Shown here piece by piece: positions 1 to 64,000 of a DNA stretch of 64,000 bases; position 1 is the first letter of the stretch, and every line of letters begins with the position of its first letter. Where the stretch lies: the NCBI GenBank assembly GCA_003168335.1, contig PMSM01000002.1:186001-250000 (forward strand), given 5' to 3'. A model generated the notes under the pieces. The model saw only the letters and a program-made list of their open reading frames with translations. It had not been told where the DNA came from and did not search any database. The DNA is from Blastocatellia bacterium (lineage in GTDB: Bacteria; Acidobacteriota; Blastocatellia; Pyrinomonadales; Pyrinomonadaceae). The translations under genes and the position numbers were made by a program.

Positions 1-92
1 GGCGGTACTGACCTGTGATATGCTTTGGTCGTTCCCCTTCCAGTTCGTTTAATTCAGCGGCGCTTCATCTGTCCGCTTTTCAGAGGTTTATT

Positions 93-1052
93 ATGCGAAG
101 AATCAAAAGCTCGGGATACCTATCAAAGTTTGGAGCATCGTTTAGCCTGGTGCTGTTGTTTTCAATGTGCGCCTGTCAACCGGCGCCGAATGCGAACGCG
201 AATGCGAACTCGAACGCGAACTCGAACGCGAACTCGAACGCGAACGCGAACTCGAATGGAAATGCGAACACGTCGGGAAATTCTCAAACCAGTGCCACGA
301 ACACCAATGCGAATGCCGAGAGCGACAGTCGTGGCCCCACGATCAATACTCGCGAGCCGGACAAATACAGCGCGACCCTGGTCTTCAGCATTGAAACTTC
401 AGGCGGCGACAAAGCGATTGGGATTCCATCGCTCGCGGTGCAGGTGGCCCGAAACGGCGACGACCGCCGCGTCGAATTCAAATTGCCCGACGGCACGCCG
501 TTAGTCTATCTCGATCACAACAATCGGCATTACGTGATAGTGCCGGGCCGCAAACAGTATGCCGAACTGACGCAGGAAGCCACCGGCGTGCAGTTCCATA
601 AACTAATCACCCCCGGACAACTGGTTGAGGATCTGAAAAATATTCCCGGCATCGAACGCGCCGGCGAAGGGCTGATGAACGGCCGCAGCGCGGAAAAATA
701 CCGGTACAGCGCATCGACAAACACGAACACGAAAGCCGGCGAGGTAAAGGCGGAAGCTTTTGTGTACGTCGACAAAGAAACCGGACTGCCACTGCGCGCA
801 GAGTTGTTGGCGGAAAGCTCCGGAGATGTTAAGGGAGTGAAAGCCGCCCGCGTCGTGGCAGAGATGCGCGACATTAAGACTGACGTTGCTCCGACGCTGT
901 TCGAACCTCCAGCCGGATACGCGCAAGTTGCGCCCGAGAAGGTACGTCAGCAAATCGATGCCCTGACCAGTGCGGTGGCGACCATCTTGAAAGCGATGAT
1001 GGCCAACGCCGGCAGCGCACCATCTTCGCCCGCGGCCTCGGTGAAGCCCTAG
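93..1052 (+). CDS. Asn-tract lipoprotein, LolA/DUF4412-like envelope protein
   Basis: Predicted secreted lipoprotein of 319 aa. The ATG at 93 is chosen over an earlier in-frame start at 15 because AGAGG lies 7 nt upstream and it places a basic, hydrophobic signal peptide at the N-terminus, ending in Met-Cys-Ala-Cys, a weak lipobox. A low-complexity Asn-Ala/Asn-Ser linker of about 40 residues follows. The remaining 240 residues look like a beta-rich fold, with 'RRVEFKLPDGTPLVYLD' and a later 'YVDKETGLPLRAEL', which resembles proteins of the LolA/outer-membrane lipoprotein carrier type that read out lipid or polymer modification. That resemblance is inference; no function is assigned. The Asn-rich linker is typical of lipoproteins in Blastocatellia and probably spaces the domain from the membrane. 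Confidence 0.8.
   Translation: MRRIKSSGYLSKFGASFSLVLLFSMCACQPAPNANANANSNANSNANSNANANSNGNANTSGNSQTSATNTNANAESDSRGPTINTREPDKYSATLVFSIETSGGDKAIGIPSLAVQVARNGDDRRVEFKLPDGTPLVYLDHNNRHYVIVPGRKQYAELTQEATGVQFHKLITPGQLVEDLKNIPGIERAGEGLMNGRSAEKYRYSASTNTNTKAGEVKAEAFVYVDKETGLPLRAELLAESSGDVKGVKAARVVAEMRDIKTDVAPTLFEPPAGYAQVAPEKVRQQIDALTSAVATILKAMMANAGSAPSSPAASVKP
180..292 (+). repeat. Imperfect 6-bp/12-bp tandem repeat coding the Asn tract
   Basis: Units of the form GCGAAC and TCGAAC alternate and encode Asn-Ala and Asn-Ser dipeptides. The array is nearly perfect at the DNA level, so slippage could change linker length in steps of two residues without breaking frame. Confidence 0.8.
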
Positions 1053-1071
1053 TTGCGATGAAGCATTAGTA

Positions 1072-1803
1072 ATGATCAGAAATCTCTTGATACTGATCGG
1101 CGGGTTATTACTCGGCGCGATCGCGACCGCATATTTTTTGGGCACGCCGCGGACCGGTACCTTGCCGGGAATTCCGCTGCGGCCGCCTGACGCCGGCGGC
1201 GATACGTCAGGGACCGTCGTGGTCACTGTCGACGAAAAGTTTTTCGACTCGCTGCTGGGTACAATCTTTCGCCAGCTTGGGCCGCCGCAGCTGAAACTTT
1301 CTCAGAACCAGGAGCAGACGCCGATCCGGCCTGCTGCTTTTCAGAATTCATGTAGCGATGTGCTCGTGCTTAATCCGGAAGGCAGCAATGTTAAGACCGG
1401 GGTGCGCTTCACCGGTGGCAAGATCACCGCGCCGCTTGCTTTCACCGGCAGCTACAGCGTCTTGACGAAGTGCGTGCAGTTCAAGGGCACGGCCAAAGCC
1501 ACCGTTGATCTTTCGTTCGAACAAGTGAGGCAGACAGTTTTTGGACAGTTGAATGTCGAGGAAGTAAGGCTTGATGATGTACCACCAATCATCAGCAGTT
1601 TGGTCACGGCGTTCGTGCGCAAAACGATCACCGAAAAAGTAAACCCATTCGAGGTGCTGCACGTTTCACAACTGGCCCTCTCACTCAACGTTCAGGCGAG
1701 CGGTGGATCGGTGAAAGCCCGCGTGAAAGACGTTCGCGCCGAAGTTCAGGAAGCCGCTTTGAAGCTCTACCTGACTTATGAGTTCAGCGCCGAGCGCAAG
1801 TAG
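1072..1803 (+). CDS. Membrane-anchored protein of unknown function
   Basis: A 243-aa protein with one N-terminal hydrophobic segment (about residues 3-22) that could be an uncleaved anchor or signal peptide, so most of the chain is predicted to be outside the cytoplasm. The rest alternates short strands and amphipathic helices and has two Cys residues (in 'NSCSDV' and 'TKCVQF') that could form a disulfide. The pattern of long amphipathic strands, with 'VTVDEKFFDSLLGTIF' near the start, recalls tubular lipid-binding or YceB-like proteins, but I do not recognise the family. It begins 19 nt after the lipoprotein gene and is probably co-transcribed with it. Confidence 0.75.
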   Translation: MIRNLLILIGGLLLGAIATAYFLGTPRTGTLPGIPLRPPDAGGDTSGTVVVTVDEKFFDSLLGTIFRQLGPPQLKLSQNQEQTPIRPAAFQNSCSDVLVLNPEGSNVKTGVRFTGGKITAPLAFTGSYSVLTKCVQFKGTAKATVDLSFEQVRQTVFGQLNVEEVRLDDVPPIISSLVTAFVRKTITEKVNPFEVLHVSQLALSLNVQASGGSVKARVKDVRAEVQEAALKLYLTYEFSAERK

Positions 1804-1842
1804 GCCGAGCTGACAGCTCTGATCAAACTCATCGTTTGACCG

Positions 1843-2036
1843 CGGGTTTCACTCCGTTAGGAGTGAAATGTTTATAGGCCTCAACGTAAACCCCAGACCC
1901 AACTCCGTTCGGAGGAGCGGAGTCCAACCATGGCTTTACCATTCTAGAACCAATCTGCTCCTCCGAAGGTGCCGGAGGGTCTTGCTCCTTTTTATGTCTA
2001 TAAACATGTCACCCCTGACGGGGTGAAGCCCGTTAA
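1843..2036. repeat. Family A palindromic repeat cluster
   Basis: Fills most of the gap between 1803 and 2171. It carries paired stems such as CTCCGTTAGGAG and CTCCTCCGAAGGTGCCGGAG, and the recurring phrases 'GAAATGTTTATAG' and, in reverse orientation, 'CTATAAACAT'. The same layout recurs near 11528, 27025, 30358 and 33068, with the stem sequence differing between copies. Confidence 0.7.
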
Positions 2037-2170
2037 TTGTTTTCCGATGTCTCACCGGAAACTTCTTTCTCTCAGTCGTGAAATGTTTCGGCGCTTATTC
2101 CCATTCACCAGCGAAGAAGGGAAGCAGCTCTCCTTTTGAGGGATGCGCATATACGAATGGAGGACAAATC

Positions 2171-2497
2171 ATGACGAAGACACTTTTTGCAATAGTGCTC
2201 CTGTCGCTGACGCTCGCGGCTTGCGAGCCCGCCGGCACTGACAACAACTCAAACGCAAACAACGCCAAACCAAACACCGCCGCCTCGACTCCGGCCCCGG
2301 TGGCGCCGTCGCCCGAGCCCAGCGCCGCGGTCAAACCACAGGTCAAAGCCGGGGACAAAGTGAAGGTCACCCTCAACGGAGCCGCTACCGATGCCACGGT
2401 CGTCAGGGTGGACGAAAAGTCAGGTAAGGTGACGCTCAAGCTTCAGGGTCAGAAGGAAGAAAAGACAGTCGCCATCGCCGACGTAGTGAAGGAGTAG
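2171..2497 (+). CDS. Small lipoprotein with C-terminal KOW/Tudor-like domain
   Basis: A 108-aa predicted lipoprotein. The ATG at 2171 has a GGAGG element 8 nt upstream; an in-frame start at 2078 is ignored because it precedes this signal peptide. The signal peptide ends in the clear lipobox Leu-Ala-Ala-Cys. An Asn/Ala/Pro-rich linker runs to about residue 55, and the last 50 residues ('GDKVKVTLNG' to 'VAIADVVKE') form a small beta-barrel-like module similar in pattern to KOW or hypervirulence-associated domains. The surface role is unknown. Confidence 0.8.
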   Translation: MTKTLFAIVLLSLTLAACEPAGTDNNSNANNAKPNTAASTPAPVAPSPEPSAAVKPQVKAGDKVKVTLNGAATDATVVRVDEKSGKVTLKLQGQKEEKTVAIADVVKE

Positions 2498-2550
2498 CGC
2501 GGCTACCGAGCCTACTCGCAGTAGCCACAGAGTGATGACGCTGCTTGGGT

Positions 2551-2576
2551 GAAGGCAACTCGGACGAGTTGCCTTC
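2551..2576. repeat. Perfect 11-bp hairpin ahead of the sigma factor gene
   Basis: GAAGGCAACTC and GAGTTGCCTTC flank a 4-nt GGAC loop, ending 18 nt before the ATG at 2595. There is no T-run, so it is not a classical terminator. It could be a short dispersed palindrome or a leader hairpin of the sigma-factor mRNA. Confidence 0.6.
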
Positions 2577-2594
2577 ATCGAATACTCCAAAGAC

Positions 2595-3158
2595 ATGTCG
2601 CCCGCAAAGAAGCTTCACATACTCAGGCAGGAAGAATTCGATCGACTGCTAAGCTGGCTCGATCCTGATCCGCGCCGAGCCGGCCTGGCCTATGAGAAAA
2701 TTCGCTGGCGATTGATTGCAATTCTGGCTGCGCGCGGCTGCCGGAGCCCCGAAGAATTGGCGGATGAAACCATCGACCGCGTAGCGCGCAGAGTAATCGA
2801 CATTCAGGACTCGTACGTCGGTGACAAAGCCATTTACTTCCTGGGCGTCATGAACAACGTGCACCACGAATATTTGAAACGGCCATTACCACCACGGCTG
2901 CCGGAACTAAATAATGATGTCGAGGCGAAAGAGAACACCCATCTGTGTCTGGAGAAATGCCTGGACAAGCTTACCGCCAATTCGCGTCGAATGATCGAGC
3001 GCTACTATGCCGCGGATAAACAAGCGAAGATCGATTTGCGAAAACGGATCGCGACAGAGTTCGGCATCAGCCTTGGTACCTTGAGATTGCGCGCCCTGCG
3101 TATCAGAGAAAAGCTGCAAGCGTGCATTGAGCAATGCTTGCAGATGGAACCTTTTTGA
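2595..3158 (+). CDS. RNA polymerase sigma-70-family factor, divergent ECF-like
   Basis: A 187-aa protein with the two-helical-domain layout of ECF sigma factors. Residues 15-95 correspond to region 2 ('RLIAILAARGC' to 'NNVHHEYLKRP'), and residues 110-180 form region 4 with a helix-turn-helix ending in 'LGTLRLRALRIREKLQACI'. It would direct RNA polymerase to specific promoters. The stop codon overlaps the start of the next gene (TGATG at 3156-3160), so the two are translationally coupled, the usual layout for a sigma factor and its membrane regulator. Region 2 is divergent from classical ECFs, so the family call is good but promoter specificity is unknown. Confidence 0.75.
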   Translation: MSPAKKLHILRQEEFDRLLSWLDPDPRRAGLAYEKIRWRLIAILAARGCRSPEELADETIDRVARRVIDIQDSYVGDKAIYFLGVMNNVHHEYLKRPLPPRLPELNNDVEAKENTHLCLEKCLDKLTANSRRMIERYYAADKQAKIDLRKRIATEFGISLGTLRLRALRIREKLQACIEQCLQMEPF

Positions 3159-4093
3159 TGACCGATAAAAACGAACAGTTTGATCAAGATAATTCGTCAG
3201 AGTTTTCCGACGAGGCGGTGCGCCGCTTTCTACTCGGTGGGTTGAGCGCATCGGAACGGCCTTTATTTGAGCAGCGTTTGTTTACCGACGATGACCTCGA
3301 AGCGCGTGTGCGTCTGGCTGAATTGGATTTGGCGGACGACTATGCCTTCGAGCGCTTAAGTACTCCTGACCGCCGGCTTTTCGAACAAGGATTTCTGGTG
3401 ACGGCCGATCGTCAACAGAAATTGCAGGTGTCGAAAAATCTGCGCGATCGGTTTTCGGCTAAACCGGCCGGGCGTTTGGAAAAGAGCAAAGTCGCCAAGA
3501 GACTGAAGCACCTGTTTGGATTAGATCGACCGGCCTGGAGATTTGCATTCGGCATCCTGATACTCCTCATCCTGTTCGGGACCGCTTGGTTGGTGATCAG
3601 GGAACCGCGGATCGCGAGGCAAATCGCTAATCGGATGAGTCCCAGGCGCTCGCCTCCTCAGAGCGCTCCGCTCAAGGCCGGTCATCCCACCAACACGTCC
3701 ATGCCGGAGCACCAGATAACTCCCTCACCTATGCCGGCTCACGATCAAGCGACTGTATCACCGGCAAGTGTGAGCATCGCTCTAACGCCCGCGGTTTCGT
3801 CGCAGACCAGTGAGGTCCCAGCCCTCAATCTCCCGAAAGGCGAACAGGACGTCGTTCGACTGCAGCTTGTCTTGAAGGCGGATCAAACGGGACCTTATCG
3901 AGCCGAACTGGTGACCAGCGAAGGTTCATCCGTCTTCAGCGCTGAGGCGCTGAAACCCAATGACTCGCGCGCAAAGATCGATTTCGATGTTCCGGCACGC
4001 TTGCTAAAGACTGGTGATTATCAGATCAGGCTTGGCCGAGGTAACGAAGGATCGAGAGAGAGCCTCGGTAGTTATTATTTCCGGGTGCAGTAA
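3158..4093 (+). CDS. Single-pass membrane protein, putative anti-sigma regulator
   Basis: A 311-aa protein whose ATG overlaps the sigma-factor stop codon. Residues 1-125 are charged and probably cytoplasmic, with 'VRRFLLGGLSASERPLFEQRLFTDDDL', the acidic-helical pattern seen in zinc-free anti-sigma domains. There is one transmembrane helix at about 128-147. A Pro/Ser/Thr-rich linker follows, then an extracytoplasmic beta domain from about 225 to the end ('VVRLQLVLKADQTGPYRAELV'). No zinc-binding HxxxCxxC motif is present. By position and topology it should hold the sigma factor at the membrane. The effect of the outer domain is inferred only. Confidence 0.7.
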   Translation: MTDKNEQFDQDNSSEFSDEAVRRFLLGGLSASERPLFEQRLFTDDDLEARVRLAELDLADDYAFERLSTPDRRLFEQGFLVTADRQQKLQVSKNLRDRFSAKPAGRLEKSKVAKRLKHLFGLDRPAWRFAFGILILLILFGTAWLVIREPRIARQIANRMSPRRSPPQSAPLKAGHPTNTSMPEHQITPSPMPAHDQATVSPASVSIALTPAVSSQTSEVPALNLPKGEQDVVRLQLVLKADQTGPYRAELVTSEGSSVFSAEALKPNDSRAKIDFDVPARLLKTGDYQIRLGRGNEGSRESLGSYYFRVQ

Positions 4094-4104
4094 GTGGGGC
4101 ACGA

Positions 4105-4178
4105 GTTCAGAGTGCCGACTTCAGTCGGGTTTTCTTGTTGCGTAAGAGCCCAACTGAAGTTGGTACTCTAAACGCCTG
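4105..4178. repeat. Family C palindromic repeat
   Basis: Two arms, AGAGTGCCGACTTCAGTCGG and its approximate reverse complement ending in TTGGTACTCTAAACGCCTG, flank a short spacer. A close copy lies at 48767-48842 with the same terminal 'CGCCTG'. It sits between convergent genes and could also work as a bidirectional hairpin. Confidence 0.8.
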
Positions 4179-4196
4179 TAACGGAGACTCGTGATC

Positions 4197-5555
4197 CTAC
4201 TTGACTCGGCTGGTTCGGCGGCGCATGAAGTCTATCAAGACAAATTGTGAGAGATTGGCCGGGTTGGCAAAGTAGGCTTTGCCGTTGGTCATCGCGGTCA
4301 TCTGTTTGACGAACTCGACCAGATAGTAATCGCTGGCGAGCATGAAGGTGTTGATCATGATGCCGGCCTTGCGACACGCCTGCACTTCACGAAACGTCGC
4401 TTCCATCACATAAGGATCGCCGCCCATTGAATTCTTGTAGAGTTGCCTGGTTACAGAACCCGGAGCGGTAGCGACGGGGTTCCGCCCACGCGATGAGCGA
4501 TTCGCGCCGGAAAACGCAGCGGCTTGGCTTCCTTCCAGAAAACACGCGGTCGGTTTCCCGTCGGTGATCATCACAATCTGTTTCATGTCTTTGCGTTGCG
4601 CTTGCAGAATCCGCCGGGCCAGCCGCAGACCTTCCGCCGTGTTCGTGTGATAAGGCCCAACCTGTGTGGTGGCGAGTTTCGCCAGCGGCAACTCTTCCGC
4701 GCTGTCGTGGAACAGCACGATCTTCAACGAATCACCCGGATACTGCGTCCTGATCAAATGACCGAGCGCCAGCGCGACTTTCTTTGCCGGGGTAAAACGA
4801 TCTTCGCCGTAGAGAATCATCGAGTGCGAGCAGTCAAGCATCACCACGGTCGCACACGACGATTGATAATCGCACTGATGAACATGCAGGTCGCTATATT
4901 CGAGATTCAGCGGCACCGTTAATCCTTCGCGTTGAATCGCCGAAAGCAGCGTGGTGTTTACATCGAGATTGATCGTGTCACCGAATTCATAAGGCTTGCT
5001 GGCGGATTCGGCTTCGACGCCGGTGGCCAGGTGCAACGTGTCGTGACGGCCGAGCGAACTCTTGCCCAAACTTCCGAGCAGACCGCGCAACGTTTTATAG
5101 CCGAGAAAATCCAATCCTTTCTCGGTAACTTCGAACTTGATATTGCGCGGCAGAGGTTCTTCGATCTGTCCTTCTCCCTGCCCACGCATCATCTCTCGCC
5201 GCTGCTCTGAGGTCTGCGGTTCTTCATGCAGTGTCAGGTAACCCTCTTCGACCAAACGCTCGATTAGTTGATTCAGCATTTCCTGCAGCTGCGAGCCTTC
5301 GTACTTGCCTTCGTTCTCGTCGAGCATCTGCTGAATCTGATGTTGACTGAGCAGCTCCTGATCAACCAGCGCTTGTAACAGCGCGTGCCGCAACGCATCG
5401 AGCGAGGTGTCCTGCGGCGTGCGTTGTCGCGTCCAGTAGTAATCGTCGTCGTAACCGGAAGAGAGCAGGGAATCAGACAGACCTTCCATCAGGTCGCCGA
5501 GATTGATCCCGAAGACGTCGAGGCCGTTGAATTTTCCGTAGCGAGTGAAACGCAT
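4197..5555 (-). CDS. VWA-domain protein, partner of the adjacent AAA+ ATPase
   Basis: A 452-aa cytoplasmic protein, with helical regions at 50-165 and a von Willebrand A domain from about 232 to the end. The metal-ion-dependent adhesion site is intact: D241-x-S243-x-S245, a Thr near 304 and 'TDGKP' at 331-335. It lies downstream of a MoxR/Mg-chelatase-type ATPase on the same strand, the classic pairing in which the ATPase remodels targets presented by the VWA partner (as in RavA-ViaA). Residues of about 357-371 ('[13 protein letters not shown]') are the translation of a family D repeat, so a mobile palindrome arm appears to be fixed inside the VWA fold between two helices. What the pair acts on is not visible. 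Confidence 0.85.
4448..4483. repeat. Family D repeat arm inside the VWA coding sequence
   Basis: The sequence AACCCGGAGCGGTAGCGACG matches the family D arm found between this gene and the ATPase (5591-5688). It is in frame and adds about 12-15 residues. Confidence 0.7.
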
Positions 5556-5562
5556 TCTTAGT

Positions 5563-5767
5563 CAGCCGCGGATTACGCGGATGTTAAGGAAGTCAGTACC
5601 GGGAGCAGTAGCGACCGGGTCACTGCCTTGGCAATCCCGGCCGTTGGGCGAATTAAGACCCGGTCGCTACCGCTCCCGGTACTGACTTCATCGACATGAA
5701 AGAATTCAGTCTCGGTTAGTTTCATGCTTCAAATCGGTATTCCCGCGTTCATCTGCGGCTAACTTCC
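5563..5767. repeat. Nested repeats: family D inside a family I-type pair
   Basis: An outer pair, GCCGCGGATTACGCGGATG at 5566-5584 and CGCGTTCATCTGCGGCTAAC at about 5744-5763, encloses an inner perfect-ended family D element (GTCAGTACCGGGAG to CTCCCGGTACTGAC, 5592-5686). This is the only content of the gap between the VWA and ATPase genes and would form a long cruciform or hairpin between two co-oriented genes. Confidence 0.75.
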
Positions 5768-7237
5768 TTAGCTATATCTTCCACTCTCCGTCAGATCATC
5801 ATAGATCATCCCGCGCCGATCCTTCTTCGCCTTAGTTACCGCCGTATAGCCGCCCTCCTCGTTGCGGCTGATCTTGTTCCCGGCATACAGACCTTCGAGC
5901 ACGAATTCACACGCGGCCACCGTCTGGGCTTCGTCCTTGCGTGTGAAGTCAAACGGAATCAGCGCCGTGTCCAGGAGTTCCGGTACTGACTCGAGCAGCA
6001 GCATGCACTCTTCCGCCGCAGCTGTATCGGCGAGCCGCAGATTGTTGCCGGCATCGAACCAGGTAATGGCCCCGGCAAAGTCGATGCCGACGAAATAGCC
6101 TTCGAAGATCTCTCCCGCGGCGCGCTTGATTAGATCTTTCGCGATGCGATTGGCGCCAATCTGCTCCCCTTCGTATTCCAATTCCATCTTGCCGGTCATC
6201 GAGGGAATTGCCGCGTAGATGTCGGCGATGCGCGGCACGATTGCTTCTTCGGCAGTTGTCAGTGCTCGGCGTTCAGCATTCGAAACGACCGATTCCATCA
6301 CGGAGATTGGCAGACGCTGTGAGACGCCAGAGTGCTTATCTATGCGCTGATCGTCTCTGGCTTCAAAGGCGATCTGTTCAATGGTCTCGCGAATGAAGTC
6401 GGGAATCAGCAGACGATCCTTGAAGCCGTCGCGTTCGGTCCACGCTTCCTGTCGCGTGATCTGGACTCCCAGATCAATCTCTTTGGGATAATGCGTCAGG
6501 ATCTCGGCGCCAATGCGGTCCTTCAAAGGAGAAATGATTTTGCCCCGCGCGGTGTAGTCTTCCGGGTTCGCCGAGAACACCAGCATCACGTCGAGCGGCA
6601 GACGCACCGGGTAACCCTTAATCTGGACATCGCCTTCCTGCATGATGTTGAAGAGGCCCACCTGAATCTTGCCGGCCAGATCAGGCAGCTCGTTGATGGC
6701 AAAGATGCCGCGATTGGCGCGCGGCAAAAGACCGTAGTGAATCGTCAACTCGTCGCTTAAGAGATGACCGCCTTTCGCTGCCTTGATTGGATCGACGTCG
6801 CCGATGATGTCGGCAATCGTGACGTCAGGCGTGGCGAGTTTTTCCACAAAACGCGCATCGCGCGCGACCCAGGCAATGTGTGCTGAGTCGCCATGCAACT
6901 CAATCATCTGTCGCCCGTAAGCGCTAATCGGATGAAAGGGATTGTCGTTGACCTCCGAGCCCGCGATGATCGGAATTGTTTCGTCGAGAAGGTTGGTTAG
7001 TTGACGAATGATCCGGCTCTTCGCCTGCCCGCGCAGGCCGAGCAGAATCAGGTTATGACGTGCCAGGATGGCGTTGATGAGTTGGGGGACGACGGTTTCG
7101 TCGTATCCAATCACGCCCGGAAAAAGTTTCTCGCGCGCCTGTAGCTTGCGAATCAGATTCGCGCGCATCTCGTCTTTGACCGGGACGCTTTTATATCCGC
7201 TGTTCTTGAGTTCGCCTAAAGTTGTTGCTTGTTCCAT
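5768..7237 (-). CDS. MoxR/Mg-chelatase-type AAA+ ATPase
   Basis: A 489-aa ATPase of the helix-2-insert AAA+ clade. Walker A is GLRGQAKS at 67-74. The Walker B position reads 'GIFAINELPDL' (177-187) with Asn where most AAA+ proteins have Asp, followed by the conserved Glu. Sensor 1 is 'FSANPEDY' at about 221-228, and 'SPLKDRIGAEI' supplies the arginine-finger region. It would power conformational change in a target recruited through the VWA protein encoded downstream. The Asn at Walker B is, as far as I recall, usual in this subfamily, so I do not call it inactive. It is probably first in an operon with the VWA gene, although 200 nt of nested repeats separate them. Confidence 0.85.
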   Translation of the reverse strand: MEQATTLGELKNSGYKSVPVKDEMRANLIRKLQAREKLFPGVIGYDETVVPQLINAILARHNLILLGLRGQAKSRIIRQLTNLLDETIPIIAGSEVNDNPFHPISAYGRQMIELHGDSAHIAWVARDARFVEKLATPDVTIADIIGDVDPIKAAKGGHLLSDELTIHYGLLPRANRGIFAINELPDLAGKIQVGLFNIMQEGDVQIKGYPVRLPLDVMLVFSANPEDYTARGKIISPLKDRIGAEILTHYPKEIDLGVQITRQEAWTERDGFKDRLLIPDFIRETIEQIAFEARDDQRIDKHSGVSQRLPISVMESVVSNAERRALTTAEEAIVPRIADIYAAIPSMTGKMELEYEGEQIGANRIAKDLIKRAAGEIFEGYFVGIDFAGAITWFDAGNNLRLADTAAAEECMLLLESVPELLDTALIPFDFTRKDEAQTVAACEFVLEGLYAGNKISRNEEGGYTAVTKAKKDRRGMIYDDLTESGRYS

Positions 7238-7289
7238 ATTCTTTTGATTACCAGGATTCTAATCAGAAAACAGTCAAAGTACGAACTCA

Positions 7290-7510
7290 GAACCATGAGG
7301 CCCGGAGGGCCGATAGTAAATAGCCACGGCCGTGAGGCCGTGGATCATCAAGAAAGGGAAATTGTGAGCGCCGCAGGTGCGGCACGTTTTGCCCGCCACG
7401 GGAAGGTGAAGGCGTGCCGGCCCTTCGGGCCTCGGACCAGGGACTCGGTACATTCACCCCGCCCTTCGGGGCTATTGAATTCCAGCCCTTCGGGCCTCGG
7501 GCTTCTAATC
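7290..7510. repeat. Palindromic repeat cluster (family A-like)
   Basis: Several small stems in tandem (GGCCCGGAGGGCC, CACGGCCGTGAGGCCGTG, GCCCTTCGGGCC repeated three times). It fills the gap between the NUDIX-MBL stop and the ATPase start; no gene is visible here. Confidence 0.7.
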
Positions 7511-7518
7511 GCTGAACT

Positions 7519-9138
7519 TCACTTAGGAACATACTGGTTGGGCTTGGCCTGCACTGCTAATCCATCCATCACCAGCTTCTCCAAATGCGCCAGCACCGCG
7601 CGCTCGGCCATGGCGTGCGCCTGCGGAGGAACATCGGTGTAGACACGAACGACGATTTCCTTTGGAGTCGAGGCGCCTTCGCGTACCGCCGTGAGAATCA
7701 GCTCCTCACGTTGCAGACGGTGGGTGATGTACTCATCGATCTTCTGATATGGATTCGCGATCGCCGGCCCGTGTCCGCCAAACAAGACCGATAGGTCCGG
7801 CAGTGCGCGCATTTGTTTGAGCGAGTCGAGATAGTCCCGCATGTTGCCTTCCGGCGGATCTATCAAGACCGAACCAAATCCGACTATGTTGTCCCCCGAA
7901 AGCAGCGCGCCCGTTTGTTCGTCATAAAAGCAAAGATGTCCGCGCGCGTGTCCGGGTGTGTAGAGCGCGCGCAGCTTGATCGAAGGCCCGCCATTGAACT
8001 CCAGCACTTCGTCAGCTTCGATGTAGCGATCGACTGTGACCTGGTTCTTTAGTGATTCAGCAGTCAAACGGTGGGCGGCCACTGAAACGCGTGCGCCATA
8101 CTTCTCCTGCAAATGATCGTTGAGCGCATTTATGCCGGCGACGTGATCCGGGTGGACATGTGTGAGGACAATCTCGCGCACCGTCCTTCCCCCGGCCCTT
8201 TCCCCGCCAATTAGATCATCTACGCAGTCTGCCAACGCTCGTTGCTCGTCTTCATAAGGCGAACCGGGATCGATAATCAGGATCTCGCTTGAGTTGTAAA
8301 TCAAATAGCAGTTGGTGTGCGTCGCCGGCGGCAAGGTGTTCGTGCGCACGGGAAAGCAGATGTAGTGAGGAAGAAACTCGATGCGGCGTGTTGGCTCGCG
8401 ACGCGCCTGCGGCACAGAGAGAAATCTTTCGACCAGATCGTCAGTCAACCCGCCCGCCAAAGTCTTCAATGCGTGCAGCACTGGCGGCACAACGATCACT
8501 TCACTGCGCTCCCACTTCGCATAAGCGTCGCGAGCGGCCACCCATTCGCCGCTTTCCAACTCAGAATCCGGAGTGACAGTAGGCGGCTGTTTCGCTGGAC
8601 ACTTAGCGAGAAAGAACCAGGTATCGAATCTGCGCGGAGCAAACGGCGGCGTGACCCAGCGGCCTACAAAAGTAAAGTCCCCGGCATCCAGATGCAAACC
8701 GTAATGTCTTAACAGTTCAGACCACGTCATGCGCTTTGATTCCAAATCATCAAACAGCGAAGTACGCTGGCCGGTGGTCAATGTTTGGGAGCCGCGCGCG
8801 AGCAACACGCCGACTTCTTCGAATAGTTCACGGGCGGCGCAACTGATCATCGGGGCACGTTCCTGGTCGTCGCAGTTCTCAACCCGGGCTTCGGCGTCGT
8901 TTGTTTCCAACTGACCGCCGGGAAAGGCCTGGAAGCCGCCGAGAAAAACGAGCTTTGTGCTGCGCTTTGCCAGGAAGACTTCCGCGTTGTTGGGATCGGT
9001 GTCAGGACGAAGGAGGATGACGGCAGCGGCGTCTTTGGGAGTCGCGATTCTCTGCTGGGATTGAGTCACCTGTTTACTGGGAGCACGGACGTCTCGTCCG
9101 CACAGCGAACGAAGTTCGCTTATGTCTTTGGCCAACAT
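7519..9138 (-). CDS. NUDIX hydrolase fused to metallo-beta-lactamase-fold hydrolase (LACTB2-like)
   Basis: A fusion of two hydrolase domains. The N-terminal NUDIX domain (about 30-230) shows 'GGFQAFPGGQLE' and, after an insertion, 'ARELFEEVGVLL', the split Nudix box typical of NUDT19-type enzymes. The C-terminal part (about 250-480) is a metallo-beta-lactamase fold with the metal ligands 'THVHPDHVAG', related to LACTB2-like nucleases or thioesterases, and ends in a winged-helix-like tail. The ATG at 9138 lies inside a family F palindrome and the first 20 residues ('LCGRDVRAPSKQ') are its translation. An in-frame GTG at 9069 is an alternative start just before the NUDIX fold. Neither has a good Shine-Dalgarno. 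Substrates are unknown; CoA or nucleotide derivatives are plausible. Confidence 0.85.
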   Translation of the reverse strand: MLAKDISELRSLCGRDVRAPSKQVTQSQQRIATPKDAAAVILLRPDTDPNNAEVFLAKRSTKLVFLGGFQAFPGGQLETNDAEARVENCDDQERAPMISCAARELFEEVGVLLARGSQTLTTGQRTSLFDDLESKRMTWSELLRHYGLHLDAGDFTFVGRWVTPPFAPRRFDTWFFLAKCPAKQPPTVTPDSELESGEWVAARDAYAKWERSEVIVVPPVLHALKTLAGGLTDDLVERFLSVPQARREPTRRIEFLPHYICFPVRTNTLPPATHTNCYLIYNSSEILIIDPGSPYEDEQRALADCVDDLIGGERAGGRTVREIVLTHVHPDHVAGINALNDHLQEKYGARVSVAAHRLTAESLKNQVTVDRYIEADEVLEFNGGPSIKLRALYTPGHARGHLCFYDEQTGALLSGDNIVGFGSVLIDPPEGNMRDYLDSLKQMRALPDLSVLFGGHGPAIANPYQKIDEYITHRLQREELILTAVREGASTPKEIVVRVYTDVPPQAHAMAERAVLAHLEKLVMDGLAVQAKPNQYVPK

Positions 9139-9209
9139 CAGCTAAGACGCGAAACAAAGAGCCATTCGCGCTTCGCGCTCAGTGCGGACGGGACGTCCGC
9201 GGTCCCAGG
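9075..9209. repeat. Family F palindromic repeat
   Basis: Arms CTGGGAGCACGGACGTCTCG and GACGGGACGTCCGCGGTCCC flank a variable middle that contains a smaller GCGCTTCGCGC stem. The right end abuts the stop codon of the sulfite-oxidase-like gene. The same element recurs at 15319, 16234, 55747 and 59032. Confidence 0.85.
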
Positions 9210-9210
9210 A

Positions 9211-9894
9211 TCAAGACCAGCGAAATCTTTCACCATCGCCGCTCGTCCACGGATCGCCCCGCATGTGATAGCCGCCTTCTTCCCAAAAGCCCGCTCTGTC
9301 TTCGGCGAGAAAGCGCACGCCCCTGACCCACTTCGCGGATTTCCATGCGTACAGTTGCGGGATGATCAGCCGGACCGGGCCGCCATGCTCGGGCGGGATC
9401 GGCGCGCCGTCATGCAGAAAAGCAAAAAGCGAATCTTCTTTGAGGAAGTATTCGATGGGCACGTTCGTGGTCCAGCCGTAATCATAAGCGCCAGCCAAAA
9501 CGAATTTCGCATCTGATTTCACGCCGGCGAGCTTTGCGATCTCTTGCGTCGGGACGCCGGTCCAAACATTGTCGAGCCGCGACCAACGGGTGACACAATG
9601 AAAATCGGAATAAACCTTCACCACCGGCAACTGCATGAACCCGTCGAGAGAAAACTGCAAAGGCTTTTCAACCAGGCCATCGACTGCAAACTGCCACGTC
9701 GCCAGATCGACCGGTGGCGCGCCATGGGCGTCGAGCACCGGCCATTTTTTCGTACGGGTCTGTCCGGGCGGAATGCGATTCTCGCGCCGCGTGTCGGGAC
9801 TGATGATGATTTCCGGATCCGAAACGTCTTCCGGTTTACGCGGATCGTGGTCCTGGTATTTTGGGTCTTTGATTAGACTGTTGAGAAAACTCAT
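9211..9894 (-). CDS. Sulfite oxidase-like molybdopterin oxidoreductase
   Basis: A 227-aa protein of the short sulfite-oxidase-like family (molybdopterin-binding domain only, without haem or dimerisation domain). The molybdenum-ligand Cys is at about residue 100 in 'DFHCVTRWSRLDNVWTGV', and 'GGPVRLIIPQLYAWKSAKWVRG' is the conserved cofactor-binding stretch. No Tat signal is present, so it is probably cytoplasmic, unlike MsrP/YedY. It starts 25 nt after the stop of the TIR-like gene, so the three genes at 10932-9211 form an apparent operon. Its substrate is unknown. A family F repeat immediately follows the stop. Confidence 0.85.
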   Translation of the reverse strand: MSFLNSLIKDPKYQDHDPRKPEDVSDPEIIISPDTRRENRIPPGQTRTKKWPVLDAHGAPPVDLATWQFAVDGLVEKPLQFSLDGFMQLPVVKVYSDFHCVTRWSRLDNVWTGVPTQEIAKLAGVKSDAKFVLAGAYDYGWTTNVPIEYFLKEDSLFAFLHDGAPIPPEHGGPVRLIIPQLYAWKSAKWVRGVRFLAEDRAGFWEEGGYHMRGDPWTSGDGERFRWS

Positions 9895-9919
9895 GATCTC
9901 CCGGACCGGTCCTTGTTTC

Positions 9920-10423
9920 TCACTTATAGTAAAGGTCGCGGACTTTGAATTGCCACTTCAGAAAGACTTCTGTGAGGGCTGTGCGTTCCGAGGCATCCAG
10001 TTTTGGGGTTGGCATCGGATGGACGAAGTTGTCCGTTACGCCAACGTCAAATACTCCTCCAGATATGCCCTTTTCTTTGAAAACCAACAGCGGCAGATTC
10101 ATCCCGAAAAGGATGCCCGCTTCCAGGTGGTTCCACGGAGTCGGCATGATTACGTCCTTTTGAGGCTTCGCCTTGCCGCGAACGCCGCGTTTTTCGACGG
10201 CCTTTGCGGCGTAACTCTGCTCGAACCCCAGAATCACTCCGCCCGAACAGTGTTTGGCAATCACATAGACTTCACGTAGCGGGAGTTCGGTGGGGTAGTC
10301 AGTGCGGCCCAGTGCGCGCGGCTCTAACTGCAGGTGTTTCAACTCCGCCAGAATCATCTGGCGAGAACGCTCCTGCCTGGCGTTGAGCGCGGTAGGGCAA
10401 GAGACGAAAACAGGGATTAGCAT
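9920..10423 (-). CDS. TIR/nucleoside-deoxyribosyltransferase-like Rossmannoid protein
   Basis: A 167-aa protein. It begins 'LIPVFVSCPTALNARQERS', like the first strand and loop of TIR or deoxyribosyltransferase-like folds, and has 'GRTDYPTELPLREVYVIAKHCSGGVILGFEQ' in the middle, followed by 'NHLEAGILFGMNLPLLVFKE'. In NDT/TIR-like enzymes a Glu on that helix (here E101) is catalytic for N-glycosidic cleavage of a nucleotide or NAD. That role is inference from pattern only. The ATG at 10423 has AGAGG 9 nt upstream. It lies between a cyclic-nucleotide-binding protein (47 nt upstream) and an oxidoreductase (25 nt downstream), which suggests nucleotide signalling. Confidence 0.7.
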   Translation of the reverse strand: MLIPVFVSCPTALNARQERSRQMILAELKHLQLEPRALGRTDYPTELPLREVYVIAKHCSGGVILGFEQSYAAKAVEKRGVRGKAKPQKDVIMPTPWNHLEAGILFGMNLPLLVFKEKGISGGVFDVGVTDNFVHPMPTPKLDASERTALTEVFLKWQFKVRDLYYK

Positions 10424-10470
10424 TGGTTCAGTCCTCTTACTTTACTTGCTGCGACTCACACTGTTCAGAC

Positions 10471-10932
10471 TCACGCGCCCGCCACTTGTCCCTTAATCAG
10501 TGAATCGATCAGGGACCGTTCTTTATCAATCAGTGTGCGCAAGGCCTGGCCAAAAATTCGCTGTGACAGAGAAGGATCGCGTAGCAGTAGGGTGCGGAAG
10601 GCTTCATCGGGCCACTCCAACACAGCGGAACTTTCTTTGGCCCGTACTGACGCTGAGCGTGGAATACCGCATAGCATAGCCAACTCTCCGAGAATCGTGC
10701 CGGGATTTGCTTCAGTCAAAACCAGATCCTTGCCCTCGCGTTCGACGTATACTTCGAGTTTGCCGGCCAAGACGAGCAGGACGAAGTCCGAAGTGTCGCC
10801 TTCTTTCAGCAACACGGTTCCGGCCGCGTGGTCCTTAACTGCGCCGGCTTCGATCAGTCTTTTGGTGCCGTTGGCAGTAAAGCCTTTGAATAAGGGGAAG
10901 CCAGTGATTAGTTCAGCGTAGTTTTCGTTCAT
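10471..10932 (-). CDS. Stand-alone cyclic nucleotide-binding domain protein
   Basis: A 153-aa cNMP-binding domain of the Crp/cNMP family. It has the beta-roll glycines and an intact phosphate-binding cassette: 'GELAMLCGIPRSASVRA' at about 82-98, with Glu83 and Arg92 in the positions that contact ribose and phosphate. There is no C-terminal helix-turn-helix, only a helical tail, so it is not a transcription factor by itself. The ATG at 10932 is preferred to a GTG at 10941 because AGAGGTGA lies in between and serves as its ribosome site. It heads the operon with the TIR-like and oxidoreductase genes and may supply ligand sensing for them. Confidence 0.85.
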   Translation of the reverse strand: MNENYAELITGFPLFKGFTANGTKRLIEAGAVKDHAAGTVLLKEGDTSDFVLLVLAGKLEVYVEREGKDLVLTEANPGTILGELAMLCGIPRSASVRAKESSAVLEWPDEAFRTLLLRDPSLSQRIFGQALRTLIDKERSLIDSLIKGQVAGA

Positions 10933-10944
10933 GATGCTCACCTC

Positions 10945-11003
10945 TTTGGAGTGCGCTGACTAGTCAGCGCTTTCAAAAGCGGCGCCTAGTCGCCGCACTC
11001 CAT
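10945..11003. repeat. Family E palindromic repeat
   Basis: TTTGGAGTGCGCTGACTAGT and the mirrored GGCGCCTAGTCGCCGCACTC give two facing stems. It separates the cNMP gene from the gene at 11016. Further copies are at 18736, 21468, 48950 and 60087. Confidence 0.8.
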
Positions 11004-11015
11004 AAAACACATTAC

Positions 11016-11459
11016 CTACTTCTCGCGCTTATTTACATTCCGCTCCGCCAGTTTCATTAACTCTTCCGGCATCCATTTGCCGACGCCTTTGGCGGTCGCT
11101 CCCTCCACGCCTTTCGAACGATCGTGCCATTCGTCACGCGTGCCTTCGTGGCCTCGCTGGCGTTCGTAGTTTTCCGTTTGCTCCAGTGACAGTACGATGC
11201 CTTGCGCGATACCGTTCCAATCGTTCTGTTGGATGCCACGCAGGACCAGCGGCAAACCCGCGGACCAGTCTTCTTGGGGAGCGCGCGCGTCCTGTTCCGG
11301 AATCGTCAGATTGTAGGTCGGCGGCAGTGGGCCGCCTGAAAACTCGCGTACCAATTGCGCCGCGATCTCTTTGTAAGAAGCGTCCGGCTTTTCGCTCCGA
11401 ATCGCCTGCCCACGACGAAAGAGATCGGCGGTTGTTGGGCCTTTGTTAGTCTCAGCCAA
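11016..11459 (-). CDS. Unrecognised 147-aa protein (frame open to 11588)
   Basis: I do not recognise this family. The frame is open back to an ATG at 11588, but the codons at about 11590-11528 ('IIHGYEYYAPNGAL') are the translation of a family A palindrome. I favour a TTG at 11459 because AAGGAG stands exactly 6 nt upstream. The protein then starts before 'TNKGPTTADLFRRGQ'. It is soluble, with no signal peptide or membrane helix, has helical segments such as 'DASYKEIAAQLVREF', and a C-terminal half rich in Gly, Glu and Arg ending in a basic tail. It is co-oriented with the cNMP operon but separated from it by a family E repeat. Confidence 0.6.
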   Translation of the reverse strand: MAETNKGPTTADLFRRGQAIRSEKPDASYKEIAAQLVREFSGGPLPPTYNLTIPEQDARAPQEDWSAGLPLVLRGIQQNDWNGIAQGIVLSLEQTENYERQRGHEGTRDEWHDRSKGVEGATAKGVGKWMPEELMKLAERNVNKREK

Positions 11460-11521
11460 AACGTACTCCTTTTCAGTCGATTGCGTGTGATAAGTTACAC
11501 GCGCAGCGTTTGGAAGTAAAA

Positions 11522-11690
11522 CTTGCAGCGCTCCGTTAGGAGCGTAATATTCATAGCCATGAATGATCCTTTTATTTAGCTGCTCCACGCGAAGTCATGC
11601 GGCGAGTATGACTTCGCGTGGAGATATGGAGATGAGGCGCGACGTGAGTCTATAAACATTTGGCTCCTGACGGAGCCGGCGCCAGGACGC
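11522..11690. repeat. Family A palindromic repeat cluster
   Basis: GCGCTCCGTTAGGAGCG followed by 'TAATATTCATAGCC', then an unrelated perfect stem CCACGCGAAGTCAT/ATGACTTCGCGTGG (11584-11621), then 'CTATAAACATTTGGCTCCTG' with GGCTCCTGACGGAGCC. It is the mirror layout of the copy at 1843-2036 and supplies the false N-terminus of the gene at 11016. Confidence 0.8.
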
Positions 11691-11826
11691 GTTGACCCTT
11701 GCCGGCAGCGTTTCGGCCAGCGACAGGGAACCCAATCGCGCCTGATCGCGTCTAAGCGAAGGCCACAACCAAGTCTTGCCGGCGACTCGTCTCCCTGATA
11801 AAGCTCGTAATAGTTTGGAGGCAATC

Positions 11827-14800
11827 ATGACTTTCTCGAAACGATTCGTTTCACTGCTACTGATCTATTGCTTTGTCGTGGCCATTGCCCCGCATTCGCG
11901 GGCGGCGGTCCCGGAGGGCAATCCACTCACCAATACGTCCCAGAGCGCCGCCGGGGATTCATCCGTGATCACCAGGGTGTCCGACTTTCTGTCATCAATG
12001 TTTTCTGCTCGCGCAAATTCTGCTGCCGGCGATGAAGCGACAGACGGGAAAGAAGGCTTGCGCTTTCGTCTGAGCGAAGCGCCCGGCCAGCCCGAAGCGC
12101 GGCCGATAAGCAAAGTTGCCAACGCCATGCCACTTTCAGACGCCGAGACCCAGGCGATCCTGCAACGCCTGCCGCCAATCAAGACCGATGCGAGCGACGA
12201 AGCGGATTTCGCGCTGCGAGAGAAATCGCTGCCGCCTCCACGCACCGGTGACGTAATCAAGCAGACGTTTCCGGCGCCCAGCGAGATGACCAGGCCCGAC
12301 CAAACGACGGCCGCGGCGCTCGAAGTCCTTCGCTATTCTCCCGAAGGCGAAGTGCCGATCGCGCCTAACCTCAGCGTCACATTTTCACAACCGATGATCG
12401 CCGTCAGTTCACAGGAAGAAGCGGCTGAGTACGTTCCCGTTAAGTTGTCGCCACAACCACCGGGCAAATGGCACTGGATCGGCACGAAGACACTTCTCTT
12501 CGAACCAGACGTTCGATTTCCCATGGCCACGCAGTATTCCGTTACCGTACCGGCCGGCACAAAGTCGGCCAACGGCGGATCGATCGCAGTTCCGAAAACA
12601 TGGACCTTCACGACGCCACCGCCGACGGTGAAGACTTTCTATCCAACTAAAGCCAGCGTGCAGCGACGTGACGCGTTGATGTTTGCTGAGTTCGACCAGC
12701 GCATCGATCCGGCAGCGGTTTTGCGAAATGTAAGAGTTGAAGCGGGAAACGCCCGGGTCCCGGTGCGATTGGCGACTGCGGAAGAGATTGCGAAGGACGA
12801 CGAGGTGCGACCGCTCGCGCAACGCGCTGAGAAAGATCGTTGGCTCGGGTTCCGTGCGGTCGATGCAAACGGCAAAACAGAAAAGGCGTTGCCAGCCGGT
12901 TCCAGCATCGATGTTTCGATCCTTGCTGGTACGCCGTCAGCGGAAGGCTCGCTCGTGACGAAGCAAGCGCAGAATTTTCCCTTCATGACTTTCGGTCCGC
13001 TGCGTCTGGTTAAAAGCCAATGCAATTACAATCCGAGGATCCCGTGCACGCCCAACGATAATTGGTTGATTGAATTCAGCAACCCACTCAACCTGGAAGC
13101 GTTCGACGCCGCGCAGATTCGCGTGGAGCCGGCGAGCGATCAATTGAAACCCAGTATCTACGGCAACACGATTTACCTGGCCGGCACCAAGAACCCAAAT
13201 ACGACTTACCACGTTACGATCGACAAATCGCTCCGCGATCGCTTTGACCAGACTCTCGGCAAGGATGAAACCGTTGAGTTCAAAGTTGGAGCGGCGCAGC
13301 CGTGGCTGAGCTTGTCCGGCCAGGGCTTTGTCGTGCTTGATCCAGCCGGGCCGCGCCAGCTTTCGCTTTACAGCCTGAATTACACGACCGTGAAAGTCGC
13401 TTTGTATGCAGTCGGGCCGGAAGACTGGATCAAATACAATAGTTATCGACTGTTGCGCTCTCGCTACTCGTCGCAGCCAATAGGAAGAAACGCAAATCCT
13501 CCCGGCCGCGCCGTCTTTTCAAAGCAGATCGATCTCAAATCGAATCCGAATGAGATGGTTGAGACAGTTATCGATCTCACCCCGGCCCTGAAAGACGGAT
13601 TAGGCCAGGTGATCGTGGTGATTGAATCGATCGCGCCGGCGAGCGACACGTATCACACTCCGCTGCTGGCCTGGGTGCAATCGACGAAGATTGGCCTCGA
13701 TGCCTTTGTCGATAACGACGATTTGGTCGGTTGGGCCACTTCATTGGCCGAGGGCGCGCCGCTCAGCGATGTCCAGATGCAAGTCCTGCCGTCAGGAATT
13801 GAAGGAACGACCGGCAGTGATGGCGTGGCGCATCTGGCCTTAAAGCCTGCGTCCGATTCTTCACCCAACGTGCTGGTCGCGCGCCGCGGCAATGACGTGG
13901 CGATTCTTCCTGAGAACGCGGACAGCTGGTGGGCCACGACCGGCGCCTGGTATCACAAACCGCAGACCGATGCACTGCGCTGGTATGTCTTCGATGACCG
14001 CAAGCTCTATCGCCCGGGCGAAGAAGTCCACCTCAAAGGTTGGATTCGCCGCGTCGGCGCCGGTAAGGGCGGCGACGTTGGGCCGTTGAACGGCGCACTG
14101 AAGCGCCTAAGTTACTCAGTCAAAGACCAGGTCGGCAGCGAAGTCGGTAAAGGCGAGTTGACCCTCAATATCTTCGATGGTTTTGACACTGCTTTCAAAC
14201 TTCCCCCGACGATGAATCTTGGCAACGCAACCGTCGAATTCAAGACGCAGGGCGCCGAGGGCCAGTTCAATGAACGTGGATACCGCCATAGTTTTCAAGT
14301 GCAGGAATTTCGCCGGCCTGAGTTTGAAGTGACCGCGAAAACTGAAACCGAAGCGCCACTGTTTGTCGGCGGCCGCGCTGACGTCTCGGTGGCGGCTAAT
14401 TATTTTGCCGGCGGCGGGCTGCAAAACACCGAGGTCAAGTGGCAAGTGACTTCAAAGCCGACGAACTTCACCCCGCCTAACCGTGACGATTACACGTTCG
14501 GCAAATGGGTTCCGTGGTGGATTGATGAGAGCGACAACGAAGACAGTAAGGCCCAGGAGTTGACCGGACGCACCGACGCGGCCGGCAAGCATCGCCTGCG
14601 GATTGATTTCGATTCGGTAAAGCCGGCGCGTCCCGCGACCGTGACGGCCCAAGCCAGCGTCACGGATGTTAACCGGCAGACATGGACTTCGACGGCGACG
14701 ATGCTGGTGCATCCGGCGGATCTTTATGTCGGACTGAAAAGCGAAAAGACTTTTGTGCAGCCGGGCGAGCCTTTGGTCGTGCAATCAATCGTCACCGATC

Positions 14801-17800
14801 TCGATGGCAAGGCCATCGCCAATCGCGAAGTGAAGATGCGCGCGGTGCTGCTCGATTGGCAGCAAGTCAAAGGCGAATGGAAACAGGTCGAAGTCAATCC
14901 ACAGGACTGTCTAATTCAATCAGGATCCGACCCCGTAAAATGCACGTTCGCGTCGAAACAGGGCGGCATGTATCGCGTGGCAGCAACGATTCGCGACGAT
15001 CGCGGACGCGCGAATGAAAGCGAGCTGACACTGTGGGTCGCGGGCGGCAAGCGGCCGCCGAAACGCGGCGTCGAAGAAGAGAAGGTCGAGTTAATTCCGG
15101 ATCATAAAGAATACAAGGCCGGCGACACGGCGCAGATTCTGGTGCAAGCGCCATTCTATCCGGCGGAAGCAGTGATGAGCCTGCGGCGATCCGGCATCGT
15201 GAAGACTGAACGCTTTCGCATGGATGGACCAACGTACACGCTGAAGGTGCCGATTGACGAAGCATGGACGCCGAATGTGCACGTGCAGGTTGATCTGGTG
15301 GGGGCGGAGGATCGTGATGCCGGGAGCGCGAACGTCCCGTCCGCTCCTTCGGCATCACCAAAATCTGTTCGCGCTGGCGCGCTCAATGCGGACGGGACGT
15401 CCGCGCTCCCAGCAAAGCGACCTGCGTATGCCAGTGGGGAGTTGAATCTTTCGATTCCGCCGCTCACGCGCAAGCTGAATGTCACGGCCACGCCGCGCGA
15501 AAAGACACTCGAACCCGGCGGCAACAGCGTCATCAACGTCGAAGCCAAAGACGCGAACGGCAAACCGGTGAGCGGCGGCGAGGTTGCCGTCGTTGTGGTT
15601 GATGAGTCAGTGCTGGCTTTGACGAATTACAAGCTGGACGATCCGGTTACTATGTTCTATGCGGACAGGAGCAGTGACACGAGCGACTATCATTCGCGAA
15701 AGAGTACCCTCCTCTCAGCGGGTGGCGTTGGGCTTGGTTTCGGTGCCGGGAGAGGCGGCGCACTTATGGAGAGGGTGAACGTGTCGGCCGAGTACAGCAA
15801 TAACTTCTCAGCGAAACAAATTGCTGACCTGCCTGTAAGCGGACGACGTTTCCAAGACTTTGCGCTGCCGAGTCCGACGCCAAAGCCGGGCGCCAGCGAA
15901 CCGAAAGAGATCCGTCTGCGCGAAAACTTCAACGCCCTCGCCGTCTTTTCTCCTTCCGTCCGCACGGATGCAAATGGTCGAGCGCAGGTGCAAGTGAAGC
16001 TGCCCGACAATCTCACTCGTTATCGCGTGATGGCTGTTGCGGTTGCAGGTGGAAAGCAGTTTGGAACGGGCGAGTCAGCGATTACCGCGCGCTTGCCTTT
16101 GATGGCGCGACCGTCCGCGCCTCGTTTTCTTAACTTTGGCGATCGCTTTGAACTGCCGATCGTTTTGCAGAATCAAACTGATCAGGCAATGACAGTTGAT
16201 TTGGCGGTACGCGCGACGAATGCGCAACTTGGTGCTGGGAGCGCGGACGTCTCGTCCGCTTCTTCTGCACCACGAGGAAATATTCGCGCTGGCGCGCTCA
16301 ATGCGGACGGGACGTCCGCGCTCCCAGCAGAAAGTCGCGCGCTTCCAGCGAACGCGTTGTCGCAGACTGGTCGCCGTGTGACCGTCCCGCCCAACGATCG
16401 CGTCGAGATTCGCGTTCCCGCCGCCGCAGTCAAAGCAGGCACGGCCCGTTTCCAGATCGGGGCGGTGTCCGGGCGTTGGTCTGACGCCGCGAATGTCGAG
16501 GTGCCGGTGTGGACTCCCGCAACGACCGAAGCGTTCGCCACCTATGGCGAGATCGACAACGGCTCAATCAATCAACCGGTCAAGGCGCCGGCGAATGTCT
16601 GGCCGCAATTCGGCGGGCTGGAAATTGAAACTTCTTCGACGCAATTGCAGGAGCTGACCGATGCGGTGATCTATCTCACCAGCTATCCGTACGAATGTTC
16701 TGAGCAGCTTTCGTCGCGCATCATTACGATCGCTGCGTTGCGCGACGTGCTGACGGCATTCAAAGCGAAAGACCTGCCATCAGCCGGTGAGATGGAAGCG
16801 GCGGTAACCCGCGATTTGAAACGCTTGCAGGGCATGCAGAATAGCGATGGCGGCTTTGGTTTCTGGCAGCGCGGTAACGAATCGTGGCCCTACCTGAGCA
16901 TTCACGTGGCGCACGCGCTGGCGCGCGCGAAACAGAAAAAATTCGACGTGCCGCCGGAAATGTTCGAACAGTCGCGGAAGTATCTGCGTGAAATCGAGTC
17001 GCACATTCCTGCTTACTACGGCGTCGACGCGCGGCACGCGATCATTGCTTACGCGCTTTACGTGCGCGCGCAGATGGGCGACCGCGACGCAGCGCGGGCC
17101 CGCAAGCTGATTGCCGAGGCAGGTCTGGAAAAGCTTTCGCTCGAGTCGGTGGGTTGGCTGCTGTCGGTTTTGTCAGCCGACAGCGGTTCAGTCAGCGAAG
17201 TCGCGGCGATCCGTCACCTGCTCAACAATCGCGTCACGGAAACAGCCGGCACGGCGCACTTTGTCTGCTCATACAGCGACAGCGATTATCTGGTGCTGAA
17301 TTCCGATCGGCGCGCCGACGGCGTCATCCTCGAAGCGCTGATCGGCGATCAGCCAAACAGCGATCTGATTCCGAAGATCGTGCGCGGCTTGCTCGGGCAT
17401 CGGACGCGCGGGCGTTGGGAGAATACGCAGGAGAACGTCTTCATCCTGCTGGCGCTCGATCGTTACTTCAATGCTTTTGAAAAGATAACACCCAACTTCG
17501 TAGCTCGGGCGTGGTTGGGTGAACGCTTCGCGGGCGAGCAGCAGTTCAAAGGACGCTCGACGGATCGCCAGCAAGTCAACGTGCCGATGCGTTATCTGGC
17601 GGACCAGGGCGGCGCGCAAAATCTGATCATCAGCAAAGACGGCGCGGGCCGACTTTACTATCGCATCGGGATGAACTATGCGCCCATCGATCTGAATTTG
17701 CAGCCGGCCGATTACGGCTTCACGGTCGCACGCAGCTACGAAGCGGTGGACGATCCGAAAGACGTATCGCGCGCTGCCGACGGCACGTGGCACATCAAAG

Positions 17801-18207
17801 CCGGGGCGCGAGTGCGCGTGCGCCTGACGATGGTGGCGACGGCGCGGCGCTATCACGTGGCTCTGGTCGATCCTCTGCCGGCCGGGTTCGAAGCGCTGAA
17901 TCCCAGCTTAGCGACGACGGGCAGCATTCCGCGGGACGACAAGCAAACTGGCGTCGGGGAATTCGGTAGTCGCTCATATGGTTATGAATGGTACCGTTGG
18001 CGGCCTGAATGGTTCGAGCATCAGAACCTGCGCGACGAGCGCGCCGAAGCTTTCACTTCGCTGCTGTGGGAAGGCGTGTACAAATATTCCTACGTGGCCC
18101 GCGCGACCACGCCGGGCGAGTTTGTGGTGCCCCCGCCGAAGGCCGAAGAGATGTACCATCCGGAAACTTTTGGCAGAGGGAAGACGGATCGCGTGAAGAT
18201 TGAATAA
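11827..18207 (+). CDS. Giant bacterial alpha-2-macroglobulin with thioester motif
   Basis: A 2126-aa secreted protein. The ATG at 11827 has TTTGGAGG 5 nt upstream and opens a type I signal peptide ending near Ala27; there is no lipobox, unlike E. coli YfhM. An Ig-like domain and MG repeats fill about 100-1250. The bait/ANA region is near 1280-1370, followed by the A2M domain ('LRENFNALAVFSPSVRTDANGRAQV'). The thioester motif Cys-Ser-Glu-Gln starts at Cys1624 in 'SYPYECSEQL', followed by the thioester alpha-barrel ('MQNSDGGFGFWQRG') and receptor-binding domain. The family traps proteases covalently. No penicillin-binding protein PbpC is adjacent. Two family F repeats are translated in frame, and a motif like a TonB-receptor plug sits in the bait region. 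Confidence 0.93.
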   Translation: MTFSKRFVSLLLIYCFVVAIAPHSRAAVPEGNPLTNTSQSAAGDSSVITRVSDFLSSMFSARANSAAGDEATDGKEGLRFRLSEAPGQPEARPISKVANAMPLSDAETQAILQRLPPIKTDASDEADFALREKSLPPPRTGDVIKQTFPAPSEMTRPDQTTAAALEVLRYSPEGEVPIAPNLSVTFSQPMIAVSSQEEAAEYVPVKLSPQPPGKWHWIGTKTLLFEPDVRFPMATQYSVTVPAGTKSANGGSIAVPKTWTFTTPPPTVKTFYPTKASVQRRDALMFAEFDQRIDPAAVLRNVRVEAGNARVPVRLATAEEIAKDDEVRPLAQRAEKDRWLGFRAVDANGKTEKALPAGSSIDVSILAGTPSAEGSLVTKQAQNFPFMTFGPLRLVKSQCNYNPRIPCTPNDNWLIEFSNPLNLEAFDAAQIRVEPASDQLKPSIYGNTIYLAGTKNPNTTYHVTIDKSLRDRFDQTLGKDETVEFKVGAAQPWLSLSGQGFVVLDPAGPRQLSLYSLNYTTVKVALYAVGPEDWIKYNSYRLLRSRYSSQPIGRNANPPGRAVFSKQIDLKSNPNEMVETVIDLTPALKDGLGQVIVVIESIAPASDTYHTPLLAWVQSTKIGLDAFVDNDDLVGWATSLAEGAPLSDVQMQVLPSGIEGTTGSDGVAHLALKPASDSSPNVLVARRGNDVAILPENADSWWATTGAWYHKPQTDALRWYVFDDRKLYRPGEEVHLKGWIRRVGAGKGGDVGPLNGALKRLSYSVKDQVGSEVGKGELTLNIFDGFDTAFKLPPTMNLGNATVEFKTQGAEGQFNERGYRHSFQVQEFRRPEFEVTAKTETEAPLFVGGRADVSVAANYFAGGGLQNTEVKWQVTSKPTNFTPPNRDDYTFGKWVPWWIDESDNEDSKAQELTGRTDAAGKHRLRIDFDSVKPARPATVTAQASVTDVNRQTWTSTATMLVHPADLYVGLKSEKTFVQPGEPLVVQSIVTDLDGKAIANREVKMRAVLLDWQQVKGEWKQVEVNPQDCLIQSGSDPVKCTFASKQGGMYRVAATIRDDRGRANESELTLWVAGGKRPPKRGVEEEKVELIPDHKEYKAGDTAQILVQAPFYPAEAVMSLRRSGIVKTERFRMDGPTYTLKVPIDEAWTPNVHVQVDLVGAEDRDAGSANVPSAPSASPKSVRAGALNADGTSALPAKRPAYASGELNLSIPPLTRKLNVTATPREKTLEPGGNSVINVEAKDANGKPVSGGEVAVVVVDESVLALTNYKLDDPVTMFYADRSSDTSDYHSRKSTLLSAGGVGLGFGAGRGGALMERVNVSAEYSNNFSAKQIADLPVSGRRFQDFALPSPTPKPGASEPKEIRLRENFNALAVFSPSVRTDANGRAQVQVKLPDNLTRYRVMAVAVAGGKQFGTGESAITARLPLMARPSAPRFLNFGDRFELPIVLQNQTDQAMTVDLAVRATNAQLGAGSADVSSASSAPRGNIRAGALNADGTSALPAESRALPANALSQTGRRVTVPPNDRVEIRVPAAAVKAGTARFQIGAVSGRWSDAANVEVPVWTPATTEAFATYGEIDNGSINQPVKAPANVWPQFGGLEIETSSTQLQELTDAVIYLTSYPYECSEQLSSRIITIAALRDVLTAFKAKDLPSAGEMEAAVTRDLKRLQGMQNSDGGFGFWQRGNESWPYLSIHVAHALARAKQKKFDVPPEMFEQSRKYLREIESHIPAYYGVDARHAIIAYALYVRAQMGDRDAARARKLIAEAGLEKLSLESVGWLLSVLSADSGSVSEVAAIRHLLNNRVTETAGTAHFVCSYSDSDYLVLNSDRRADGVILEALIGDQPNSDLIPKIVRGLLGHRTRGRWENTQENVFILLALDRYFNAFEKITPNFVARAWLGERFAGEQQFKGRSTDRQQVNVPMRYLADQGGAQNLIISKDGAGRLYYRIGMNYAPIDLNLQPADYGFTVARSYEAVDDPKDVSRAADGTWHIKAGARVRVRLTMVATARRYHVALVDPLPAGFEALNPSLATTGSIPRDDKQTGVGEFGSRSYGYEWYRWRPEWFEHQNLRDERAEAFTSLLWEGVYKYSYVARATTPGEFVVPPPKAEEMYHPETFGRGKTDRVKIE
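15319..15413. repeat. Family F repeat inside the macroglobulin gene, copy 1
   Basis: A 95-nt element, GCCGGGAGCGCGAACGTCCC to GACGTCCGCGCTCCCAGC, read in frame as 'AGSANVPSA...NADGTSALPA'. It lies between MG-type domains at about residues 1165-1197. Its inner sequence 'CGCGCTGGCGCGCTCAATG' is shared with copy 2. Confidence 0.9.
16234..16328. repeat. Family F repeat inside the macroglobulin gene, copy 2
   Basis: Also 95 nt, GCTGGGAGCGCGGACGTCTC to ACGTCCGCGCTCCCAGC, read in frame as 'AGSADVSSA...NADGTSALPA' at about residues 1470-1501. It is closer to the intergenic consensus than copy 1, suggesting a younger insertion or a local duplication. Confidence 0.9.
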
Positions 18208-18211
18208 TCGG

Positions 18212-18352
18212 TGTTTATCCACAGATTACACAGATGGCGCAGATTAAGAAGAGCAGGTGAGCATTAGGGTTTTCAACGTGACCTGGGTCTCTGTCCTTGC
18301 CTCTAATTATTCTTTTGCCGGTCTGTGTAATCTGCGTAATCTGTGGAGAGTC
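18212..18352. repeat. Family I inverted repeat pair
   Basis: ATCCACAGATTACACAGATG near 18218 and TGTGTAATCTGCGTAATCTG ending near 18345 face each other across about 100 nt and fill the gap between convergent genes. A similar pair is at 42569-42691. Confidence 0.8.
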
Positions 18353-18723
18353 TAAATCGCTTCTAACTCTTTGCGGGTGAACTCGTCTTCGACGTTGCCG
18401 GTGTTCAGCGTCGCAGCAGGTTCAAACAGAAGTACTTCGCATTCGTCCTCAGCGAACGGCCGGTGCTCGACGCCGCGCGGCACGATCACGAGTTCGCCTG
18501 CTTCGATCCATTCTTCACGATCGCGGCCGTCTTCGCGATAGTCCATGCGAAAGCGACCCTTGACGACCAGGAACAACTCATCTTCGTTCTCGTGATGATG
18601 CCAGGTGAATGGGCCCTGGAATTTCACGAGCTTCAAGAGCTGGCCATTGAGTTCACCGGTAATGCGCGGATTCCAGTGATCGTTAATAAGGGAAAGCTTT
18701 TGCGCGAGATTGATCTTGTTCAT
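18352..18723 (-). CDS. Small cupin-domain protein
   Basis: A 123-aa single-domain cupin. Motif 1 is 'WHHHENEDELFLVVKGRF', with His residues and Glu as metal ligands, and motif 2 is 'GELVIVPRGVEHRP'. It is the typical conserved cytoplasmic cupin of unknown activity; a metal-dependent isomerase, dioxygenase or sensor is possible. The gene is bracketed by a family I repeat at its 3' end and a family E repeat at its 5' end, and shares no visible operon. Confidence 0.88.
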   Translation of the reverse strand: MNKINLAQKLSLINDHWNPRITGELNGQLLKLVKFQGPFTWHHHENEDELFLVVKGRFRMDYREDGRDREEWIEAGELVIVPRGVEHRPFAEDECEVLLFEPAATLNTGNVEDEFTRKELEAI

Positions 18724-18735
18724 GGTTGCTGTTCA

Positions 18736-18855
18736 TTTGGAGTGCGGTGGCAAGCGGAGCGCGACACCGCCTTGGATCTAAATGGAACTTCGCGCTTGCA
18801 CGGACGGGAATCCAAAGCGCCGTCGCCGCTTCGCTCTGCCGGCGCACTCCAAAAT
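18736..18855. repeat. Family E palindromic repeat, degenerate middle
   Basis: TTTGGAGTGCGGTGGCAAG on the left and GCCGGCGCACTCCAAA on the right. The interior stems are diverged (GAACTTCGCGCTTGC). It lies between the cupin start and the stop of the oligopeptidase gene. Confidence 0.75.
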
Positions 18856-18857
18856 AT

Positions 18858-20987
18858 CTAATTCGCCACGCCCATTTGCCACAACATGAACGCATAGTCG
18901 AACGCCGCCTCGTGAATCGCGTCGTAACGTCCCGACGCGCCGCCGTGACCCGCGCCCATGTTCACTTTCAGAATCAGCGGATTGTGATCGGTCTTGAACT
19001 CGCGAATCTTGGCTACGAACTTCGCGCCTTCCCAATACGGAACCTGGCTGTCGTTGAGCGAAACTTTCACCAGCATCGCCGGATAGTTCGCTTTGTGGAC
19101 ATTGTCATAGGGCGAATACTTCTTCATGTAATCGTAAGCCGCCTTTTCGTTCGGATTGCCCCACTCGATGTATTCGCTGGTCGTCAAAGGCAGCGACGCA
19201 TCGAGCATCGTGTTGAGCACATCGACAAACGGCACCTGGGCCACGACCGCTTTGAACAGGTCGGGGCGCATGTTGGTAACGGCGCCCATTAGCAAGCCAC
19301 CGGCGCTGCCGCCCTGGATCACGAGCCGGTCGCTCGATGTGTATTTCTGTTTGACCAGGTGCTCGGCGCAGGCGATGAAATCCGTAAACGTGTTCATCTT
19401 TTTCATCATGCGGCCCGCTTCGCGCCACGGCTCGCCCAACTCACCGCCACCGCGAATGTGCGCGATGACGTAAATGACGCCGCGGTCAAGCAAAGCCAGA
19501 CGGCCGGCCGAGAAAGTCGGTGAGATCGGAATGCCGTACGAACCATAAGCATAGAGCAGCATCGGCGCCGATCCGTCCAGCTTCACGCCGCGCTTGTAGA
19601 CGACGGACATCGGAATCTTCGTGCCGTCAGCAGCGGTCGCAAACACACGCTCTGATTTGTAATTCGCTTTATCAAAGCCGCCGGGGACCTCCGTCTGTTT
19701 GAGTAACGTCGCCTGGCGGGTGTTCATGTCGTAATCGAAAACGGAACTCGGCGTCACCAGCGACTGGTAGTTATAGCGCAGCACGGTGGCATCGAATTCA
19801 CGATTCGTGCTCAGTCCGGCGGCATAGACAGGTTCCGGAAATTCGACGCGATGACGTTGGTTCGTTTTGAAGTTGACGATCTCGATTTGCTGCAAGCCGT
19901 TTTCCCACTCCGAAAGCACCGCGTGGTCGCTGAACATATCGACGGCATCGACCTTGACGGCGGGCCGGTGCGCGACAAACTCTTTCCAGTTCTTCTCGGC
20001 AGGATCGGAAACCGGAGCGGTGACGACGCGAAAATTCTTTGCGCCTTTGTTTGTGCGAAGGTAAAAGAGATTGCCGCGATGTTCGACGTCGTATTCGTGA
20101 TCCGCCTGACGCGCGATAATCGTCTTCCACGCGGCGTTGGGATTGTCAGCCGGGAGATAACGAAACTCAGTTGAAGTCTTGCTGAACGCGCCGAGCAGGA
20201 TCACTGCCTTGTCCCGCGTTCGCTCAACGCCGATATCAAACAGCTCGTCCTTCTCTTCGTAAACCAGGTCGTACTTGTCCGTGCCCAGAACGTGGCGGAA
20301 GCATTTGTCGTTGCGCTTGGTAACCGCGTCTTCGGTTACGTAAAAAAGAGTCTTGTTGCCGGTGGCCCACGCCATGTCGTCGACGCGTTCGATCTTTTCG
20401 GGTAACAGTTCGCCGGTGCTCAGGTTCTTGAACTGCAGAGTGTACTGTCGATAACCCGTATTGTCGGTTGAATACGCCAGGAGCGTGCCGTCATCGCTGG
20501 GAGCAAAGCTGCCGACGGCCATGAACTTCTGTCCTTTGGCCATTTCATTTAAGTCGAGCAGGATTTCCTCGGGCGCTTTTGCGTTAGTAGCCTTTGTGCG
20601 GCAATAGATCGGATATTGTTTTCCTTCCTCGGTGCGCGTGTAATAAAAGTATTGGCCCCAGCGATACGGTACGTTCGCATCCGTCTGCTTGATATGACTG
20701 AGAATTTCGGTGTAGAGCTTCTCCTGTAGCGGCTCAGTCGGCTTCATCACGGCCGCGGCGTACGCGTTCTCGGCTTCCAGATGTGCAATGACTGCCGGGC
20801 TCGTCTTCTCGCGCAGCCAAAAATAGTTATCAACCAGCCGGTCGCCGTTAATCTCAGTAATCTTCGGGTGTTTTTCCGTGGGCGGGGGTTGCATCATAGA
20901 TGAGTTTCCATCCTGGGCCATGACTTTGGTGAATGTAATGGTCGAGATTGAGAGAATCAAGAACAGAAGAGCGACGCGATGTTTCAT
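18858..20987 (-). CDS. Secreted S9A prolyl oligopeptidase / oligopeptidase B
   Basis: A 709-aa serine peptidase with a signal peptide (about 1-24), so it acts outside the cytoplasm, unlike E. coli PtrB. An N-terminal seven-bladed propeller (about 70-430) gates the active site. The C-terminal alpha/beta-hydrolase domain has the nucleophile in 'QGGSAGGLLMG' (Ser near 561), Asp in 'SLNDSQVPYWE' (near 645) and His in 'GAGHGGASGR' (near 679). 'YAYGSYG' and 'AHIRGGGELG' are family signatures. It cleaves short peptides after basic residues or Pro. GGAGG lies 8 nt upstream of the ATG. It is monocistronic, followed by a family E repeat. Confidence 0.93.
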   Translation of the reverse strand: MKHRVALLFLILSISTITFTKVMAQDGNSSMMQPPPTEKHPKITEINGDRLVDNYFWLREKTSPAVIAHLEAENAYAAAVMKPTEPLQEKLYTEILSHIKQTDANVPYRWGQYFYYTRTEEGKQYPIYCRTKATNAKAPEEILLDLNEMAKGQKFMAVGSFAPSDDGTLLAYSTDNTGYRQYTLQFKNLSTGELLPEKIERVDDMAWATGNKTLFYVTEDAVTKRNDKCFRHVLGTDKYDLVYEEKDELFDIGVERTRDKAVILLGAFSKTSTEFRYLPADNPNAAWKTIIARQADHEYDVEHRGNLFYLRTNKGAKNFRVVTAPVSDPAEKNWKEFVAHRPAVKVDAVDMFSDHAVLSEWENGLQQIEIVNFKTNQRHRVEFPEPVYAAGLSTNREFDATVLRYNYQSLVTPSSVFDYDMNTRQATLLKQTEVPGGFDKANYKSERVFATAADGTKIPMSVVYKRGVKLDGSAPMLLYAYGSYGIPISPTFSAGRLALLDRGVIYVIAHIRGGGELGEPWREAGRMMKKMNTFTDFIACAEHLVKQKYTSSDRLVIQGGSAGGLLMGAVTNMRPDLFKAVVAQVPFVDVLNTMLDASLPLTTSEYIEWGNPNEKAAYDYMKKYSPYDNVHKANYPAMLVKVSLNDSQVPYWEGAKFVAKIREFKTDHNPLILKVNMGAGHGGASGRYDAIHEAAFDYAFMLWQMGVAN

Positions 20988-21016
20988 GTGATGCCTCCGC
21001 GTGAAAAAAGGGTTTT

Positions 21017-21088
21017 GTTTAGAGGCGGGCTACTGCCCGCCCGTCCTGCGCTGCCAGAATCATGGCGGGCGGTAGCCCGCCTCTAAAC
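21017..21088. repeat. Family G palindromic repeat
   Basis: TTTAGAGGCGGGCTACTGCC and GGCGGTAGCCCGCCTCTAAA form near-perfect terminal inverted repeats, spanning about 72 nt. Related arms occur at 21438 and 22434, and a half-copy at 23780. Confidence 0.85.
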
Positions 21089-21146
21089 TATTTTCAATAA
21101 ACTGTTTGACTAGCGACGAACGCACCGCTCGTCAGTCGTGGACCGT

Positions 21147-21368
21147 TCAACCACGAAGCGGATCGCCCCATCCTGACTGGACATACTTTCCATCTTTGAC
21201 GATACAGGGAACGGTCGGGTCACCACCGGAAAACTTGAGCATTTCTGCGCGCAACTCGCGATGGGTCTGGGCGTCATGGTCAATGAACGTGACGCCTTTC
21301 GAGTTGTAATAGTCCCGCGCTTGCTGGCAATAGGGACAGCCAGGCTTGGTGTAAACAACCAATGCCAA
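21147..21368 (-). CDS. Glutaredoxin-like thiol redox protein
   Basis: A thioredoxin-fold protein of about 73 aa with the CPYC redox motif in 'YTKPGCPYCQQARDYY' and the cis-proline 'DPTVPCIV'. It would reduce disulfides or glutathione-type mixed disulfides in the cytoplasm, or serve in a UXX-star-like redox system. The frame is open from a GTG at 21377, but GGAGGTGAT overlaps that codon. A TTG at 21368 lies the right distance from it and is the likely start. Single gene flanked by family G and mixed E/G repeats. Confidence 0.85.
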   Translation of the reverse strand: MALVVYTKPGCPYCQQARDYYNSKGVTFIDHDAQTHRELRAEMLKFSGGDPTVPCIVKDGKYVQSGWGDPLRG

Positions 21369-21437
21369 TTCGATCACCTCCGTCGGTGAAAGTAGTTTAG
21401 CAGTTAGGGGAGGGAGATGAGAAGCGGGCGCCGCTGT

Positions 21438-21609
21438 CGTTTAGAGGCGGGCTACCGCGCCTCATTCTTTGGAGTGCGGCGACCTGTCGCCGCTTTGGTC
21501 GTTCGTCACGACGCAACGAACAAAGGACTGCGACAAGTCACATCTTCCAAAGCGCCGACAAGTCGGCGCACTCCAAACAGAACCAAAGCGCTGACAAGTC
21601 ACCGCACAA
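21438..21609. repeat. Composite of family G and family E repeats
   Basis: A family G left arm (TTTAGAGGCGGGCTACCGCG) runs directly into a complete family E element (21468-21577, TTTGGAGTGCGG to GCGCACTCCAAA), followed by a third partial E arm (AAAGCGCTGACAAGTCACCG). E seems to have inserted into G, truncating it. Confidence 0.75.
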
Positions 21610-21610
21610 T

Positions 21611-21644
21611 AAAAAAGGGACGAGTGTGCCTCAACACTCGTCCC
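21611..21644 (-). terminator. Intrinsic terminator (minus strand)
   Basis: On the minus strand GGGACGAGTGT, a 6-nt loop and ACACTCGTCCC form an 11-bp perfect stem followed by TTTTTTATT. It would end transcripts of the RD-repeat gene or of the candidate RNA just upstream. Confidence 0.8.
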
Positions 21645-21709
21645 CGGCAGCGTGACCAAGCAGGTTAGCCGGATTCAGCCCCTCCGGGTTGAAACTTTAG
21701 TCACGCTGA
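21611..21709 (-). ncRNA. Candidate structured RNA upstream of the terminator
   Basis: On the minus strand CAGCGTGAC and GTCACGCTG pair as a 9-bp perfect outer stem. Inside, CCGGA and TCCGG close a 9-nt loop (GGGGCTGAA), next to single-stranded AAGTTTCAACCC, where AACCC could pair with GGGG of the loop. The stem is followed at once by an intrinsic terminator. This is the form of a small RNA or 3'-UTR-derived RNA. The family is not recognised, and it may be another repeat type. Confidence 0.4.
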
Positions 21710-21777
21710 TCTCTTGGAGTGCGGCGACGTGAGCACCCGCTGGTCGCCGCTTTTCTGAGCCCTCGCTTACGCGCGGG

Positions 21778-22149
21778 CTACTGCCCCGGTTCTTTCTTGT
21801 CCTGGCGCAGGTCGCGGACGTCCGCTCGCCGGTCGCGCACGTCTTTTCTCGCGTCGCGTCGATCACCGCGAATGTCTCGGGTGTCGCCGGCGATGTCGCG
21901 GCGATCTGAGCGCAGTTCCTGCTTCGAGGCGCCGTCCTTCTTGTCGTCGCGATAATCGCGGGCATCTGCCCGTCGATCTCGTCCATCGCGACGAATGTCG
22001 CGCCGGTCATTACGAATGTCACGTGTGTCGGTCCTGATATCTCGACGATCCGCGCGCAAGTCGTGGCCCTTCGGTCCCGCGGTCGCAATCACAGAGCACG
22101 TAGCGATCGTCATGAACAACAGCAAACTACGAAACAAAATCGTTTTCAT
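21778..22149 (-). CDS. Secreted low-complexity RD-repeat protein
   Basis: A 123-aa protein starting at the ATG at 22149, which has an AGGAGG-type site upstream and opens a clean signal peptide (to about residue 26, 'TAGPKG'). The mature part consists almost only of Arg, Asp, Lys and Ile in heptad-like units of the type 'RRDIRxD' or 'RRDxRxD', about 12 of them, expected to form one long, highly charged helix with alternating acidic and basic stripes. No enzyme motif. It could be a periplasmic spacer, metal binder or coiled-coil scaffold. A palindrome tail and an intrinsic terminator lie downstream. Confidence 0.75.
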   Translation of the reverse strand: MKTILFRSLLLFMTIATCSVIATAGPKGHDLRADRRDIRTDTRDIRNDRRDIRRDGRDRRADARDYRDDKKDGASKQELRSDRRDIAGDTRDIRGDRRDARKDVRDRRADVRDLRQDKKEPGQ

Positions 22150-22433
22150 CTTTCCATTCCTCCTGAATTTTTGAATTCGGTCCCTGCTTGCCCAAGTTCT
22201 GCAAGCTTTAGGTCCGCCTCTCGAAGAGGCAGGAGGAGAGACAACACTGATTCGACGATGCGCGCCGCAATCCGCGTTATCTTTCGCGGCGAACCCCCTT
22301 ACCAACGCGTTTAGACGCGGGGCGGACGCTGGTGGACGAAGTTTTTGAAAGTTATTGTCACAATCCGTTGGGCGGAACCGGGTGCATAGTCTGGCGCAGG
22401 CGGAGGTTCTCAGCTAAGATGCGGGCCAAATTG

Positions 22434-22503
22434 TTTAGAGGCTGGCTAACACCCGCCAATCCGAGACCTTGACCAAAAGGCGGACAATAGCCCGCCGCAA
22501 GCC
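22434..22503. repeat. Family G repeat, diverged
   Basis: TTTAGAGGCTGGCTAACACC and GGCGGACAATAGCCCGCCG are imperfect arms. It overlaps the earliest possible start (22469) of the amine oxidase gene, which argues for a later start. Confidence 0.7.
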
Positions 22504-22510
22504 GAGACCG

Positions 22511-23746
22511 ATGTCGAAGAGCAAAACAGAGAAAATGCGAGATCTCAATCGCCGGCAGTTTCTCCAGCGCAGTGCTCTGGCCGCGGCAGGTGTCGCGATT
22601 GTACCGAGGCGCTTGCCAGGCAACGCTTTCTTTTATGTTCAGGGTTCGGCCTCGCCGAAGCGCGTCGTGATTTGCGGCGCCGGTCTAGCCGGCATGGTAG
22701 CCGGATACGAACTGTCCCAACTGGGACACAACGTGACCATCCTCGAGGCCCGGATGCGGCCCGGTGGACGAGCGCACACTTTGCGCGAGCCTTTCTCTGA
22801 CGGGCTCTATGCGGAAGCGGGCGCCGCCCGCATTCCCGACAATCACGATCTAACTTTGAAGTACATCAAGCTGTTCGATGTGCCGCTGGAACCGATGTAT
22901 CCGACGCGATCGCAAGCGGTGCGACTAGATGGCGGGCAGCGGCGGTTGGTGGGTCCGGAAGGTTTCACCGAGGCTCTGGGCCAGAACTTTGGTAGTGAGT
23001 TGGGCGGCAATCCGACTCGTTGGTCAAAAATCAAAGGGGGCACGGATCTGTTTCCGAAAGCTTTTGCGGAACGGCTGGCCGATAAGATTCATTACAGCGC
23101 CCCTGTCGTCCGAATTGAGCAGGACGCCAACAGCGCCCGCGCGGTTTTTCTTCATGGCGGCAGTCCGCAAACCATCAGCGCCGATCACGTTCTCTGTGCC
23201 CTGCCGTTTTCAACGCTGCGCCGCGTTGAGCTGCCCACGAATTTTTCAGCCCGCAAACGAGACATCATTCAGAAGCTGCAGTACGACTCAGTTTCCCGAG
23301 TCTATCTGCAAGCGAAAACCAGATTCTGGGAAGAGAAGGGTTTGAGCGGCTTTGCTTTCACCAACGAAGCGGTTGAAATCTGGCAACCGACATGGAGCCA
23401 GCCGGGGCCGCGCGGCATCCTGATGACTTATGCGCGGCCGGGTGAGGCTGAACGCATCGCGAGTTTGAAAGAGAGCGAGCGGATTAGCTCGACTCTAACC
23501 CAGCTTGATGGAATCTTTCCCGGTCTGCGCGAGAATTTCGAAGGCGGCACCTCGAAAGTCTGGATGGAAGACGAGTGGTCGCGGGGCGCGTGGTCCTTCG
23601 TCGGCCCCAGAGACTTTGTGACAGCGAGCCAGGCCGAAGGCCGAATCCACTTTGCGGGTGAGCACCTTTCTCCTTTCTTTTCCTGGATGCAGGGGGCGTT
23701 ACAGTCGGGGCTGCACGCGGTAAAGGAAATTAATGAGGCGGCATAG
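22511..23746 (+). CDS. Tat-exported flavin amine oxidoreductase
   Basis: A FAD-dependent amine oxidase of about 411 aa. A twin-arginine signal is visible ('LNRRQFLQRSALAAAGVA'), so the folded flavoprotein should be exported. The dinucleotide-binding motif is 'VVICGAGLAGMVAGYELSQLG', followed by 'EARMRPGGRAHT', the GG-doublet, and the C-terminal FAD contact 'GRIHFAGEHLSPFFSWMQGALQSG'. It would oxidise primary amines or amino acids to imines with H2O2. At about 411 aa it is shorter than usual (near 450-500), and the middle region around 'FGSELGGNPTRWSKIKGGTDLF' seems to lack a helical block. The start is at 22511 or 22535; 22469 is inside a repeat. Confidence 0.85.
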   Translation: MSKSKTEKMRDLNRRQFLQRSALAAAGVAIVPRRLPGNAFFYVQGSASPKRVVICGAGLAGMVAGYELSQLGHNVTILEARMRPGGRAHTLREPFSDGLYAEAGAARIPDNHDLTLKYIKLFDVPLEPMYPTRSQAVRLDGGQRRLVGPEGFTEALGQNFGSELGGNPTRWSKIKGGTDLFPKAFAERLADKIHYSAPVVRIEQDANSARAVFLHGGSPQTISADHVLCALPFSTLRRVELPTNFSARKRDIIQKLQYDSVSRVYLQAKTRFWEEKGLSGFAFTNEAVEIWQPTWSQPGPRGILMTYARPGEAERIASLKESERISSTLTQLDGIFPGLRENFEGGTSKVWMEDEWSRGAWSFVGPRDFVTASQAEGRIHFAGEHLSPFFSWMQGALQSGLHAVKEINEAA

Positions 23747-23815
23747 AGCACCGCACGGTTTCGCGTTCGCAGCAAAGACCTGGCGGGGAGTAGCCCGCCG
23801 CTGGACAGTCGAGTG

Positions 23816-26332
23816 ATGCTTACTGCCGGCACAAAACTCGGCCGCTATGAGATCCGCTCGCAACTCGGCGCGGGCGGCATGGGCGAGGTCTATCTCGCGG
23901 AGGACACCAAGCTCGGGCGCAAGGTTGCGCTCAAGACCTTGCCGGCGGAATTCACCAACGACAAAGAAAGACTGCGCCGCTTTCAGATGGAAGCTCGCGC
24001 CGCCTCAGCCCTGAATCATCCAAACCTCCTCACCATTCACGAAATTGGCGCTGAGAGTGGCGCGCATTTTATCGCGGCCGAGTATGTCGACGGCGAAACG
24101 TTGCGGACGCGATTGAAGCCAGGGCGCATGAAGATCGATGACGCTCTGGACGTGGCGCAGCAGACGGCATTTGCACTCACGGCAGCGCACGGCGCGGGAA
24201 TCCTGCATCGCGATATCAAGCCGGAAAACATCATGGTGCGTCACGACGGCATCGTGAAGGTGCTCGATTTCGGTTTGGCCAAACTGCTGGAAGATCGGGC
24301 TCGCGAAATGATCGACCACGAAGCCGACACCCGCGCTCTGGTGCTGACTGATCCCGGCAGAGTGCTCGGCACTCCGGCATACATGTCGCCTGAGCAGGCC
24401 CGCGGGCAGGATCTGGATGCGCGCACCGACATTTGGAGTTTGGGCGTCGTGCTGTACGAGATGGTCGCCGGACGCGCGCCCTTTCGGGGCGAGACCAGGA
24501 GTCACACCGTAGTTTCAATTCTGGAAACTGAGCCCGCGCCACTCGCGACCCTCGCGCCGGACGCGCCGGCTGAGTTGCAACGCATCGTTCGCAAAGCTTT
24601 GACCAAGGATCGCGACAGTCGCTATCAAACCGCCCGTGACTTGATGAATGATCTAAAGAGCCTGCGCCGCGATCTCGATATTCAATCAGAGATGCGACGT
24701 TCCAGCGCGCCCGAGATCAGCGACCCTGACTCCGCTGTAAACCAGAAGTTCCCGGCAAAGGATTCGGACGGCGCGGCCTCAGAACAGGCGACCAGTCTGG
24801 CCGAACCGGGCCCGACGCGCAGCGACGGCCAGCCCCCCGAAGGGTCCATTCGTTACCGGATAGGAGCGCTGCTTGCGATGTTGATTCTGGCTGGGGGCGC
24901 CCTGGGTGCCTGGTATTACTTTCAGCGACAAACCGCGCGAGTGACTGCCGATTCAATTAATTCAATCGCCGTAATGCCGTTCGTAAATGCGAGCAACGAT
25001 CCCAATACCGAATACTTTTCCGACGGCATAACCGAAACCATCATCAACAGTCTCTCTCAACTGCCGCATAAAAAGATTCTCGCCCGCACCACAGTATTTC
25101 GCTACAAAGGACGAGATGCAGATCCGCAGAAGGTCGGTAACGAACTCGGGGTTGACGCCTTGTTGACCGGAAGAGTCACTCAGCAGGGTGACACCCTGAC
25201 GATTCAAGCCGATCTCGTGCGCGTCTCCGACGGATCAGAGTTGTGGGGTGGCCGGTATAACAAGAAACTGGCCGACATCTTTGCGGTGCAAAACGAGATC
25301 GCCAACGAGATCTCAGAGACGCTGCGCTTGAAGTTGAACAGCGATGAGCAGAAACGCGTGACCAATCACTCCACGGACAACGTTGAAGCTTACCAGCTCT
25401 ACCTGAAAGGCAAATTCGAGGCTAATAAGTTCACGCCTGAAGGATTGGGAAAAGGCATCGAATACTTCAATCAGGCAATTGCCATCGATCCTACTTACGC
25501 ATTGGCCTACGCGGGACTATCCGACCTGTATATCGCCCAGGCACACGTATTTGTCCCGCCAAAGGAAGGCTATGCCAAAGCGAAGTGGGCCTCAGAAAAA
25601 GCAGCGCAATTGGATGACACCCTGGCCGAGGCGCATGAAGCTTTAGGATCGGTCAAGCTCTACTCGGATTGGGATTTTCCGGCTGCCGAAAGAGAATTCA
25701 AGCGGGCTATTGAACTCAACCCAAACTATTCCGAGGCCCACTCAAACCTAAGCTGCAAGTTCAAAGCGCTGAGACGGTATCCGGAAGAAATTGCGGAAGC
25801 CCGCCGCGGGCAGGAGCTTGATCCGCTTTCGGCGTTTGCCAACATGGAGTTGGGTGAAGCGTTCTACCAGGCGCGCCGGTACGACGAAGCGATAGTGCAA
25901 ATCAAAAAGACTCTTGAATTAGACCCGCATTTTTTCGTTACCTATCACGTCGGCGCACGGACCTATGAGCAGAAGAAAATGTATCCGGAAGCGATTGCAA
26001 ATTGCCAGGAGTGGTTGAAGATGTTTCACGATGACCCTAATGCTCTGGCATCGCTCGGGCACGTGTATGCGACGATGGGTAAGCGCCGCGAGGCGGAAGA
26101 CATAATCGGCAAATTGCTGGAGATCTCCAAACAGCGTTATTTCTCGCCCTACTGGATTGCTGTGGTCTATGCAGGTCTCGGTGACAACGATCAAGCGTTT
26201 CAATATTTCGAGAAGGCTTTCGAGGATCGCTACTTCCTGATGATCTGGATCAATAGCGATCCGCGTTTTGACAACATCCGATCGGACCCGCGCTTCGCGG
26301 ACCTGGTGCGGCGGGTAGGTCTGCTGCAGTGA
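23816..26332 (+). CDS. Transmembrane Ser/Thr protein kinase with FlgO-like and TPR domains
   Basis: An 838-aa Pkn-type kinase. The catalytic domain covers about 7-270: 'LGAGGMGEVYLAED', 'VALKTLP', 'HRDIKPENIM', 'VLDFGLAKL' and 'SPEQARG', all catalytic residues present. After a disordered linker, one membrane helix lies at about 345-365. The outer part starts with 'IAVMPFVNASNDPNTEYFSDGI', the domain found after pCadC-type sensors and in TolB/FlgO-like regions, then TPR repeats from about 520 to the end ('AIAIDPTYALAYAGLSDLY'). It would bind a partner outside and signal inside. It begins at an ATG at 23816, with a GTG one codon earlier. No linked phosphatase is visible. Confidence 0.92.
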   Translation: MLTAGTKLGRYEIRSQLGAGGMGEVYLAEDTKLGRKVALKTLPAEFTNDKERLRRFQMEARAASALNHPNLLTIHEIGAESGAHFIAAEYVDGETLRTRLKPGRMKIDDALDVAQQTAFALTAAHGAGILHRDIKPENIMVRHDGIVKVLDFGLAKLLEDRAREMIDHEADTRALVLTDPGRVLGTPAYMSPEQARGQDLDARTDIWSLGVVLYEMVAGRAPFRGETRSHTVVSILETEPAPLATLAPDAPAELQRIVRKALTKDRDSRYQTARDLMNDLKSLRRDLDIQSEMRRSSAPEISDPDSAVNQKFPAKDSDGAASEQATSLAEPGPTRSDGQPPEGSIRYRIGALLAMLILAGGALGAWYYFQRQTARVTADSINSIAVMPFVNASNDPNTEYFSDGITETIINSLSQLPHKKILARTTVFRYKGRDADPQKVGNELGVDALLTGRVTQQGDTLTIQADLVRVSDGSELWGGRYNKKLADIFAVQNEIANEISETLRLKLNSDEQKRVTNHSTDNVEAYQLYLKGKFEANKFTPEGLGKGIEYFNQAIAIDPTYALAYAGLSDLYIAQAHVFVPPKEGYAKAKWASEKAAQLDDTLAEAHEALGSVKLYSDWDFPAAEREFKRAIELNPNYSEAHSNLSCKFKALRRYPEEIAEARRGQELDPLSAFANMELGEAFYQARRYDEAIVQIKKTLELDPHFFVTYHVGARTYEQKKMYPEAIANCQEWLKMFHDDPNALASLGHVYATMGKRREAEDIIGKLLEISKQRYFSPYWIAVVYAGLGDNDQAFQYFEKAFEDRYFLMIWINSDPRFDNIRSDPRFADLVRRVGLLQ

Positions 26333-26395
26333 AATTCTCTCAAAGATGGTGAGGGCGGAATCGGTTTGCCCGGGGCTGGGAAGGAATGAATCACA

Positions 26396-26968
26396 ATGGC
26401 AATGATTGCCGCTAATGAACTAAAACGAAAACTGCTGATCGCGGTTGAGGGACAGCCCTACGTGGTCCTGGAAGTTTTCTTTGCCTCGCCGACGGCACGC
26501 GGCGCGGCGACGATGGTGCGCACGAAATTGCGGCACCTGCTAAACGACGCGGTCATGGAGAAGAGTTTTCGAGCGAACGAGAAGTTTGACGAGCCGGACG
26601 TCGAGCTGGTACCCGCCTCGTACCTTTACAGCGACGCTCACGGTTTTCATTTCATGGACGAGAAGAGTTACGAGCAGTTTACTTTCTCTGCCGAAGCGGT
26701 GGACAGTGATCGTGGCTATCTCAAGGAAGGCGTCACGCTCCAGGTGCTGAAATACAATGGCACGCCCGTTTCGTTGCAACTCCCGCAATATGTCGAACTT
26801 GCCGTCACGTCCACGGAACTAGGGCTGCGGGGAGATACCGCGGCCGGAGGAGCAAGCAAGCAGGCGACATTGGAAACCGGACTCGTCGCGCGCGTTCCTC
26901 TCTTTATCAAAGAAGGCGAAGTCGTGCGCGTTAACACACAGACGGGCGAAGTTGCGGGCCGGGCGTAG
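26396..26968 (+). CDS. efp: Elongation factor P family protein with EfpL/YeiP-type loop
   Basis: A 190-aa, three-domain EF-P-family translation factor that binds between the P and E sites to relieve ribosome stalling at polyproline. The body and C-terminal domain are canonical EF-P ('YSDAHGFHFMDEKSYEQF', 'GLRGDTAAGG', 'KQATLETGLVARVPLFI'). The tip loop, however, reads 'SPTARGAATM', two residues longer than the PGKG loop of E. coli EF-P and like the loop of E. coli YeiP/EfpL, with Arg at the tip. It therefore probably needs no lysylation. No EpmA/EpmB or EarP gene is in the window. Start 26396 or 26402 (numbering from 26402 puts the tip Arg at 33). Confidence 0.9.
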   Translation: MAMIAANELKRKLLIAVEGQPYVVLEVFFASPTARGAATMVRTKLRHLLNDAVMEKSFRANEKFDEPDVELVPASYLYSDAHGFHFMDEKSYEQFTFSAEAVDSDRGYLKEGVTLQVLKYNGTPVSLQLPQYVELAVTSTELGLRGDTAAGGASKQATLETGLVARVPLFIKEGEVVRVNTQTGEVAGRA

Positions 26969-27024
26969 TTGATGCTCGCCGTGCGGAGAAGAAAATACCA
27001 CCCGCGCGAGCTGGATGATTCACG

Positions 27025-27180
27025 CTGAAGGCGTGAGATGGAATAGCCAGGGGCACCGCCCCTGGGACCGGCCAAAAATATGGTGATGAGCCCTGGGCCG
27101 TTGGCCCAGGCTGTGGTCCCCAGCCGAGCATCTCGGCTGGGGTGCTAGACTGTCGCATTCCGCGCCTTTGGCGCTGCCAC
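27025..27180. repeat. Family A palindromic repeat cluster
   Basis: CACGCTGAAGGCGTGAGATG, then AGGGGCACCGCCCCTG, GGGCCGTTGGCCCAGG, CCAGCCGAGCATCTCGGCTG and a closing CGCGCCTTTGGCGCTG. It fills the gap before the M16 stop codon and has no gene. Confidence 0.8.
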
Positions 27181-27186
27181 GCTCTC

Positions 27187-30033
27187 CTACTTCTTTTCGG
27201 GAAACAGCGTCACCTTCACGAAGGTGTTCGTGTTTAGATACGTTTTCGCCGCCTGCTGAATCATCGCCGCGTCGATCTTCTGGTAATACTCCGGGATCTT
27301 CCAGAGTCCGGCGGGATCCTCGCCAATCTGATACTTCTGCGTAATCTGGCCCAGCAGGTAGTTGTTCAGCTTGCTATTGGTCTCGAATTCCCGCAGGAGC
27401 GCTTCCTTCTCGTCGGTCACCTGCTTCTCGGTCGGCCCGTTTGTCTTAAACTTCTCGATCTCCTCAAAGACTCGCTTGATCAGATCATCCGTGCGTTGCG
27501 GTGCGCATCCGAACTGGATCGTGATGGAGTACACCGGATTTGGGATCTTCTGGTAACCCTGGCTGGCGGTGATGCTGTAGGTCCCGCCCAACTCCTCGCG
27601 AATGATCTCCAGCAGCCTCGTCTGCAGTACCTCGGACATGGCCCGGATGGCGACGCGATGCGTTTGGTCCCACTCGAATGGCCCACTGAATACGATCGCA
27701 GCCTCGCTCTTGGGCTCGATGCCCTTCTCGACTTTCTTCTCGACGATGCCCGCCGGCGTCCGCACACCGACGTCCTTCCAGGCCTCTTTCCGGTGGATGG
27801 ACGGCAGTGCACCCAGATACCGCTCGACCAGCGGTTTCATCGTCGCCAGATCAAAACTTCCCACGAAGACGAACGTGAAGTCGCTGGCGTCAGCGAACCG
27901 GTCCTTGTAGAACGCCAGAGATTTGTCCAGATTCCATTCTTCGACGCTGGCCGGCGTCGGCAGACGTCTCCTGATGTGATTCTGGTACCTGGTCGCCGTG
28001 AGCGCTTCGAAAAATGCATACTCGGGCTGTGCTGCCTGGTTCGCCAGCAGGGTCTTCGTCTGTGTCGCCTGCACGCCGAAAGCGGTCGCATCAGCTCTCG
28101 GCTGCGTGAACCGGAGATAGATGAGCTGAAACATAGTCTCCATATCTTTGCGAGAGCTGCTGCCGCTCAGTCCCTCTTCGAGCTCGCCGATAAACGGACT
28201 CGCCGAGGCAACTTTTCCGGTCAGGTACTTGCGCAGATCGATGGCGTTGAACTTACCCACACCGCCGGCCGTGATGACTTGCGTGGCGGTGCTGGCCGGG
28301 ATGTAGTCTTTGTCCGTGGCGAGCGACGTACCGCCGGGACTGGTGGCCCGAAACAGAATTTCATCCGCTTTGAACGTCGTAGGCTTGAGTACGACCTTCA
28401 CGCCGTTGGACAGTTCCCACTCGGTGATACCGGCGGCCTCTTTGGTTGTTGTTTTGGCGATTGCGCCGGGCGCAGGGATTGATTCGAGCAGCGTCGCAGA
28501 GCCGACTGTATCCACGTACGGCTTCAGATCCTTCGCCGCCTCGGCCTTGATCACGGCCGCCAGCTTCGTCTCATCCGGGATCACCAGCCCACTTTTGTCC
28601 GGAGCGTTCACGATCACCAAACGGTTCTGCCCGGAATACCATTCCTTCGCAAGTTTGTTGATCTCGTCGAGCGTTATCTCCGGCAGGAAGCGCTGGTGCA
28701 GCGCGTATTCGTCGTCGGCGCTTGGCAGAGTCTCGTTTATGAGAAAGTTTCGGATGTACTCACCGGCCAGGTTGGCGGACAGCGTGTTGTCCTTTTCGAC
28801 GGCCAGGCGCTGGTAGTTCAACAGCACACTCTGTTTTTGCCGGGCCAGTTCCGTGGCGGTGAATCCGAAACGCGACACGCGTTCGGCCTCGCCAAGCAAA
28901 GCATCCAACCCTCGCTCGATGCCGTCCTCCTTGACTAACGCGACGAGCGTAGCACTCTCCTTCGTGCGCGCCAGGAAACTCCCGCGCCCGCCGCCGGCAA
29001 AGATGAAAGGCGCATCGGCCTTTTGCGCGAGCTCTGAAAACCTGCCGGAGAGCATGCCGGAGAAAAGACGGTCAACGGTCCGTTGCCGATAGTCACTCAT
29101 CGATCCCTGCTCGCGAGCCGGCAGGATGTTATCCACCTCGACGGTCGTGTTAGAGGCTTCTTTGTCCGTCGCAATTGCGTAGACCGTGCCGGGATGGTCC
29201 GGGATGTCGTAGGTGGGTCGCGGCCGCGGTTTGGTCGCCGCCGGAATCGAGGCAAAGTGGGCCGTGACCATTTTCTCAATCGCGGCCTTATCGAAATCGC
29301 CGACAGCGATGACGGCCATAAGATCGGGGCGGTACCAATCTGAATAGAACTTCTTCAGACGTTCGGCTTTACCGTTCTGGATGATCTCCGGCTTACCAAT
29401 CGGCAGTCGGTCGGCATAGCGCGAGCCTTTGAACATGATCGGAAATTCTTTGTCCCGCATCCGCGAGCCGGCGCCCCGCCCCAGCCGCCATTCCTCCATG
29501 ACGACCCCGCGCTCCTGATCGATCTCCTTCGGATCGAAGGAAACGTTGCGCGCCCAGTCTTCCAGGATTAGGAGAGCGCGATCAAGTGTCTCAGGCTTGT
29601 CGGTCGGGACTGTCAGAATGTAGACCGTCTCGTCAAAGCTCGTATAGGCGTTCAAGTCCGCTCCGAAGCGCATGCCCAGTGACTCGATGAATTCGATGAG
29701 ATCATGCTTGGGAAAATGTTGCGTGCCATTGAAGGCCATGTGCTCGACCAAATGGGCCATGCCCTGTTGGTCGTCATCTTCCAGAATTGATCCGGCTTTG
29801 ACGACGAGCCGGAGTTCGGCGCGCTTCTCAGGCTTCTTGTTGGCCCGGATGTAGTAGCGCATCCCATTCGCAAGTTTGCCCATCGTAATTTGCGGATCCA
29901 CGGGCATCTGCTGTGTGAGCGCCGCAGACTGGGCCGGGATCGTTGCGGCCTGCTGCGGCGCGCCGACCTGGCATAGCACAGCCACGATGGCTGCGATCAA
30001 GAGCATCAAACGGGTGCGGGTGTGAGTTATCAT
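27187..30033 (-). CDS. Secreted full-length M16 zinc metallopeptidase (pitrilysin/PqqL-like)
   Basis: A 948-aa M16 peptidase with both halves in one chain. A signal peptide covers about 1-30. The N-terminal half has the inverted zinc motif HLVEH at 94-98, with the distal Glu in 'ERGVVMEEWR' about 75 residues later. The C-terminal half (from about 540, 'WELSNGVKVVLKP') is the catalytically silent partner that closes the chamber ('FVGSFDLATMKPLVERYLGALP', 'LGGTYSITASQGYQ'). Acts on extracytoplasmic peptides. GGAGG lies 8 nt ahead of the ATG. It is transcribed alone, with palindrome arrays on both sides. Confidence 0.93.
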   Translation of the reverse strand: MITHTRTRLMLLIAAIVAVLCQVGAPQQAATIPAQSAALTQQMPVDPQITMGKLANGMRYYIRANKKPEKRAELRLVVKAGSILEDDDQQGMAHLVEHMAFNGTQHFPKHDLIEFIESLGMRFGADLNAYTSFDETVYILTVPTDKPETLDRALLILEDWARNVSFDPKEIDQERGVVMEEWRLGRGAGSRMRDKEFPIMFKGSRYADRLPIGKPEIIQNGKAERLKKFYSDWYRPDLMAVIAVGDFDKAAIEKMVTAHFASIPAATKPRPRPTYDIPDHPGTVYAIATDKEASNTTVEVDNILPAREQGSMSDYRQRTVDRLFSGMLSGRFSELAQKADAPFIFAGGGRGSFLARTKESATLVALVKEDGIERGLDALLGEAERVSRFGFTATELARQKQSVLLNYQRLAVEKDNTLSANLAGEYIRNFLINETLPSADDEYALHQRFLPEITLDEINKLAKEWYSGQNRLVIVNAPDKSGLVIPDETKLAAVIKAEAAKDLKPYVDTVGSATLLESIPAPGAIAKTTTKEAAGITEWELSNGVKVVLKPTTFKADEILFRATSPGGTSLATDKDYIPASTATQVITAGGVGKFNAIDLRKYLTGKVASASPFIGELEEGLSGSSSRKDMETMFQLIYLRFTQPRADATAFGVQATQTKTLLANQAAQPEYAFFEALTATRYQNHIRRRLPTPASVEEWNLDKSLAFYKDRFADASDFTFVFVGSFDLATMKPLVERYLGALPSIHRKEAWKDVGVRTPAGIVEKKVEKGIEPKSEAAIVFSGPFEWDQTHRVAIRAMSEVLQTRLLEIIREELGGTYSITASQGYQKIPNPVYSITIQFGCAPQRTDDLIKRVFEEIEKFKTNGPTEKQVTDEKEALLREFETNSKLNNYLLGQITQKYQIGEDPAGLWKIPEYYQKIDAAMIQQAAKTYLNTNTFVKVTLFPEKK

Positions 30034-30189
30034 CGTGTCCTCCAGGAAACTTGAGACTGCTGCTTACGGTATCTGCCGGGGTGCGCAGATTATGGCGTTT
30101 GGCGTTTCGATTAGCAAACGAAAGGTCGCACACTTTCAGACCATAAGGATCACGCGTGGCCGGGATGAAAGTTTCAGGGTTTTGGCCTG

Positions 30190-30585
30190 ATTAGCCGCGT
30201 TTACGTGGCTTTCCCCGCAGGGTTACTGGATCAGCCGTTTTACGGCCGGGTTGCGTTGCGCGACAAACAGCCGGAGCCCGCTGCGGCGGGCTTCTCCGAG
30301 GCTTAAGCCCATCTGGTAAGCTGAAACGCGCTATTTGAAATCAGGCACGCTTACTTCGCGCTGAAGGCGTGAAATGTAATAGCCGGGGCCGACGCCCCTG
30401 GATCAATTTCCAATTTGATTCCATAGCCCTGAAGGGGCGAAATGAATCTTCGAACGCGCGTTAACTGTCACGAGTACATTCCGCGCTTTCAGCGCTCCTG
30501 ATTCTCTAACAACTTCTAACCTGGGGCCGTTGGCCCAGGCTATTGCATTTCGCACCCTTGACGCTTTGCACTCCCGCTTACTTGA
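30190..30585. repeat. Tandem family B then family A repeat array
   Basis: The 612-nt gap between the M16 and serine-hydrolase genes holds no gene. Family B stems come first (GCCGCGTTTACGTGGC, CAGCCGTTTTACGGCCG, GCCCGCTGCGGCGGGC), then a family A set from 30358 (CGCTGAAGGCG, GGGGCCGACGCCCC, GCCCTGAAGGGGC, CGCGCTTTCAGCGC). Sections such as 'GTGAAATGTAATAGCC' are shared with the copy at 33068. Confidence 0.8.
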
Positions 30586-30645
30586 TTTCCCTTCAGCGCC
30601 CTAGTAGAAGAGACGCGGAAAGGACTCAGGAATCGCTTCAACCAC

Positions 30646-31827
30646 ATGAGCGTCGCTCGTCAACTTAGGTTCCGGATTCTGCTGCTCGCTCTCTTTGCCT
30701 TCGGTGTAGCACTAGACGGTGCGCCCGCTCACTCCCAGAAAGGGCAACCAGCTGTTTACTATCCCGCGCCCGGGGACGGTTGGCAGCGGCGACGGCCGGA
30801 AGATGTTGGGATGGACAGCGCGTTGCTCGAGCAGGCCGTGGCGTATGCGAAGACCCAGGCCAGCACGATCCCACCGGACTTTTCCACGCAGGTCGAAACG
30901 TTTGGCCGCGTGCTTGGGCCTTTGCCGAAGATGCGCGGCGACACCAATGGGATCATCATTCGTCATGGCTACATTGTCGCTGAATGGGGCGATCCAGCGC
31001 GGATCGATCCGACGTATAGCGCGGCGAAGAGTTTTCTCTCCACGCTGTGCGGACTGGCCATCGATCGCGGCATGATCAAGAGCGTGCACGATCCAATGAA
31101 GCAATATGCGACCGATGGCGGCTACGACTCTCCGCACAACGCGAAGATCACCTGGGAAAATCATCTGCAACAGACCAGCGAGTGGCAAGGCTCGATGTGG
31201 GGCAAGAACAGCGACTTCCTCGGCGTCGAAGAATTCGGCCGAGGGCAGCGTCGGCCACGCGCGATTCAGGAACCCGGAGCGTACTGGGAATATAACGATG
31301 TGCGCATCAATCGCATGTCGCTTACTCTGTTGGAAGTTTGGAAAAAGCCGCTACCGGAAGTGCTGAAAGATGAGATCATGGATCGCATCGGCGCTTCCAA
31401 TACGTGGCAGTATCATGGCTACGCTGATTCCTACGCGGACATCAACGGCCAGCGGATGGTCTCGGTGAGCGGCGGCACCCGCTGGGGCGGTGGCCTGTGG
31501 ATTAATACTCGTGATGAGGCGCGCTTTGGTTATCTGATCCTGCGGCGAGGCAAATGGAAAGACCGGCAGGTCATTTCCGAGACCTGGATCAAAATGGCGA
31601 CGACGCCGGCCGCGATTGGTCCCGACTACGGCTATCTCTGGTGGCTTAACACGAAAAAGAAACAATATCCGAGCGCGCCCGCGACGAGTTTTGCCGCGCT
31701 TGGCTATGGCTCAAACACGATCTGGATCGACCCTGAGCACGATCTCGTAGTCGTGTGGCGCTGGCACCAGGACAAGAGCGCCGATGAACTGTTCAAGAGA
31801 ATTCTGGCCGCGGTTAAGACAGATTAG
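30646..31827 (+). CDS. Secreted serine hydrolase, class C beta-lactamase family
   Basis: A 393-aa beta-lactamase/penicillin-binding-protein-fold hydrolase with a signal peptide (about 1-30). The nucleophile motif is S125-A-A-K128 in 'YSAAKSFLS' and the second motif is Tyr-Asn in 'YWEYNDVRIN'. 'WGGGLWINTRDEARFGYLIL' and 'GYGSNTIWIDPEHDLVVVWRW' are characteristic of the family of esterases and D-aminopeptidase-like enzymes, and the 'GYLWW' stretch is common in bacterial members. Substrate unknown; a true lactamase is unlikely. It lies alone between palindrome arrays. Confidence 0.9.
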   Translation: MSVARQLRFRILLLALFAFGVALDGAPAHSQKGQPAVYYPAPGDGWQRRRPEDVGMDSALLEQAVAYAKTQASTIPPDFSTQVETFGRVLGPLPKMRGDTNGIIIRHGYIVAEWGDPARIDPTYSAAKSFLSTLCGLAIDRGMIKSVHDPMKQYATDGGYDSPHNAKITWENHLQQTSEWQGSMWGKNSDFLGVEEFGRGQRRPRAIQEPGAYWEYNDVRINRMSLTLLEVWKKPLPEVLKDEIMDRIGASNTWQYHGYADSYADINGQRMVSVSGGTRWGGGLWINTRDEARFGYLILRRGKWKDRQVISETWIKMATTPAAIGPDYGYLWWLNTKKKQYPSAPATSFAALGYGSNTIWIDPEHDLVVVWRWHQDKSADELFKRILAAVKTD

Positions 31828-31870
31828 GGAATTCAACCTACTGGGGCGTAACAGACTAGTCGACCAGCAT

Positions 31871-32077
31871 GAGCCGCGTTCACGCGGCTTTCCCGCAGGG
31901 TTTCTAGCCCAGCCGTTTTACGGCTGGGTTGACTACCGCACAAGATTTCAGAGCCCGCTTTAGCGGGCTTCTCACCGCGGCTTTAGCCTGGCTAAAGCTC
32001 AACTGGGGTAAGCGCGCTGAAGCGCGCTATCCTGAAACCAGACGCGCCGACCCAGCGCTAAAAGCGCTGGGCTTTCC
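31871..32077. repeat. Family B repeat array that truncates the VWFA gene
   Basis: At least five consecutive short stems (GCCGCGTTCACGCGGC, CCCAGCCGTTTTACGGCTGG, GCCCGCTTTAGCGGGC, GCGCGCTGAAGCGCGC, CCCAGCGCTAAAAGCGCTGG). Its right edge falls exactly where recognisable VWFA protein sequence begins. Confidence 0.8.
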
Positions 32078-33012
32078 GGTAATAGTCAGCGATCACGACG
32101 GGCGGTACATCCCCGGATTGAAGCGGGAGGATTTCAAGCTCTACGACAACAATACACAGCAGACGCTCTCATTCTTTGACGCGGCCGAAGAGCCGCTCAA
32201 CGTCGCGCTGCTGCTCGATACCAGCCGCAGCACGGAAGGAGTGCTTGACGATATCAAGAAGGCGGCGAAAAATTTTCTCAAGGAACTGCGGCCGCAGGAT
32301 CGCGCGATGATCGTGTCCTTTGACTATGACATCCACAAACTCTCGGCGTTCACGAGCGATCGGAAAGTGTTGGAGCAGGCGATCAAGCAGGCCGAAGTGG
32401 GCGAGTTCTTTGGCACAATGCTCAACGACGCGGTGATGGAAAGCATTGAGCGCGATTTGAAACCCATCAACGGTCGCAAAGCCATCATCCTCTTGACCGA
32501 CGGCGAGGACGCGGGCAGTCGTACCGCTGAAAGCGAGCTACTCTCTTACGCGGCGGAATCGGACGCGATGATCTATTCGATTTATTATGCGTCATCCATG
32601 ACGCGGCCCTTTGGACGGGGCGGGGGACGCGGCGGAGGACGTGGCGGACGCGGGCGCGGCGGTGTCTTTGGAGGTCGCGGCCCGATGGGTGGTGGTGTGG
32701 CGGTCGCTTCCCGCCACAGGGCGGACCGGGCCAGAGACCAGGGCAGCAAAGACGGGAAGGGCGGGCTGAGTCAGCGAAAGAATTTCTGGCCAAACTCTCC
32801 GAGGTTTCCGCCGGGCGTTTTTATCAAAGTAAGAAGACGGACTTGAAGAAGACGTTTGTCCTGATTGCCGAGGAACTGCGCAACCAATACCGGCTGGGCT
32901 TTGTTCCCGACAACTGGCGCGCGACGGAAGCCTGCATGCTCTGAAAGTGAAAGTAGACAAACCCGAAGTGGCCGTCCGCGCCCGCACTCAATACCGGGCG
33001 CAATCGCAGTAA
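32075..33012 (+). pseudogene. Decayed VWFA-related secreted protein, 5'-truncated with two frameshifts
   Basis: The conserved part of acidobacterial VWFA-related proteins is recognisable: 'FPVIVSDHDGRYIPGLKREDFKLYD', then the VWA MIDAS 'LLLDTSRST', and 'ILLTDGEDAGSRT'. The signal peptide and first strands are missing, replaced by a family B array. Within the Gly/Arg-rich stretch (about 32620-32705) the frame shifts by -1, after which 'SAKEFLAKLSEVSAGRFYQ' and 'TFVLIAEELRNQYRLGFVPD' continue the domain. A second -1 shift near 32935 leads into 'ALKVKVDKPEVAVRARTQY' and a stop at 33012. A frame open from TTG at 31929 to 32846 is an artefact of the repeats. Sequencing error could explain one shift, but not the lost 5' end. 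Confidence 0.8.
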
Positions 33013-33067
33013 GCAATCACTTCACATTGGTTGAGATCAGTGTGGCCTCAATCAAGGGCAGGTCCTC

Positions 33068-33275
33068 ACGCTGAAGGCGTGAAATGTAATAGCCAGGGGC
33101 AACGCCCCTGGATCGGATTCGTTGGAATCCCTGAGCCCTGGAAGGGCGACATAGCTCGTCGACGCAACCTCTCACGATCGCATTTCGCGCCTTCAGCGCT
33201 CACACATTCTTAACAAACGTCAAACCCGGGGCGCTGCCCCGGGCTATTGCATTTCGCGCCGTTGGCGCTTAGGAG
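33068..33275. repeat. Family A palindromic repeat cluster
   Basis: CACGCTGAAGGCGTGAAATG and AGGGGCAACGCCCCTG on the left, CGCGCCTTCAGCGC, CCGGGGCGCTGCCCCGG and GCGCCGTTGGCGC on the right. 'GTGAAATGTAATAGCC' is identical to the copy at 30358. No gene in this gap. Confidence 0.8.
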
Positions 33276-33306
33276 CGCAAAAGCGAACGCCTCGGGGTCA
33301 GGCCTG

Positions 33307-34308
33307 TCACGCATCGCCTACCCTAACGATCTGCTTGCCGAGATTCTCGCCACTGAACAACCCGATGAAAGCTCGCGGCGTGTTTTCGAATCCTTCCACC
33401 ACGGTTTCCGCATATTTCAGTTTTCCTTCTGAGAGCCACTGGGCCAAATGCTTGACGCCCTCGGAAAACTCCGCGGCGTAGTCAGTAATAATGAATCCTT
33501 TCATCCACGCGCTGTTGATCAGCAGGTAAGGTTGTGGGCGCAGGCCAAGGTCCGGCTGGTCGAGATTGTAGATCGAGATTTGCCCGCAGATGACCAGGCG
33601 CGCACCGTGATTGATTAGCGGCAACACCGCATCCGAGACTTCGCCACCAACGTTGTCGAAATATACATCGATGCCTTGCGGGCAGGCGTCCTTTAGTGCT
33701 TGCCGAATGTCGCCGCTTTTGTAATTGATGACAATGTCCACGCCAAGGTCTTCTTTCAGGTAGCGATTCTTTTCGTCACTGCCGGCGATGCCGACTACGC
33801 AACAGCCCTTGATCTTCGCGATCTGGCATACGGTCATTCCTACTGCTCCAGCCGCGCCTGACACGACGACCGTCTCGCCTTGCTTCGGCTGACCGATGTC
33901 GAGCAAACCAAAGTAAGCAGTCAGGCCCGGCATGCCCAGGACTCCGAGTGCGGTCGTCACCGGAACGCCCGGCGGAACTTTCATCAAACTGTCGGCCTTC
34001 ACGACGTTGTAGAGCCGCCAGCCAAACATGCCCGTCACAACATCTCCGGGTTGAAAGTTAGGCAAGCTGGATTCAATCACCTGGCCCAGAGCGCCGCTTT
34101 CGATCACTTGATCGAGCTGAAACGGTGGGATGTAAGACCGGCCTTCGCGCATGCGGCCGCGCAGGTATGGATCGACGGAAATGTAAAGCGTGCGCACCAA
34201 CACTTCTCCGTCGTTTGGTTGCGGAACTTCCGTCTCGACGATGCGGAAGTTCTCGAGCGTAGGCATGCCGGCCGGACGACTGCCGAGTAGGATTTCTTTG
34301 TTTTGCAT
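33307..34308 (-). CDS. curA: NADPH-dependent MDR-family reductase (CurA-like)
   Basis: A 333-aa zinc-free medium-chain dehydrogenase/reductase of the leukotriene B4 12-hydroxydehydrogenase/CurA group, which reduces C=C bonds of enones such as curcumin with NADPH. Signatures: 'YISVDPYLRGRM' near the N-terminus, 'VTTALGVLGMPGLTAYFGLLDIGQPKQGETVVVSGAAGAVG' with the AAxGxxG nucleotide motif, 'DVYFDNVGGEVSDAVLPLINHGARLVICGQIS', and C-terminal 'ENLGKQIVRV'. No signal peptide. Transcribed alone. Confidence 0.92.
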   Translation of the reverse strand: MQNKEILLGSRPAGMPTLENFRIVETEVPQPNDGEVLVRTLYISVDPYLRGRMREGRSYIPPFQLDQVIESGALGQVIESSLPNFQPGDVVTGMFGWRLYNVVKADSLMKVPPGVPVTTALGVLGMPGLTAYFGLLDIGQPKQGETVVVSGAAGAVGMTVCQIAKIKGCCVVGIAGSDEKNRYLKEDLGVDIVINYKSGDIRQALKDACPQGIDVYFDNVGGEVSDAVLPLINHGARLVICGQISIYNLDQPDLGLRPQPYLLINSAWMKGFIITDYAAEFSEGVKHLAQWLSEGKLKYAETVVEGFENTPRAFIGLFSGENLGKQIVRVGDA

Positions 34309-34354
34309 GGCGAGATGATAAGCCCGAATGGTAAAAGGAAAAAGGCAGGAGGTA

Positions 34355-34685
34355 TTTTGTGGAGTGCGCCGGCCCCAGCTTAGGCCCGAAGGGCCGGCAC
34401 TCTATGGCATGCAATGTCATCAGTCATTGCTTTTGTGCCGCACCTTCGGTGCTCATTCGTCTTGACACCGTTCTGATCCACGCCCTTACGGGCGTGGCTA
34501 TTGCATGTCGGCCCTTCGGGCCTGCAGATGTTAGTGAATTGGCGCAAAGAATTTTTCGACGCGCTACGACTTTCGTAATCAATGAGACTTGTGCAGAGGT
34601 TCCTTCAGTTTGTCGCTTACTTGTACTACAGGCTGCCAGCCTGTAGTGACTCGCCGTGCACAGGCTGGCAGCCTGTGCTACTCAA
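34355..34685. repeat. Mixed palindromes (family A-like and family H)
   Basis: The gap 34309-34944 holds GAGTGCGCCGGCC facing GGCCGGCACTC (34362-34402), the pair CACGCCCTTACGGGCGTG, GGCCCTTCGGGCC, and a family H element at 34622-34684 with CTACAGGCTGCCAGCCTGTA and GCACAGGCTGGCAGCCTGTG. From 34686 to 34944 I see no convincing gene. Confidence 0.7.
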
Positions 34686-34944
34686 AGTGACATGCCTAAA
34701 AGTTGGTCGGACATTTCAGTATAAAAATGAAAGTGTACCCCTCCGCAATCTTCGCGTGCCTCACAACCGTACGTCACATTGAACGGGCCATAGCCAACCG
34801 TCACAGCGCTTTCTCCATCACACTTACGGTCTTCGATTGCAGGTGCTTTTCAAGTTCTTTGTAAATCGGTTCGGCCATGCGTAGCTGAAGTTTAGAATTT
34901 ATTTGTGATGGCTTTGGGCCATCGCTCACATGGAGAATCAGTGA

Positions 34945-35574
34945 ATGAAGTTTCCCCGTTTTCCGCATCTGCGTTCTGCGAAGTTCGCTCCCATTGCCAT
35001 TTCTTTTCTTTTCTTTCTGACGAATCTTACCGGACTCTATTTTAGTCCTGTACTTGCGCCTGTAGTTAGTGCCGCCACTCAGATCGAAGCCATACCGGCG
35101 GACATTCCGCAATCCGGTGATTGTGATCTGGACTGGATCATCTTTCACGCCGGAGCGCGCGAAGGCGTCGACCCGCGATTCATACACGCCGTCATTCAAC
35201 AGGAATCGAATTACGATCCCAAAGCGCTGTCTCCCGCGGGGGCGCGTGGCCTCATGCAACTGATGCCGGGCACGGCAAAAAGATTTGATTGCCACGATAC
35301 TAAGGACGAAGCCTGTAACGTCGAGGCGGGAACAAAATATTTAGCCTGGCTTTTGAAGAGATTCAACGGCGACGTGAAGCTGGTACTCGCTGCTTACAAC
35401 GCCGGCGAAGGAGCCGTGGACAAGTACCAGGGCGTCCCGCCCTATCCCGAGACGCAGAACTACGTCAACAAGATCGTTGCGAACTACGGCAAGCTTTATC
35501 ATCCGATCCTCGAGCCCGCAGACGCGAAGATAGCCTTCGGTCTCATCAACCAGCCCCAGACAAACACGGACTGA
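34945..35574 (+). CDS. Secreted lytic transglycosylase (SLT, Slt70-type domain)
   Basis: A 209-aa protein with a signal peptide or membrane anchor (about 14-43) and one SLT domain. The catalytic Glu is E87 in 'IQQESNYDPKALSPAGARGLMQLMPGTA', with the late motif 'LAAYNAGEGAVDKYQGVPPY'. It cleaves the MurNAc-GlcNAc bond of peptidoglycan to form 1,6-anhydro ends, in the periplasm. Two Cys residues ('RFDCHD' and 'EACNVE') may form a disulfide. It is of a different subtype from the MltD-like domains at 54-58 kb. Confidence 0.92.
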   Translation: MKFPRFPHLRSAKFAPIAISFLFFLTNLTGLYFSPVLAPVVSAATQIEAIPADIPQSGDCDLDWIIFHAGAREGVDPRFIHAVIQQESNYDPKALSPAGARGLMQLMPGTAKRFDCHDTKDEACNVEAGTKYLAWLLKRFNGDVKLVLAAYNAGEGAVDKYQGVPPYPETQNYVNKIVANYGKLYHPILEPADAKIAFGLINQPQTNTD

Positions 35575-35584
35575 AACAGAGTCG

Positions 35585-35670
35585 AGCAAATACAATTTAG
35601 ACGTGGTTCACGGACAGAGATTGATTTCGGGCCGTGAACCGCGTCCATCCGCGTCTGTCTGTGGCTGAAA
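35585..35670. repeat. Family I-like inverted repeat
   Basis: GTGGTTCACGGACAGAG and CGGGCCGTGAACCGCG face each other, next to 'CGCGTCTGTCTGTGGCTG'. Diverged; no coding. Confidence 0.5.
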
Positions 35671-35761
35671 CGGCGCCGCGCCCCCAAACCTAGCCTCTCG
35701 TTCCGCAACTCGGATAGAATCTGGTCGTTCTTTCCGGCGCGTATATCTCAAGCGGGACGCA

Positions 35762-35929
35762 TTGCCACTTTCATCAGGCACAAAACTCGGTCGTTATGAA
35801 ATCCGCGCTAAGCTTGGCGAGGGCGGCATGGGCGAAGTCTATCTCGCGGTTGATACGAGCGAGCTTGGCTGGACGGTCGCGGTCAAAATACTTTCGGCAG
35901 AAGTTGCGGCTGTGACGACCACAAGGTAG
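35762..35929 (+). pseudogene. Truncated N-lobe of a Ser/Thr kinase
   Basis: From a TTG at 35762 the frame reads 'SGTKLGRYEIRAKLGEGGMG', then 'EVYLAVDT' and 'VAVKILSAEV', i.e. the start and P-loop of a Pkn kinase through the ATP-binding Lys, followed by an abrupt TAG at 35927. There is nothing of the C-lobe. The same opening ('AKLGRYEIRSKIGAGGMGEV') starts the intact kinase 630 nt downstream, so this is probably a leftover of a duplicated or recombined kinase gene. Confidence 0.8.
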
Positions 35930-35958
35930 CCAACTTGTTATTGAAAAGAAGGGAGTTC

Positions 35959-36354
35959 ATGTTTACTCGCATCGCGACATCGTTACTGCTAATTCTTTGC
36001 GGCAGTGTCTCAGCCATGTCGCCGTCTCTCGCGACTGAGAAATCCTGTCGTGAACATCCGCAGTTGATTGGCAAGTGCTTTAAGGTGCGCGGCAGGCTAT
36101 CTACCTACAACGGGAATCCCGCGGTGCGGCTCCGGCGCATCGGTACCAAGCGGGTTCTGGGAGTATCAGATCAGCGTTTTAGTCTGCCCGGATATCGCAA
36201 CATCCCGGAAGCCCTGGCGAAGCAACTGGACGGAGAGAACATGATCATCGGCGACTTTCTGGTCTGCCCGTTCACTCGGCCCCGGCCGCGCGAAATGCAG
36301 TTGATGTGTATTGAGTCGGCTCAGAACGTCGTGGTCAAAAAAAGAGAGAACTGA
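35959..36354 (+). CDS. Small secreted protein, conserved hypothetical
   Basis: A 131-aa protein. The ATG at 35959 has GGGAG 5 nt upstream; an in-frame TTG at 35941 is less likely. A signal peptide runs to about Ala25. The mature part has three or four Cys ('KSCREHPQLIGKCFKVRGRLS' and 'FLVCPFTR', 'LMCIESAQNV') and a compact beta-rich pattern with 'YNGNPAVRLRRIGTKRVLGV'. I recall similar small exported proteins in other phyla but no function. It sits between a kinase remnant and an intact kinase, as if inserted into or captured at a kinase gene. Confidence 0.7.
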   Translation: MFTRIATSLLLILCGSVSAMSPSLATEKSCREHPQLIGKCFKVRGRLSTYNGNPAVRLRRIGTKRVLGVSDQRFSLPGYRNIPEALAKQLDGENMIIGDFLVCPFTRPRPREMQLMCIESAQNVVVKKREN

Positions 36355-36392
36355 ACTCAGATGCCGGCCCAATGTCCCGGGCTTATCCTTCG

Positions 36393-39305
36393 ATGACTCT
36401 TGTAGCAGGCGCAAAACTCGGTCGTTATGAAATCCGCTCGAAGATTGGCGCGGGCGGCATGGGCGAAGTTTATCTGGCCCATGATACGGAGCTTGAACGC
36501 GATGTTGCTTTGAAAATTCTCGCCGGTGATGTCACTGCCGACCAACAGAGAATGCAGCGCTTCATTCAGGAGGCGAAGGCTGCTTCGGCGTTGAATCATC
36601 CCAACATCATCACGATCTATGAAGTGGGACAGGCCGAAGGGCAGCGCTTCATCGCCACCGAATACATCAAAGGTGAAACGCTGCGCCAACGCCTGTGGCG
36701 CGAACCGTTGTCTCTCCTTGAATGTTTTGCGGTCGCGGTGCAGGTTGCCGCCGCACTCTCGGCGGCGCACGAAGCCAAGGTGGTTCATCGCGACATCAAG
36801 CCGGACAACATCATGCTCCGGCCTGATGGTTTGGTGAAGGTGCTGGACTTCGGCCTGGCGAAGTTGACTGAGAAAGTAACGAGCGCGCCATCATCCGACC
36901 CGGACGCAGCCACCCGTCTGCAAATCAACACGGCTCCGGGTCTGGTCATGGGTACGGTCAACTACATGTCGCCGGAACAAGCCCGCGGCAAAGAAGTTGA
37001 CGCGCGCACGGACATCTGGAGTTTCGGCGTGTTGCTTTACGAGATGGTGACCGGTCACATGCCGTTTCTCGGCGAGATCACCAGCGATGTCATCGCTGCT
37101 ATCCTGAAGAGCGAACCCGCGCCGCTCACGTTTTACGGGCCCGATATGCCTCTGGAGTTGCAGCGCATAACCCGGAAGGCGCTCCGAAAAGAACGCGACG
37201 AACGCTATCAAACGGTCAAAGACCTGCTGCTTGATTTGAAAAGCTTACAGCGCGAGTTGGAGTCGGCGGCTGAGATGGAACGCTCCGTCGCGCTACCACA
37301 ATCGACAGGTCAGTTGCCGGCCACAACCGCGAATTCTGCTGCCGGCACGTCAATGCCGTCACCACCGGCGCACTCAACTTCAAGCGCCGAATACATTGCT
37401 ACCGAAATCAAACGGCACCAGCGGAAATTTCTTCTTGCTCTGATCGTGCTGGTCGCCGCATTCATTCCGCTCGCCTATCTTGCTTACAAATATCTGCCGC
37501 GCTTTCAGTCTGCGCGACCGTCACCGCAACGCGCGCTCTCGCGCCTGACTTACGATCCCGGCTTGCAAAGCGAACCCACGTGGTCGCCCGACGGGCGCTT
37601 CATTGCCTACAGTTCAGATCGCAGCGGCAACTTTGATATTTGGATCAAGCCTGTAGGTGAAGGCGATCCGATTCAAGTGACAAAGTCACCAGCCCACGAT
37701 TGGCAGCCTGACTGGTCACACGATGGACAACACATAGTCTTTCGCTCGGAACGCGATCAGGGCGGTCTGTACATCGTGCCGGCCTTTGGCGGCAATGAGC
37801 GCAAAATCTCGTCCTTCGGTTATCGGCCGCGCTGGTCGCCGGATGGATCCCGGATTCTGTTTTTCAGCGCGGCCACCCGGAACTCCGTAGTGCCGCCCAA
37901 GGTCTATGTGGTCGAACTCGACGGATCCCCACCCCGCGAAGTCCTGTCGGACAAATTGACCGAGTTCACCGGGCGCGTGGAGATTGATTGGCATCCTGAT
38001 GGTCAGCGACTCTCAATCTGGGGTGATCACAAACAACAGGGCCTGGTGTTTTGGACAGTGCCGGTAACCGGTGGCGCGCCGGTAAAGTCGGAAATTATTT
38101 CTGAGGTGGACAAACAACGACACGAGCTTGGCGTTGATCTGTTCGATTTTCGATGGTCGCCGTCGGGGCGAACCCTCTATTTTGAAGGCGTCTCTCAGGG
38201 CGTGAGAAACCTCTGGAAGGTAGAGGTTGAGCCGCAGACGTTGCGTTGGATCGCGGGCCCCGAACGCCTGACCACCGGCGCCGGGCTTGATACCGACGTT
38301 GCACTTTCTTCCGATGGCAAAAGGCTGGCTTTCGTTACCCGCACGGAGCACACCAGGATCTGGTCACAGCCGTTCAATGCGGTGATCGGGCAACTCACCG
38401 GCACAGCGCAGCCAATAACTTCAGCCGAAGCTAATGCGGTTGCATGCGACCTCACTCGCGATGGCAAGAAGCTGGTTTTTACTGCTGAGCGCGCCGGAAA
38501 GTATGAGCTCCGAGTGAAGTCGTTTGAAGACGGAAGCGAGACGGTGCTGCTGGTCTCTGATAAATTTCCTCTCTTTTCACCGGTATGGTCGCGCGACGGC
38601 TCTCGCATCGTCTACGGCCGCGACCGCCCGCCGAGTCCGGAGCGCGCCGGGTTTTCACAGGCCGCCGCGCACAGCATCGCTATGATCTCCGCCAAAGGTG
38701 GAGAAGAGCAATCACTCACTTCGCTGCACCTGTTGCAGGGCTGGCCCTGGGATTGGACTGCTGATCAGGAAAGTATCGTGGCCAGTTCCCGCCGTCAGTC
38801 CAATGATCGCTGGGGCCTCTACCTGTTTCCGGTTGCAGCTGCGCCGAATGCGGAAAACCAGGCGCGCCTGCTTACTGAGCGCCCGGGATACCATGCCTTC
38901 GGTGGGCGTTTCTCTCCTGATGAGCGCTGGATAGCATTGGTCGGGGCCAGCGCCACGGATGAGGCGGACCGACAGGTTTACGTCGTGCCGGCGACCGGCG
39001 GAGAGTGGACCAACATCTCCGGAGAGGGATTCAGAAGCGGCGAGGCGCACTGGTCACCAGACGGACGGGTAATCTATTTCTCCTCAAATCGATCCGGCTT
39101 TACCAACCTATGGGGGAGACGATTCGATCCACAGACGGGTAAACCAATAGGTGACGTGTTTCGCGTAACCAGCCTCGAAAGTCCCGGGCAGATGATTTCG
39201 CATGGTATCGCCGGCTCGCGCTTCTCAGTTGCCACTGATCGCCTGGTAACGCAGATCACTGAAGCCTCGGGGAGTGTTTGGATCCTGGACAGCGTGGATC
39301 GTTAG
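36393..39305 (+). CDS. Transmembrane Ser/Thr protein kinase with TolB-like beta-propeller
   Basis: A 970-aa kinase; the ATG at 36393 matches the start of its paralogs, while 36372 adds seven codons. The kinase domain (about 10-275) is complete: 'GAGGMGEVYLAHD', 'VALKIL', 'HRDIKPDNIM', 'VLDFGLAKL', 'SPEQARGK'. A single membrane helix is at about 345-367 ('LLALIVLVAAFIPLAYL'). The outer 590 residues are WD40/PD40 blades of the TolB type, each with the consensus W-SPDG-x-I-Y ('PTWSPDGRFIAYSSDRSGN', 'PRWSPDGSRILFF', 'HWSPDGRVIYFSSNRSG'). The propeller should bind a protein or ligand outside. This is a very frequent architecture in Acidobacteriota. Confidence 0.93.
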   Translation: MTLVAGAKLGRYEIRSKIGAGGMGEVYLAHDTELERDVALKILAGDVTADQQRMQRFIQEAKAASALNHPNIITIYEVGQAEGQRFIATEYIKGETLRQRLWREPLSLLECFAVAVQVAAALSAAHEAKVVHRDIKPDNIMLRPDGLVKVLDFGLAKLTEKVTSAPSSDPDAATRLQINTAPGLVMGTVNYMSPEQARGKEVDARTDIWSFGVLLYEMVTGHMPFLGEITSDVIAAILKSEPAPLTFYGPDMPLELQRITRKALRKERDERYQTVKDLLLDLKSLQRELESAAEMERSVALPQSTGQLPATTANSAAGTSMPSPPAHSTSSAEYIATEIKRHQRKFLLALIVLVAAFIPLAYLAYKYLPRFQSARPSPQRALSRLTYDPGLQSEPTWSPDGRFIAYSSDRSGNFDIWIKPVGEGDPIQVTKSPAHDWQPDWSHDGQHIVFRSERDQGGLYIVPAFGGNERKISSFGYRPRWSPDGSRILFFSAATRNSVVPPKVYVVELDGSPPREVLSDKLTEFTGRVEIDWHPDGQRLSIWGDHKQQGLVFWTVPVTGGAPVKSEIISEVDKQRHELGVDLFDFRWSPSGRTLYFEGVSQGVRNLWKVEVEPQTLRWIAGPERLTTGAGLDTDVALSSDGKRLAFVTRTEHTRIWSQPFNAVIGQLTGTAQPITSAEANAVACDLTRDGKKLVFTAERAGKYELRVKSFEDGSETVLLVSDKFPLFSPVWSRDGSRIVYGRDRPPSPERAGFSQAAAHSIAMISAKGGEEQSLTSLHLLQGWPWDWTADQESIVASSRRQSNDRWGLYLFPVAAAPNAENQARLLTERPGYHAFGGRFSPDERWIALVGASATDEADRQVYVVPATGGEWTNISGEGFRSGEAHWSPDGRVIYFSSNRSGFTNLWGRRFDPQTGKPIGDVFRVTSLESPGQMISHGIAGSRFSVATDRLVTQITEASGSVWILDSVDR

Positions 39306-39433
39306 CTTCTATACATAACGACCACGCGGGACAAGTTTCCTGGCCTCACTTTATTAACTCAGATAGAATCCCGGCGAAGTTCGAAGTTACCCGCCCTATC
39401 ACGTGGTGGTACCGGCAGGCAGGATGATTATTC

Positions 39434-39895
39434 ATGACAGATGATCAAGAGCCAGAATCCACGGTTGATGATCTAACTCCGGAAGTCGGAGCCGCGACTG
39501 ACGTGGCACCACTCGGGCGGGCAGAGACAAAACCGGCGCATGAACTAACCGCCGCGGAAGACAGCGATCCGGTTGACTGGAGCCGCGTCACACAGATGCC
39601 GGAGTTTCGCGCGATGGTGCGAGCAAAGCTGCGGTTCATCATTCCCGCCGTGATCTTTTTTGTCGTTTATTATTTCGCGCTGCCGGTGCTGGTGGGTTAT
39701 GCGCCCGGCCTGATGTCGAAAAAGATCTTTGGCGTCATTAATATCGCATACCTCTTTGCGCTGTCACAGTTCTTCATGGCCTGGATCATCGCCGTCCTCT
39801 ATCTGCGAGCTGCGGCCCGATTCGACAAGATGGAACACACTGTGGTCGAGAAAGCCGCAAGTGAACTTGGCTCACAGCGGGAGAACAAGGAATGA
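39434..39895 (+). CDS. DUF485-type two-helix membrane protein, symporter partner
   Basis: A 153-aa protein: a long acidic N-terminal tail (about 1-55), then 'DWSRVTQMPEFRAMVRAKLRF' and two membrane helices ('IIPAVIFFVVYYFALPVLVGY' and 'IAYLFALSQFFMAWIIAVLYL'), the DUF485 pattern of E. coli YjcH. It overlaps the start of the symporter gene by 4 nt (ATGA), the same yjcH-actP order as in enterobacteria, so it is probably needed with the carrier. The acidic tail is longer than in YjcH. Confidence 0.88.
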   Translation: MTDDQEPESTVDDLTPEVGAATDVAPLGRAETKPAHELTAAEDSDPVDWSRVTQMPEFRAMVRAKLRFIIPAVIFFVVYYFALPVLVGYAPGLMSKKIFGVINIAYLFALSQFFMAWIIAVLYLRAAARFDKMEHTVVEKAASELGSQRENKE

Positions 39896-41493
39896 CGATG
39901 GCCCTGGCGATGTTCCTGTTCTTTGTCGGCATTACGCTGCTGATCACCTATTGGGCCGCCCGGCGCACGAGTGGCGCGAGCGCGTTCTTTGCGGCGAACC
40001 GGCAGATCAAAGGATGGCAAAACGGCTTTGCGGTCGCCGGAGATTACATGAGCGCCGCTTCATTCCTGGGTATCGCGGGCATCATTGCGTTCCAGGGCTA
40101 CGACGGTTTCATGTATTCGGTTGGGTGGCTGGTTGCGTATCTGACCGTGCTGCTGATCGTTGCTGAACCTTTGCGCAACGCCGGGAAATATACGATGGCC
40201 GACGTGCTGGCTTATCGACTTAGCGCCCGACCGGTGCGCGCGATGGCCTCGCTCAGCACGATCACTGTCAGCATCTTTTACATGATTGCCCAGATGGTCG
40301 GAGCCGGCGCACTGGTCGCCTTGTTACTCAAGAACTCCGGCATCAGTTATCACACCGCCGTTATCGGCGTCGGCGTGTTGATGATTGTCTATGTAGTCTT
40401 TGGCGGAATGCTGGCGACAACCTGGGTGCAGATCATCAAGGCCATGCTGCTGATGGGCGGAACAATCCTGCTGAGCATTCTGGTGTTGGCCCACTTTGGT
40501 TTCAGCTTCGCCAACTTCTTCAATGCGATCGGTCACGTGGTTTATCACGAGAAGGGCGTCGAAGTCGTAAAGGACTTCCTGCAACCGGGTCTGCGATTCA
40601 AGCCTCCTTACGGTGCGCTGGATTTGATCTCGCTCGGGATGGCTCTGATCTTTGGCACCGCCGGACTGCCCCACATTCTGGTGCGCTTTTACACCGTGCC
40701 TGATGCGAAGACCGCGCGCATCAGCGTGGTGTGGGCGATGGGATTGATTGGCACGTTCTACATTCTGACGACGTTTCTGGGTTTTGGCGCGGCCACGATC
40801 GTCGGACGTGACAAGATCGCCACGAGCGGTGGTACGAATATGAGCGCGCCTTTGCTGGCACAATCGCTTGGCGGCGATTTCTTCTTTGCTTTTATTGCGG
40901 CAATTGCTTTCGCCACCATTCTCGCCGTGGTCGCGGGTCTGACGATTAGCGCTTCCACTTCTTTCGCGCACGACTTCTACACGAACGTCATTCATCGTGG
41001 GACTGAGCGCAAGCCGGGAGAAGAAGTACGCGTCGCCCGCGTCACTGCTTTCGTCGTCGGCGCAGTCGCGATGGCCGTCGCTATCCTGCTGGGGCCGAAT
41101 GCGAATGTCGCGTTTCTGGTGGCGCTGGCTTTTGCGGTTGCTGCCTCTGCCAATCTGCCGGTGATCGTTTTGTCTTTGTTCTGGAAACGCTTTACCACGC
41201 GCGGCGCAGTCTTTGGGTTGGGCACGGGTTTGGTGGCGTCAATCTTGCTGATTATCATCGGCCCGAGCATCATGGGAGTCGATGCGCCGGGCGCGACCGC
41301 CGCGGCGCACTTGATTCAATCGCCGCCGATCTTCCCGCTGGAGAATCCAGGGCTGCTCAGTATTCCGCTGGGCTTTGTCGGCGCTGTCCTGGGCACGTTG
41401 CTGGGAAGGGAACCAGCGGCTGAAGCAAAGTACGATGAGCTTTTGGTGCGTGCGTCGACCGGTATCGGCGCCGAAAAAGCGGGTGGGCATTAG
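39892..41493 (+). CDS. actP: Sodium:solute symporter, acetate permease ActP type
   Basis: A 533-aa SSS-family carrier with about 13 membrane helices. It takes up acetate or other short monocarboxylates with Na+ or H+. Signatures: 'SAFFAANRQIKGWQNGFAVAGDYMSAASFLGIAG', 'DVLAYRLSARPVRAMASLST', 'FGTAGLPHILVRFYTVPDAKTARISV', and 'FAFIAAIAFATILAVVAGLTISASTSFAHD'. Its gene overlaps the DUF485 gene. No acetyl-CoA synthetase gene is linked in the window, so the exact substrate is inferred from the family. Confidence 0.92.
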   Translation: MTMALAMFLFFVGITLLITYWAARRTSGASAFFAANRQIKGWQNGFAVAGDYMSAASFLGIAGIIAFQGYDGFMYSVGWLVAYLTVLLIVAEPLRNAGKYTMADVLAYRLSARPVRAMASLSTITVSIFYMIAQMVGAGALVALLLKNSGISYHTAVIGVGVLMIVYVVFGGMLATTWVQIIKAMLLMGGTILLSILVLAHFGFSFANFFNAIGHVVYHEKGVEVVKDFLQPGLRFKPPYGALDLISLGMALIFGTAGLPHILVRFYTVPDAKTARISVVWAMGLIGTFYILTTFLGFGAATIVGRDKIATSGGTNMSAPLLAQSLGGDFFFAFIAAIAFATILAVVAGLTISASTSFAHDFYTNVIHRGTERKPGEEVRVARVTAFVVGAVAMAVAILLGPNANVAFLVALAFAVAASANLPVIVLSLFWKRFTTRGAVFGLGTGLVASILLIIIGPSIMGVDAPGATAAAHLIQSPPIFPLENPGLLSIPLGFVGAVLGTLLGREPAAEAKYDELLVRASTGIGAEKAGGH

Positions 41494-41510
41494 CAGAGAG
41501 GAGAGCAAGT

Positions 41511-42563
41511 ATGACGCGACTCATTACCGCCACGGTGTTACTGGTATTTGTCTTTGCCGGCTTAACAGCCGCTCAGGATCGCGCGACCTTCACCGTCGGC
41601 ACCGCCACCGCTGCGCGCGGCCAGAAAGCCACCGGCACGATTGAGGTGCCGGCCGGGAGCGACGCCGCCCTGAGTATCCCCGTGGCCGTCTTCCATGGCG
41701 CGAAGCCCGGGCCGGTGCTGGCGATTGTCGCCGGCTCGCATGGCACCGAATACACTTCGATCATCGCGCTCGAGAGGTTGATCGCGACGCTGAACCCGGC
41801 GGAGATTTCCGGCACCGTAATTATTGTTCCCTTAATCAACATTCAGTCATTCGAGCAGAAGGTGCCGCACCTGAATCCAGTCGATCGCAAGAGTATGAAC
41901 CGTTGGTACCCCGGCAAGCTGGACGGCACCCAAACCGATCGCGCTTCGTTCCTGATCACAAAGCAAGTTGTAGATCAGTGCGATCATTTGATCGATCTGC
42001 ACGGCGGCGACACGGACGAAAGCCTGCGGCCGTACAGCTACTGGACTAAGACCGGTAACGAAAAGCAGGATCAGATTTCGCGCGAGATGGTGCTCGCATT
42101 CGGTCTCGATACCATCATCATTTCCACCGACCGGCCAAAAGACCCGCAGGCTTCGCGCTATCTGGAAAACACCGCCAGCACGCGCGGCAAACCATCAATC
42201 ACCGCCGAAGCGGGATACGCCGGCACGGTTGAAACCGACGATCTCAACGCGTTGATTAATGGCTGTCTGGGCGTGATGCGTTATTTGAAGATGTTGCCGG
42301 GCGCTGCGCCAGTGATCGAACATCCGGTCTGGATCGAGAAGGTCGTAACGATTGCGAGCGAACAAACCGGAATGTTCTACCCGCTGGTGAAACGCGGAAC
42401 TTATGTTGAGCAGGGAATGAAAGTCGGTTATGTGACCGACTATCTCGGCAAGGTTATCTTTGAAGCCCGCGCGCCGGTGGCGGGTGTCGTGCTCTACGTT
42501 TGCGCCGTGCCTTCGATGACCAAAGGAGCGACGATCGCAAACGTCGGCGTGGTGGCGAAGTAA
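41511..42563 (+). CDS. Exported succinylglutamate desuccinylase/aspartoacylase-family hydrolase
   Basis: A 350-aa M14-type zinc hydrolase with a signal peptide (to about Ala21). Zinc ligands are His77 and Glu80 in 'GSHGTEY' and His164 in 'DLHGGDTDE'. The C-terminal segment ('LVKRGTYVEQGMKVGYVTDYLG' to the end) is the lipoyl-like beta domain common in this subfamily. It would remove an acyl or amino-acid group from a small amide; exported members are poorly characterised. The start has AGAGGAGAG upstream. It follows the symporter by 17 nt and is probably co-transcribed, so the symporter may import the acid it releases. That last step is inference. Confidence 0.9.
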   Translation: MTRLITATVLLVFVFAGLTAAQDRATFTVGTATAARGQKATGTIEVPAGSDAALSIPVAVFHGAKPGPVLAIVAGSHGTEYTSIIALERLIATLNPAEISGTVIIVPLINIQSFEQKVPHLNPVDRKSMNRWYPGKLDGTQTDRASFLITKQVVDQCDHLIDLHGGDTDESLRPYSYWTKTGNEKQDQISREMVLAFGLDTIIISTDRPKDPQASRYLENTASTRGKPSITAEAGYAGTVETDDLNALINGCLGVMRYLKMLPGAAPVIEHPVWIEKVVTIASEQTGMFYPLVKRGTYVEQGMKVGYVTDYLGKVIFEARAPVAGVVLYVCAVPSMTKGATIANVGVVAK

Positions 42564-42568
42564 GAGAT

Positions 42569-42691
42569 TTATCCGCAGATTACGCGGATTACACAGATTC
42601 AAAACGGACAAGCTGTGAACGATAGGCCGAGCATCTGTTAGCCTCTAACTCCCTTGCCTGTGTAATCAGCGTAATCTGCGGATTGATTCGG
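42569..42691. repeat. Family I inverted repeat pair
   Basis: ATCCGCAGATTACGCGGATT with 'ACACAGATTC' at left and TGTGTAATCAGCGTAATCTG with 'CGGATTG' at right, about 60 nt apart, between convergent genes. Confidence 0.8.
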
Positions 42692-42712
42692 TCTGTGAAT
42701 AGCTGTACGGAC

Positions 42713-45091
42713 TCACGGTCCCGCAGCCGGGCGCGCATCCGGCGAATGCATCTGGTAATTGACCGGCGGCTCGGAGCCCAGAAGATAGCGGACGAAATAG
42801 TCCCAGCGGCGGCGCGTCATGTAGTTGCCGGCATTGCCGTATCCATGGTGCTGGTTAGGTAGTAACAGCAGATCGAAGTCCTTGTTCGCTTTGATCAGCG
42901 CGTCGACGACCAGCAGCGTGTTGTTCGGCGGCACATTGTCGTCCATCGTGCCGTGCGCCAGCAGCAAATGTCCCTTCAGGTTCTTTGCCAGGTTCTGATT
43001 TGCCTGGTCGTCATAGTTAGACGCGTTATTGGCTTTAGGTTCCAACAACCCCTGATACATCTCGCCCCAATCATCTTCGTACTCGCGGTTGTCGTGATTT
43101 CCTGATTCAGCGATGCCGACTTTGAAAAAGTCCGGATAGCGAAACATCGCGTCGGCAGTTGCATAGCCGCCGCCCGAATGTCCGTAGATGCCGGCGCGCT
43201 CGATGTCAATCCATGGATAAGTCGCGGCGAGTTGCTTCATGCCGCTGACTTGATCCGGCAGGGTGTTATCACCCATGTTGGCATAGTAAAAATCATGAAA
43301 ACTCTTTGATCGAAGGGGATTTCCCATTCCTTCAATCTCCACCACGATAAAGCCGAGTTCCGCCAAGGCCTGACAATCGCCGCGAGCAGCCAGAAACGAC
43401 CAACTGCCGACACTTCCTCCCTGCGGACCGGGATAGATGTGATTGACGATCGGGTATTTCTTGTTCGGATCAAGGTTCGTCGGCTTGAACATCAAACCAT
43501 ACAGATTGGTTACGCCGTCGCGCGCCTTGACGGTAATCGGGACTGGCGGTTTCCAACCCGTTGCCAGCAACCTGGAGATGTCGGTCTTCTCGATAGTAGT
43601 AATCAATTTGCCGTTCTCGTCTCGCAAAACGGCGACCGGAGCGACGTCCGGCTGTGAATAGTTATCGACAAAGAAGCGGCCCGAAGGTGAAAGTGTAATC
43701 TCGTGATTTCCCTCGTCCGGGGTGAGCAGCGAGAGGTTCTTACCGTCAAATCCTACCCGATATAAATGCTTGAAGTATGGATTGCGACCCTGTTCACGAC
43801 CTGCGGCGAGAAAGTAAAGCAGGTGATTCTTCTGGTCCACCCGCAGCACGTCAGTCACGGCCCAATCGCCCTTCGTGATCTGGTTCTTCAGCCGTCCGGA
43901 CACGGAATCGTAGAGATAGAGATGACCCCAGTTGTCTCGCTCTGAAAACCAGATCACTTCATGAGAGGCCGGCAGGTAACGCCAGTTCCACTGGTTCTGG
44001 CCCGACTCAAAGTGGGTTGCCACTTTTTCTTCGAGCACGTCACGCACCGCACCGTTCAAGTCGGCGATGCGCAGCTGCGCCTCTTTGTGATCGCGCGAGA
44101 CTGAGACGAACGCCAACTCAGAGGAATCGGGATTCCACTCGGCGTCGGCTAATTCAGTTCCGCGGCAGGCGATATTGTCACAGACCGTCGAGCGGTGCTG
44201 ATCGGGCGGCATCTTCAGACGGATTACCCGCGGCTGGTCCACATCGATTATGACCCGCTGAATTGTGGTCACGACCGGGTCACCCGGCAAGGGGTACTTC
44301 CAGGCTTGCAGCACGGGATGTCCGACTTTAGTTTCGACCAGATACATCTCACCAACTTTGCGCTGGTCCTGTTGAAAGGTGGCGATCTTCTTCGAATCCG
44401 GAGACCAAAGCAGAATCGCGCGATCGCTGTGAACCCAGCCCGCGTTGTCGGTCGCGTAGCCAAAGTCCTTCAGGCCGTCGGTGGTCAGTTGGGTTTCCTT
44501 GCCGCCGGCCACATCGCGAACCCACAGATTGAAATCGCGGATGAAGGCCGCGCGCTTCTTGTCGGGCGACAGCACCTCAATAGCAGCTCCGGCTCTGCCG
44601 CGGGGCGTGCCGGAACCGGGGTCAGCGCTGCCTTCAACCATGCACTGGTTGGTTTGCAGAACGCAGCTCCAGCGTCGTTGCCGGACGGTGAATGAGATCG
44701 TTCGCTCGTCGGCGGAGAAATCGAATTGAGTGAACGGCAGATGATGCGCGTCGTAAGTCGTGCCGGCAGCCGCCGACAGAGCTGCCGCGACGTTCGCGTG
44801 ATTGAAGGCCGGCGCGCGAGTCCCTTTCACAGGATCGACCAGCAGAAACTCACTGCCATCCGGTGTCGTGACCCGATACCAAAAGCGATCGCCCGGTAAC
44901 CAACTCGGACGCACGCCGGATCTGAACACCAGAGGCGCGGTGTTGTAAGCCAGCACCTTTTCAGCGCGCGCGTAGTCCGCTGCGGTGAACGTGCGGGGGG
45001 CATCGGCGGCGCGCTGCTGGGCGACAACTGAAATCGTCGTGAACAGGCTAGCCGCAAGAATCGCGAGTTTTGGCAGTTTGGAAATGTCCAT
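42713..45091 (-). CDS. Secreted dipeptidyl peptidase IV-like S9B peptidase
   Basis: A serine peptidase of about 792 aa with a signal peptide. The ATG at 45091 is favoured over 45103 because GGGAG lies between them at ribosome-site distance. The N-terminal eight-bladed propeller (about 60-520) includes 'SPDKKRAAFIRDFNLWVRD' and 'WSPDSKKIATFQQD'. The catalytic domain has the nucleophile in 'YGHSGGGYATADAM' (Ser near 638), Asp in 'TMDDNVPPNNT' and His in 'NQHHGYGNAGNYMTRRRWDYF'. It releases N-terminal dipeptides, typically X-Pro, outside the cytoplasm. It is followed downstream by convergent genes and preceded on the same strand by another large peptidase, suggesting a peptide-scavenging operon. 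Confidence 0.93.
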   Translation of the reverse strand: MDISKLPKLAILAASLFTTISVVAQQRAADAPRTFTAADYARAEKVLAYNTAPLVFRSGVRPSWLPGDRFWYRVTTPDGSEFLLVDPVKGTRAPAFNHANVAAALSAAAGTTYDAHHLPFTQFDFSADERTISFTVRQRRWSCVLQTNQCMVEGSADPGSGTPRGRAGAAIEVLSPDKKRAAFIRDFNLWVRDVAGGKETQLTTDGLKDFGYATDNAGWVHSDRAILLWSPDSKKIATFQQDQRKVGEMYLVETKVGHPVLQAWKYPLPGDPVVTTIQRVIIDVDQPRVIRLKMPPDQHRSTVCDNIACRGTELADAEWNPDSSELAFVSVSRDHKEAQLRIADLNGAVRDVLEEKVATHFESGQNQWNWRYLPASHEVIWFSERDNWGHLYLYDSVSGRLKNQITKGDWAVTDVLRVDQKNHLLYFLAAGREQGRNPYFKHLYRVGFDGKNLSLLTPDEGNHEITLSPSGRFFVDNYSQPDVAPVAVLRDENGKLITTIEKTDISRLLATGWKPPVPITVKARDGVTNLYGLMFKPTNLDPNKKYPIVNHIYPGPQGGSVGSWSFLAARGDCQALAELGFIVVEIEGMGNPLRSKSFHDFYYANMGDNTLPDQVSGMKQLAATYPWIDIERAGIYGHSGGGYATADAMFRYPDFFKVGIAESGNHDNREYEDDWGEMYQGLLEPKANNASNYDDQANQNLAKNLKGHLLLAHGTMDDNVPPNNTLLVVDALIKANKDFDLLLLPNQHHGYGNAGNYMTRRRWDYFVRYLLGSEPPVNYQMHSPDARPAAGP

Positions 45092-45126
45092 GTGTGCTCC
45101 CATTCTTGATTATTCGTTACGCTGGC

Positions 45127-47292
45127 CTACTTCATCACCGGCAAACTCAAATGTGATGGGTAGCGGGCCGACTCGTATACTCGCTGCGTGGCGACCTGAT
45201 AATCCGCAGCCTGCGCTTTAAGAATATTCTCGACGAACTTTTGCGGATTGCGATCGTACAGCGGGAACCAGGTGCTCTGGACCTGAACCATCACCCGATG
45301 TCCTTTCTTAAAGCAGTGGTTGTTGCCGTGTAGATCGATCACGTATTCATTGACCTGATTGGCCACAATCGGCGTGGGCTTCGTAAAGCTCTGCCGGAAT
45401 CTCCCGCGGAAGATTTCATCGGCCACCATCAATTGGTACCCAGCCATCTTCTTGTCTTCAGGATATTCGTCGGGATAGACATCGATTAGTTTCGCCACCC
45501 AATCGCTGTCGGTGCCGGTGGTCGAGGCGAAAAGATGCGCGACGATGTCACCAGTGATGGTTAGGTCCTCACTCAGAAACTCGGTCTCCCACGTAAGCAC
45601 ATCGTTTCTACCCTGAAGAAATCGCTGATCCGCCACCAGCCACGTGTACCATCCCGATCCGGAGCCGTAGGTCGGTTGAATCGGCCGCTTACGATACGGC
45701 ACCGGGTTGGCTGGATCGGACACGTAACTTTCAAATTCCGGCTCCTGGTTCGGCGTTGGCTTTTCAAACGAGAGCTGCTTGCCGTTTCGCAAAAAGATGT
45801 CGCGCTCGACTGCCTCTCTTGGCGGCCAGCGATCCGAAGTTGTCCATTTGTTTGTGCCCGTTTGAAAAGTAACCGCTTCCGATTCGTTTAGCTTTCCCTG
45901 GTCTTTAAGAAAGTACGCAAACCATGGCGCTTGAATCTGAGCACGAAAGTACAGCCCCGTCGAGCTGCCGAAACTTATGGCACCCAAACCTCTCCCGAAA
46001 CCACCCCACCCGCCATGATTCCAGGGACCAAGCACGACAAAATTCTTGCTGTCCTGATCATGCTTTTCCAATGCTTCGTAAGTCGCTAAGGCACCGTAGA
46101 AATCCTCCTGGTCCCACCAGCCGCCGACCACCAGCGTCGGCACGGTTGTTTGCTTCAGATAACGCTGGGCCGCACGCGCTTTCCAGTAATCGTCATAATT
46201 GGGGTGGGCGACGAAAGCATCCCAGGTCGGCAACTTCCCTTTAAACTCGTCGCTGATTTTCGAAAGCGATCCCAACCCGAGATACCAATCGAAAGCGTCG
46301 GGCTTATCGAGCGTGACGTCCGTGTCCTCCTTTGACGATTCCATCGACTTCACATACTCGTACCCGTAGGTTTCACGGAAGGCGCCGTTGTGAAAAAAAT
46401 CGTCGCCGAGCCACGTGTCGGTCATCGGGGCTTGCGGCGAGGAAGCTCTTAATGCGGGATGGGCATCGATCGTGGCGACTGCCGCCAGCCATCCGTCATA
46501 CGAAACACCGAGTATGCCGACACGGCCGTTGTTCTTCGCGACGTTCTTCACCAGCCAGTCAATCGTGTCGTAGGTGTCGGTGCTCTCATCAATCGATTTG
46601 CGGTCCTTTTTATCGCGCAGCGGGCGATTCATGACAAATTGTCCCTCCGACGCATAGCGACCGCGAATGTCCTGCGCCACGAAAATGTAGCCGTCTTTGA
46701 CTAATTCTTTATAACGGCGATTGATTCCATCCGCAGTGGTCTGGGCGATTCCGTAGGGTGTCCGGTTCATCAGGATGGGCAGTGCTTCCGCGATATTCTG
46801 AGGCGAGAAGATTAAGGTGTGCAGCTTCACACCGTCGCGCATGGGAATCATCTCTTCGCGCCGGGCAAACTGCACCGGGACCTCGATCGCCGGCCGACTA
46901 CTGGTCCGCTGCAGTTGGGTCTCCTGATTGTTCTGCCGCCAGATGGCGCCGGTCACTTTCCCCTGAGCGTCGCGGACAAACGTCGCCTGGACATCGGTGA
47001 CTTTGAGAAAGAACTTCGTCGCGCTTTCCGGGAAGATCTCGACCTTCTGCTGAGTGGTAGCTTGCACAAAGAACTTGTCGCCTTCGCGCCAGAACGAAAT
47101 CACCAGGTCAGGGTTAGCCGGAATGATGTACTGGCCGGCGAACTCGTCAAACAGCTGAGGATCGATTTTGACTTCCGTATGTTGCGGCTGTTGGGTGGTG
47201 GGGTTCTGCGCGATCCGGCCGGCTGAACTTGATTGGACCGTCAACAAAGCAAGGAAGCCGCACAACAACAGCAAAGAAGTCGTTCGTTTCAT
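45127..47292 (-). CDS. Secreted CocE/NonD-family alpha/beta hydrolase (X-Pro dipeptidyl peptidase S15-like)
   Basis: A 721-aa protein. The ATG at 47292 follows GGAG by 6 nt; a TTG at 47304 is part of that region. After the signal peptide, about residues 35-130 form a DUF3471-like beta domain ('FDEFAGQYIIPANPDLVISF'). The S15 hydrolase domain starts at 'MIPMRDGVKLHTLIF', with the nucleophile in 'GILGVSYDGWLAA' (Ser near 264), Asp in 'VVGGWWDQEDFYG' and His in 'LGPWNHGGWG'. A C-terminal jelly-roll ('LTITGDIVAHLFASTTGTDSDWVAKLIDVYP') completes the fold. Relatives are acyl-amino-acid ester hydrolases, cephalosporin acylases or X-Pro peptidases. It lies 36 nt upstream of the DPP IV gene, the same strand, so both are probably one transcript. 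Confidence 0.92.
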   Translation of the reverse strand: MKRTTSLLLLCGFLALLTVQSSSAGRIAQNPTTQQPQHTEVKIDPQLFDEFAGQYIIPANPDLVISFWREGDKFFVQATTQQKVEIFPESATKFFLKVTDVQATFVRDAQGKVTGAIWRQNNQETQLQRTSSRPAIEVPVQFARREEMIPMRDGVKLHTLIFSPQNIAEALPILMNRTPYGIAQTTADGINRRYKELVKDGYIFVAQDIRGRYASEGQFVMNRPLRDKKDRKSIDESTDTYDTIDWLVKNVAKNNGRVGILGVSYDGWLAAVATIDAHPALRASSPQAPMTDTWLGDDFFHNGAFRETYGYEYVKSMESSKEDTDVTLDKPDAFDWYLGLGSLSKISDEFKGKLPTWDAFVAHPNYDDYWKARAAQRYLKQTTVPTLVVGGWWDQEDFYGALATYEALEKHDQDSKNFVVLGPWNHGGWGGFGRGLGAISFGSSTGLYFRAQIQAPWFAYFLKDQGKLNESEAVTFQTGTNKWTTSDRWPPREAVERDIFLRNGKQLSFEKPTPNQEPEFESYVSDPANPVPYRKRPIQPTYGSGSGWYTWLVADQRFLQGRNDVLTWETEFLSEDLTITGDIVAHLFASTTGTDSDWVAKLIDVYPDEYPEDKKMAGYQLMVADEIFRGRFRQSFTKPTPIVANQVNEYVIDLHGNNHCFKKGHRVMVQVQSTWFPLYDRNPQKFVENILKAQAADYQVATQRVYESARYPSHLSLPVMK

Positions 47293-47427
47293 GGTCATCT
47301 CCAAAGACTAGCGGAATTAGCGTGGATTACTTTATATGGGTAACGCACAGGGCTTGCAAGCGGTGGCCGGCACGAGGATAGTATCGAAGCGCTGAATTCA
47401 GCGGGGTCTGCATAGCGAGAAAAGTCG

Positions 47428-48063
47428 ATGCGAAGAACCGTGGCCCATAACCTGACCGGGCTGGTGTGTATCATTGCTGCCTGCGGCGCGGCAGCTGGAC
47501 AGTACATCTCTGCCGATACTTATACGCGCTACGAATTGCTGGCGCCGGACACTCATCAGTTCAAAATTTATTACGAAGTGACAGAGACTCGCGCGGGTGC
47601 GCGTTATCACTTCAACCAGATTCGCGAAGGTAGCGAAGCGTCGGATGAATCGGTGATCGATCTGGCGACGGGCCAGCCTTTGAAGTTTGAGGTCGTGACG
47701 GGAGCACAAGCAAAAACTGACTCCCCTTCCGAGAACTTCAGTGCTACCGCTCGTTACATCAAAGTGCACCTGGCTCATCCCGTGTCTGACCGCGGTGAGT
47801 ATCGTCTGGCAATTATCAAGACTTACAAAGATGACAAGAGTTATTACACTGAAGGCGACCAAATCGTTTTCAAACGTCCGTTGGGAATACCACGCGACAG
47901 CATCGTGCTGCCGGCCGGCTACGAAATCGTTTCGTGTTCAGTCGCGACGCAAGTGTTCCGGGAAGCGGATGGCCGCTTGAAACTCGCGTTCGTTAATCCC
48001 GGCAGCGGCGGGCAACTCGAAGTTGCGATCCGGGCGAGGAAGTTGTCGCCGAAGAAAGCGTAA
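47428..48063 (+). CDS. Secreted protein of unknown function, paralog 1
   Basis: A 211-aa protein with a signal peptide (about 1-24). The mature chain is beta-rich, with 'DTHQFKIYYEVTETRAGARYHFNQIREGSEASDESVIDLATGQPL' and 'YKDDKSYYTEGDQIVFKRPLGIPRDSIVLPAGYEIVS'. The downstream gene encodes a paralog with the same motif order. No known domain is recognised. The two are in tandem, 34 nt apart, and divergent from the CocE-like peptidase. Confidence 0.75.
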   Translation: MRRTVAHNLTGLVCIIAACGAAAGQYISADTYTRYELLAPDTHQFKIYYEVTETRAGARYHFNQIREGSEASDESVIDLATGQPLKFEVVTGAQAKTDSPSENFSATARYIKVHLAHPVSDRGEYRLAIIKTYKDDKSYYTEGDQIVFKRPLGIPRDSIVLPAGYEIVSCSVATQVFREADGRLKLAFVNPGSGGQLEVAIRARKLSPKKA

Positions 48064-48097
48064 GCAGCATCAATCGGCAAAGAAATCTGAGCTAACA

Positions 48098-48757
48098 ATG
48101 AAGAGGTCGCGAACGCAGATCATTTTGTCTTTCTGTTTGTGCTGTTTGTGCCTTTTCGCGGCCATAATCGGGAGCGCGCAGAATCCGCAACCCAATCTCA
48201 CCGAACGCGGCTATCAAGATCGTGAGATCCTCTACGAGCTTCAGTCTCCCGAGTCGCACGCGTTTCGCATCACTCACGACTACACCGCCCGTAAAGTCGG
48301 CGAAGAATACTATTTCAATGTTGTACGTGCCGGCAGCCATGTGTCTGATCCGAGCAGCATCGATCTCGACACTGGCGAAAAGCTGAAGTGGGAAGTAATC
48401 AGCGGCAAGCAGGCCTCAGAACGCAAGCTTCCCCTCACCGATCCGATCAAAGACGATTCTGAGATCGTTGTCACTCATCTAACTCGCGCGCTTGAGGCCG
48501 GGACGACCAACCGAATTCGCTTGATGGAAACCTACGCTGATCCGAAGAGTTACTATCTCGACGGTGATGAGTTGGTTTGGGACCGAAGCTTTGGCCGCTT
48601 GCGTAACACCGTGGTGCTGCCGCTGGGTTGGTACCTCACCACTCTCGCCGCGCCCGCTACGATCGCGACGCTGGCAGACGGGCGAGTCTCAGTCTATGTA
48701 GTGAATCCTCGCAACGATGATGTGCGCGTGTACCTGCGCGCGCGCCGGCGTCAGTGA
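48098..48757 (+). CDS. Secreted protein of unknown function, paralog 2
   Basis: A 219-aa protein starting at the ATG at 48098, which opens a signal peptide ('IILSFCLCCLCLFAAIIGSAQ'); an earlier in-frame start at 48023 overlaps the previous gene. It matches paralog 1 along the whole mature part: 'ESHAFRITHDYTARKVGEEYYFNVVRAGSHVSDPSSIDLDTGEKL' and 'YADPKSYYLDGDELVWDRSFGRLRNTVVLPLGWYLTT'. The invariant core is SYY-x(2)-GDE/Q-x-V and VVLP-x-G. This indicates a gene duplication that has diverged moderately. Function unknown. Confidence 0.78.
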   Translation: MKRSRTQIILSFCLCCLCLFAAIIGSAQNPQPNLTERGYQDREILYELQSPESHAFRITHDYTARKVGEEYYFNVVRAGSHVSDPSSIDLDTGEKLKWEVISGKQASERKLPLTDPIKDDSEIVVTHLTRALEAGTTNRIRLMETYADPKSYYLDGDELVWDRSFGRLRNTVVLPLGWYLTTLAAPATIATLADGRVSVYVVNPRNDDVRVYLRARRRQ

Positions 48758-48766
48758 GCAGACGGG

Positions 48767-48842
48767 TGTTTAGAGTACCGACTTTAGTCGGGTCCTTTCA
48801 AAATCCTAGAAGCCCGACTGAAGTCGGTACTCTGAACGCCTG
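48767..48842. repeat. Family C palindromic repeat
   Basis: TTTAGAGTACCGACTTTAGT and CCGACTGAAGTCGGTACTCT, closing with 'GAACGCCTG', the same end as the copy at 4105-4178. From 48843 to 48950 nothing is seen; a lone family E arm follows at 48953-48979. Confidence 0.85.
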
Positions 48843-48981
48843 ATCCCAAATTGACCGACTACCTGGCCGAAAACCTGGCCTAACGTAACCAACTGATATG
48901 GCTTTGGTCTCGCTTTCCGAACTATCGACGTTGGTCTAGAGTGAACAAGAGAAAAGCGGTGACAAGTCACCGCACTCCAAA

Positions 48982-50133
48982 TCAGGATCGAGACTCGCCC
49001 AGACGCTCTGCCAAACAACATCCCTGCTGCCACCAATGCGGCCGCGCCGCCCAGATCGCGCGGATGGGTTGGGACCTGAAATTACCGATCGCGTCTCGGG
49101 TGCTGCAAACCTTCACCTCACCATTCGCCTGGATCTGAAGGGTAGTGGCGGCGCTGCAAAGCAGTTGCCGCTCATGAGCACTGTGCGACTGAATCGCCAC
49201 GCGAGAGCCGGCCGGATCCAGAAAGTAAGGAATCATCACGTTGAGTTGCGCCAGGCTATTCGCAATCGGTAGTCCCAGCTTCTTCAGCTCGCCCAATTGT
49301 CTGACAACCGTCACCGTTTTCACGGCGTCGTCGGGCCAGGTCTCGCTGTGCTCAAACCAGCTCGGGTCTTCGGACGTGTTGTAGTTCTGTTCGATCGGCT
49401 GATAGAAGACTTCGAGTCCATGTCTGGCAGCGAAGCGCGCCACGTCACAAACATCATCGAGGTTCTGCCGCATGATTACGGTCTTGAGACGAATGTCCAG
49501 TTTGAGACCGTGCTCCCGGCGCATGCGCGTTAGAGTTTGAATGGTCCGTTCGGTGCGCTCTGAAAAGTTTTCACGGCCGCGGATTAAGTTGTGCGTCTCT
49601 CCGATGCCGTCAAAGGAAATTGTAATACGCCCGGGGCGCGCTAAAGCCACCCTCTCAATCTTCGACTGATCTTCCCAGAAGCCATGACTCAGCAACTCGA
49701 TAAATAAACCAAGCGAGCTGCCGTAAGACACCAGGTCGATCGTGTCAGCGTTCAGCAGCGCTTCGCCGCCGGTCAAGACAACCTGCACGGGGCCGAGCCA
49801 ACGCCGTAGATCCGAAAGTAATTCTCGCCACTCGCCCAGTGAGGGCCGATCCTCCTGCCCGCGATTTTTCCAGATGTCACAGTGAATGCAGCGGGCATTA
49901 CAGCGCTCTGTCAACAGCAGCGCGATCGATGTCGGCCGGCAGAACGAAGCGACGCGGCCGCCCAGAAACGTGCGGAGCCGGTAATTGATTCCTTCGTGCA
50001 GCCGGCGATAGCTGAATATGGATGATTGCGCCGTGAAAACCTCCAGCAGATGGCCTCGACCAAAGAGGCGGGATGTCGGACGGTGCATTAGCAAGCGACA
50101 AGCCAGAAAGGGACCACGGCGATTTGTTAGCAA
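48982..50133 (-). CDS. Radical SAM/SPASM-domain protein
   Basis: A 383-aa radical SAM enzyme. The [4Fe-4S] ligands are C78-x3-C82-x2-C85 in 'LTERCNARCIHCDIWKN'. 'VVLTGGEALLNAD' is the SAM-binding GGE motif. A C-terminal SPASM-like region has Cys in 'RQLLCSAATTLQIQANGEVKVCS' and a final 'GCC', enough for one auxiliary cluster but not clearly two. Enzymes of this type modify ribosomal peptides, activate quinohaemoproteins or act in cofactor assembly. No precursor peptide gene is obvious nearby, but a short one could be missed. An internal ATG at codon 16 ('MHRPTSRLF') is an alternative start. Confidence 0.88.
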   Translation of the reverse strand: MLTNRRGPFLACRLLMHRPTSRLFGRGHLLEVFTAQSSIFSYRRLHEGINYRLRTFLGGRVASFCRPTSIALLLTERCNARCIHCDIWKNRGQEDRPSLGEWRELLSDLRRWLGPVQVVLTGGEALLNADTIDLVSYGSSLGLFIELLSHGFWEDQSKIERVALARPGRITISFDGIGETHNLIRGRENFSERTERTIQTLTRMRREHGLKLDIRLKTVIMRQNLDDVCDVARFAARHGLEVFYQPIEQNYNTSEDPSWFEHSETWPDDAVKTVTVVRQLGELKKLGLPIANSLAQLNVMIPYFLDPAGSRVAIQSHSAHERQLLCSAATTLQIQANGEVKVCSTRDAIGNFRSQPIRAIWAARPHWWQQGCCLAERLGESRS

Positions 50134-50149
50134 TTCGGGAGTTTCACGG

Positions 50150-50554
50150 AGAAGGTGGCCAGCGCCTGATAAGGTCGCTGCGCAATATCTCTCGGATCAA
50201 ACCCGCGTGATCCGTAAAATTTCGCAGGGTGGGTCGATAAGAAAGTTGAAGTGGTGTCTTATCAATTTGAGAGATCGACTTGCCCGGAAAGCGATCCACG
50301 AAACAACACAAAGCGGTAAATATGTTTTGCTCGTGCGGTTTCGTGTGCTTTCGTGGATCGCTGTTGCTTAGTTGAAAGAGAACACGAAAAGCAAATAGAT
50401 AAGACACTATCGCACTTGGACACGTCTGGCGCGACAGACGCGCTTCGACTATAATCCGCTCTCCCTGAATTACTATTGGACTTCGTTCACAAAACCGAGC
50501 GCGAAGACTGGCCAGCCGTTAGAGAAGCCAGCCGCGGAATACTTTGGGCACACT
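50150..50554. repeat. Intergenic region with family J inverted repeats
   Basis: Nested pairs: GTGTCTTATCAATTT near 50252 with AAATAGATAAGACAC near 50393, and inside them AGCGATCCACGAAACAACAC with GTGTGCTTTCGTGGATCGCT. No gene is seen between 50134 and 50554. A TATAAT at 50450 could be a -10 box for the downstream gene but has no -35 at normal distance. Confidence 0.6.
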
Positions 50555-53500
50555 ATGAGGAGACTAACTTCGATGTTCCCCTGCATCCGTTCAATTCTGC
50601 CTGCAACCCGCTTAGTCACGCTGATCTTGATCGCGTTTGTTGTTCCGCTTTCGGTCCTTGCACAGACCGAAGCCGCGTCTCAGAAACCGACGCCGGAAGC
50701 AGAGGCCAAACAACAGCCGTCACCCGAAGCTAAGCCCGAAGCCACAAAAAGGCCTGACCAGGCTGGCGCTGAAGATGAAAACCGGCCGCGCGATCCAATG
50801 TCGTCGCCGACTTTCAACGGATTGAGATTGCGTTCCATCGGCCCGGCATTTACTTCGGGTCGAGTGAGCGGGTTTGCGGTGGATCCGAATCATCCCGCGC
50901 ACTACTTCGTCGCGGCGGCTTCAGGGGGAGTGTGGAAGACCGTCAACAACGGCACGACGTGGACGCCAGTCTTTGACCGGGAAGGATCGTATTCGATTGG
51001 CGCCATCGCCCTCGATCCCAAAAATCCGCTGACGGTCTGGGTGGGCACGGGCGAGAACAACAGCCAACGCAGTGTCTCGTACGGCAACGGCCTCTATCGT
51101 TCGGATGACGGCGGTAAGAGCTGGAAGAACGTGGGACTGAAAACTTCCGAACACATCGGCCACATCGCTATCGATCCAAAGGATTCAAATATCGTCTACG
51201 TGGCCGCGCAGGGACCACTGTGGGGTCCGGGCGGAGATCGTGGTCTTTTCAAAACGACTGATAACGGCAAGACCTGGAAGAACATTCTGAACATCAGTGA
51301 GAACACCGGCGTCACGGATGTGGTCATCGACCCGCAAAATCCGGAAACGATTTATGCGGCTTCGTATCAACGCCGCCGTCACATGTGGACTTTGATTGAT
51401 GGCGGACCCGAAAGCGCGATCTATAAATCGACGGACGCCGGCGTGACCTGGAACAAAGTGCGGGCCGGCTTGCCAACAACTGAGTTGGGCCGCATCGGCC
51501 TGGCAATATCGCCGGTCGATCCGAATGTGATTTACGCGACAGTGGAAACCGGGGATCGCAAGGGCGGCATCTTTCGCTCGAATGATCGCGGGGGCAGTTG
51601 GGAAAGACGCAACGAGTTTGACGCGGGCGCGATGTACTACGCGCACGTCGTCGCCGACCCGAAGGACGTCGATCGGATTTATGTGATGAATGTTTTCCTG
51701 ATGGTGTCCGATGACGGTGGCCGGACCCTGCGACGACTCGGCGAGAAGTCAAAGCACGTCGACAATCACGAAATCTGGATCGACTCGAACAACACCGATC
51801 ATTATTTGGTCGGTTGCGACGGCGGTGTTTATGAAAGCCACGATCGGGGCGCGAATTGGGAGTTCAAACGCAACCTGCCGGTGACTCAGTTCTATGACAT
51901 CACCACCGACAACGCCACCCCTTTTTATAATGTGTATGGCGGCGCCCAGGACAACTTCGCCTTTGGCGGTCCGTCTCGTACGCGCAGTGCCTCGGGCATA
52001 GTCAATAGCGACTGGTTTGTTACCCAGGGCGGTGACGGTTTCCGCAGCCAGGTCGATCCTGAAGATCCGAACACCATCTATGCGGAACTACAACACGGCG
52101 TCCTCGTTCGCTTCGACAAGGTCACCGGCGAACGCCTGGGCGTTCAGCCGCAGGTCGGCCGCAACGAAGATCCTTTGCGCTGGAATTGGGACTCGCCTTT
52201 CATCATCAGTCCGCACTCACACACGCGCCTCTATTTTGCCGCCGACAAACTTTTCCGCAGCGATGATCGGGGCGATAGCTGGAAGGTCCTGAGCGGCCAG
52301 CTTTCACGCGGTCTGGATCGCGACAAGTTGCCGGTCATGGGCAAGATTTGGAGCATGGATGCCGTAGCCAAGAATCAATCTACTGCTTTCTTTGGCAACG
52401 CCTCGGCGCTGGCTGAATCGCCCAAGAAGGAAGGACTTATCTATGTCGGTACGGATGATGGCTTGATTCAGATAACCGAGGATGGCGGCAAGAACTGGCG
52501 CCGGGTTGAAAAGCTTCCGGACGTTCCTGAACTGGCTTATGTAAGTCGCATCGTGGCTTCGAATCATGATGCCAACACGGTCTATGTCGCGTTCGAGAAT
52601 CACCAGAGCGCGGACTTCAAGCCGTATCTTTTCAAGAGCACGGATGCCGGACGCACGTGGGTTTCGATTAAGAGCAATCTGCCGGTTAATGGTCCGGTCT
52701 GGTCGATTGCCGAAGATCACGTCAATCCGAATTTGCTTTTCGTTGGCAACGAGTACGGTCTCTACTTTTCGATAGACGGCGGACAAAAGTGGATTCAACT
52801 AAGGGGCGGGCTGCCGACGATCCAGGTTCGCGACCTCAACATTCAGAAACGCGAGAACGATCTGGTGCTCGGCACCTTCGGTCGCGGCATCTACATCCTG
52901 GATAACTACACGCCGCTGCGTTTGCTGAAGCCGGAAATGCTCAAACAGGATGGCCTGCTGTTTCCGGTTAAGGACGCATTGATGTACATCCAGTCGCAGC
53001 CTCTGGGCGGACGCGGCAAGAGTTTTCAGGGCGAATCATTTTACACGGCTGAGAATCCGCCGTTCGGCGCCACCTTTACCTACTATTTGAAGGAGGAGCT
53101 GAAGACCAGGAAAACGAAACGGCAGGAAGCGGAACGCGATGCGCAGAGAAAAGGTGCCGTGATTGGTTTGCCGACTCGATCAGATTTTCGGGCTGAAGAA
53201 GAAGAAGAAGCGCCGGCCGTTGTTTTCACCATCACCGACTCTTCAGGTCGCGTAGTGCGGCGATTAACGGGCCCAGTCACCGCGGGCATACAACGCGTCT
53301 CGTGGGATTTGCGTTATCCCGCGCCGGCTTTGCCGCCGCCGCCAAATCCGGAAGGCGAGGATCCTTTCAACGAAGGACCATCCGGACCGTTGGTCATGCC
53401 CGGCGCGTACAAGGTAAGTGTGGCTAAGAGAGTTGACGGCGTGTTCACGCCGCTCGGCCAGGCGCAGGAGTTTCAAGTGATCGTCGAAGGGCAAGAGCGC

Positions 53501-53989
53501 ATGTCACCCGCCGATCGAGGCGCGCTGGTCGAATTTCAGCAGAAGGTGGCGCGGCTGCAACGCGCGCTACAAGGCACGCTGGCAACTGCCAACGCGCTTA
53601 AGCCACGTTTGGCGGCAATCAGACGCGCCTTGCTGGAAACACCTGCGGCCCCGGAAAAACTGCTTAACGATGCCTCCGCTTTAGACAAACGCACGAACGA
53701 AATTCTGCGTGCTCTGCAGGGCGATCAAGCTCTGCGCCAGCGCAACATGAATCTGCCGCCTTCGATCAGTGAACGCGTCGGAGACATTGTCGGTTCGCAG
53801 CGGATGTCTACGGCCCGGCCCACGCAGACGCAGATCGATCAGTACGCGGCGGCGGCGCAGGAATTCGAAACCGCGCTCAATCAACTGCGCCAGCTAATCG
53901 AGGGCGACCTCGCTCGGCTTGAAAAACAGATGGAAGCCGCGGGCGCGCCGTGGACGCCGGGTCGGATTCCTGAATGGAAGGACCAGTAA
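50555..53989 (+). CDS. Secreted BNR/Asp-box repeat protein (sortilin/VPS10-like propeller)
   Basis: A protein of up to 1144 aa with a signal peptide (about 15-36); the second ATG at 50573 has AGGAG upstream and is equally likely. After an acidic Pro/Glu linker, about 85-830 consist of Asp-box propeller blades with repeated S-x-D-x-G-x-x-W units ('SDDGGKSWKNV', 'TDNGKTWKN', 'STDAGVTWNKV', 'SNDRGGSWERR', 'SIDGGQKWIQL'), two propellers as in VPS10/sortilin or exo-sialidase-like folds. The C-terminus has a fibronectin-like part ('ITDSSGRVVRRLTGPVTAG') and helical tail. No sialidase Arg triad is evident. Such proteins are frequent in Acidobacteria; polysaccharide or protein binding is likely. Confidence 0.9.
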   Translation: MRRLTSMFPCIRSILPATRLVTLILIAFVVPLSVLAQTEAASQKPTPEAEAKQQPSPEAKPEATKRPDQAGAEDENRPRDPMSSPTFNGLRLRSIGPAFTSGRVSGFAVDPNHPAHYFVAAASGGVWKTVNNGTTWTPVFDREGSYSIGAIALDPKNPLTVWVGTGENNSQRSVSYGNGLYRSDDGGKSWKNVGLKTSEHIGHIAIDPKDSNIVYVAAQGPLWGPGGDRGLFKTTDNGKTWKNILNISENTGVTDVVIDPQNPETIYAASYQRRRHMWTLIDGGPESAIYKSTDAGVTWNKVRAGLPTTELGRIGLAISPVDPNVIYATVETGDRKGGIFRSNDRGGSWERRNEFDAGAMYYAHVVADPKDVDRIYVMNVFLMVSDDGGRTLRRLGEKSKHVDNHEIWIDSNNTDHYLVGCDGGVYESHDRGANWEFKRNLPVTQFYDITTDNATPFYNVYGGAQDNFAFGGPSRTRSASGIVNSDWFVTQGGDGFRSQVDPEDPNTIYAELQHGVLVRFDKVTGERLGVQPQVGRNEDPLRWNWDSPFIISPHSHTRLYFAADKLFRSDDRGDSWKVLSGQLSRGLDRDKLPVMGKIWSMDAVAKNQSTAFFGNASALAESPKKEGLIYVGTDDGLIQITEDGGKNWRRVEKLPDVPELAYVSRIVASNHDANTVYVAFENHQSADFKPYLFKSTDAGRTWVSIKSNLPVNGPVWSIAEDHVNPNLLFVGNEYGLYFSIDGGQKWIQLRGGLPTIQVRDLNIQKRENDLVLGTFGRGIYILDNYTPLRLLKPEMLKQDGLLFPVKDALMYIQSQPLGGRGKSFQGESFYTAENPPFGATFTYYLKEELKTRKTKRQEAERDAQRKGAVIGLPTRSDFRAEEEEEAPAVVFTITDSSGRVVRRLTGPVTAGIQRVSWDLRYPAPALPPPPNPEGEDPFNEGPSGPLVMPGAYKVSVAKRVDGVFTPLGQAQEFQVIVEGQERMSPADRGALVEFQQKVARLQRALQGTLATANALKPRLAAIRRALLETPAAPEKLLNDASALDKRTNEILRALQGDQALRQRNMNLPPSISERVGDIVGSQRMSTARPTQTQIDQYAAAAQEFETALNQLRQLIEGDLARLEKQMEAAGAPWTPGRIPEWKDQ

Positions 53990-54048
53990 GCTACTGCGGT
54001 AGGTGGCAACGCATTAATTTCGGCGGCACAGCCGCATACGTCCCGACG

Positions 54049-54885
54049 CTACTGTTTTCCTTCGAATGATGACAACGGTCGTGTCGACAGTCCAAACGCC
54101 TGCGGATTTTCGCCGATGATCGCTGCGGCGAAGAAGCGTGGCACGTAGTAGACACTTTCGTTGCGAAAAGTTTTGTCCAGTTTATCGCGTTGCTCAGTCA
54201 GGGCGCAGATGCTACAGGCGCGGTTTTGATCGTTGACCAGGGCGGCTATGTCGCTCTCAACGTTCTTACCACCGCGATTGTAGGCCAGCAGAGCGAGTGC
54301 CTCTTTCATGCGGTCCGAACTGAATTGATTGATACCGTCCGCGATATAACGCGCTGCCGCGTCGGCAGATTTATCCACATCGAGAAGTTCCGCCGCGCTC
54401 AGTCCATAGTGCTCTCCGGTCGCCGGCACAAACTGAAACATCCCCAGGGCGCCCATTGAGTTTGGCGATTGAATGTTGATGTATTCAGATTCAATCAGCG
54501 GAATGTAGAGTCCGATTACCGGCGCGACGTTGTGTGCCTTGAATGCCTTAATCAAGGTCGGCGCCACCGTTTGGCCGCGCTCAAAAACGAAACGAGCGTC
54601 GCTTTTGCCCGGGCTATCGCCGGCGTTGTTTCCGATGCGCCGCGCATACATATCGACAGCTTTCTGAATTTCCATTTCAAACGCAGTCGTAAATTCATAG
54701 TCGTTCCCGGAAATCTTCCGGGAGATTTCGCGCGCCTTCTCAGTCACGAAAGCCGCCCGTTGCGTCAGCGTCATCTGTTGATAGAGAATTGCGGACTGCG
54801 CCGAAACGACGCCCGAGGGACGCGAACTCATGGCCAAAGAGACTATTGCGGTCAGCGACAAGAGCAACATGCTTTTGAACTTCAT
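54049..54885 (-). CDS. Secreted lytic-transglycosylase-like protein (MltD-type domain)
   Basis: A 278-aa protein starting at the ATG at 54885, which opens a signal peptide to about Ala29. An N-terminal helical region (33-95) precedes the transglycosylase domain: 'GLYIPLIESEYINIQSPNSMGALGMFQFVPATGEHYGL', with the catalytic Glu at 132 and 'LLAYNRGGKNV' as the late motif. The last 45 residues ('RDKLDKTFRNESVYYVPRFFAAAIIGENPQAFGL') match the C-terminus of the kinase at 55895 almost motif for motif, so the two share one extended domain. It is transcribed divergently from the sigma-kinase operon, with a 245-nt shared upstream region. It should cut or bind peptidoglycan in the periplasm. Confidence 0.88.
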   Translation of the reverse strand: MKFKSMLLLSLTAIVSLAMSSRPSGVVSAQSAILYQQMTLTQRAAFVTEKAREISRKISGNDYEFTTAFEMEIQKAVDMYARRIGNNAGDSPGKSDARFVFERGQTVAPTLIKAFKAHNVAPVIGLYIPLIESEYINIQSPNSMGALGMFQFVPATGEHYGLSAAELLDVDKSADAAARYIADGINQFSSDRMKEALALLAYNRGGKNVESDIAALVNDQNRACSICALTEQRDKLDKTFRNESVYYVPRFFAAAIIGENPQAFGLSTRPLSSFEGKQ

Positions 54886-55130
54886 CGATCTTTTCCTCAA
54901 CTTTCTTGGTTTATGGTCGGGTCCGCGTAAGGCGTGCCCCACTTTAGTAAGCGAGAAGCGAGACCGAAATTGTTCACCGGCGAATCTTGCTTAGCGAGAA
55001 ACAACGTCGAAAGTGTTCATGCTCACGCAAGAATATTTTCTGTTTGAAAGCGAAGTCATCTCTGGATTGGTCTCCGGCGAAAGATGATAAGATCCGCGGT
55101 CGGCTTGCTGCATTAGCTACGACGCGAACG
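54886..55130. promoter_or_regulatory. Shared divergent upstream region
   Basis: Between the divergent transglycosylase and sigma-factor genes, 245 nt. It must contain both promoters, but I could not pick convincing -35/-10 pairs. No dispersed palindrome is present here, unusual for a gap of this size in the window, which fits a conserved control region. Confidence 0.4.
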
Positions 55131-55703
55131 ATGATGACGCTTTCAATGCCAGGCTTAACAGAACTGCTGGCTGACTGGCAGCAGGGAGATCAGACTGCGC
55201 TCAATCGGCTGACCCCGCTGGTCTATGATGAGCTGCGCCGCATCGCGCATCGTTATGTGCAGCGTGAGCGCAACGGCCACACGCTCGAGACCACCGCGCT
55301 GGTTAACGAAGCGTATCTACGCCTGGCGGGACAAAAGAAGATCGAGTGGCAGAATCGCGCACACTTCTTCGCCGTCACCGCTCAGGTCATGCGGCATATT
55401 CTGATCGATCACGCGCGCCGGCGGCACTACGCCAAACACGGCGGTGACATGCAGCAAGTCTCGCTGGCAGAAGCCGAGACGATGTCGCCCGGACGCGCCG
55501 GCGAGTTGGTGGCCCTGGACGAGGCTCTCGATGAGTTGGCGAAATTCGATGCTCGCAAAAGCCGAGTTGTGGAGTTGCGTTACTTTGGCGGTCTTGGCCT
55601 GGAAGAGACTGCGGAGGTTTTAGAGATTTCAGTGATGACTGTGCGTCGCGACTGGCGCGCGGCGAAGGCCTGGCTCTTTAGAAGGATGAAGGAGCCGGGT
55701 TGA
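55131..55703 (+). CDS. ECF-type sigma factor (acidobacterial Sig-70 X6/TIGR02999-like)
   Basis: A 190-aa sigma factor. The ATG at 55131 is chosen, with 55146 possible; the frame is open back to 54987 but has no sigma sequence there. Region 2 includes 'ELRRIAHRYVQRERNGHTLETTALVNEAYLRLAG' and 'RAHFFAVTAQVMRHILIDHARRRHYAKHGG', and region 4 'RVVELRYFGGLGLEETAEVLEISVMTVRRDWRAAKAWL'. This is the subfamily that in Acidobacteria and Planctomycetes lies next to Ser/Thr kinase genes and lacks a classical anti-sigma factor. The kinase gene follows 190 nt downstream, with a family F repeat between. Regulation by phosphorylation is inferred from related ECF-kinase pairs. Confidence 0.9.
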   Translation: MMTLSMPGLTELLADWQQGDQTALNRLTPLVYDELRRIAHRYVQRERNGHTLETTALVNEAYLRLAGQKKIEWQNRAHFFAVTAQVMRHILIDHARRRHYAKHGGDMQQVSLAEAETMSPGRAGELVALDEALDELAKFDARKSRVVELRYFGGLGLEETAEVLEISVMTVRRDWRAAKAWLFRRMKEPG

Positions 55704-55746
55704 AAGAGGCAGTCGCGTTTTCAATTGAGCTGGGAGGCCAGATGAT

Positions 55747-55864
55747 GCTGGGAGCGCGGACGTCTCGTCCGCATAGCTTGCGAAGCACGCTCCGCCTGAG
55801 TCTTTCGCGCACCCGAGTTTTCGCGCTTCGCGCTCACAGCGGACGGGATGTCCGCGCTCCCAGC
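55747..55864. repeat. Family F palindromic repeat
   Basis: GCTGGGAGCGCGGACGTCTC and GACGGGATGTCCGCGCTCCC, 118 nt in all, with an inner TTCGCGCTTCGCGC stem. It lies between the sigma-factor and kinase genes and may attenuate or stabilise the mRNA. Confidence 0.85.
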
Positions 55865-55894
55865 AAGCACAGTCTTTAAATCGGCGACTTTTCT

Positions 55895-57976
55895 ATGACT
55901 CCTGAACGCTGGCAACAAGTCGAGGAAGTCTTGCAGGCGGCGCTTGATCGGCCGCGGCCAGAGCGTGCTTCGTTTCTGAATGAAGCGTGCTCAGGCGATG
56001 ATCAATTGCAGCGGGAAGCGAGTTCGCTGATTGATGCTTACGATGAAGCCGGTGACTTCATCGAGCAACCCGCGATTGCGCAGGATGCGCACGTCCTTAT
56101 CAGCAGCCCCGAGCCAGGCAACATCGGTCGCGAGATCGGCCCGTACCAGATCATCGAGCGGCTGGGTGGTGGAGGAATGGGCGAAGTGTATCTGGCGGAG
56201 GACGCGCGTCTCGATCGCCTTGTGGCGCTGAAAGTCCTGCCGGCCTACTTTGTTTCCGATGACAGTCGCTTGCGCCGTTTTCAAAGAGAAGCTCGCGCTG
56301 CTTCCGCCTTGAACCATCCAAACATACTCACGATTCACGAAGTCGGAGAGCTGGAAGGCGTCCACTTCATCGCCACGGAATTTATCGACGGCCAAACGAT
56401 CCGCGAACTGATCGCCCGTGATGAGTTATCGCTAACCGATGCGTTGGACATTGTGGTTCAGGTTGCCTCAGCGCTTTCCGCCGCGCACGCCGCCGGTATC
56501 GTGCATCGCGACATCAAGCCTGAAAACATCATGCGACGCGGTGACGGCATCGTGAAAATCCTGGACTTTGGCATCGCGAAGCTTCTGGAGCAGACGCCGT
56601 CTGAATCCTCTGCGATCACCAGAGCACAGACGGAAACGGGTGTGGTGCTCGGAACGGTTGGTTACATGTCGCCTGAGCAAGCCCGCGGTCTGGCAATTGA
56701 CGAACGCACAGACATCTGGAGTCTGGGAGTCGTGCTTTATGAAATGCTTGTCTATCGTGCGCCGTTTTCCGGCGCAACGCGCATGGACACAATGGTGGCA
56801 ATTCTCGAGCGCGAACCCGCGCCGCTATTTCCCCCAACCGCCGATCCGACTTTGCAACGATTGCAGACTATCGTCAGCAAGGCTTTGCGGAAAGAGAGAG
56901 CGGAACGATATCAGACCGCCGCCGAACTGCTCGCTGATTTGATTGGTATCAAACCGGAAGTCGATCTCGTTGACTTCTCAAGAGAGCAAGTCCTGGCGCC
57001 CGATGGTGCGGCAGTTCAAGGCAGCGCAGCCTCTGCAGTTCGTGCTCGGAGGAAAACGCTTTCGCGCCCGCTCGCCAGTAGTGAAGCAAATGGCTATCGT
57101 CGTTATGGTTTGTTGGCGCTTGGTTTTGTCGTTCTCGCCGCCCTGATAACGGGAGTGTTTCTGTACAGGCGTTCCGCACGCCAGACGGGTATCGCGGGCG
57201 CTCCGTCGGCCCCGGCAACGGTGAACAAGCTCTACACGCAGATGGACCAGGCTGAGCAACTTCGTTTTGTCGATGAGCAGGAACAACGCATTTCGGCGAT
57301 GATGGGCGACCGTCCGGTGAAACTCAATGAGGAAGCCCTGCGAGCAATCAAGGTGCACGTTGATCGCCACGTTGCGCGAAAGGACAGCACGTCCGACAAA
57401 CCGGGTGGGGAAAGCCTGCAGGTCATCTATGCGCGAGCAGTGCCGTTGGTGCCGATGATCGCGCGCGCCTTTGCCGCGCGGAATATCCCGATCGTCATTG
57501 GTATCTATCTGCCTATGATCGAATCGGGGTATCGACCGTGTCTCGAAAGCAGCTTCGGCGCAAAGGGCTTGTTTCAGTTTCTGCCGTCCACGGCGAAACA
57601 CTACGGTATGGCGCCCGGCGAAATGTGCGATGCGGAGAAGATGGCGCCCGCCGCCGCGCACTACATTGCGGACCGCATGGCTGAACTGGGTGATGATTCG
57701 CAAAGCATGACGCTCGTCCTGCTCAGTTACAATAGCGGGACGGATCCGGTGCTCGATGCGCTGCGGCGCTTGCGAGAGACCGACACCAACTATGAAAGGA
57801 ATTTCTGGACGCTTTACGCGAACCGCGACAAACTGGACGATGGATTTCGCAATGAAAGTGCTGGCTACGTCCCGGAGTTCTTTGCCGCGGCGATTATTGG
57901 AGAGAACCCCCGGAACTTCGACTTGCCGACACCGGCACTTTCAAGTTTGGCAAAGGACAGCACAGTTCAGAGGTGA
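55895..57976 (+). CDS. Transmembrane Ser/Thr kinase fused to an extracytoplasmic lytic-transglycosylase-like domain
   Basis: A 693-aa protein. Residues 1-80 are the small helical domain usual in kinases encoded after Sig-70 X6 factors. The kinase (83-350) is complete: P-loop 'LGGGGMGEVYLAED', Lys113, H204-R-D206, 'DFG' at 224-226 and 'SPEQARG'. A transmembrane helix lies at 404-424. The outer part (about 443-693) is homologous to the secreted protein at 54049: 'GIYLPMIESGYRPCLESSFGAKGLFQFLPSTAKHYGM' with a candidate catalytic Glu543, 'LLSYNSG' and 'RNESAGYVPEFFAAAIIGENP'. I know of PASTA-, TPR- or TolB-type kinases but not this combination. It could cut, or merely bind, peptidoglycan to control the kinase and thereby the sigma factor upstream. 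Confidence 0.9.
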   Translation: MTPERWQQVEEVLQAALDRPRPERASFLNEACSGDDQLQREASSLIDAYDEAGDFIEQPAIAQDAHVLISSPEPGNIGREIGPYQIIERLGGGGMGEVYLAEDARLDRLVALKVLPAYFVSDDSRLRRFQREARAASALNHPNILTIHEVGELEGVHFIATEFIDGQTIRELIARDELSLTDALDIVVQVASALSAAHAAGIVHRDIKPENIMRRGDGIVKILDFGIAKLLEQTPSESSAITRAQTETGVVLGTVGYMSPEQARGLAIDERTDIWSLGVVLYEMLVYRAPFSGATRMDTMVAILEREPAPLFPPTADPTLQRLQTIVSKALRKERAERYQTAAELLADLIGIKPEVDLVDFSREQVLAPDGAAVQGSAASAVRARRKTLSRPLASSEANGYRRYGLLALGFVVLAALITGVFLYRRSARQTGIAGAPSAPATVNKLYTQMDQAEQLRFVDEQEQRISAMMGDRPVKLNEEALRAIKVHVDRHVARKDSTSDKPGGESLQVIYARAVPLVPMIARAFAARNIPIVIGIYLPMIESGYRPCLESSFGAKGLFQFLPSTAKHYGMAPGEMCDAEKMAPAAAHYIADRMAELGDDSQSMTLVLLSYNSGTDPVLDALRRLRETDTNYERNFWTLYANRDKLDDGFRNESAGYVPEFFAAAIIGENPRNFDLPTPALSSLAKDSTVQR

Positions 57977-57979
57977 ACA

Positions 57980-59011
57980 ATGAGATTCAAATTCTATGAT
58001 GACAGTCTCGCGAAAGTGCCAAAGCTTTCCATTGATGGCACAGTCGATAATGCGATTCATTTTTCACACTGGAAGGGAAATGAAACGCCCGCGTCGTTGA
58101 AGGCCGACACGTCGACTGAGATCGCTTTGAATCTGGTCGCGGCGCCGAACCGCGAAGAGCTAACTCGCGGGATCGATCTCGCCACCAACAATCACTTTGA
58201 TACCGACGGCGTGCTCTCTGTGTGGACGCTGCTAAGCGGCGAGCGCGCGTTGGAATTACGTGACAAGTTGATTGCGGCGGCGGAAGCGGGCGATTTTTCC
58301 GAGTTGAGCACGAAAGCAGGCGTGCGCGCGAGCATTGTCATACAAGGTTCTGAATCGCCGATTGATGAGCAGGCAGGGTCGCCTCTGGCGGGCCAACTCG
58401 CGGGCGAACCGGTTAACGATGATGCCCGCGCTTACGAATTGGTTCTCCCGCACGTCGAGCGAGTCCTGACACATACCAATGATTACGCATCGCTTTGGTG
58501 TGACCCATGGAACCGGATCTCGTCGGCGCTGGATAGCTTTGCTAACGGCAGATCGCGAGTTGACGAAGATAACGAGGCGAAAGTCTCATTGGTAATATTG
58601 GCGCCGGACATTTTCAGTTCCGCGGGTTTCAAGCCGACACGTCACTGCGCGCCATTCACGGCCATTTCGCATCACGCTCGCGGCGAAATCTTCTTAATAG
58701 CGACGCCGCTCGATGGCGGTTGGGCCTATCGCATCGACTATCCTTACTACTCATGGGCTGAGACGATCGTGCGGCCGCACATCGAACGGCGCGATTTCAG
58801 TTCCTTCACGAATCGGCTTAACGAGATGGAAAAGAGCGCGGCCGGCAGTTGGCGTTTGGATTCTTCCGAGTTGGCTTCGGCGGCAAAGTTCTCGGATCAG
58901 AATGGGAAGCTGGCGGCTTCCAGTATTTCTCCTGACGACGTTGCATCTAGGCTTCGCAGCGCGATGCTGAAACCAATTTCCGCCCAGCCTGGCGTCGCAG
59001 GCGCCGTTTGA
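57980..59011 (+). CDS. Uncharacterised conserved protein (possibly DUF6687)
   Basis: A 343-aa cytoplasmic protein starting 3 nt after the kinase stop, so translationally linked. It reads 'MRFKFYDDSLAKVPKLSIDGTVDNAIHFSHWKGNETP', 'LKADTSTEIALNLV' and 'ATNNHFDTDGVLSVWTLL', then 'SLVILAPDIFSSAGFKPTRHCAPFTAISHHARGEIFLIA' and 'YRIDYPYYSWAETIVRP'. The 'HFDTDG' stretch recalls metal-binding DHH-type motifs, but that is only a resemblance. I remember an uncharacterised family (DUF6687) with the same opening; the name is not certain. Its link to the kinase is by position only. Confidence 0.75.
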   Translation: MRFKFYDDSLAKVPKLSIDGTVDNAIHFSHWKGNETPASLKADTSTEIALNLVAAPNREELTRGIDLATNNHFDTDGVLSVWTLLSGERALELRDKLIAAAEAGDFSELSTKAGVRASIVIQGSESPIDEQAGSPLAGQLAGEPVNDDARAYELVLPHVERVLTHTNDYASLWCDPWNRISSALDSFANGRSRVDEDNEAKVSLVILAPDIFSSAGFKPTRHCAPFTAISHHARGEIFLIATPLDGGWAYRIDYPYYSWAETIVRPHIERRDFSSFTNRLNEMEKSAAGSWRLDSSELASAAKFSDQNGKLAASSISPDDVASRLRSAMLKPISAQPGVAGAV

Positions 59012-59029
59012 AAATCATCAGTCTTCTCT

Positions 59030-60085
59030 TTGCTGGGAGCGCGGACGTCTCGTCCGCACAGCGAGCCCATCTCGCCTGGTTCTTTTGCCTTACGCCTCAG
59101 TGCGGACGAGACGTCCGCGCTCCCGGCAGCAAGGGGCGCCACAGCGCAGGATATCGACAAACTGAAGTTTGTCGGACATAGTTTCAGCGTGCGCGCCCTC
59201 CGCGACATTCACATTGGTCCTGCCGGTTGGTCTTATGCTGACTGGCGCGGGCGGGTCTATCCCGAAGGCGCCGGCGCTAAGTTCGATACGCTGGATCTGG
59301 TCGCGAAATACTTCGATGCGGTTGAAATAAATAGCAGTTTCTATCGCCCACCTTCGCCCGCTACTGCCAGGTCGTGGCTGCGACGCATTCAGCACAATCG
59401 GGACTTTATCTTCACGGCGAAACTTTACCGAACGTTTACGCATGAGCGCGGCAAAGCCACCATTGACGACGAGAAGGTATTTCGCGAAGGCATCGATCCG
59501 CTCGTGGAAGCAGGGAAGCTGGGCGCGGTGCTGATTCAGTTTCCCTGGTCGTTCAAGAATGATCGCACAGAGCGCAGTTACCTCAATCAACTTTGCGAGC
59601 GCTTCAAAGATTATCCGCTGGTGGTTGAGTTGCGGCATGAATCATGGAACAAGCCGAGAATCCTGCAAACGCTGGAAGATCTCGGTGTGGGTTTGTGCGA
59701 CATCGACCAGCCGCTGTTCGCTAATTCGATCAAGCCTTCGGCGGAAGTAACTTCGTCAATTGGTTATGTGCGATTGCACGGGCGAAACTATCAGAACTGG
59801 TTTCGCGAAGAAGCGGACGCGGTTGAGCGTTATGACTATTTGTATTCGCGCGATGAGTTAGAGCCGTGGGTCGAGCGCATCAAGCAGGTTTCAGAGAAAG
59901 CGAAAGAAACCTTTGTCATTACCAACAACCACGCGCGCGGGCAAAGCCTGGTCAACGCCTTCGAAGTGTTGGCGCTGCTGGAAGAGAAGCGAATGCCGGG
60001 ACCTGCAAAGTTGATAGAGAGTTATCCGCGTCTGAGCGAGTCGGTCGAGGCGGACGATGAATCACCGCAGCGGGAGTTGTTCTAG
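59030..60085 (+). CDS. DUF72 TIM-barrel protein
   Basis: The DUF72 domain is clear: 'IHIGPAGWSYADWRGRVYPEG', 'DAVEINSSFYRPPSPATARSW', 'FIFTAKLYRTFTHERG', 'GAVLIQFPWSFKNDRTERSYL', 'YPLVVELRHESW' and 'YVRLHGRNYQNWFREEADAVERYDYLYSRDEL'. It is a TIM barrel whose activity is unknown; structures resemble sugar isomerase or endonuclease IV-type barrels. The first ~30 codons from 59030 ('LGARTSRPHSEPIS' to 'DETSALPA') are the translation of a family F repeat, so the true start is probably later, near the GTG at 59189. Then the protein has about 299 aa, closer to the family norm. Confidence 0.88.
   Translation: MLGARTSRPHSEPISPGSFALRLSADETSALPAARGATAQDIDKLKFVGHSFSVRALRDIHIGPAGWSYADWRGRVYPEGAGAKFDTLDLVAKYFDAVEINSSFYRPPSPATARSWLRRIQHNRDFIFTAKLYRTFTHERGKATIDDEKVFREGIDPLVEAGKLGAVLIQFPWSFKNDRTERSYLNQLCERFKDYPLVVELRHESWNKPRILQTLEDLGVGLCDIDQPLFANSIKPSAEVTSSIGYVRLHGRNYQNWFREEADAVERYDYLYSRDELEPWVERIKQVSEKAKETFVITNNHARGQSLVNAFEVLALLEEKRMPGPAKLIESYPRLSESVEADDESPQRELF
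59032..59130. repeat. Family F palindromic repeat at the DUF72 5' end
   Basis: GCTGGGAGCGCGGACGTCTC and GACGAGACGTCCGCGCTCCC. It extends the DUF72 reading frame upstream without a stop codon, as family F copies do elsewhere. Confidence 0.85.
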
Positions 60086-60086
60086 A

Positions 60087-60184
60087 TTTGGAGTGCGCTG
60101 ACTTGTCAGCGCTTTGGTCGGCTGCGACTTGTCGCAGCCTTCACTGTCAAACGAAAGCGGCGACAAGTCGCCGCACTCCAAATT
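60087..60184. repeat. Family E palindromic repeat
   Basis: TTTGGAGTGCGCTGACTTGT with three stems (CTGACTTGTCAG, GCGACTTGTCGC, GCGACAAGTCGC) and the end CGCACTCCAAATT. Between convergent genes; could double as a bidirectional termination hairpin. Confidence 0.85.
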
Positions 60185-60236
60185 CACTTCGCCAGCGGAA
60201 AAATCGATTCGATATCCACCGGGCAGGTTGCTTAGC

Positions 60237-61682
60237 TTAGAGATCCTGTCGCGTCTTTAATATCTTCACAAAGGAGCCGGATCGTAGTTCCTCCGGCGTC
60301 AAGCCTGACAGACGCAGAGCTTCGTCTTCCGTGATCGCGCCGCAGTTGATGGCGCGCAGGAAATGGTTGAGCAGGCCCTGGCCCGTCGCCGCGTCGTCAA
60401 AGACATCGCCGACAAGGGTGGCTTTCGCAGCCTTCTCAACGAAGTTGCGCAAACGTTCGGACGCCGCATCCAGGCTTTCCAGAAAGAAAGCATAAACCGC
60501 GGCATAGCGCGTCGGCAGTTGGGCCGGATGCAAATCCCAGCCCTGATAAAAACCGCCGGCGAGTGAATGCTGGACGTGATCGTAGTGCAGCTTCCAGGCA
60601 CGATGAATGACCGCCCGGTTCTCTTCAATCTGATCCTGGGTTAGCGGCTTTCCTTCAGTGGCGCGATGCGGCCCAACCGGCATGATGTTGGTCGCGCCAT
60701 CCGACAGCCAGATACCCGTGCCCGCGAATGAAACCTGCATCATGTGCTTCGCGAAGTCGCATGCCGGATGCATCATGTGCTGATGCGCAGCGGTGATGCT
60801 GCAACTGGCGGTGTAGTCGTACGTCCCGAAGTGAGCCGCCGTGCAGCGCCCACGCGCAGCCTGCAACAGCAACGGGAGATTGATTCGCCCTTCGCTATTG
60901 ATGATCGACTGAGTAGTCTCAATCATCATCTCCATTTTCAGCACGCCGGCCCCCAGGCCCGTCTGTTTCTCGATCAGCTCAAATAGATCGGCGAGCGCTG
61001 ACACCTGTTCGGGAGTAGTAATCTTTGGAAGTGTAACCACGAAATTGTCGGGAAGTTGTCCACCGCTTTCGGCCATTACCGTCGACACGAAAATATCGAG
61101 CGTGCGCATGCTCCGGGCCCGCAACTCTTCGGTGAAAGGCTTGATGCGAATACCGATGAAGGGCGGCAGGGTTCCGGCCGCGAGGCCCCGGGCAACTTCG
61201 ATCGCGGCCGATTCGGCGTGGCCATCTTCTTCCGCGTCGGGGCGATTGCCATAGCCGTCTTCGAAATCGATGCGGAAGTCTTCGACCGGCTCGCGCCGCA
61301 GTTTTTCCAGCACGCGCGCGTGAATGGTGTGCGCCAACCACGCCGCTTTGTTCTCTGCACGCACCGCGTCGGGCTCATCTTTGAGCCGCTGTCTTAGACC
61401 GGTCGCGTAACCCAGCACATCAGGCAATTCGTTGGCGCGCGGCAAGCCGATAGCTCGCGCGAAAACGACGAAGTCTGAAGCGTTCTCAGCAAACGCTCGC
61501 TCGGCCACTTGCCCCAGCCGCTGGGCTGAGTCCGCGCGAAATATGTGCGCACCGCCATAGACAGTGTGCACCGGCTGTCGCCGTCCGATGTCGCCTGGAT
61601 ACTTTTCCGCGAACGCGCAATTAGACGCGCGCAGGCCGGCATCAATTCTCTGGAGCGAAGTTTCGGACAAAGAGATTTTCAT
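60237..61682 (-). CDS. HpcH/HpaI aldolase/citrate-lyase-fold protein (DUF6986-type)
   Basis: A 481-aa protein, annotated in relatives as phosphoenolpyruvate kinase or DUF6986. It is PEP/pyruvate TIM-barrel-like: 'DFRIDFEDGYGNRPDAEEDGHAE' (metal-binding acidic residues), 'FIGIRIKPFTEELRARSMRTLDIF', 'VVTLPKITTPEQVSAL', 'KMEMMIETTQSIIN' and 'CTAAHFGTYDYTASCSITAAHQHMMHPACDFAKHMMQ'. The same order of motifs occurs in malate-synthase/citrate-lyase beta-type enzymes. The activity of the family is unproven. Cytoplasmic, single gene, with a family E repeat after its stop. Confidence 0.85.
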   Translation of the reverse strand: MKISLSETSLQRIDAGLRASNCAFAEKYPGDIGRRQPVHTVYGGAHIFRADSAQRLGQVAERAFAENASDFVVFARAIGLPRANELPDVLGYATGLRQRLKDEPDAVRAENKAAWLAHTIHARVLEKLRREPVEDFRIDFEDGYGNRPDAEEDGHAESAAIEVARGLAAGTLPPFIGIRIKPFTEELRARSMRTLDIFVSTVMAESGGQLPDNFVVTLPKITTPEQVSALADLFELIEKQTGLGAGVLKMEMMIETTQSIINSEGRINLPLLLQAARGRCTAAHFGTYDYTASCSITAAHQHMMHPACDFAKHMMQVSFAGTGIWLSDGATNIMPVGPHRATEGKPLTQDQIEENRAVIHRAWKLHYDHVQHSLAGGFYQGWDLHPAQLPTRYAAVYAFFLESLDAASERLRNFVEKAAKATLVGDVFDDAATGQGLLNHFLRAINCGAITEDEALRLSGLTPEELRSGSFVKILKTRQDL

Positions 61683-61748
61683 TAGACTTTTTGTAGAGAA
61701 ATTTGTTTTCGCGTGTCTGAATTAATTCGTTCCACGCTGGACGGCCGT

Positions 61749-62948
61749 TCAAAGCCTCGCCAGCCACTGCCTGTAGAGATCTCTAGTCTTGTTAAGCCAC
61801 TCGCGATATTCATTTGCGGTCAGCGCCTGAGTTCCTTCGCCCTGTAGCTTGTGAATGTCGTTGAGTAGTTTGGCCTTCGTTCCAATAGCCGAGACCTGGA
61901 CTGCAATCTTGATTTTTTGGGCTGCCTCTTTGCCGAGTTCAGGGAACTCTGAGGCCAGGCTTTTGAGCAGAACGGGTTCAACGTCGCTGCTGAGAGAAGA
62001 CACTTCCACCTCGAGGTTTCTCAACGCTTCGCTGACATTGGCGGACGGCGAAGTCAATGCCTTATCCACCGCGGCAATCAAGCCGGGTAGCTCCATCTTC
62101 TCACCTGCGCGATATCCTCTGATCTCGGCGGCGCTTTCGGGGTCACCTTCGAACGTACCGTCCTCGAACACGACTGCCTTAATCAAGATTTCCGGATTAG
62201 AGAGTGTGCCGGGTGCATATCCGTTCGGCGTTTCCTGTGCTCTGACTGGCGCCGGGACTTGCAGTTCATAAGTCTTCCCGGCCGCTATTAGAGTCTTTCC
62301 ATCCTGTGCTCGAGGTGTCGCCGTGGTCTCGATCTTCTTGCCGGTCGCCACGTCAACCGCCAACCCAACGATGTCCTTGCCTGATTGATTGAACAAGGTG
62401 ATCCGGTAAGAGGGAAGCGTCATATCAACAGAAACAGCATTAATGACGACGAGGGATGCCACTCCTTTTAGAATCACAGGCGGGACAGGCGTGAGGTTTG
62501 GCGCAACCCGGATCAATTTGATTCCGAAAGGCTCTATTCCAAACTGTCGCAACTCCTCAATATGGATTTTTTCGTTTTCCCGGATCAGGTAGCTTGCGAC
62601 TCGCTGCTCGTTATTGAGCGCCTTTTCGCCCCACATGGTCGACACGATCACACGCACGGCATCTCCTTCGATCCGAGGAACCAGCCGCACGGCTCTGATC
62701 ACCGGCGCGTCCGCTATTGGGCGCCACGAGGCTATGTGACCGAACAAGGCATACCAGCCCCCTTGTTGTTGCGAATCAGCCACCTGCACAGTCTGGTAAG
62801 CGGGCTTTCTGCCGGGATAGTATGTGACTTCCAGCGCGAGTCTGGTTGGCGTCGGCGCGCTTTCTTGCGCGACCAGCACCTTTGGCGAAACTAAAAAGCA
62901 AACTAGAATGAAGAGAACGGGGAAGCTCAGTGATCGGAGTATTCGCAT
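61749..62948 (-). CDS. Secreted protein of unknown function
   Basis: A 399-aa protein with a signal peptide ('FPVLFILVCFLVSPKVLVAQ') and GAGG before the ATG. Residues 35-260 are beta-rich with 'LEVTYYPGRKPAYQTVQVADSQQQGGWYALFGHI' and 'ITLFNQSGKDIVGLAVDVATGKKIE', which resembles an Ig/CARDB-like extracellular module. Residues 290-399 are helical ('LSSDVEPVLLKSLASEFPELGKEAAQ'). The family is not recognised. It lies 66 nt upstream of the DUF6986 gene on the same strand, but no functional connection is evident. Confidence 0.75.
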   Translation of the reverse strand: MRILRSLSFPVLFILVCFLVSPKVLVAQESAPTPTRLALEVTYYPGRKPAYQTVQVADSQQQGGWYALFGHIASWRPIADAPVIRAVRLVPRIEGDAVRVIVSTMWGEKALNNEQRVASYLIRENEKIHIEELRQFGIEPFGIKLIRVAPNLTPVPPVILKGVASLVVINAVSVDMTLPSYRITLFNQSGKDIVGLAVDVATGKKIETTATPRAQDGKTLIAAGKTYELQVPAPVRAQETPNGYAPGTLSNPEILIKAVVFEDGTFEGDPESAAEIRGYRAGEKMELPGLIAAVDKALTSPSANVSEALRNLEVEVSSLSSDVEPVLLKSLASEFPELGKEAAQKIKIAVQVSAIGTKAKLLNDIHKLQGEGTQALTANEYREWLNKTRDLYRQWLARL

Positions 62949-63018
62949 AAAGGTCCTCGACTTATGTTGTTTCTTGTCTCCGATTATTTGGGTCGTGTGT
63001 ATTCCAAGGGTGAAATCC

Positions 63019-63735
63019 TTACTCTGCCTTTGGAGGAACTGACTGCTGGCAATCCAGACGAGTCACGCCATCAATGTGAGCGAAAGACTGTACGAGCGAG
63101 TTCGCGCCGTCAACAGGCGCCGCGGATAATTCGAATGAGGCTTCAACTAATGTCTCGGTGGGGCCGGCCCGTTCCTCACGGTAGCGTGTAACTGACACGC
63201 CGAACTCCTGGACAAAATCCGACCAGACTTTTCGCACGCCCTCGATTTTCGAGGGCTCACAGCCCAGTGAGAGATGGTATGTGGGCAACGGTATCTTCAG
63301 TCCTGAACGTCTGTTGATGTAGTTGGTTGCCCATTGCAGCGAGAATTGTGTGATCAGCACGACACCCAAAATGTAAGAGGCGAGTTCATAGTAACCCTGG
63401 CCCAGCGCGAGCCCCATGCCGGCCGCCGCCCAAAGCGTCGCCGCGCTGTTGATTCCCTGCAAACTTGCGCCACGATGCATAATCACACCGGCGCCAATAA
63501 AGCCAACCCCGGTTACAACTCCGGCAGCTATTTGCGTCGGCTGGCTTCCCGGACCAAAGCCATGCAACGCGATCAGCCCGAAGGATGTAGCTCCAACCGA
63601 TACCAAAGCATTTGTCTTTAGTCCCGCATTCTTATGACGCCACTGTCGCTCGATGCCGACAAGGGTGCCAAACAGGGCCGACATTAATAGCTGCAGAGCT
63701 GGTTCAATATCACTCATCATCCTGGCATGCGCCAT
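63019..63735 (-). CDS. MgtC/SapB-family membrane protein
   Basis: A 238-aa protein with four or five N-terminal membrane helices and a cytoplasmic C-terminal ACT-like domain. The MgtC signature is clear: 'GTLVGIERQWRHKNAGLKTNALVSVGATSFGLI', 'GVVTGVGFIGAGVIMH' and 'SLQGINSAATLWAAAGMGLALGQGYYELA'. In Salmonella and Mycobacterium MgtC supports growth in low Mg2+ and modulates the F-type ATPase and phosphate uptake. No Mg2+ leader or PhoP box was visible upstream. Starts at 63720 or 63717 ('MMSDIEP') are also possible. Confidence 0.92.
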   Translation of the reverse strand: MAHARMMSDIEPALQLLMSALFGTLVGIERQWRHKNAGLKTNALVSVGATSFGLIALHGFGPGSQPTQIAAGVVTGVGFIGAGVIMHRGASLQGINSAATLWAAAGMGLALGQGYYELASYILGVVLITQFSLQWATNYINRRSGLKIPLPTYHLSLGCEPSKIEGVRKVWSDFVQEFGVSVTRYREERAGPTETLVEASFELSAAPVDGANSLVQSFAHIDGVTRLDCQQSVPPKAE

Positions 63736-63837
63736 TGTACGCTACGCCACCGGCATTCAAAATGTCGTAAGAGTGCGGTAGAATCCATCTCCTTCTCCCG
63801 AAGCGGCGACCGCAGTACTAGTTAGTTCGCAAGCGTG

Positions 63838-64000
63838 ATGAACTGTAAAAAGGCCACAAAATCCTACGAAGCCTGGTTGGCGAAGCGAACTCGGATCGTC
63901 GAAGCTGACTTGAGGTCCAAACACCAGCAGATGTCCGCGGACATCTTCTCCTTTATGCGGGCGACCTTTTATCGCTGGGTCGAGCTCTGGGCCGAACACT
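63838..64000 (+). CDS. DUF2252-family protein, N-terminal part (cut by window end)
   Basis: From the ATG at 63838 the frame is open to the end of the window: 'SYEAWLAKRTRIVEADL', then 'SKHQQMSADIFSFMRATFYR' and 'WVELWAEH'. The pattern K-H-x-x-M-x-x-x-x-F-x-F-x-R-x-x-x-Y-R-W is the opening of DUF2252 proteins, which have a kinase-like fold of unknown activity. A GTG one codon earlier is also possible. The rest lies beyond the window. Confidence 0.75.
   Translation, partial: MNCKKATKSYEAWLAKRTRIVEADLRSKHQQMSADIFSFMRATFYRWVELWAEH

Follow-up and report, generated by a model that had tools for sequence, protein, structure and literature searches.

In-frame copies of a mainly intergenic palindrome family within protein-coding genes of a Blastocatellia bacterium

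Two palindromes in an alpha-2-macroglobulin gene

An alpha-2-macroglobulin-like (A2M) gene occupies positions 11827..18207 of the forward strand of the window, the whole 64,000-nt stretch of DNA analysed here. The assignment is based on the open reading frame, its translation, Pfam and the structure 4u48 (YfhM). The start was taken as ATG 11827; the open frame itself begins at TTG 11776. The protein matches the Pfam domains bMG10, A2M_BRD, A2M, MG2 and bMG5, and bMG3 falls under the Pfam cut-off.

The coding strand of this gene is interrupted by two palindromes, insert 1 at 15318..15414 and insert 2 at 16233..16329. Both are stop-free in frame, as had been predicted from the sequence, and translate as AGSANVPSAPSASPKSVRAGALNADGTSALPA and AGSADVSSASSAPRGNIRAGALNADGTSALPA. 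The predicted positions were confirmed, while the length of 95 nt proved 2 nt short, since each insert spans 97 nt when both 27-nt arms are included in full. Folded as single-stranded DNA, the two elements gave z = -5.6 and -8.7. They are 87% identical to each other, so in-gene events are in part non-independent. They are also mutual best matches among 40 candidates scored, and their interior, GCGCTGGCGCGCTC, occurs in no other of the 60 full copies listed. Directly behind insert 2, in the same expanded loop, extra codons at 16330..16365 (+) encode ESRALPANALSQ, and these are absent from the alignment of short-loop orthologues.

Insert 1 (approximately residues 1181-1213) lies within the Pfam A2M_BRD match (1105-1282), whereas insert 2 (approximately residues 1486-1518) lies C-terminal of the PF00207 match (1390-1476). 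The proposal that inserts fall between structural domains therefore holds for A2M site 2, and likewise for inserts in PurL and MoaD-MoaE, but fails for A2M site 1 and for a DAO-domain oxidoreductase.

A match was present in the genomes of 52 relatives; 29 loci from these were compared, and 27 orthologues cover each site. Insert 1 was missing in 26 of the 27; the exception, the congener G001, retains a decayed remnant. Insert 2 was missing in all 27, which have either no insert or other sequence instead. Similarly, the PurL insert was missing in all 80 named orthologues (80 kept of 592). Because orthologues lack the A2M inserts, we conclude that these are lineage-specific insertions tolerated as linkers or loops, in agreement with the original prediction, and that they are not ancestral. 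Neither outcome named there as contradicting it, presence of the inserts in all distant orthologues or a lack of further copies in the genome, was observed. The proteins that carry inserts are probably still functional, and some hosts could be impaired.

The palindrome family and its copies within genes

Each member of the family consists of two inverted 27-nt arms with the core GCGGACG-TCY-CGTCCGC (a 7-bp stem and a 3-nt loop), enclosing a variable interior that usually contains two smaller hairpins. The 17-nt arm core, allowing at most 3 mismatches, gave 17 matches at 10 places in the window versus 0.59 matches expected; matches outnumber places because the near-symmetric core can score on both strands. 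In the 5.16-Mb genome, with at most 2 mismatches, 138 cores (72+66) were found compared to 1 (0+1) for the reversed control. The A2M elements thus belong to an abundant intergenic family, as had been proposed. Additional copies in the window, to which no strand is assigned, include a full-length copy of 120 nt at 55746..55865 without a long frame across it, a copy at 9075..9210 over the predicted 5' end of ORF 7519-9138 (-), with ATG 9138 inside the copy, and a copy at 59031..59128 at the predicted 5' end, and predicted translation start, of ORF 59030-60085 (+). The latter two had been suggested to extend reading frames; the copies are present, but they are N-terminal and the start codons are predicted ones.

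A genome census was built from the first 100 of 138 and the first 100 of 119 arm matches plus a few further places, and among the matches listed 123 arm positions resolved into 78 places. Up to 8 mismatches were accepted in an arm and up to 6 in a single arm; 3 of the retained single arms carry 6 and are marginal. To be classed as internal, a full copy had to be flanked on each side by 40 codons and by codon use typical of coding sequence; single arms were classed by hand. Only 5 of the 60 full two-arm copies listed were internal and 55 were not, compared to approximately 83% coding in the sample (P ~1e-36), a percentage that is approximate because gene calling relied on open frames and codon bias at thresholds chosen by hand, and some calls may overlap one another. 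Insertion inside genes is rare, and the family is mainly intergenic. Besides A2M, the interrupted hosts include PurL, a MurI-like racemase, a FAD oxidoreductase, an M14 peptidase, MoaD-MoaE and further genes. PurL and the MurI-like racemase are examples of conserved hosts whose frames are still open at full length.

All five internal full copies are read in one frame, rich in small residues, that encodes AGSADV(S/P)SA...AD(G/E)TSA(L/V)PA, a peptide of small, mostly uncharged residues. Among the copies listed, this favoured frame was used by 9 of 12 in-gene copies (P = 0.004), or 8 of 11 (P = 0.009) after a hand-kept N-terminal arm was dropped; other frames are used by three internal half copies (L088, L109 and L132) and by the C-terminal arm L093. 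Furthermore, length was 1 mod 3 in 5/5 in-gene full copies but in 16/55 of the others (P = 0.004), and in 16/47 of the others (P = 0.008) once 8 copies carried by a single larger repeat were set aside. The frame bias probably arose because insertions in Arg/Cys/Trp-rich frames were lost. For annotation, the results are a warning: genes of real enzymes encode peptides of REP origin (AGSADVSSA..., ADGTSALPA).

The palindromes themselves are probably mobile, which would require a mobilising enzyme, and we looked for the family near Y1 transposases. Eleven Y1_Tnp genes scored above cut-off in the genome. Eight of these 11 were examined over 1.5 kb of flank, and no arm (at most 3 mismatches) was found there; other hairpins lie near 4 of the 8. 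A single arm begins 1,519 nt from the Y1 gene C10:75324, just beyond the 1.5-kb flank. A family copy lies within 4 kb of 4 of the 11 genes versus 1.4 expected (P = 0.06), a weak excess.

Other palindromes and repeats in the same loops

Relatives often carry something else at the sites where this genome carries the family. As judged by eye from alignments, other palindromes or repeats occupy the DAO loop in 5 of 11 orthologues, the M14 loop in 3 of 11, and A2M site 2 in G001, G045 and G013, of 27. These other palindromes are also in frame and sometimes unrelated. In a test of hairpin strength, 8 of 28 host-loop inserts of other species were strong hairpins, compared to 1 of 32 that lie in other parts of these proteins (P = 0.009); the remaining 20 of 28 were not. 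The test covered inserts of relatives that measure at least 10 aa and lie more than 20 aa from either end, in segments of up to 400 nt that had at least 50 control windows. Some inserts are split by the segmentation used, and the G017 and G011 PurL and the G004 and G006 MurI-like inserts are among those outside the test; the palindrome status of loop inserts outside the test was judged by eye from alignments. None of the 13 PurL linker segments tested passed, and the PurL linker therefore appears to grow by other means too. The G006 DAO-loop insert and the G013 insert at A2M site 2 each match a repeat family of the window and are not strong hairpins (17th and 32nd percentile of hairpin strength, respectively).

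Comparison with relatives thus documents, at the level of sequence, the presence or absence of the inserts, their frame, their position in variable loops and their recurrence. From these alignments, a few tolerant loops appear to be places where repeats that otherwise do not encode protein land again and again.

Origin of the inserts and relation to known systems

We propose, with a probability of roughly 0.88, that these are REP/REPIN-like mobile palindromes whose copies would settle mainly between genes and now and then enter a gene. Selection would then act as the filter, retaining mostly frame-preserving insertions in permissive loops or linkers, read in frame to give small, mostly uncharged residues. 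Other palindromes and repeats of relatives would fill the same loops because permissive loops are few.

The original prediction had gone further, inferring selection on the arms to lack stops in at least one frame, whereby an insertion can become a protein linker. The arm is indeed open in all six frames, but so were 65% of its dinucleotide shuffles, and selection for stop-free arms is therefore unsupported. Furthermore, the 55 listed full copies not internal to genes had a mean of 2.76 open frames versus 3.17 expected from shuffled interiors, and no more than 16 of them are 1 mod 3 in length, as is needed to place both arms in the favoured frame. We consider such selection very unlikely; it is enough that insertions are filtered once they have landed, in permissive loops. 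Even less credible, to the point of being negligible, is that the inserts are ordinary ancestral protein sequence that is palindromic by chance. The frame is indeed open, and codon use resembles that of coding sequence, on either side of them, but the inserts are missing from nearly all orthologues examined, and near-identical arms occur at dozens of non-genic places and in unrelated proteins.

Alternatively, an ancestor might have received a palindrome in a loop a single time, the stem later being overwritten through gene conversion with the type current in each species or re-symmetrised in place, for which template-switch 'quasipalindrome correction' would provide a mechanism. The MurI-like loop is suggestive here: the outer flank GTACCCAG or GCTCCCAG is common to this genome, G004, G001 and G006, yet the perfectly paired stems differ, being GCGGACG in this genome and G004, GCGCGCG in G001 and GCAGGCC in G006. 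The last two stems were seen only at that locus, in samples that cover only approximately 3% of each genome. G003 has GCGGGC without the outer flank, and G005 has no perfect stem. Additionally, the M14 and PurL copies of G004 combine an older (GCGGACG) with a current (GCGGGCG) arm, and the two A2M copies match each other best among the candidates scored and have an interior of their own; the family consensus, however, can account for common interiors. The unrelated repeats in the DAO, A2M site 2 and PurL loops require separate insertions. An enrichment of older-type arms within G004 genes was rejected, as they were genic in 6/10 versus 9/34 (P = 0.07), or 6/11 versus 9/33 (P = 0.14) with one mismatched arm reclassed, in both cases on uneven sampling. 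We regard a single ancestral entry as possible but not the probable course. On a related and rather doubtful reading, a few loops of proteins in this class (MurI-like, DAO, M14, A2M site 2 and PurL) could be long-lived docking sites whose resident palindrome is repeatedly replaced or rewritten, either by another family or by a version with a switched stem that still pairs perfectly. If so, part of the DNA of conserved genes would evolve as mobile palindromes do, its pairing as DNA being maintained while the encoded loop peptide drifts.

Our preferred reading, rare entry of mobile palindromes followed by filtering, has precedents. A REPIN consists of two inverted REPs and a variable spacer, present in dozens of copies that lie mostly between genes. 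The family resembles this in having two inverted arms, a spacer and many mostly intergenic copies (55 of 60 listed are non-internal). REPs of this type can flank a RAYT gene; around the Y1_Tnp genes of this genome no arm lay within 1.5 kb of the 8 examined, a copy lay within 4 kb of 4 of 11, and mobility through a RAYT would be conjectural here. Rfam covariance models at gathering score matched none of these elements, the only hits in the window being three Acido-Lenti-1, and a literature search, mostly by listing and of open papers, returned no account of the family or of palindrome insertions in Blastocatellia. Passages of PMC12306157 did not mention intragenic insertion.

Rickettsia palindromic elements (RPEs; Ogata 2000/2002), as described in excerpts of PMC10969869 and PMC3733652, are approximately 150 bp long, lie in frame in unrelated genes, including metabolic ones, and encode a tolerated peptide; nearly half are reported within ORFs. 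The family is similar in its in-frame insertion into protein genes and its presence or absence between relatives. It differs in that only 5 of 60 listed full copies are internal, in its occurrence in Acidobacteriota, and in that different repeats occupy one loop across species.

The GTAG/CGTC REP super-families, in an excerpt of PMC3733652, carry an unpaired GTAG or CGTC (or TGTC/CCTC) at one end. REPs and REP dimers occur there within conserved genes, and more than half of the inserts encode 20-30 aa; the proposal made is that they are neutral where they sit in linkers or loops. Different REPs occupy approximately the same site of recB in X. campestris and X. oryzae. In contrast, our arm, inspected by eye, has no GTAG and carries CGTC in the paired stem, a 7-bp stem with a 3-nt loop, and same-loop recurrence extends over several genes and species instead of the single recB pair. 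Close relatives offer a natural series in which one protein loop is empty in some and holds one or another of several unrelated palindromes or repeats in others. This makes it testable how bacterial proteins acquire insertions, and whether REPs within genes are neutral passengers that persist only in positions where they cause no damage. Taken together, the palindrome family is new with respect to the literature listed, and its insertion into genes, compared with RPEs by description, is of a known kind but more extensive than earlier examples.

Anatomy of the palindrome family

Two palindromes lie in the gene for a bacterial alpha-2-macroglobulin (A2M; 11827-18207, with ATG 11827 taken as the start), at 15318-15414 (site 1) and 16233-16329 (site 2). 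They are where the original prediction had placed them, each measures 97 nt when the full 27-nt arms are included, and both fold far more strongly than their shuffles. The arm core, GCGGACG-TCY-CGTCCGC, has 17 matches at 10 places in the window (0.59 matches expected) and 72+66 matches in the genome, compared with 0+1 for the reversed control.

At least 80 family copies, 60 with two arms and 20 with a single arm, were listed from 60 stretches of the same genome and the window. Full copies span 88-219 nt (97-150 nt in 55/60), and by eye the typical element consists of an arm, a small hairpin of GCGTGC GAA GCACGC type, a spacer, a small hairpin of GCGC TTC GCGC type and an arm. Eight copies whose spacers are near-identical (loci L079, L080, L082, L090, L092, L124, L131 and L136) are embedded in a larger repeat bounded by inverted sequences, GGTACTGGTTCAGTTT...AAACTGAACCAGTACC. 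Additionally, five copies (L089, L102, L111, L116 and L123), judged by eye, have an unrelated palindrome, GTCGAGCACCCC...GGGGACCCCGCAC, within the arm at one identical point, suggesting that its insertion into the family palindrome is site-specific.

The window also holds three Acido-Lenti-1 RNA matches, at 7298-7343 (-), 33225-33269 (+) and 34478-34523 (+), the latter two overlapping other window repeats, and a tandem repeat of CGAACG/CGAATG-like units close to its start (187-270). Three 95-nt stretches at 23814, 35763 and 36394 show 78-84% similarity to one member of the set; two sit at ORF starts (23813-26332 and 36372-39305), and paralogous genes are the probable explanation.

Copies within genes and their reading frame

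Just 5 of the 60 full copies are gene-internal, although about 83% of the sampled bases (489,423/589,401) were called coding. Their hosts are A2M (two copies), a DAO-domain FAD oxidoreductase (L087), PurL (L114) and an M14 peptidase (L102), the last copy also being one with the nested palindrome. Internal single arms, assigned by hand, occur in a carbamoyltransferase (L077), a MoaD-MoaE fusion (L095), a large Fe-S protein (L098; two arms, one close to the N-terminus), a MurI-like racemase (L088), a GH47 enzyme (L132) and a protein without a Pfam match (L109), and a further arm is C-terminal (L093). Long genes also contain other repeat families that are read in frame: L083 has GARGSSPT in repeated form at about 330-376 (C2:120397-120443), and L113 has LSPERDRLKFVG (C9:555511-555571).

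The internal copies favor one frame, AGSADV(S/P)SA / AD(G/E)TSA(L/V)PA, used in 9/12 (P = 0.004 versus one third) and in 8/11 once the N-terminal arm is omitted (P = 0.009). A copy length of 1 mod 3 sets both arms in this frame, and it was found in 5/5 internal full copies versus 16/55 others (P = 0.004; P = 0.008 without the eight copies of the larger repeat). The original prediction held that the arms had been selected to be stop-free in at least one frame, allowing insertions to become protein linkers. The arm is indeed open in all six frames, but so are 65% of dinucleotide shuffles, and the 55 non-internal full copies average 2.76 open frames versus 3.17 expected with shuffled interiors; this proposal is not upheld. 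Since the alternative frames translate as CWERGRLVR, LGARTSRPH, MRTGRPRSQ or CGRDVRAPS, the frame bias is explained instead by loss of less tolerated frames.

Recurrence at the same loops in relatives

The original prediction treated the A2M inserts as mobile, and comparison with orthologues shows them behaving as lineage-specific insertions. The 52 relatives' genomes with a match yielded 29 A2M loci, 27 covering each site. At site 1, only congener G001 has a remnant, NADGMSALPA; at site 2 the insert was found in 0/27, with a short loop in 23 and other long inserts in G001, G045 (GTAGTTCCGCC...GGCGGAACTAC), G049 and G013. The G013 insert matches window repeat I19 (4454-4480) at 25/27 bases. 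I19 belongs to another family (GGAGCGGTAGCGAC type) and is read in frame as SSRGRNPV in ORF 4197-5555 (-).

The PurL insert was found in 0/80 named PurL orthologues (80 kept of 592). Of 29 loci from relatives, 27 span this loop, and related palindromes occupy it in G004 and G017; G001, G005, G011, G020 and others carry different repeats, inverted by eye, and those tested were not strong hairpins. The DAO loop holds palindromes or repeats in 5/11 orthologues (G004, G014, G006, G005 and, at a contig edge, G001) and is empty in 6; the G006 insert, GGAGTGCGGCGGC..., resembles window repeats D6/D9, and that of G005, TTTAGAGGCGGGCG..., resembles window repeat I21. The M14 loop is filled in 3/11 (G001, G004 and G014) and empty in 8. 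With strong hairpins defined by the 5th percentile of same-gene windows, they make up 8/28 host-loop inserts of other species versus 1/32 inserts at other positions of these proteins (P = 0.009; five protein families, PurL's share being 0/13), a contrast that gauges recurrence at known sites rather than a genome-wide rate because hosts were picked for a palindrome in the study genome.

Among 29 MurI-like loci, the loop is expanded in all five congeners, four of which have a perfect hairpin by eye. The stems vary yet remain paired and adjoin a common flank in four genomes; those of G006 and G001 had no second occurrence in 145 kb and 189 kb, respectively. These differences fit in-place rewriting or repeated replacement. 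Furthermore, related arms with compensated stems are plentiful among the matches listed: GCGGGCG in G014, GCAGGCG with loop GCT in G017, and both GCAGGCG and GCGGGCG in G004. A degenerate arm pattern was found in 48/162 genomes of the class (control matches, 0). Five related arms at G054:C1:449895-450602 recur in the same direction every 170-171 nt and resemble a tandem array.

Possible spread and known systems

Comparison of sequences established insert presence and absence, frame, variable-loop position and recurrence. A putative enzyme may spread the palindromes; harmful insertions would then be lost and those in tolerant loops kept. The genome has 11 Y1-transposase genes above cut-off. No family arms were found within the 1.5-kb flanks of the 8 inspected; one arm lies just past the limit, at 1,519 nt. 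A family copy lies within 4 kb of 4/11 (1.4 expected, P = 0.06), namely at 1.5-3.8 kb from the genes at C10:75324, C8:359975, C2:127016 and C9:548416.

One study describes REPs within conserved genes of several species, suggesting that they may be neutral because they are sited in flexible linkers or loops, and one Xanthomonas recB gene pair whose REPs differ but occupy roughly equivalent positions (PMC3733652). Another summarizes Rickettsia elements and deems a similar process conceivable elsewhere in prokaryotes (PMC10969869). The present case is of this kind. It differs from the intragenic REPs of the first study in lacking GTAG/CGTC tags, in its acidobacterial host and in its wider same-loop recurrence.
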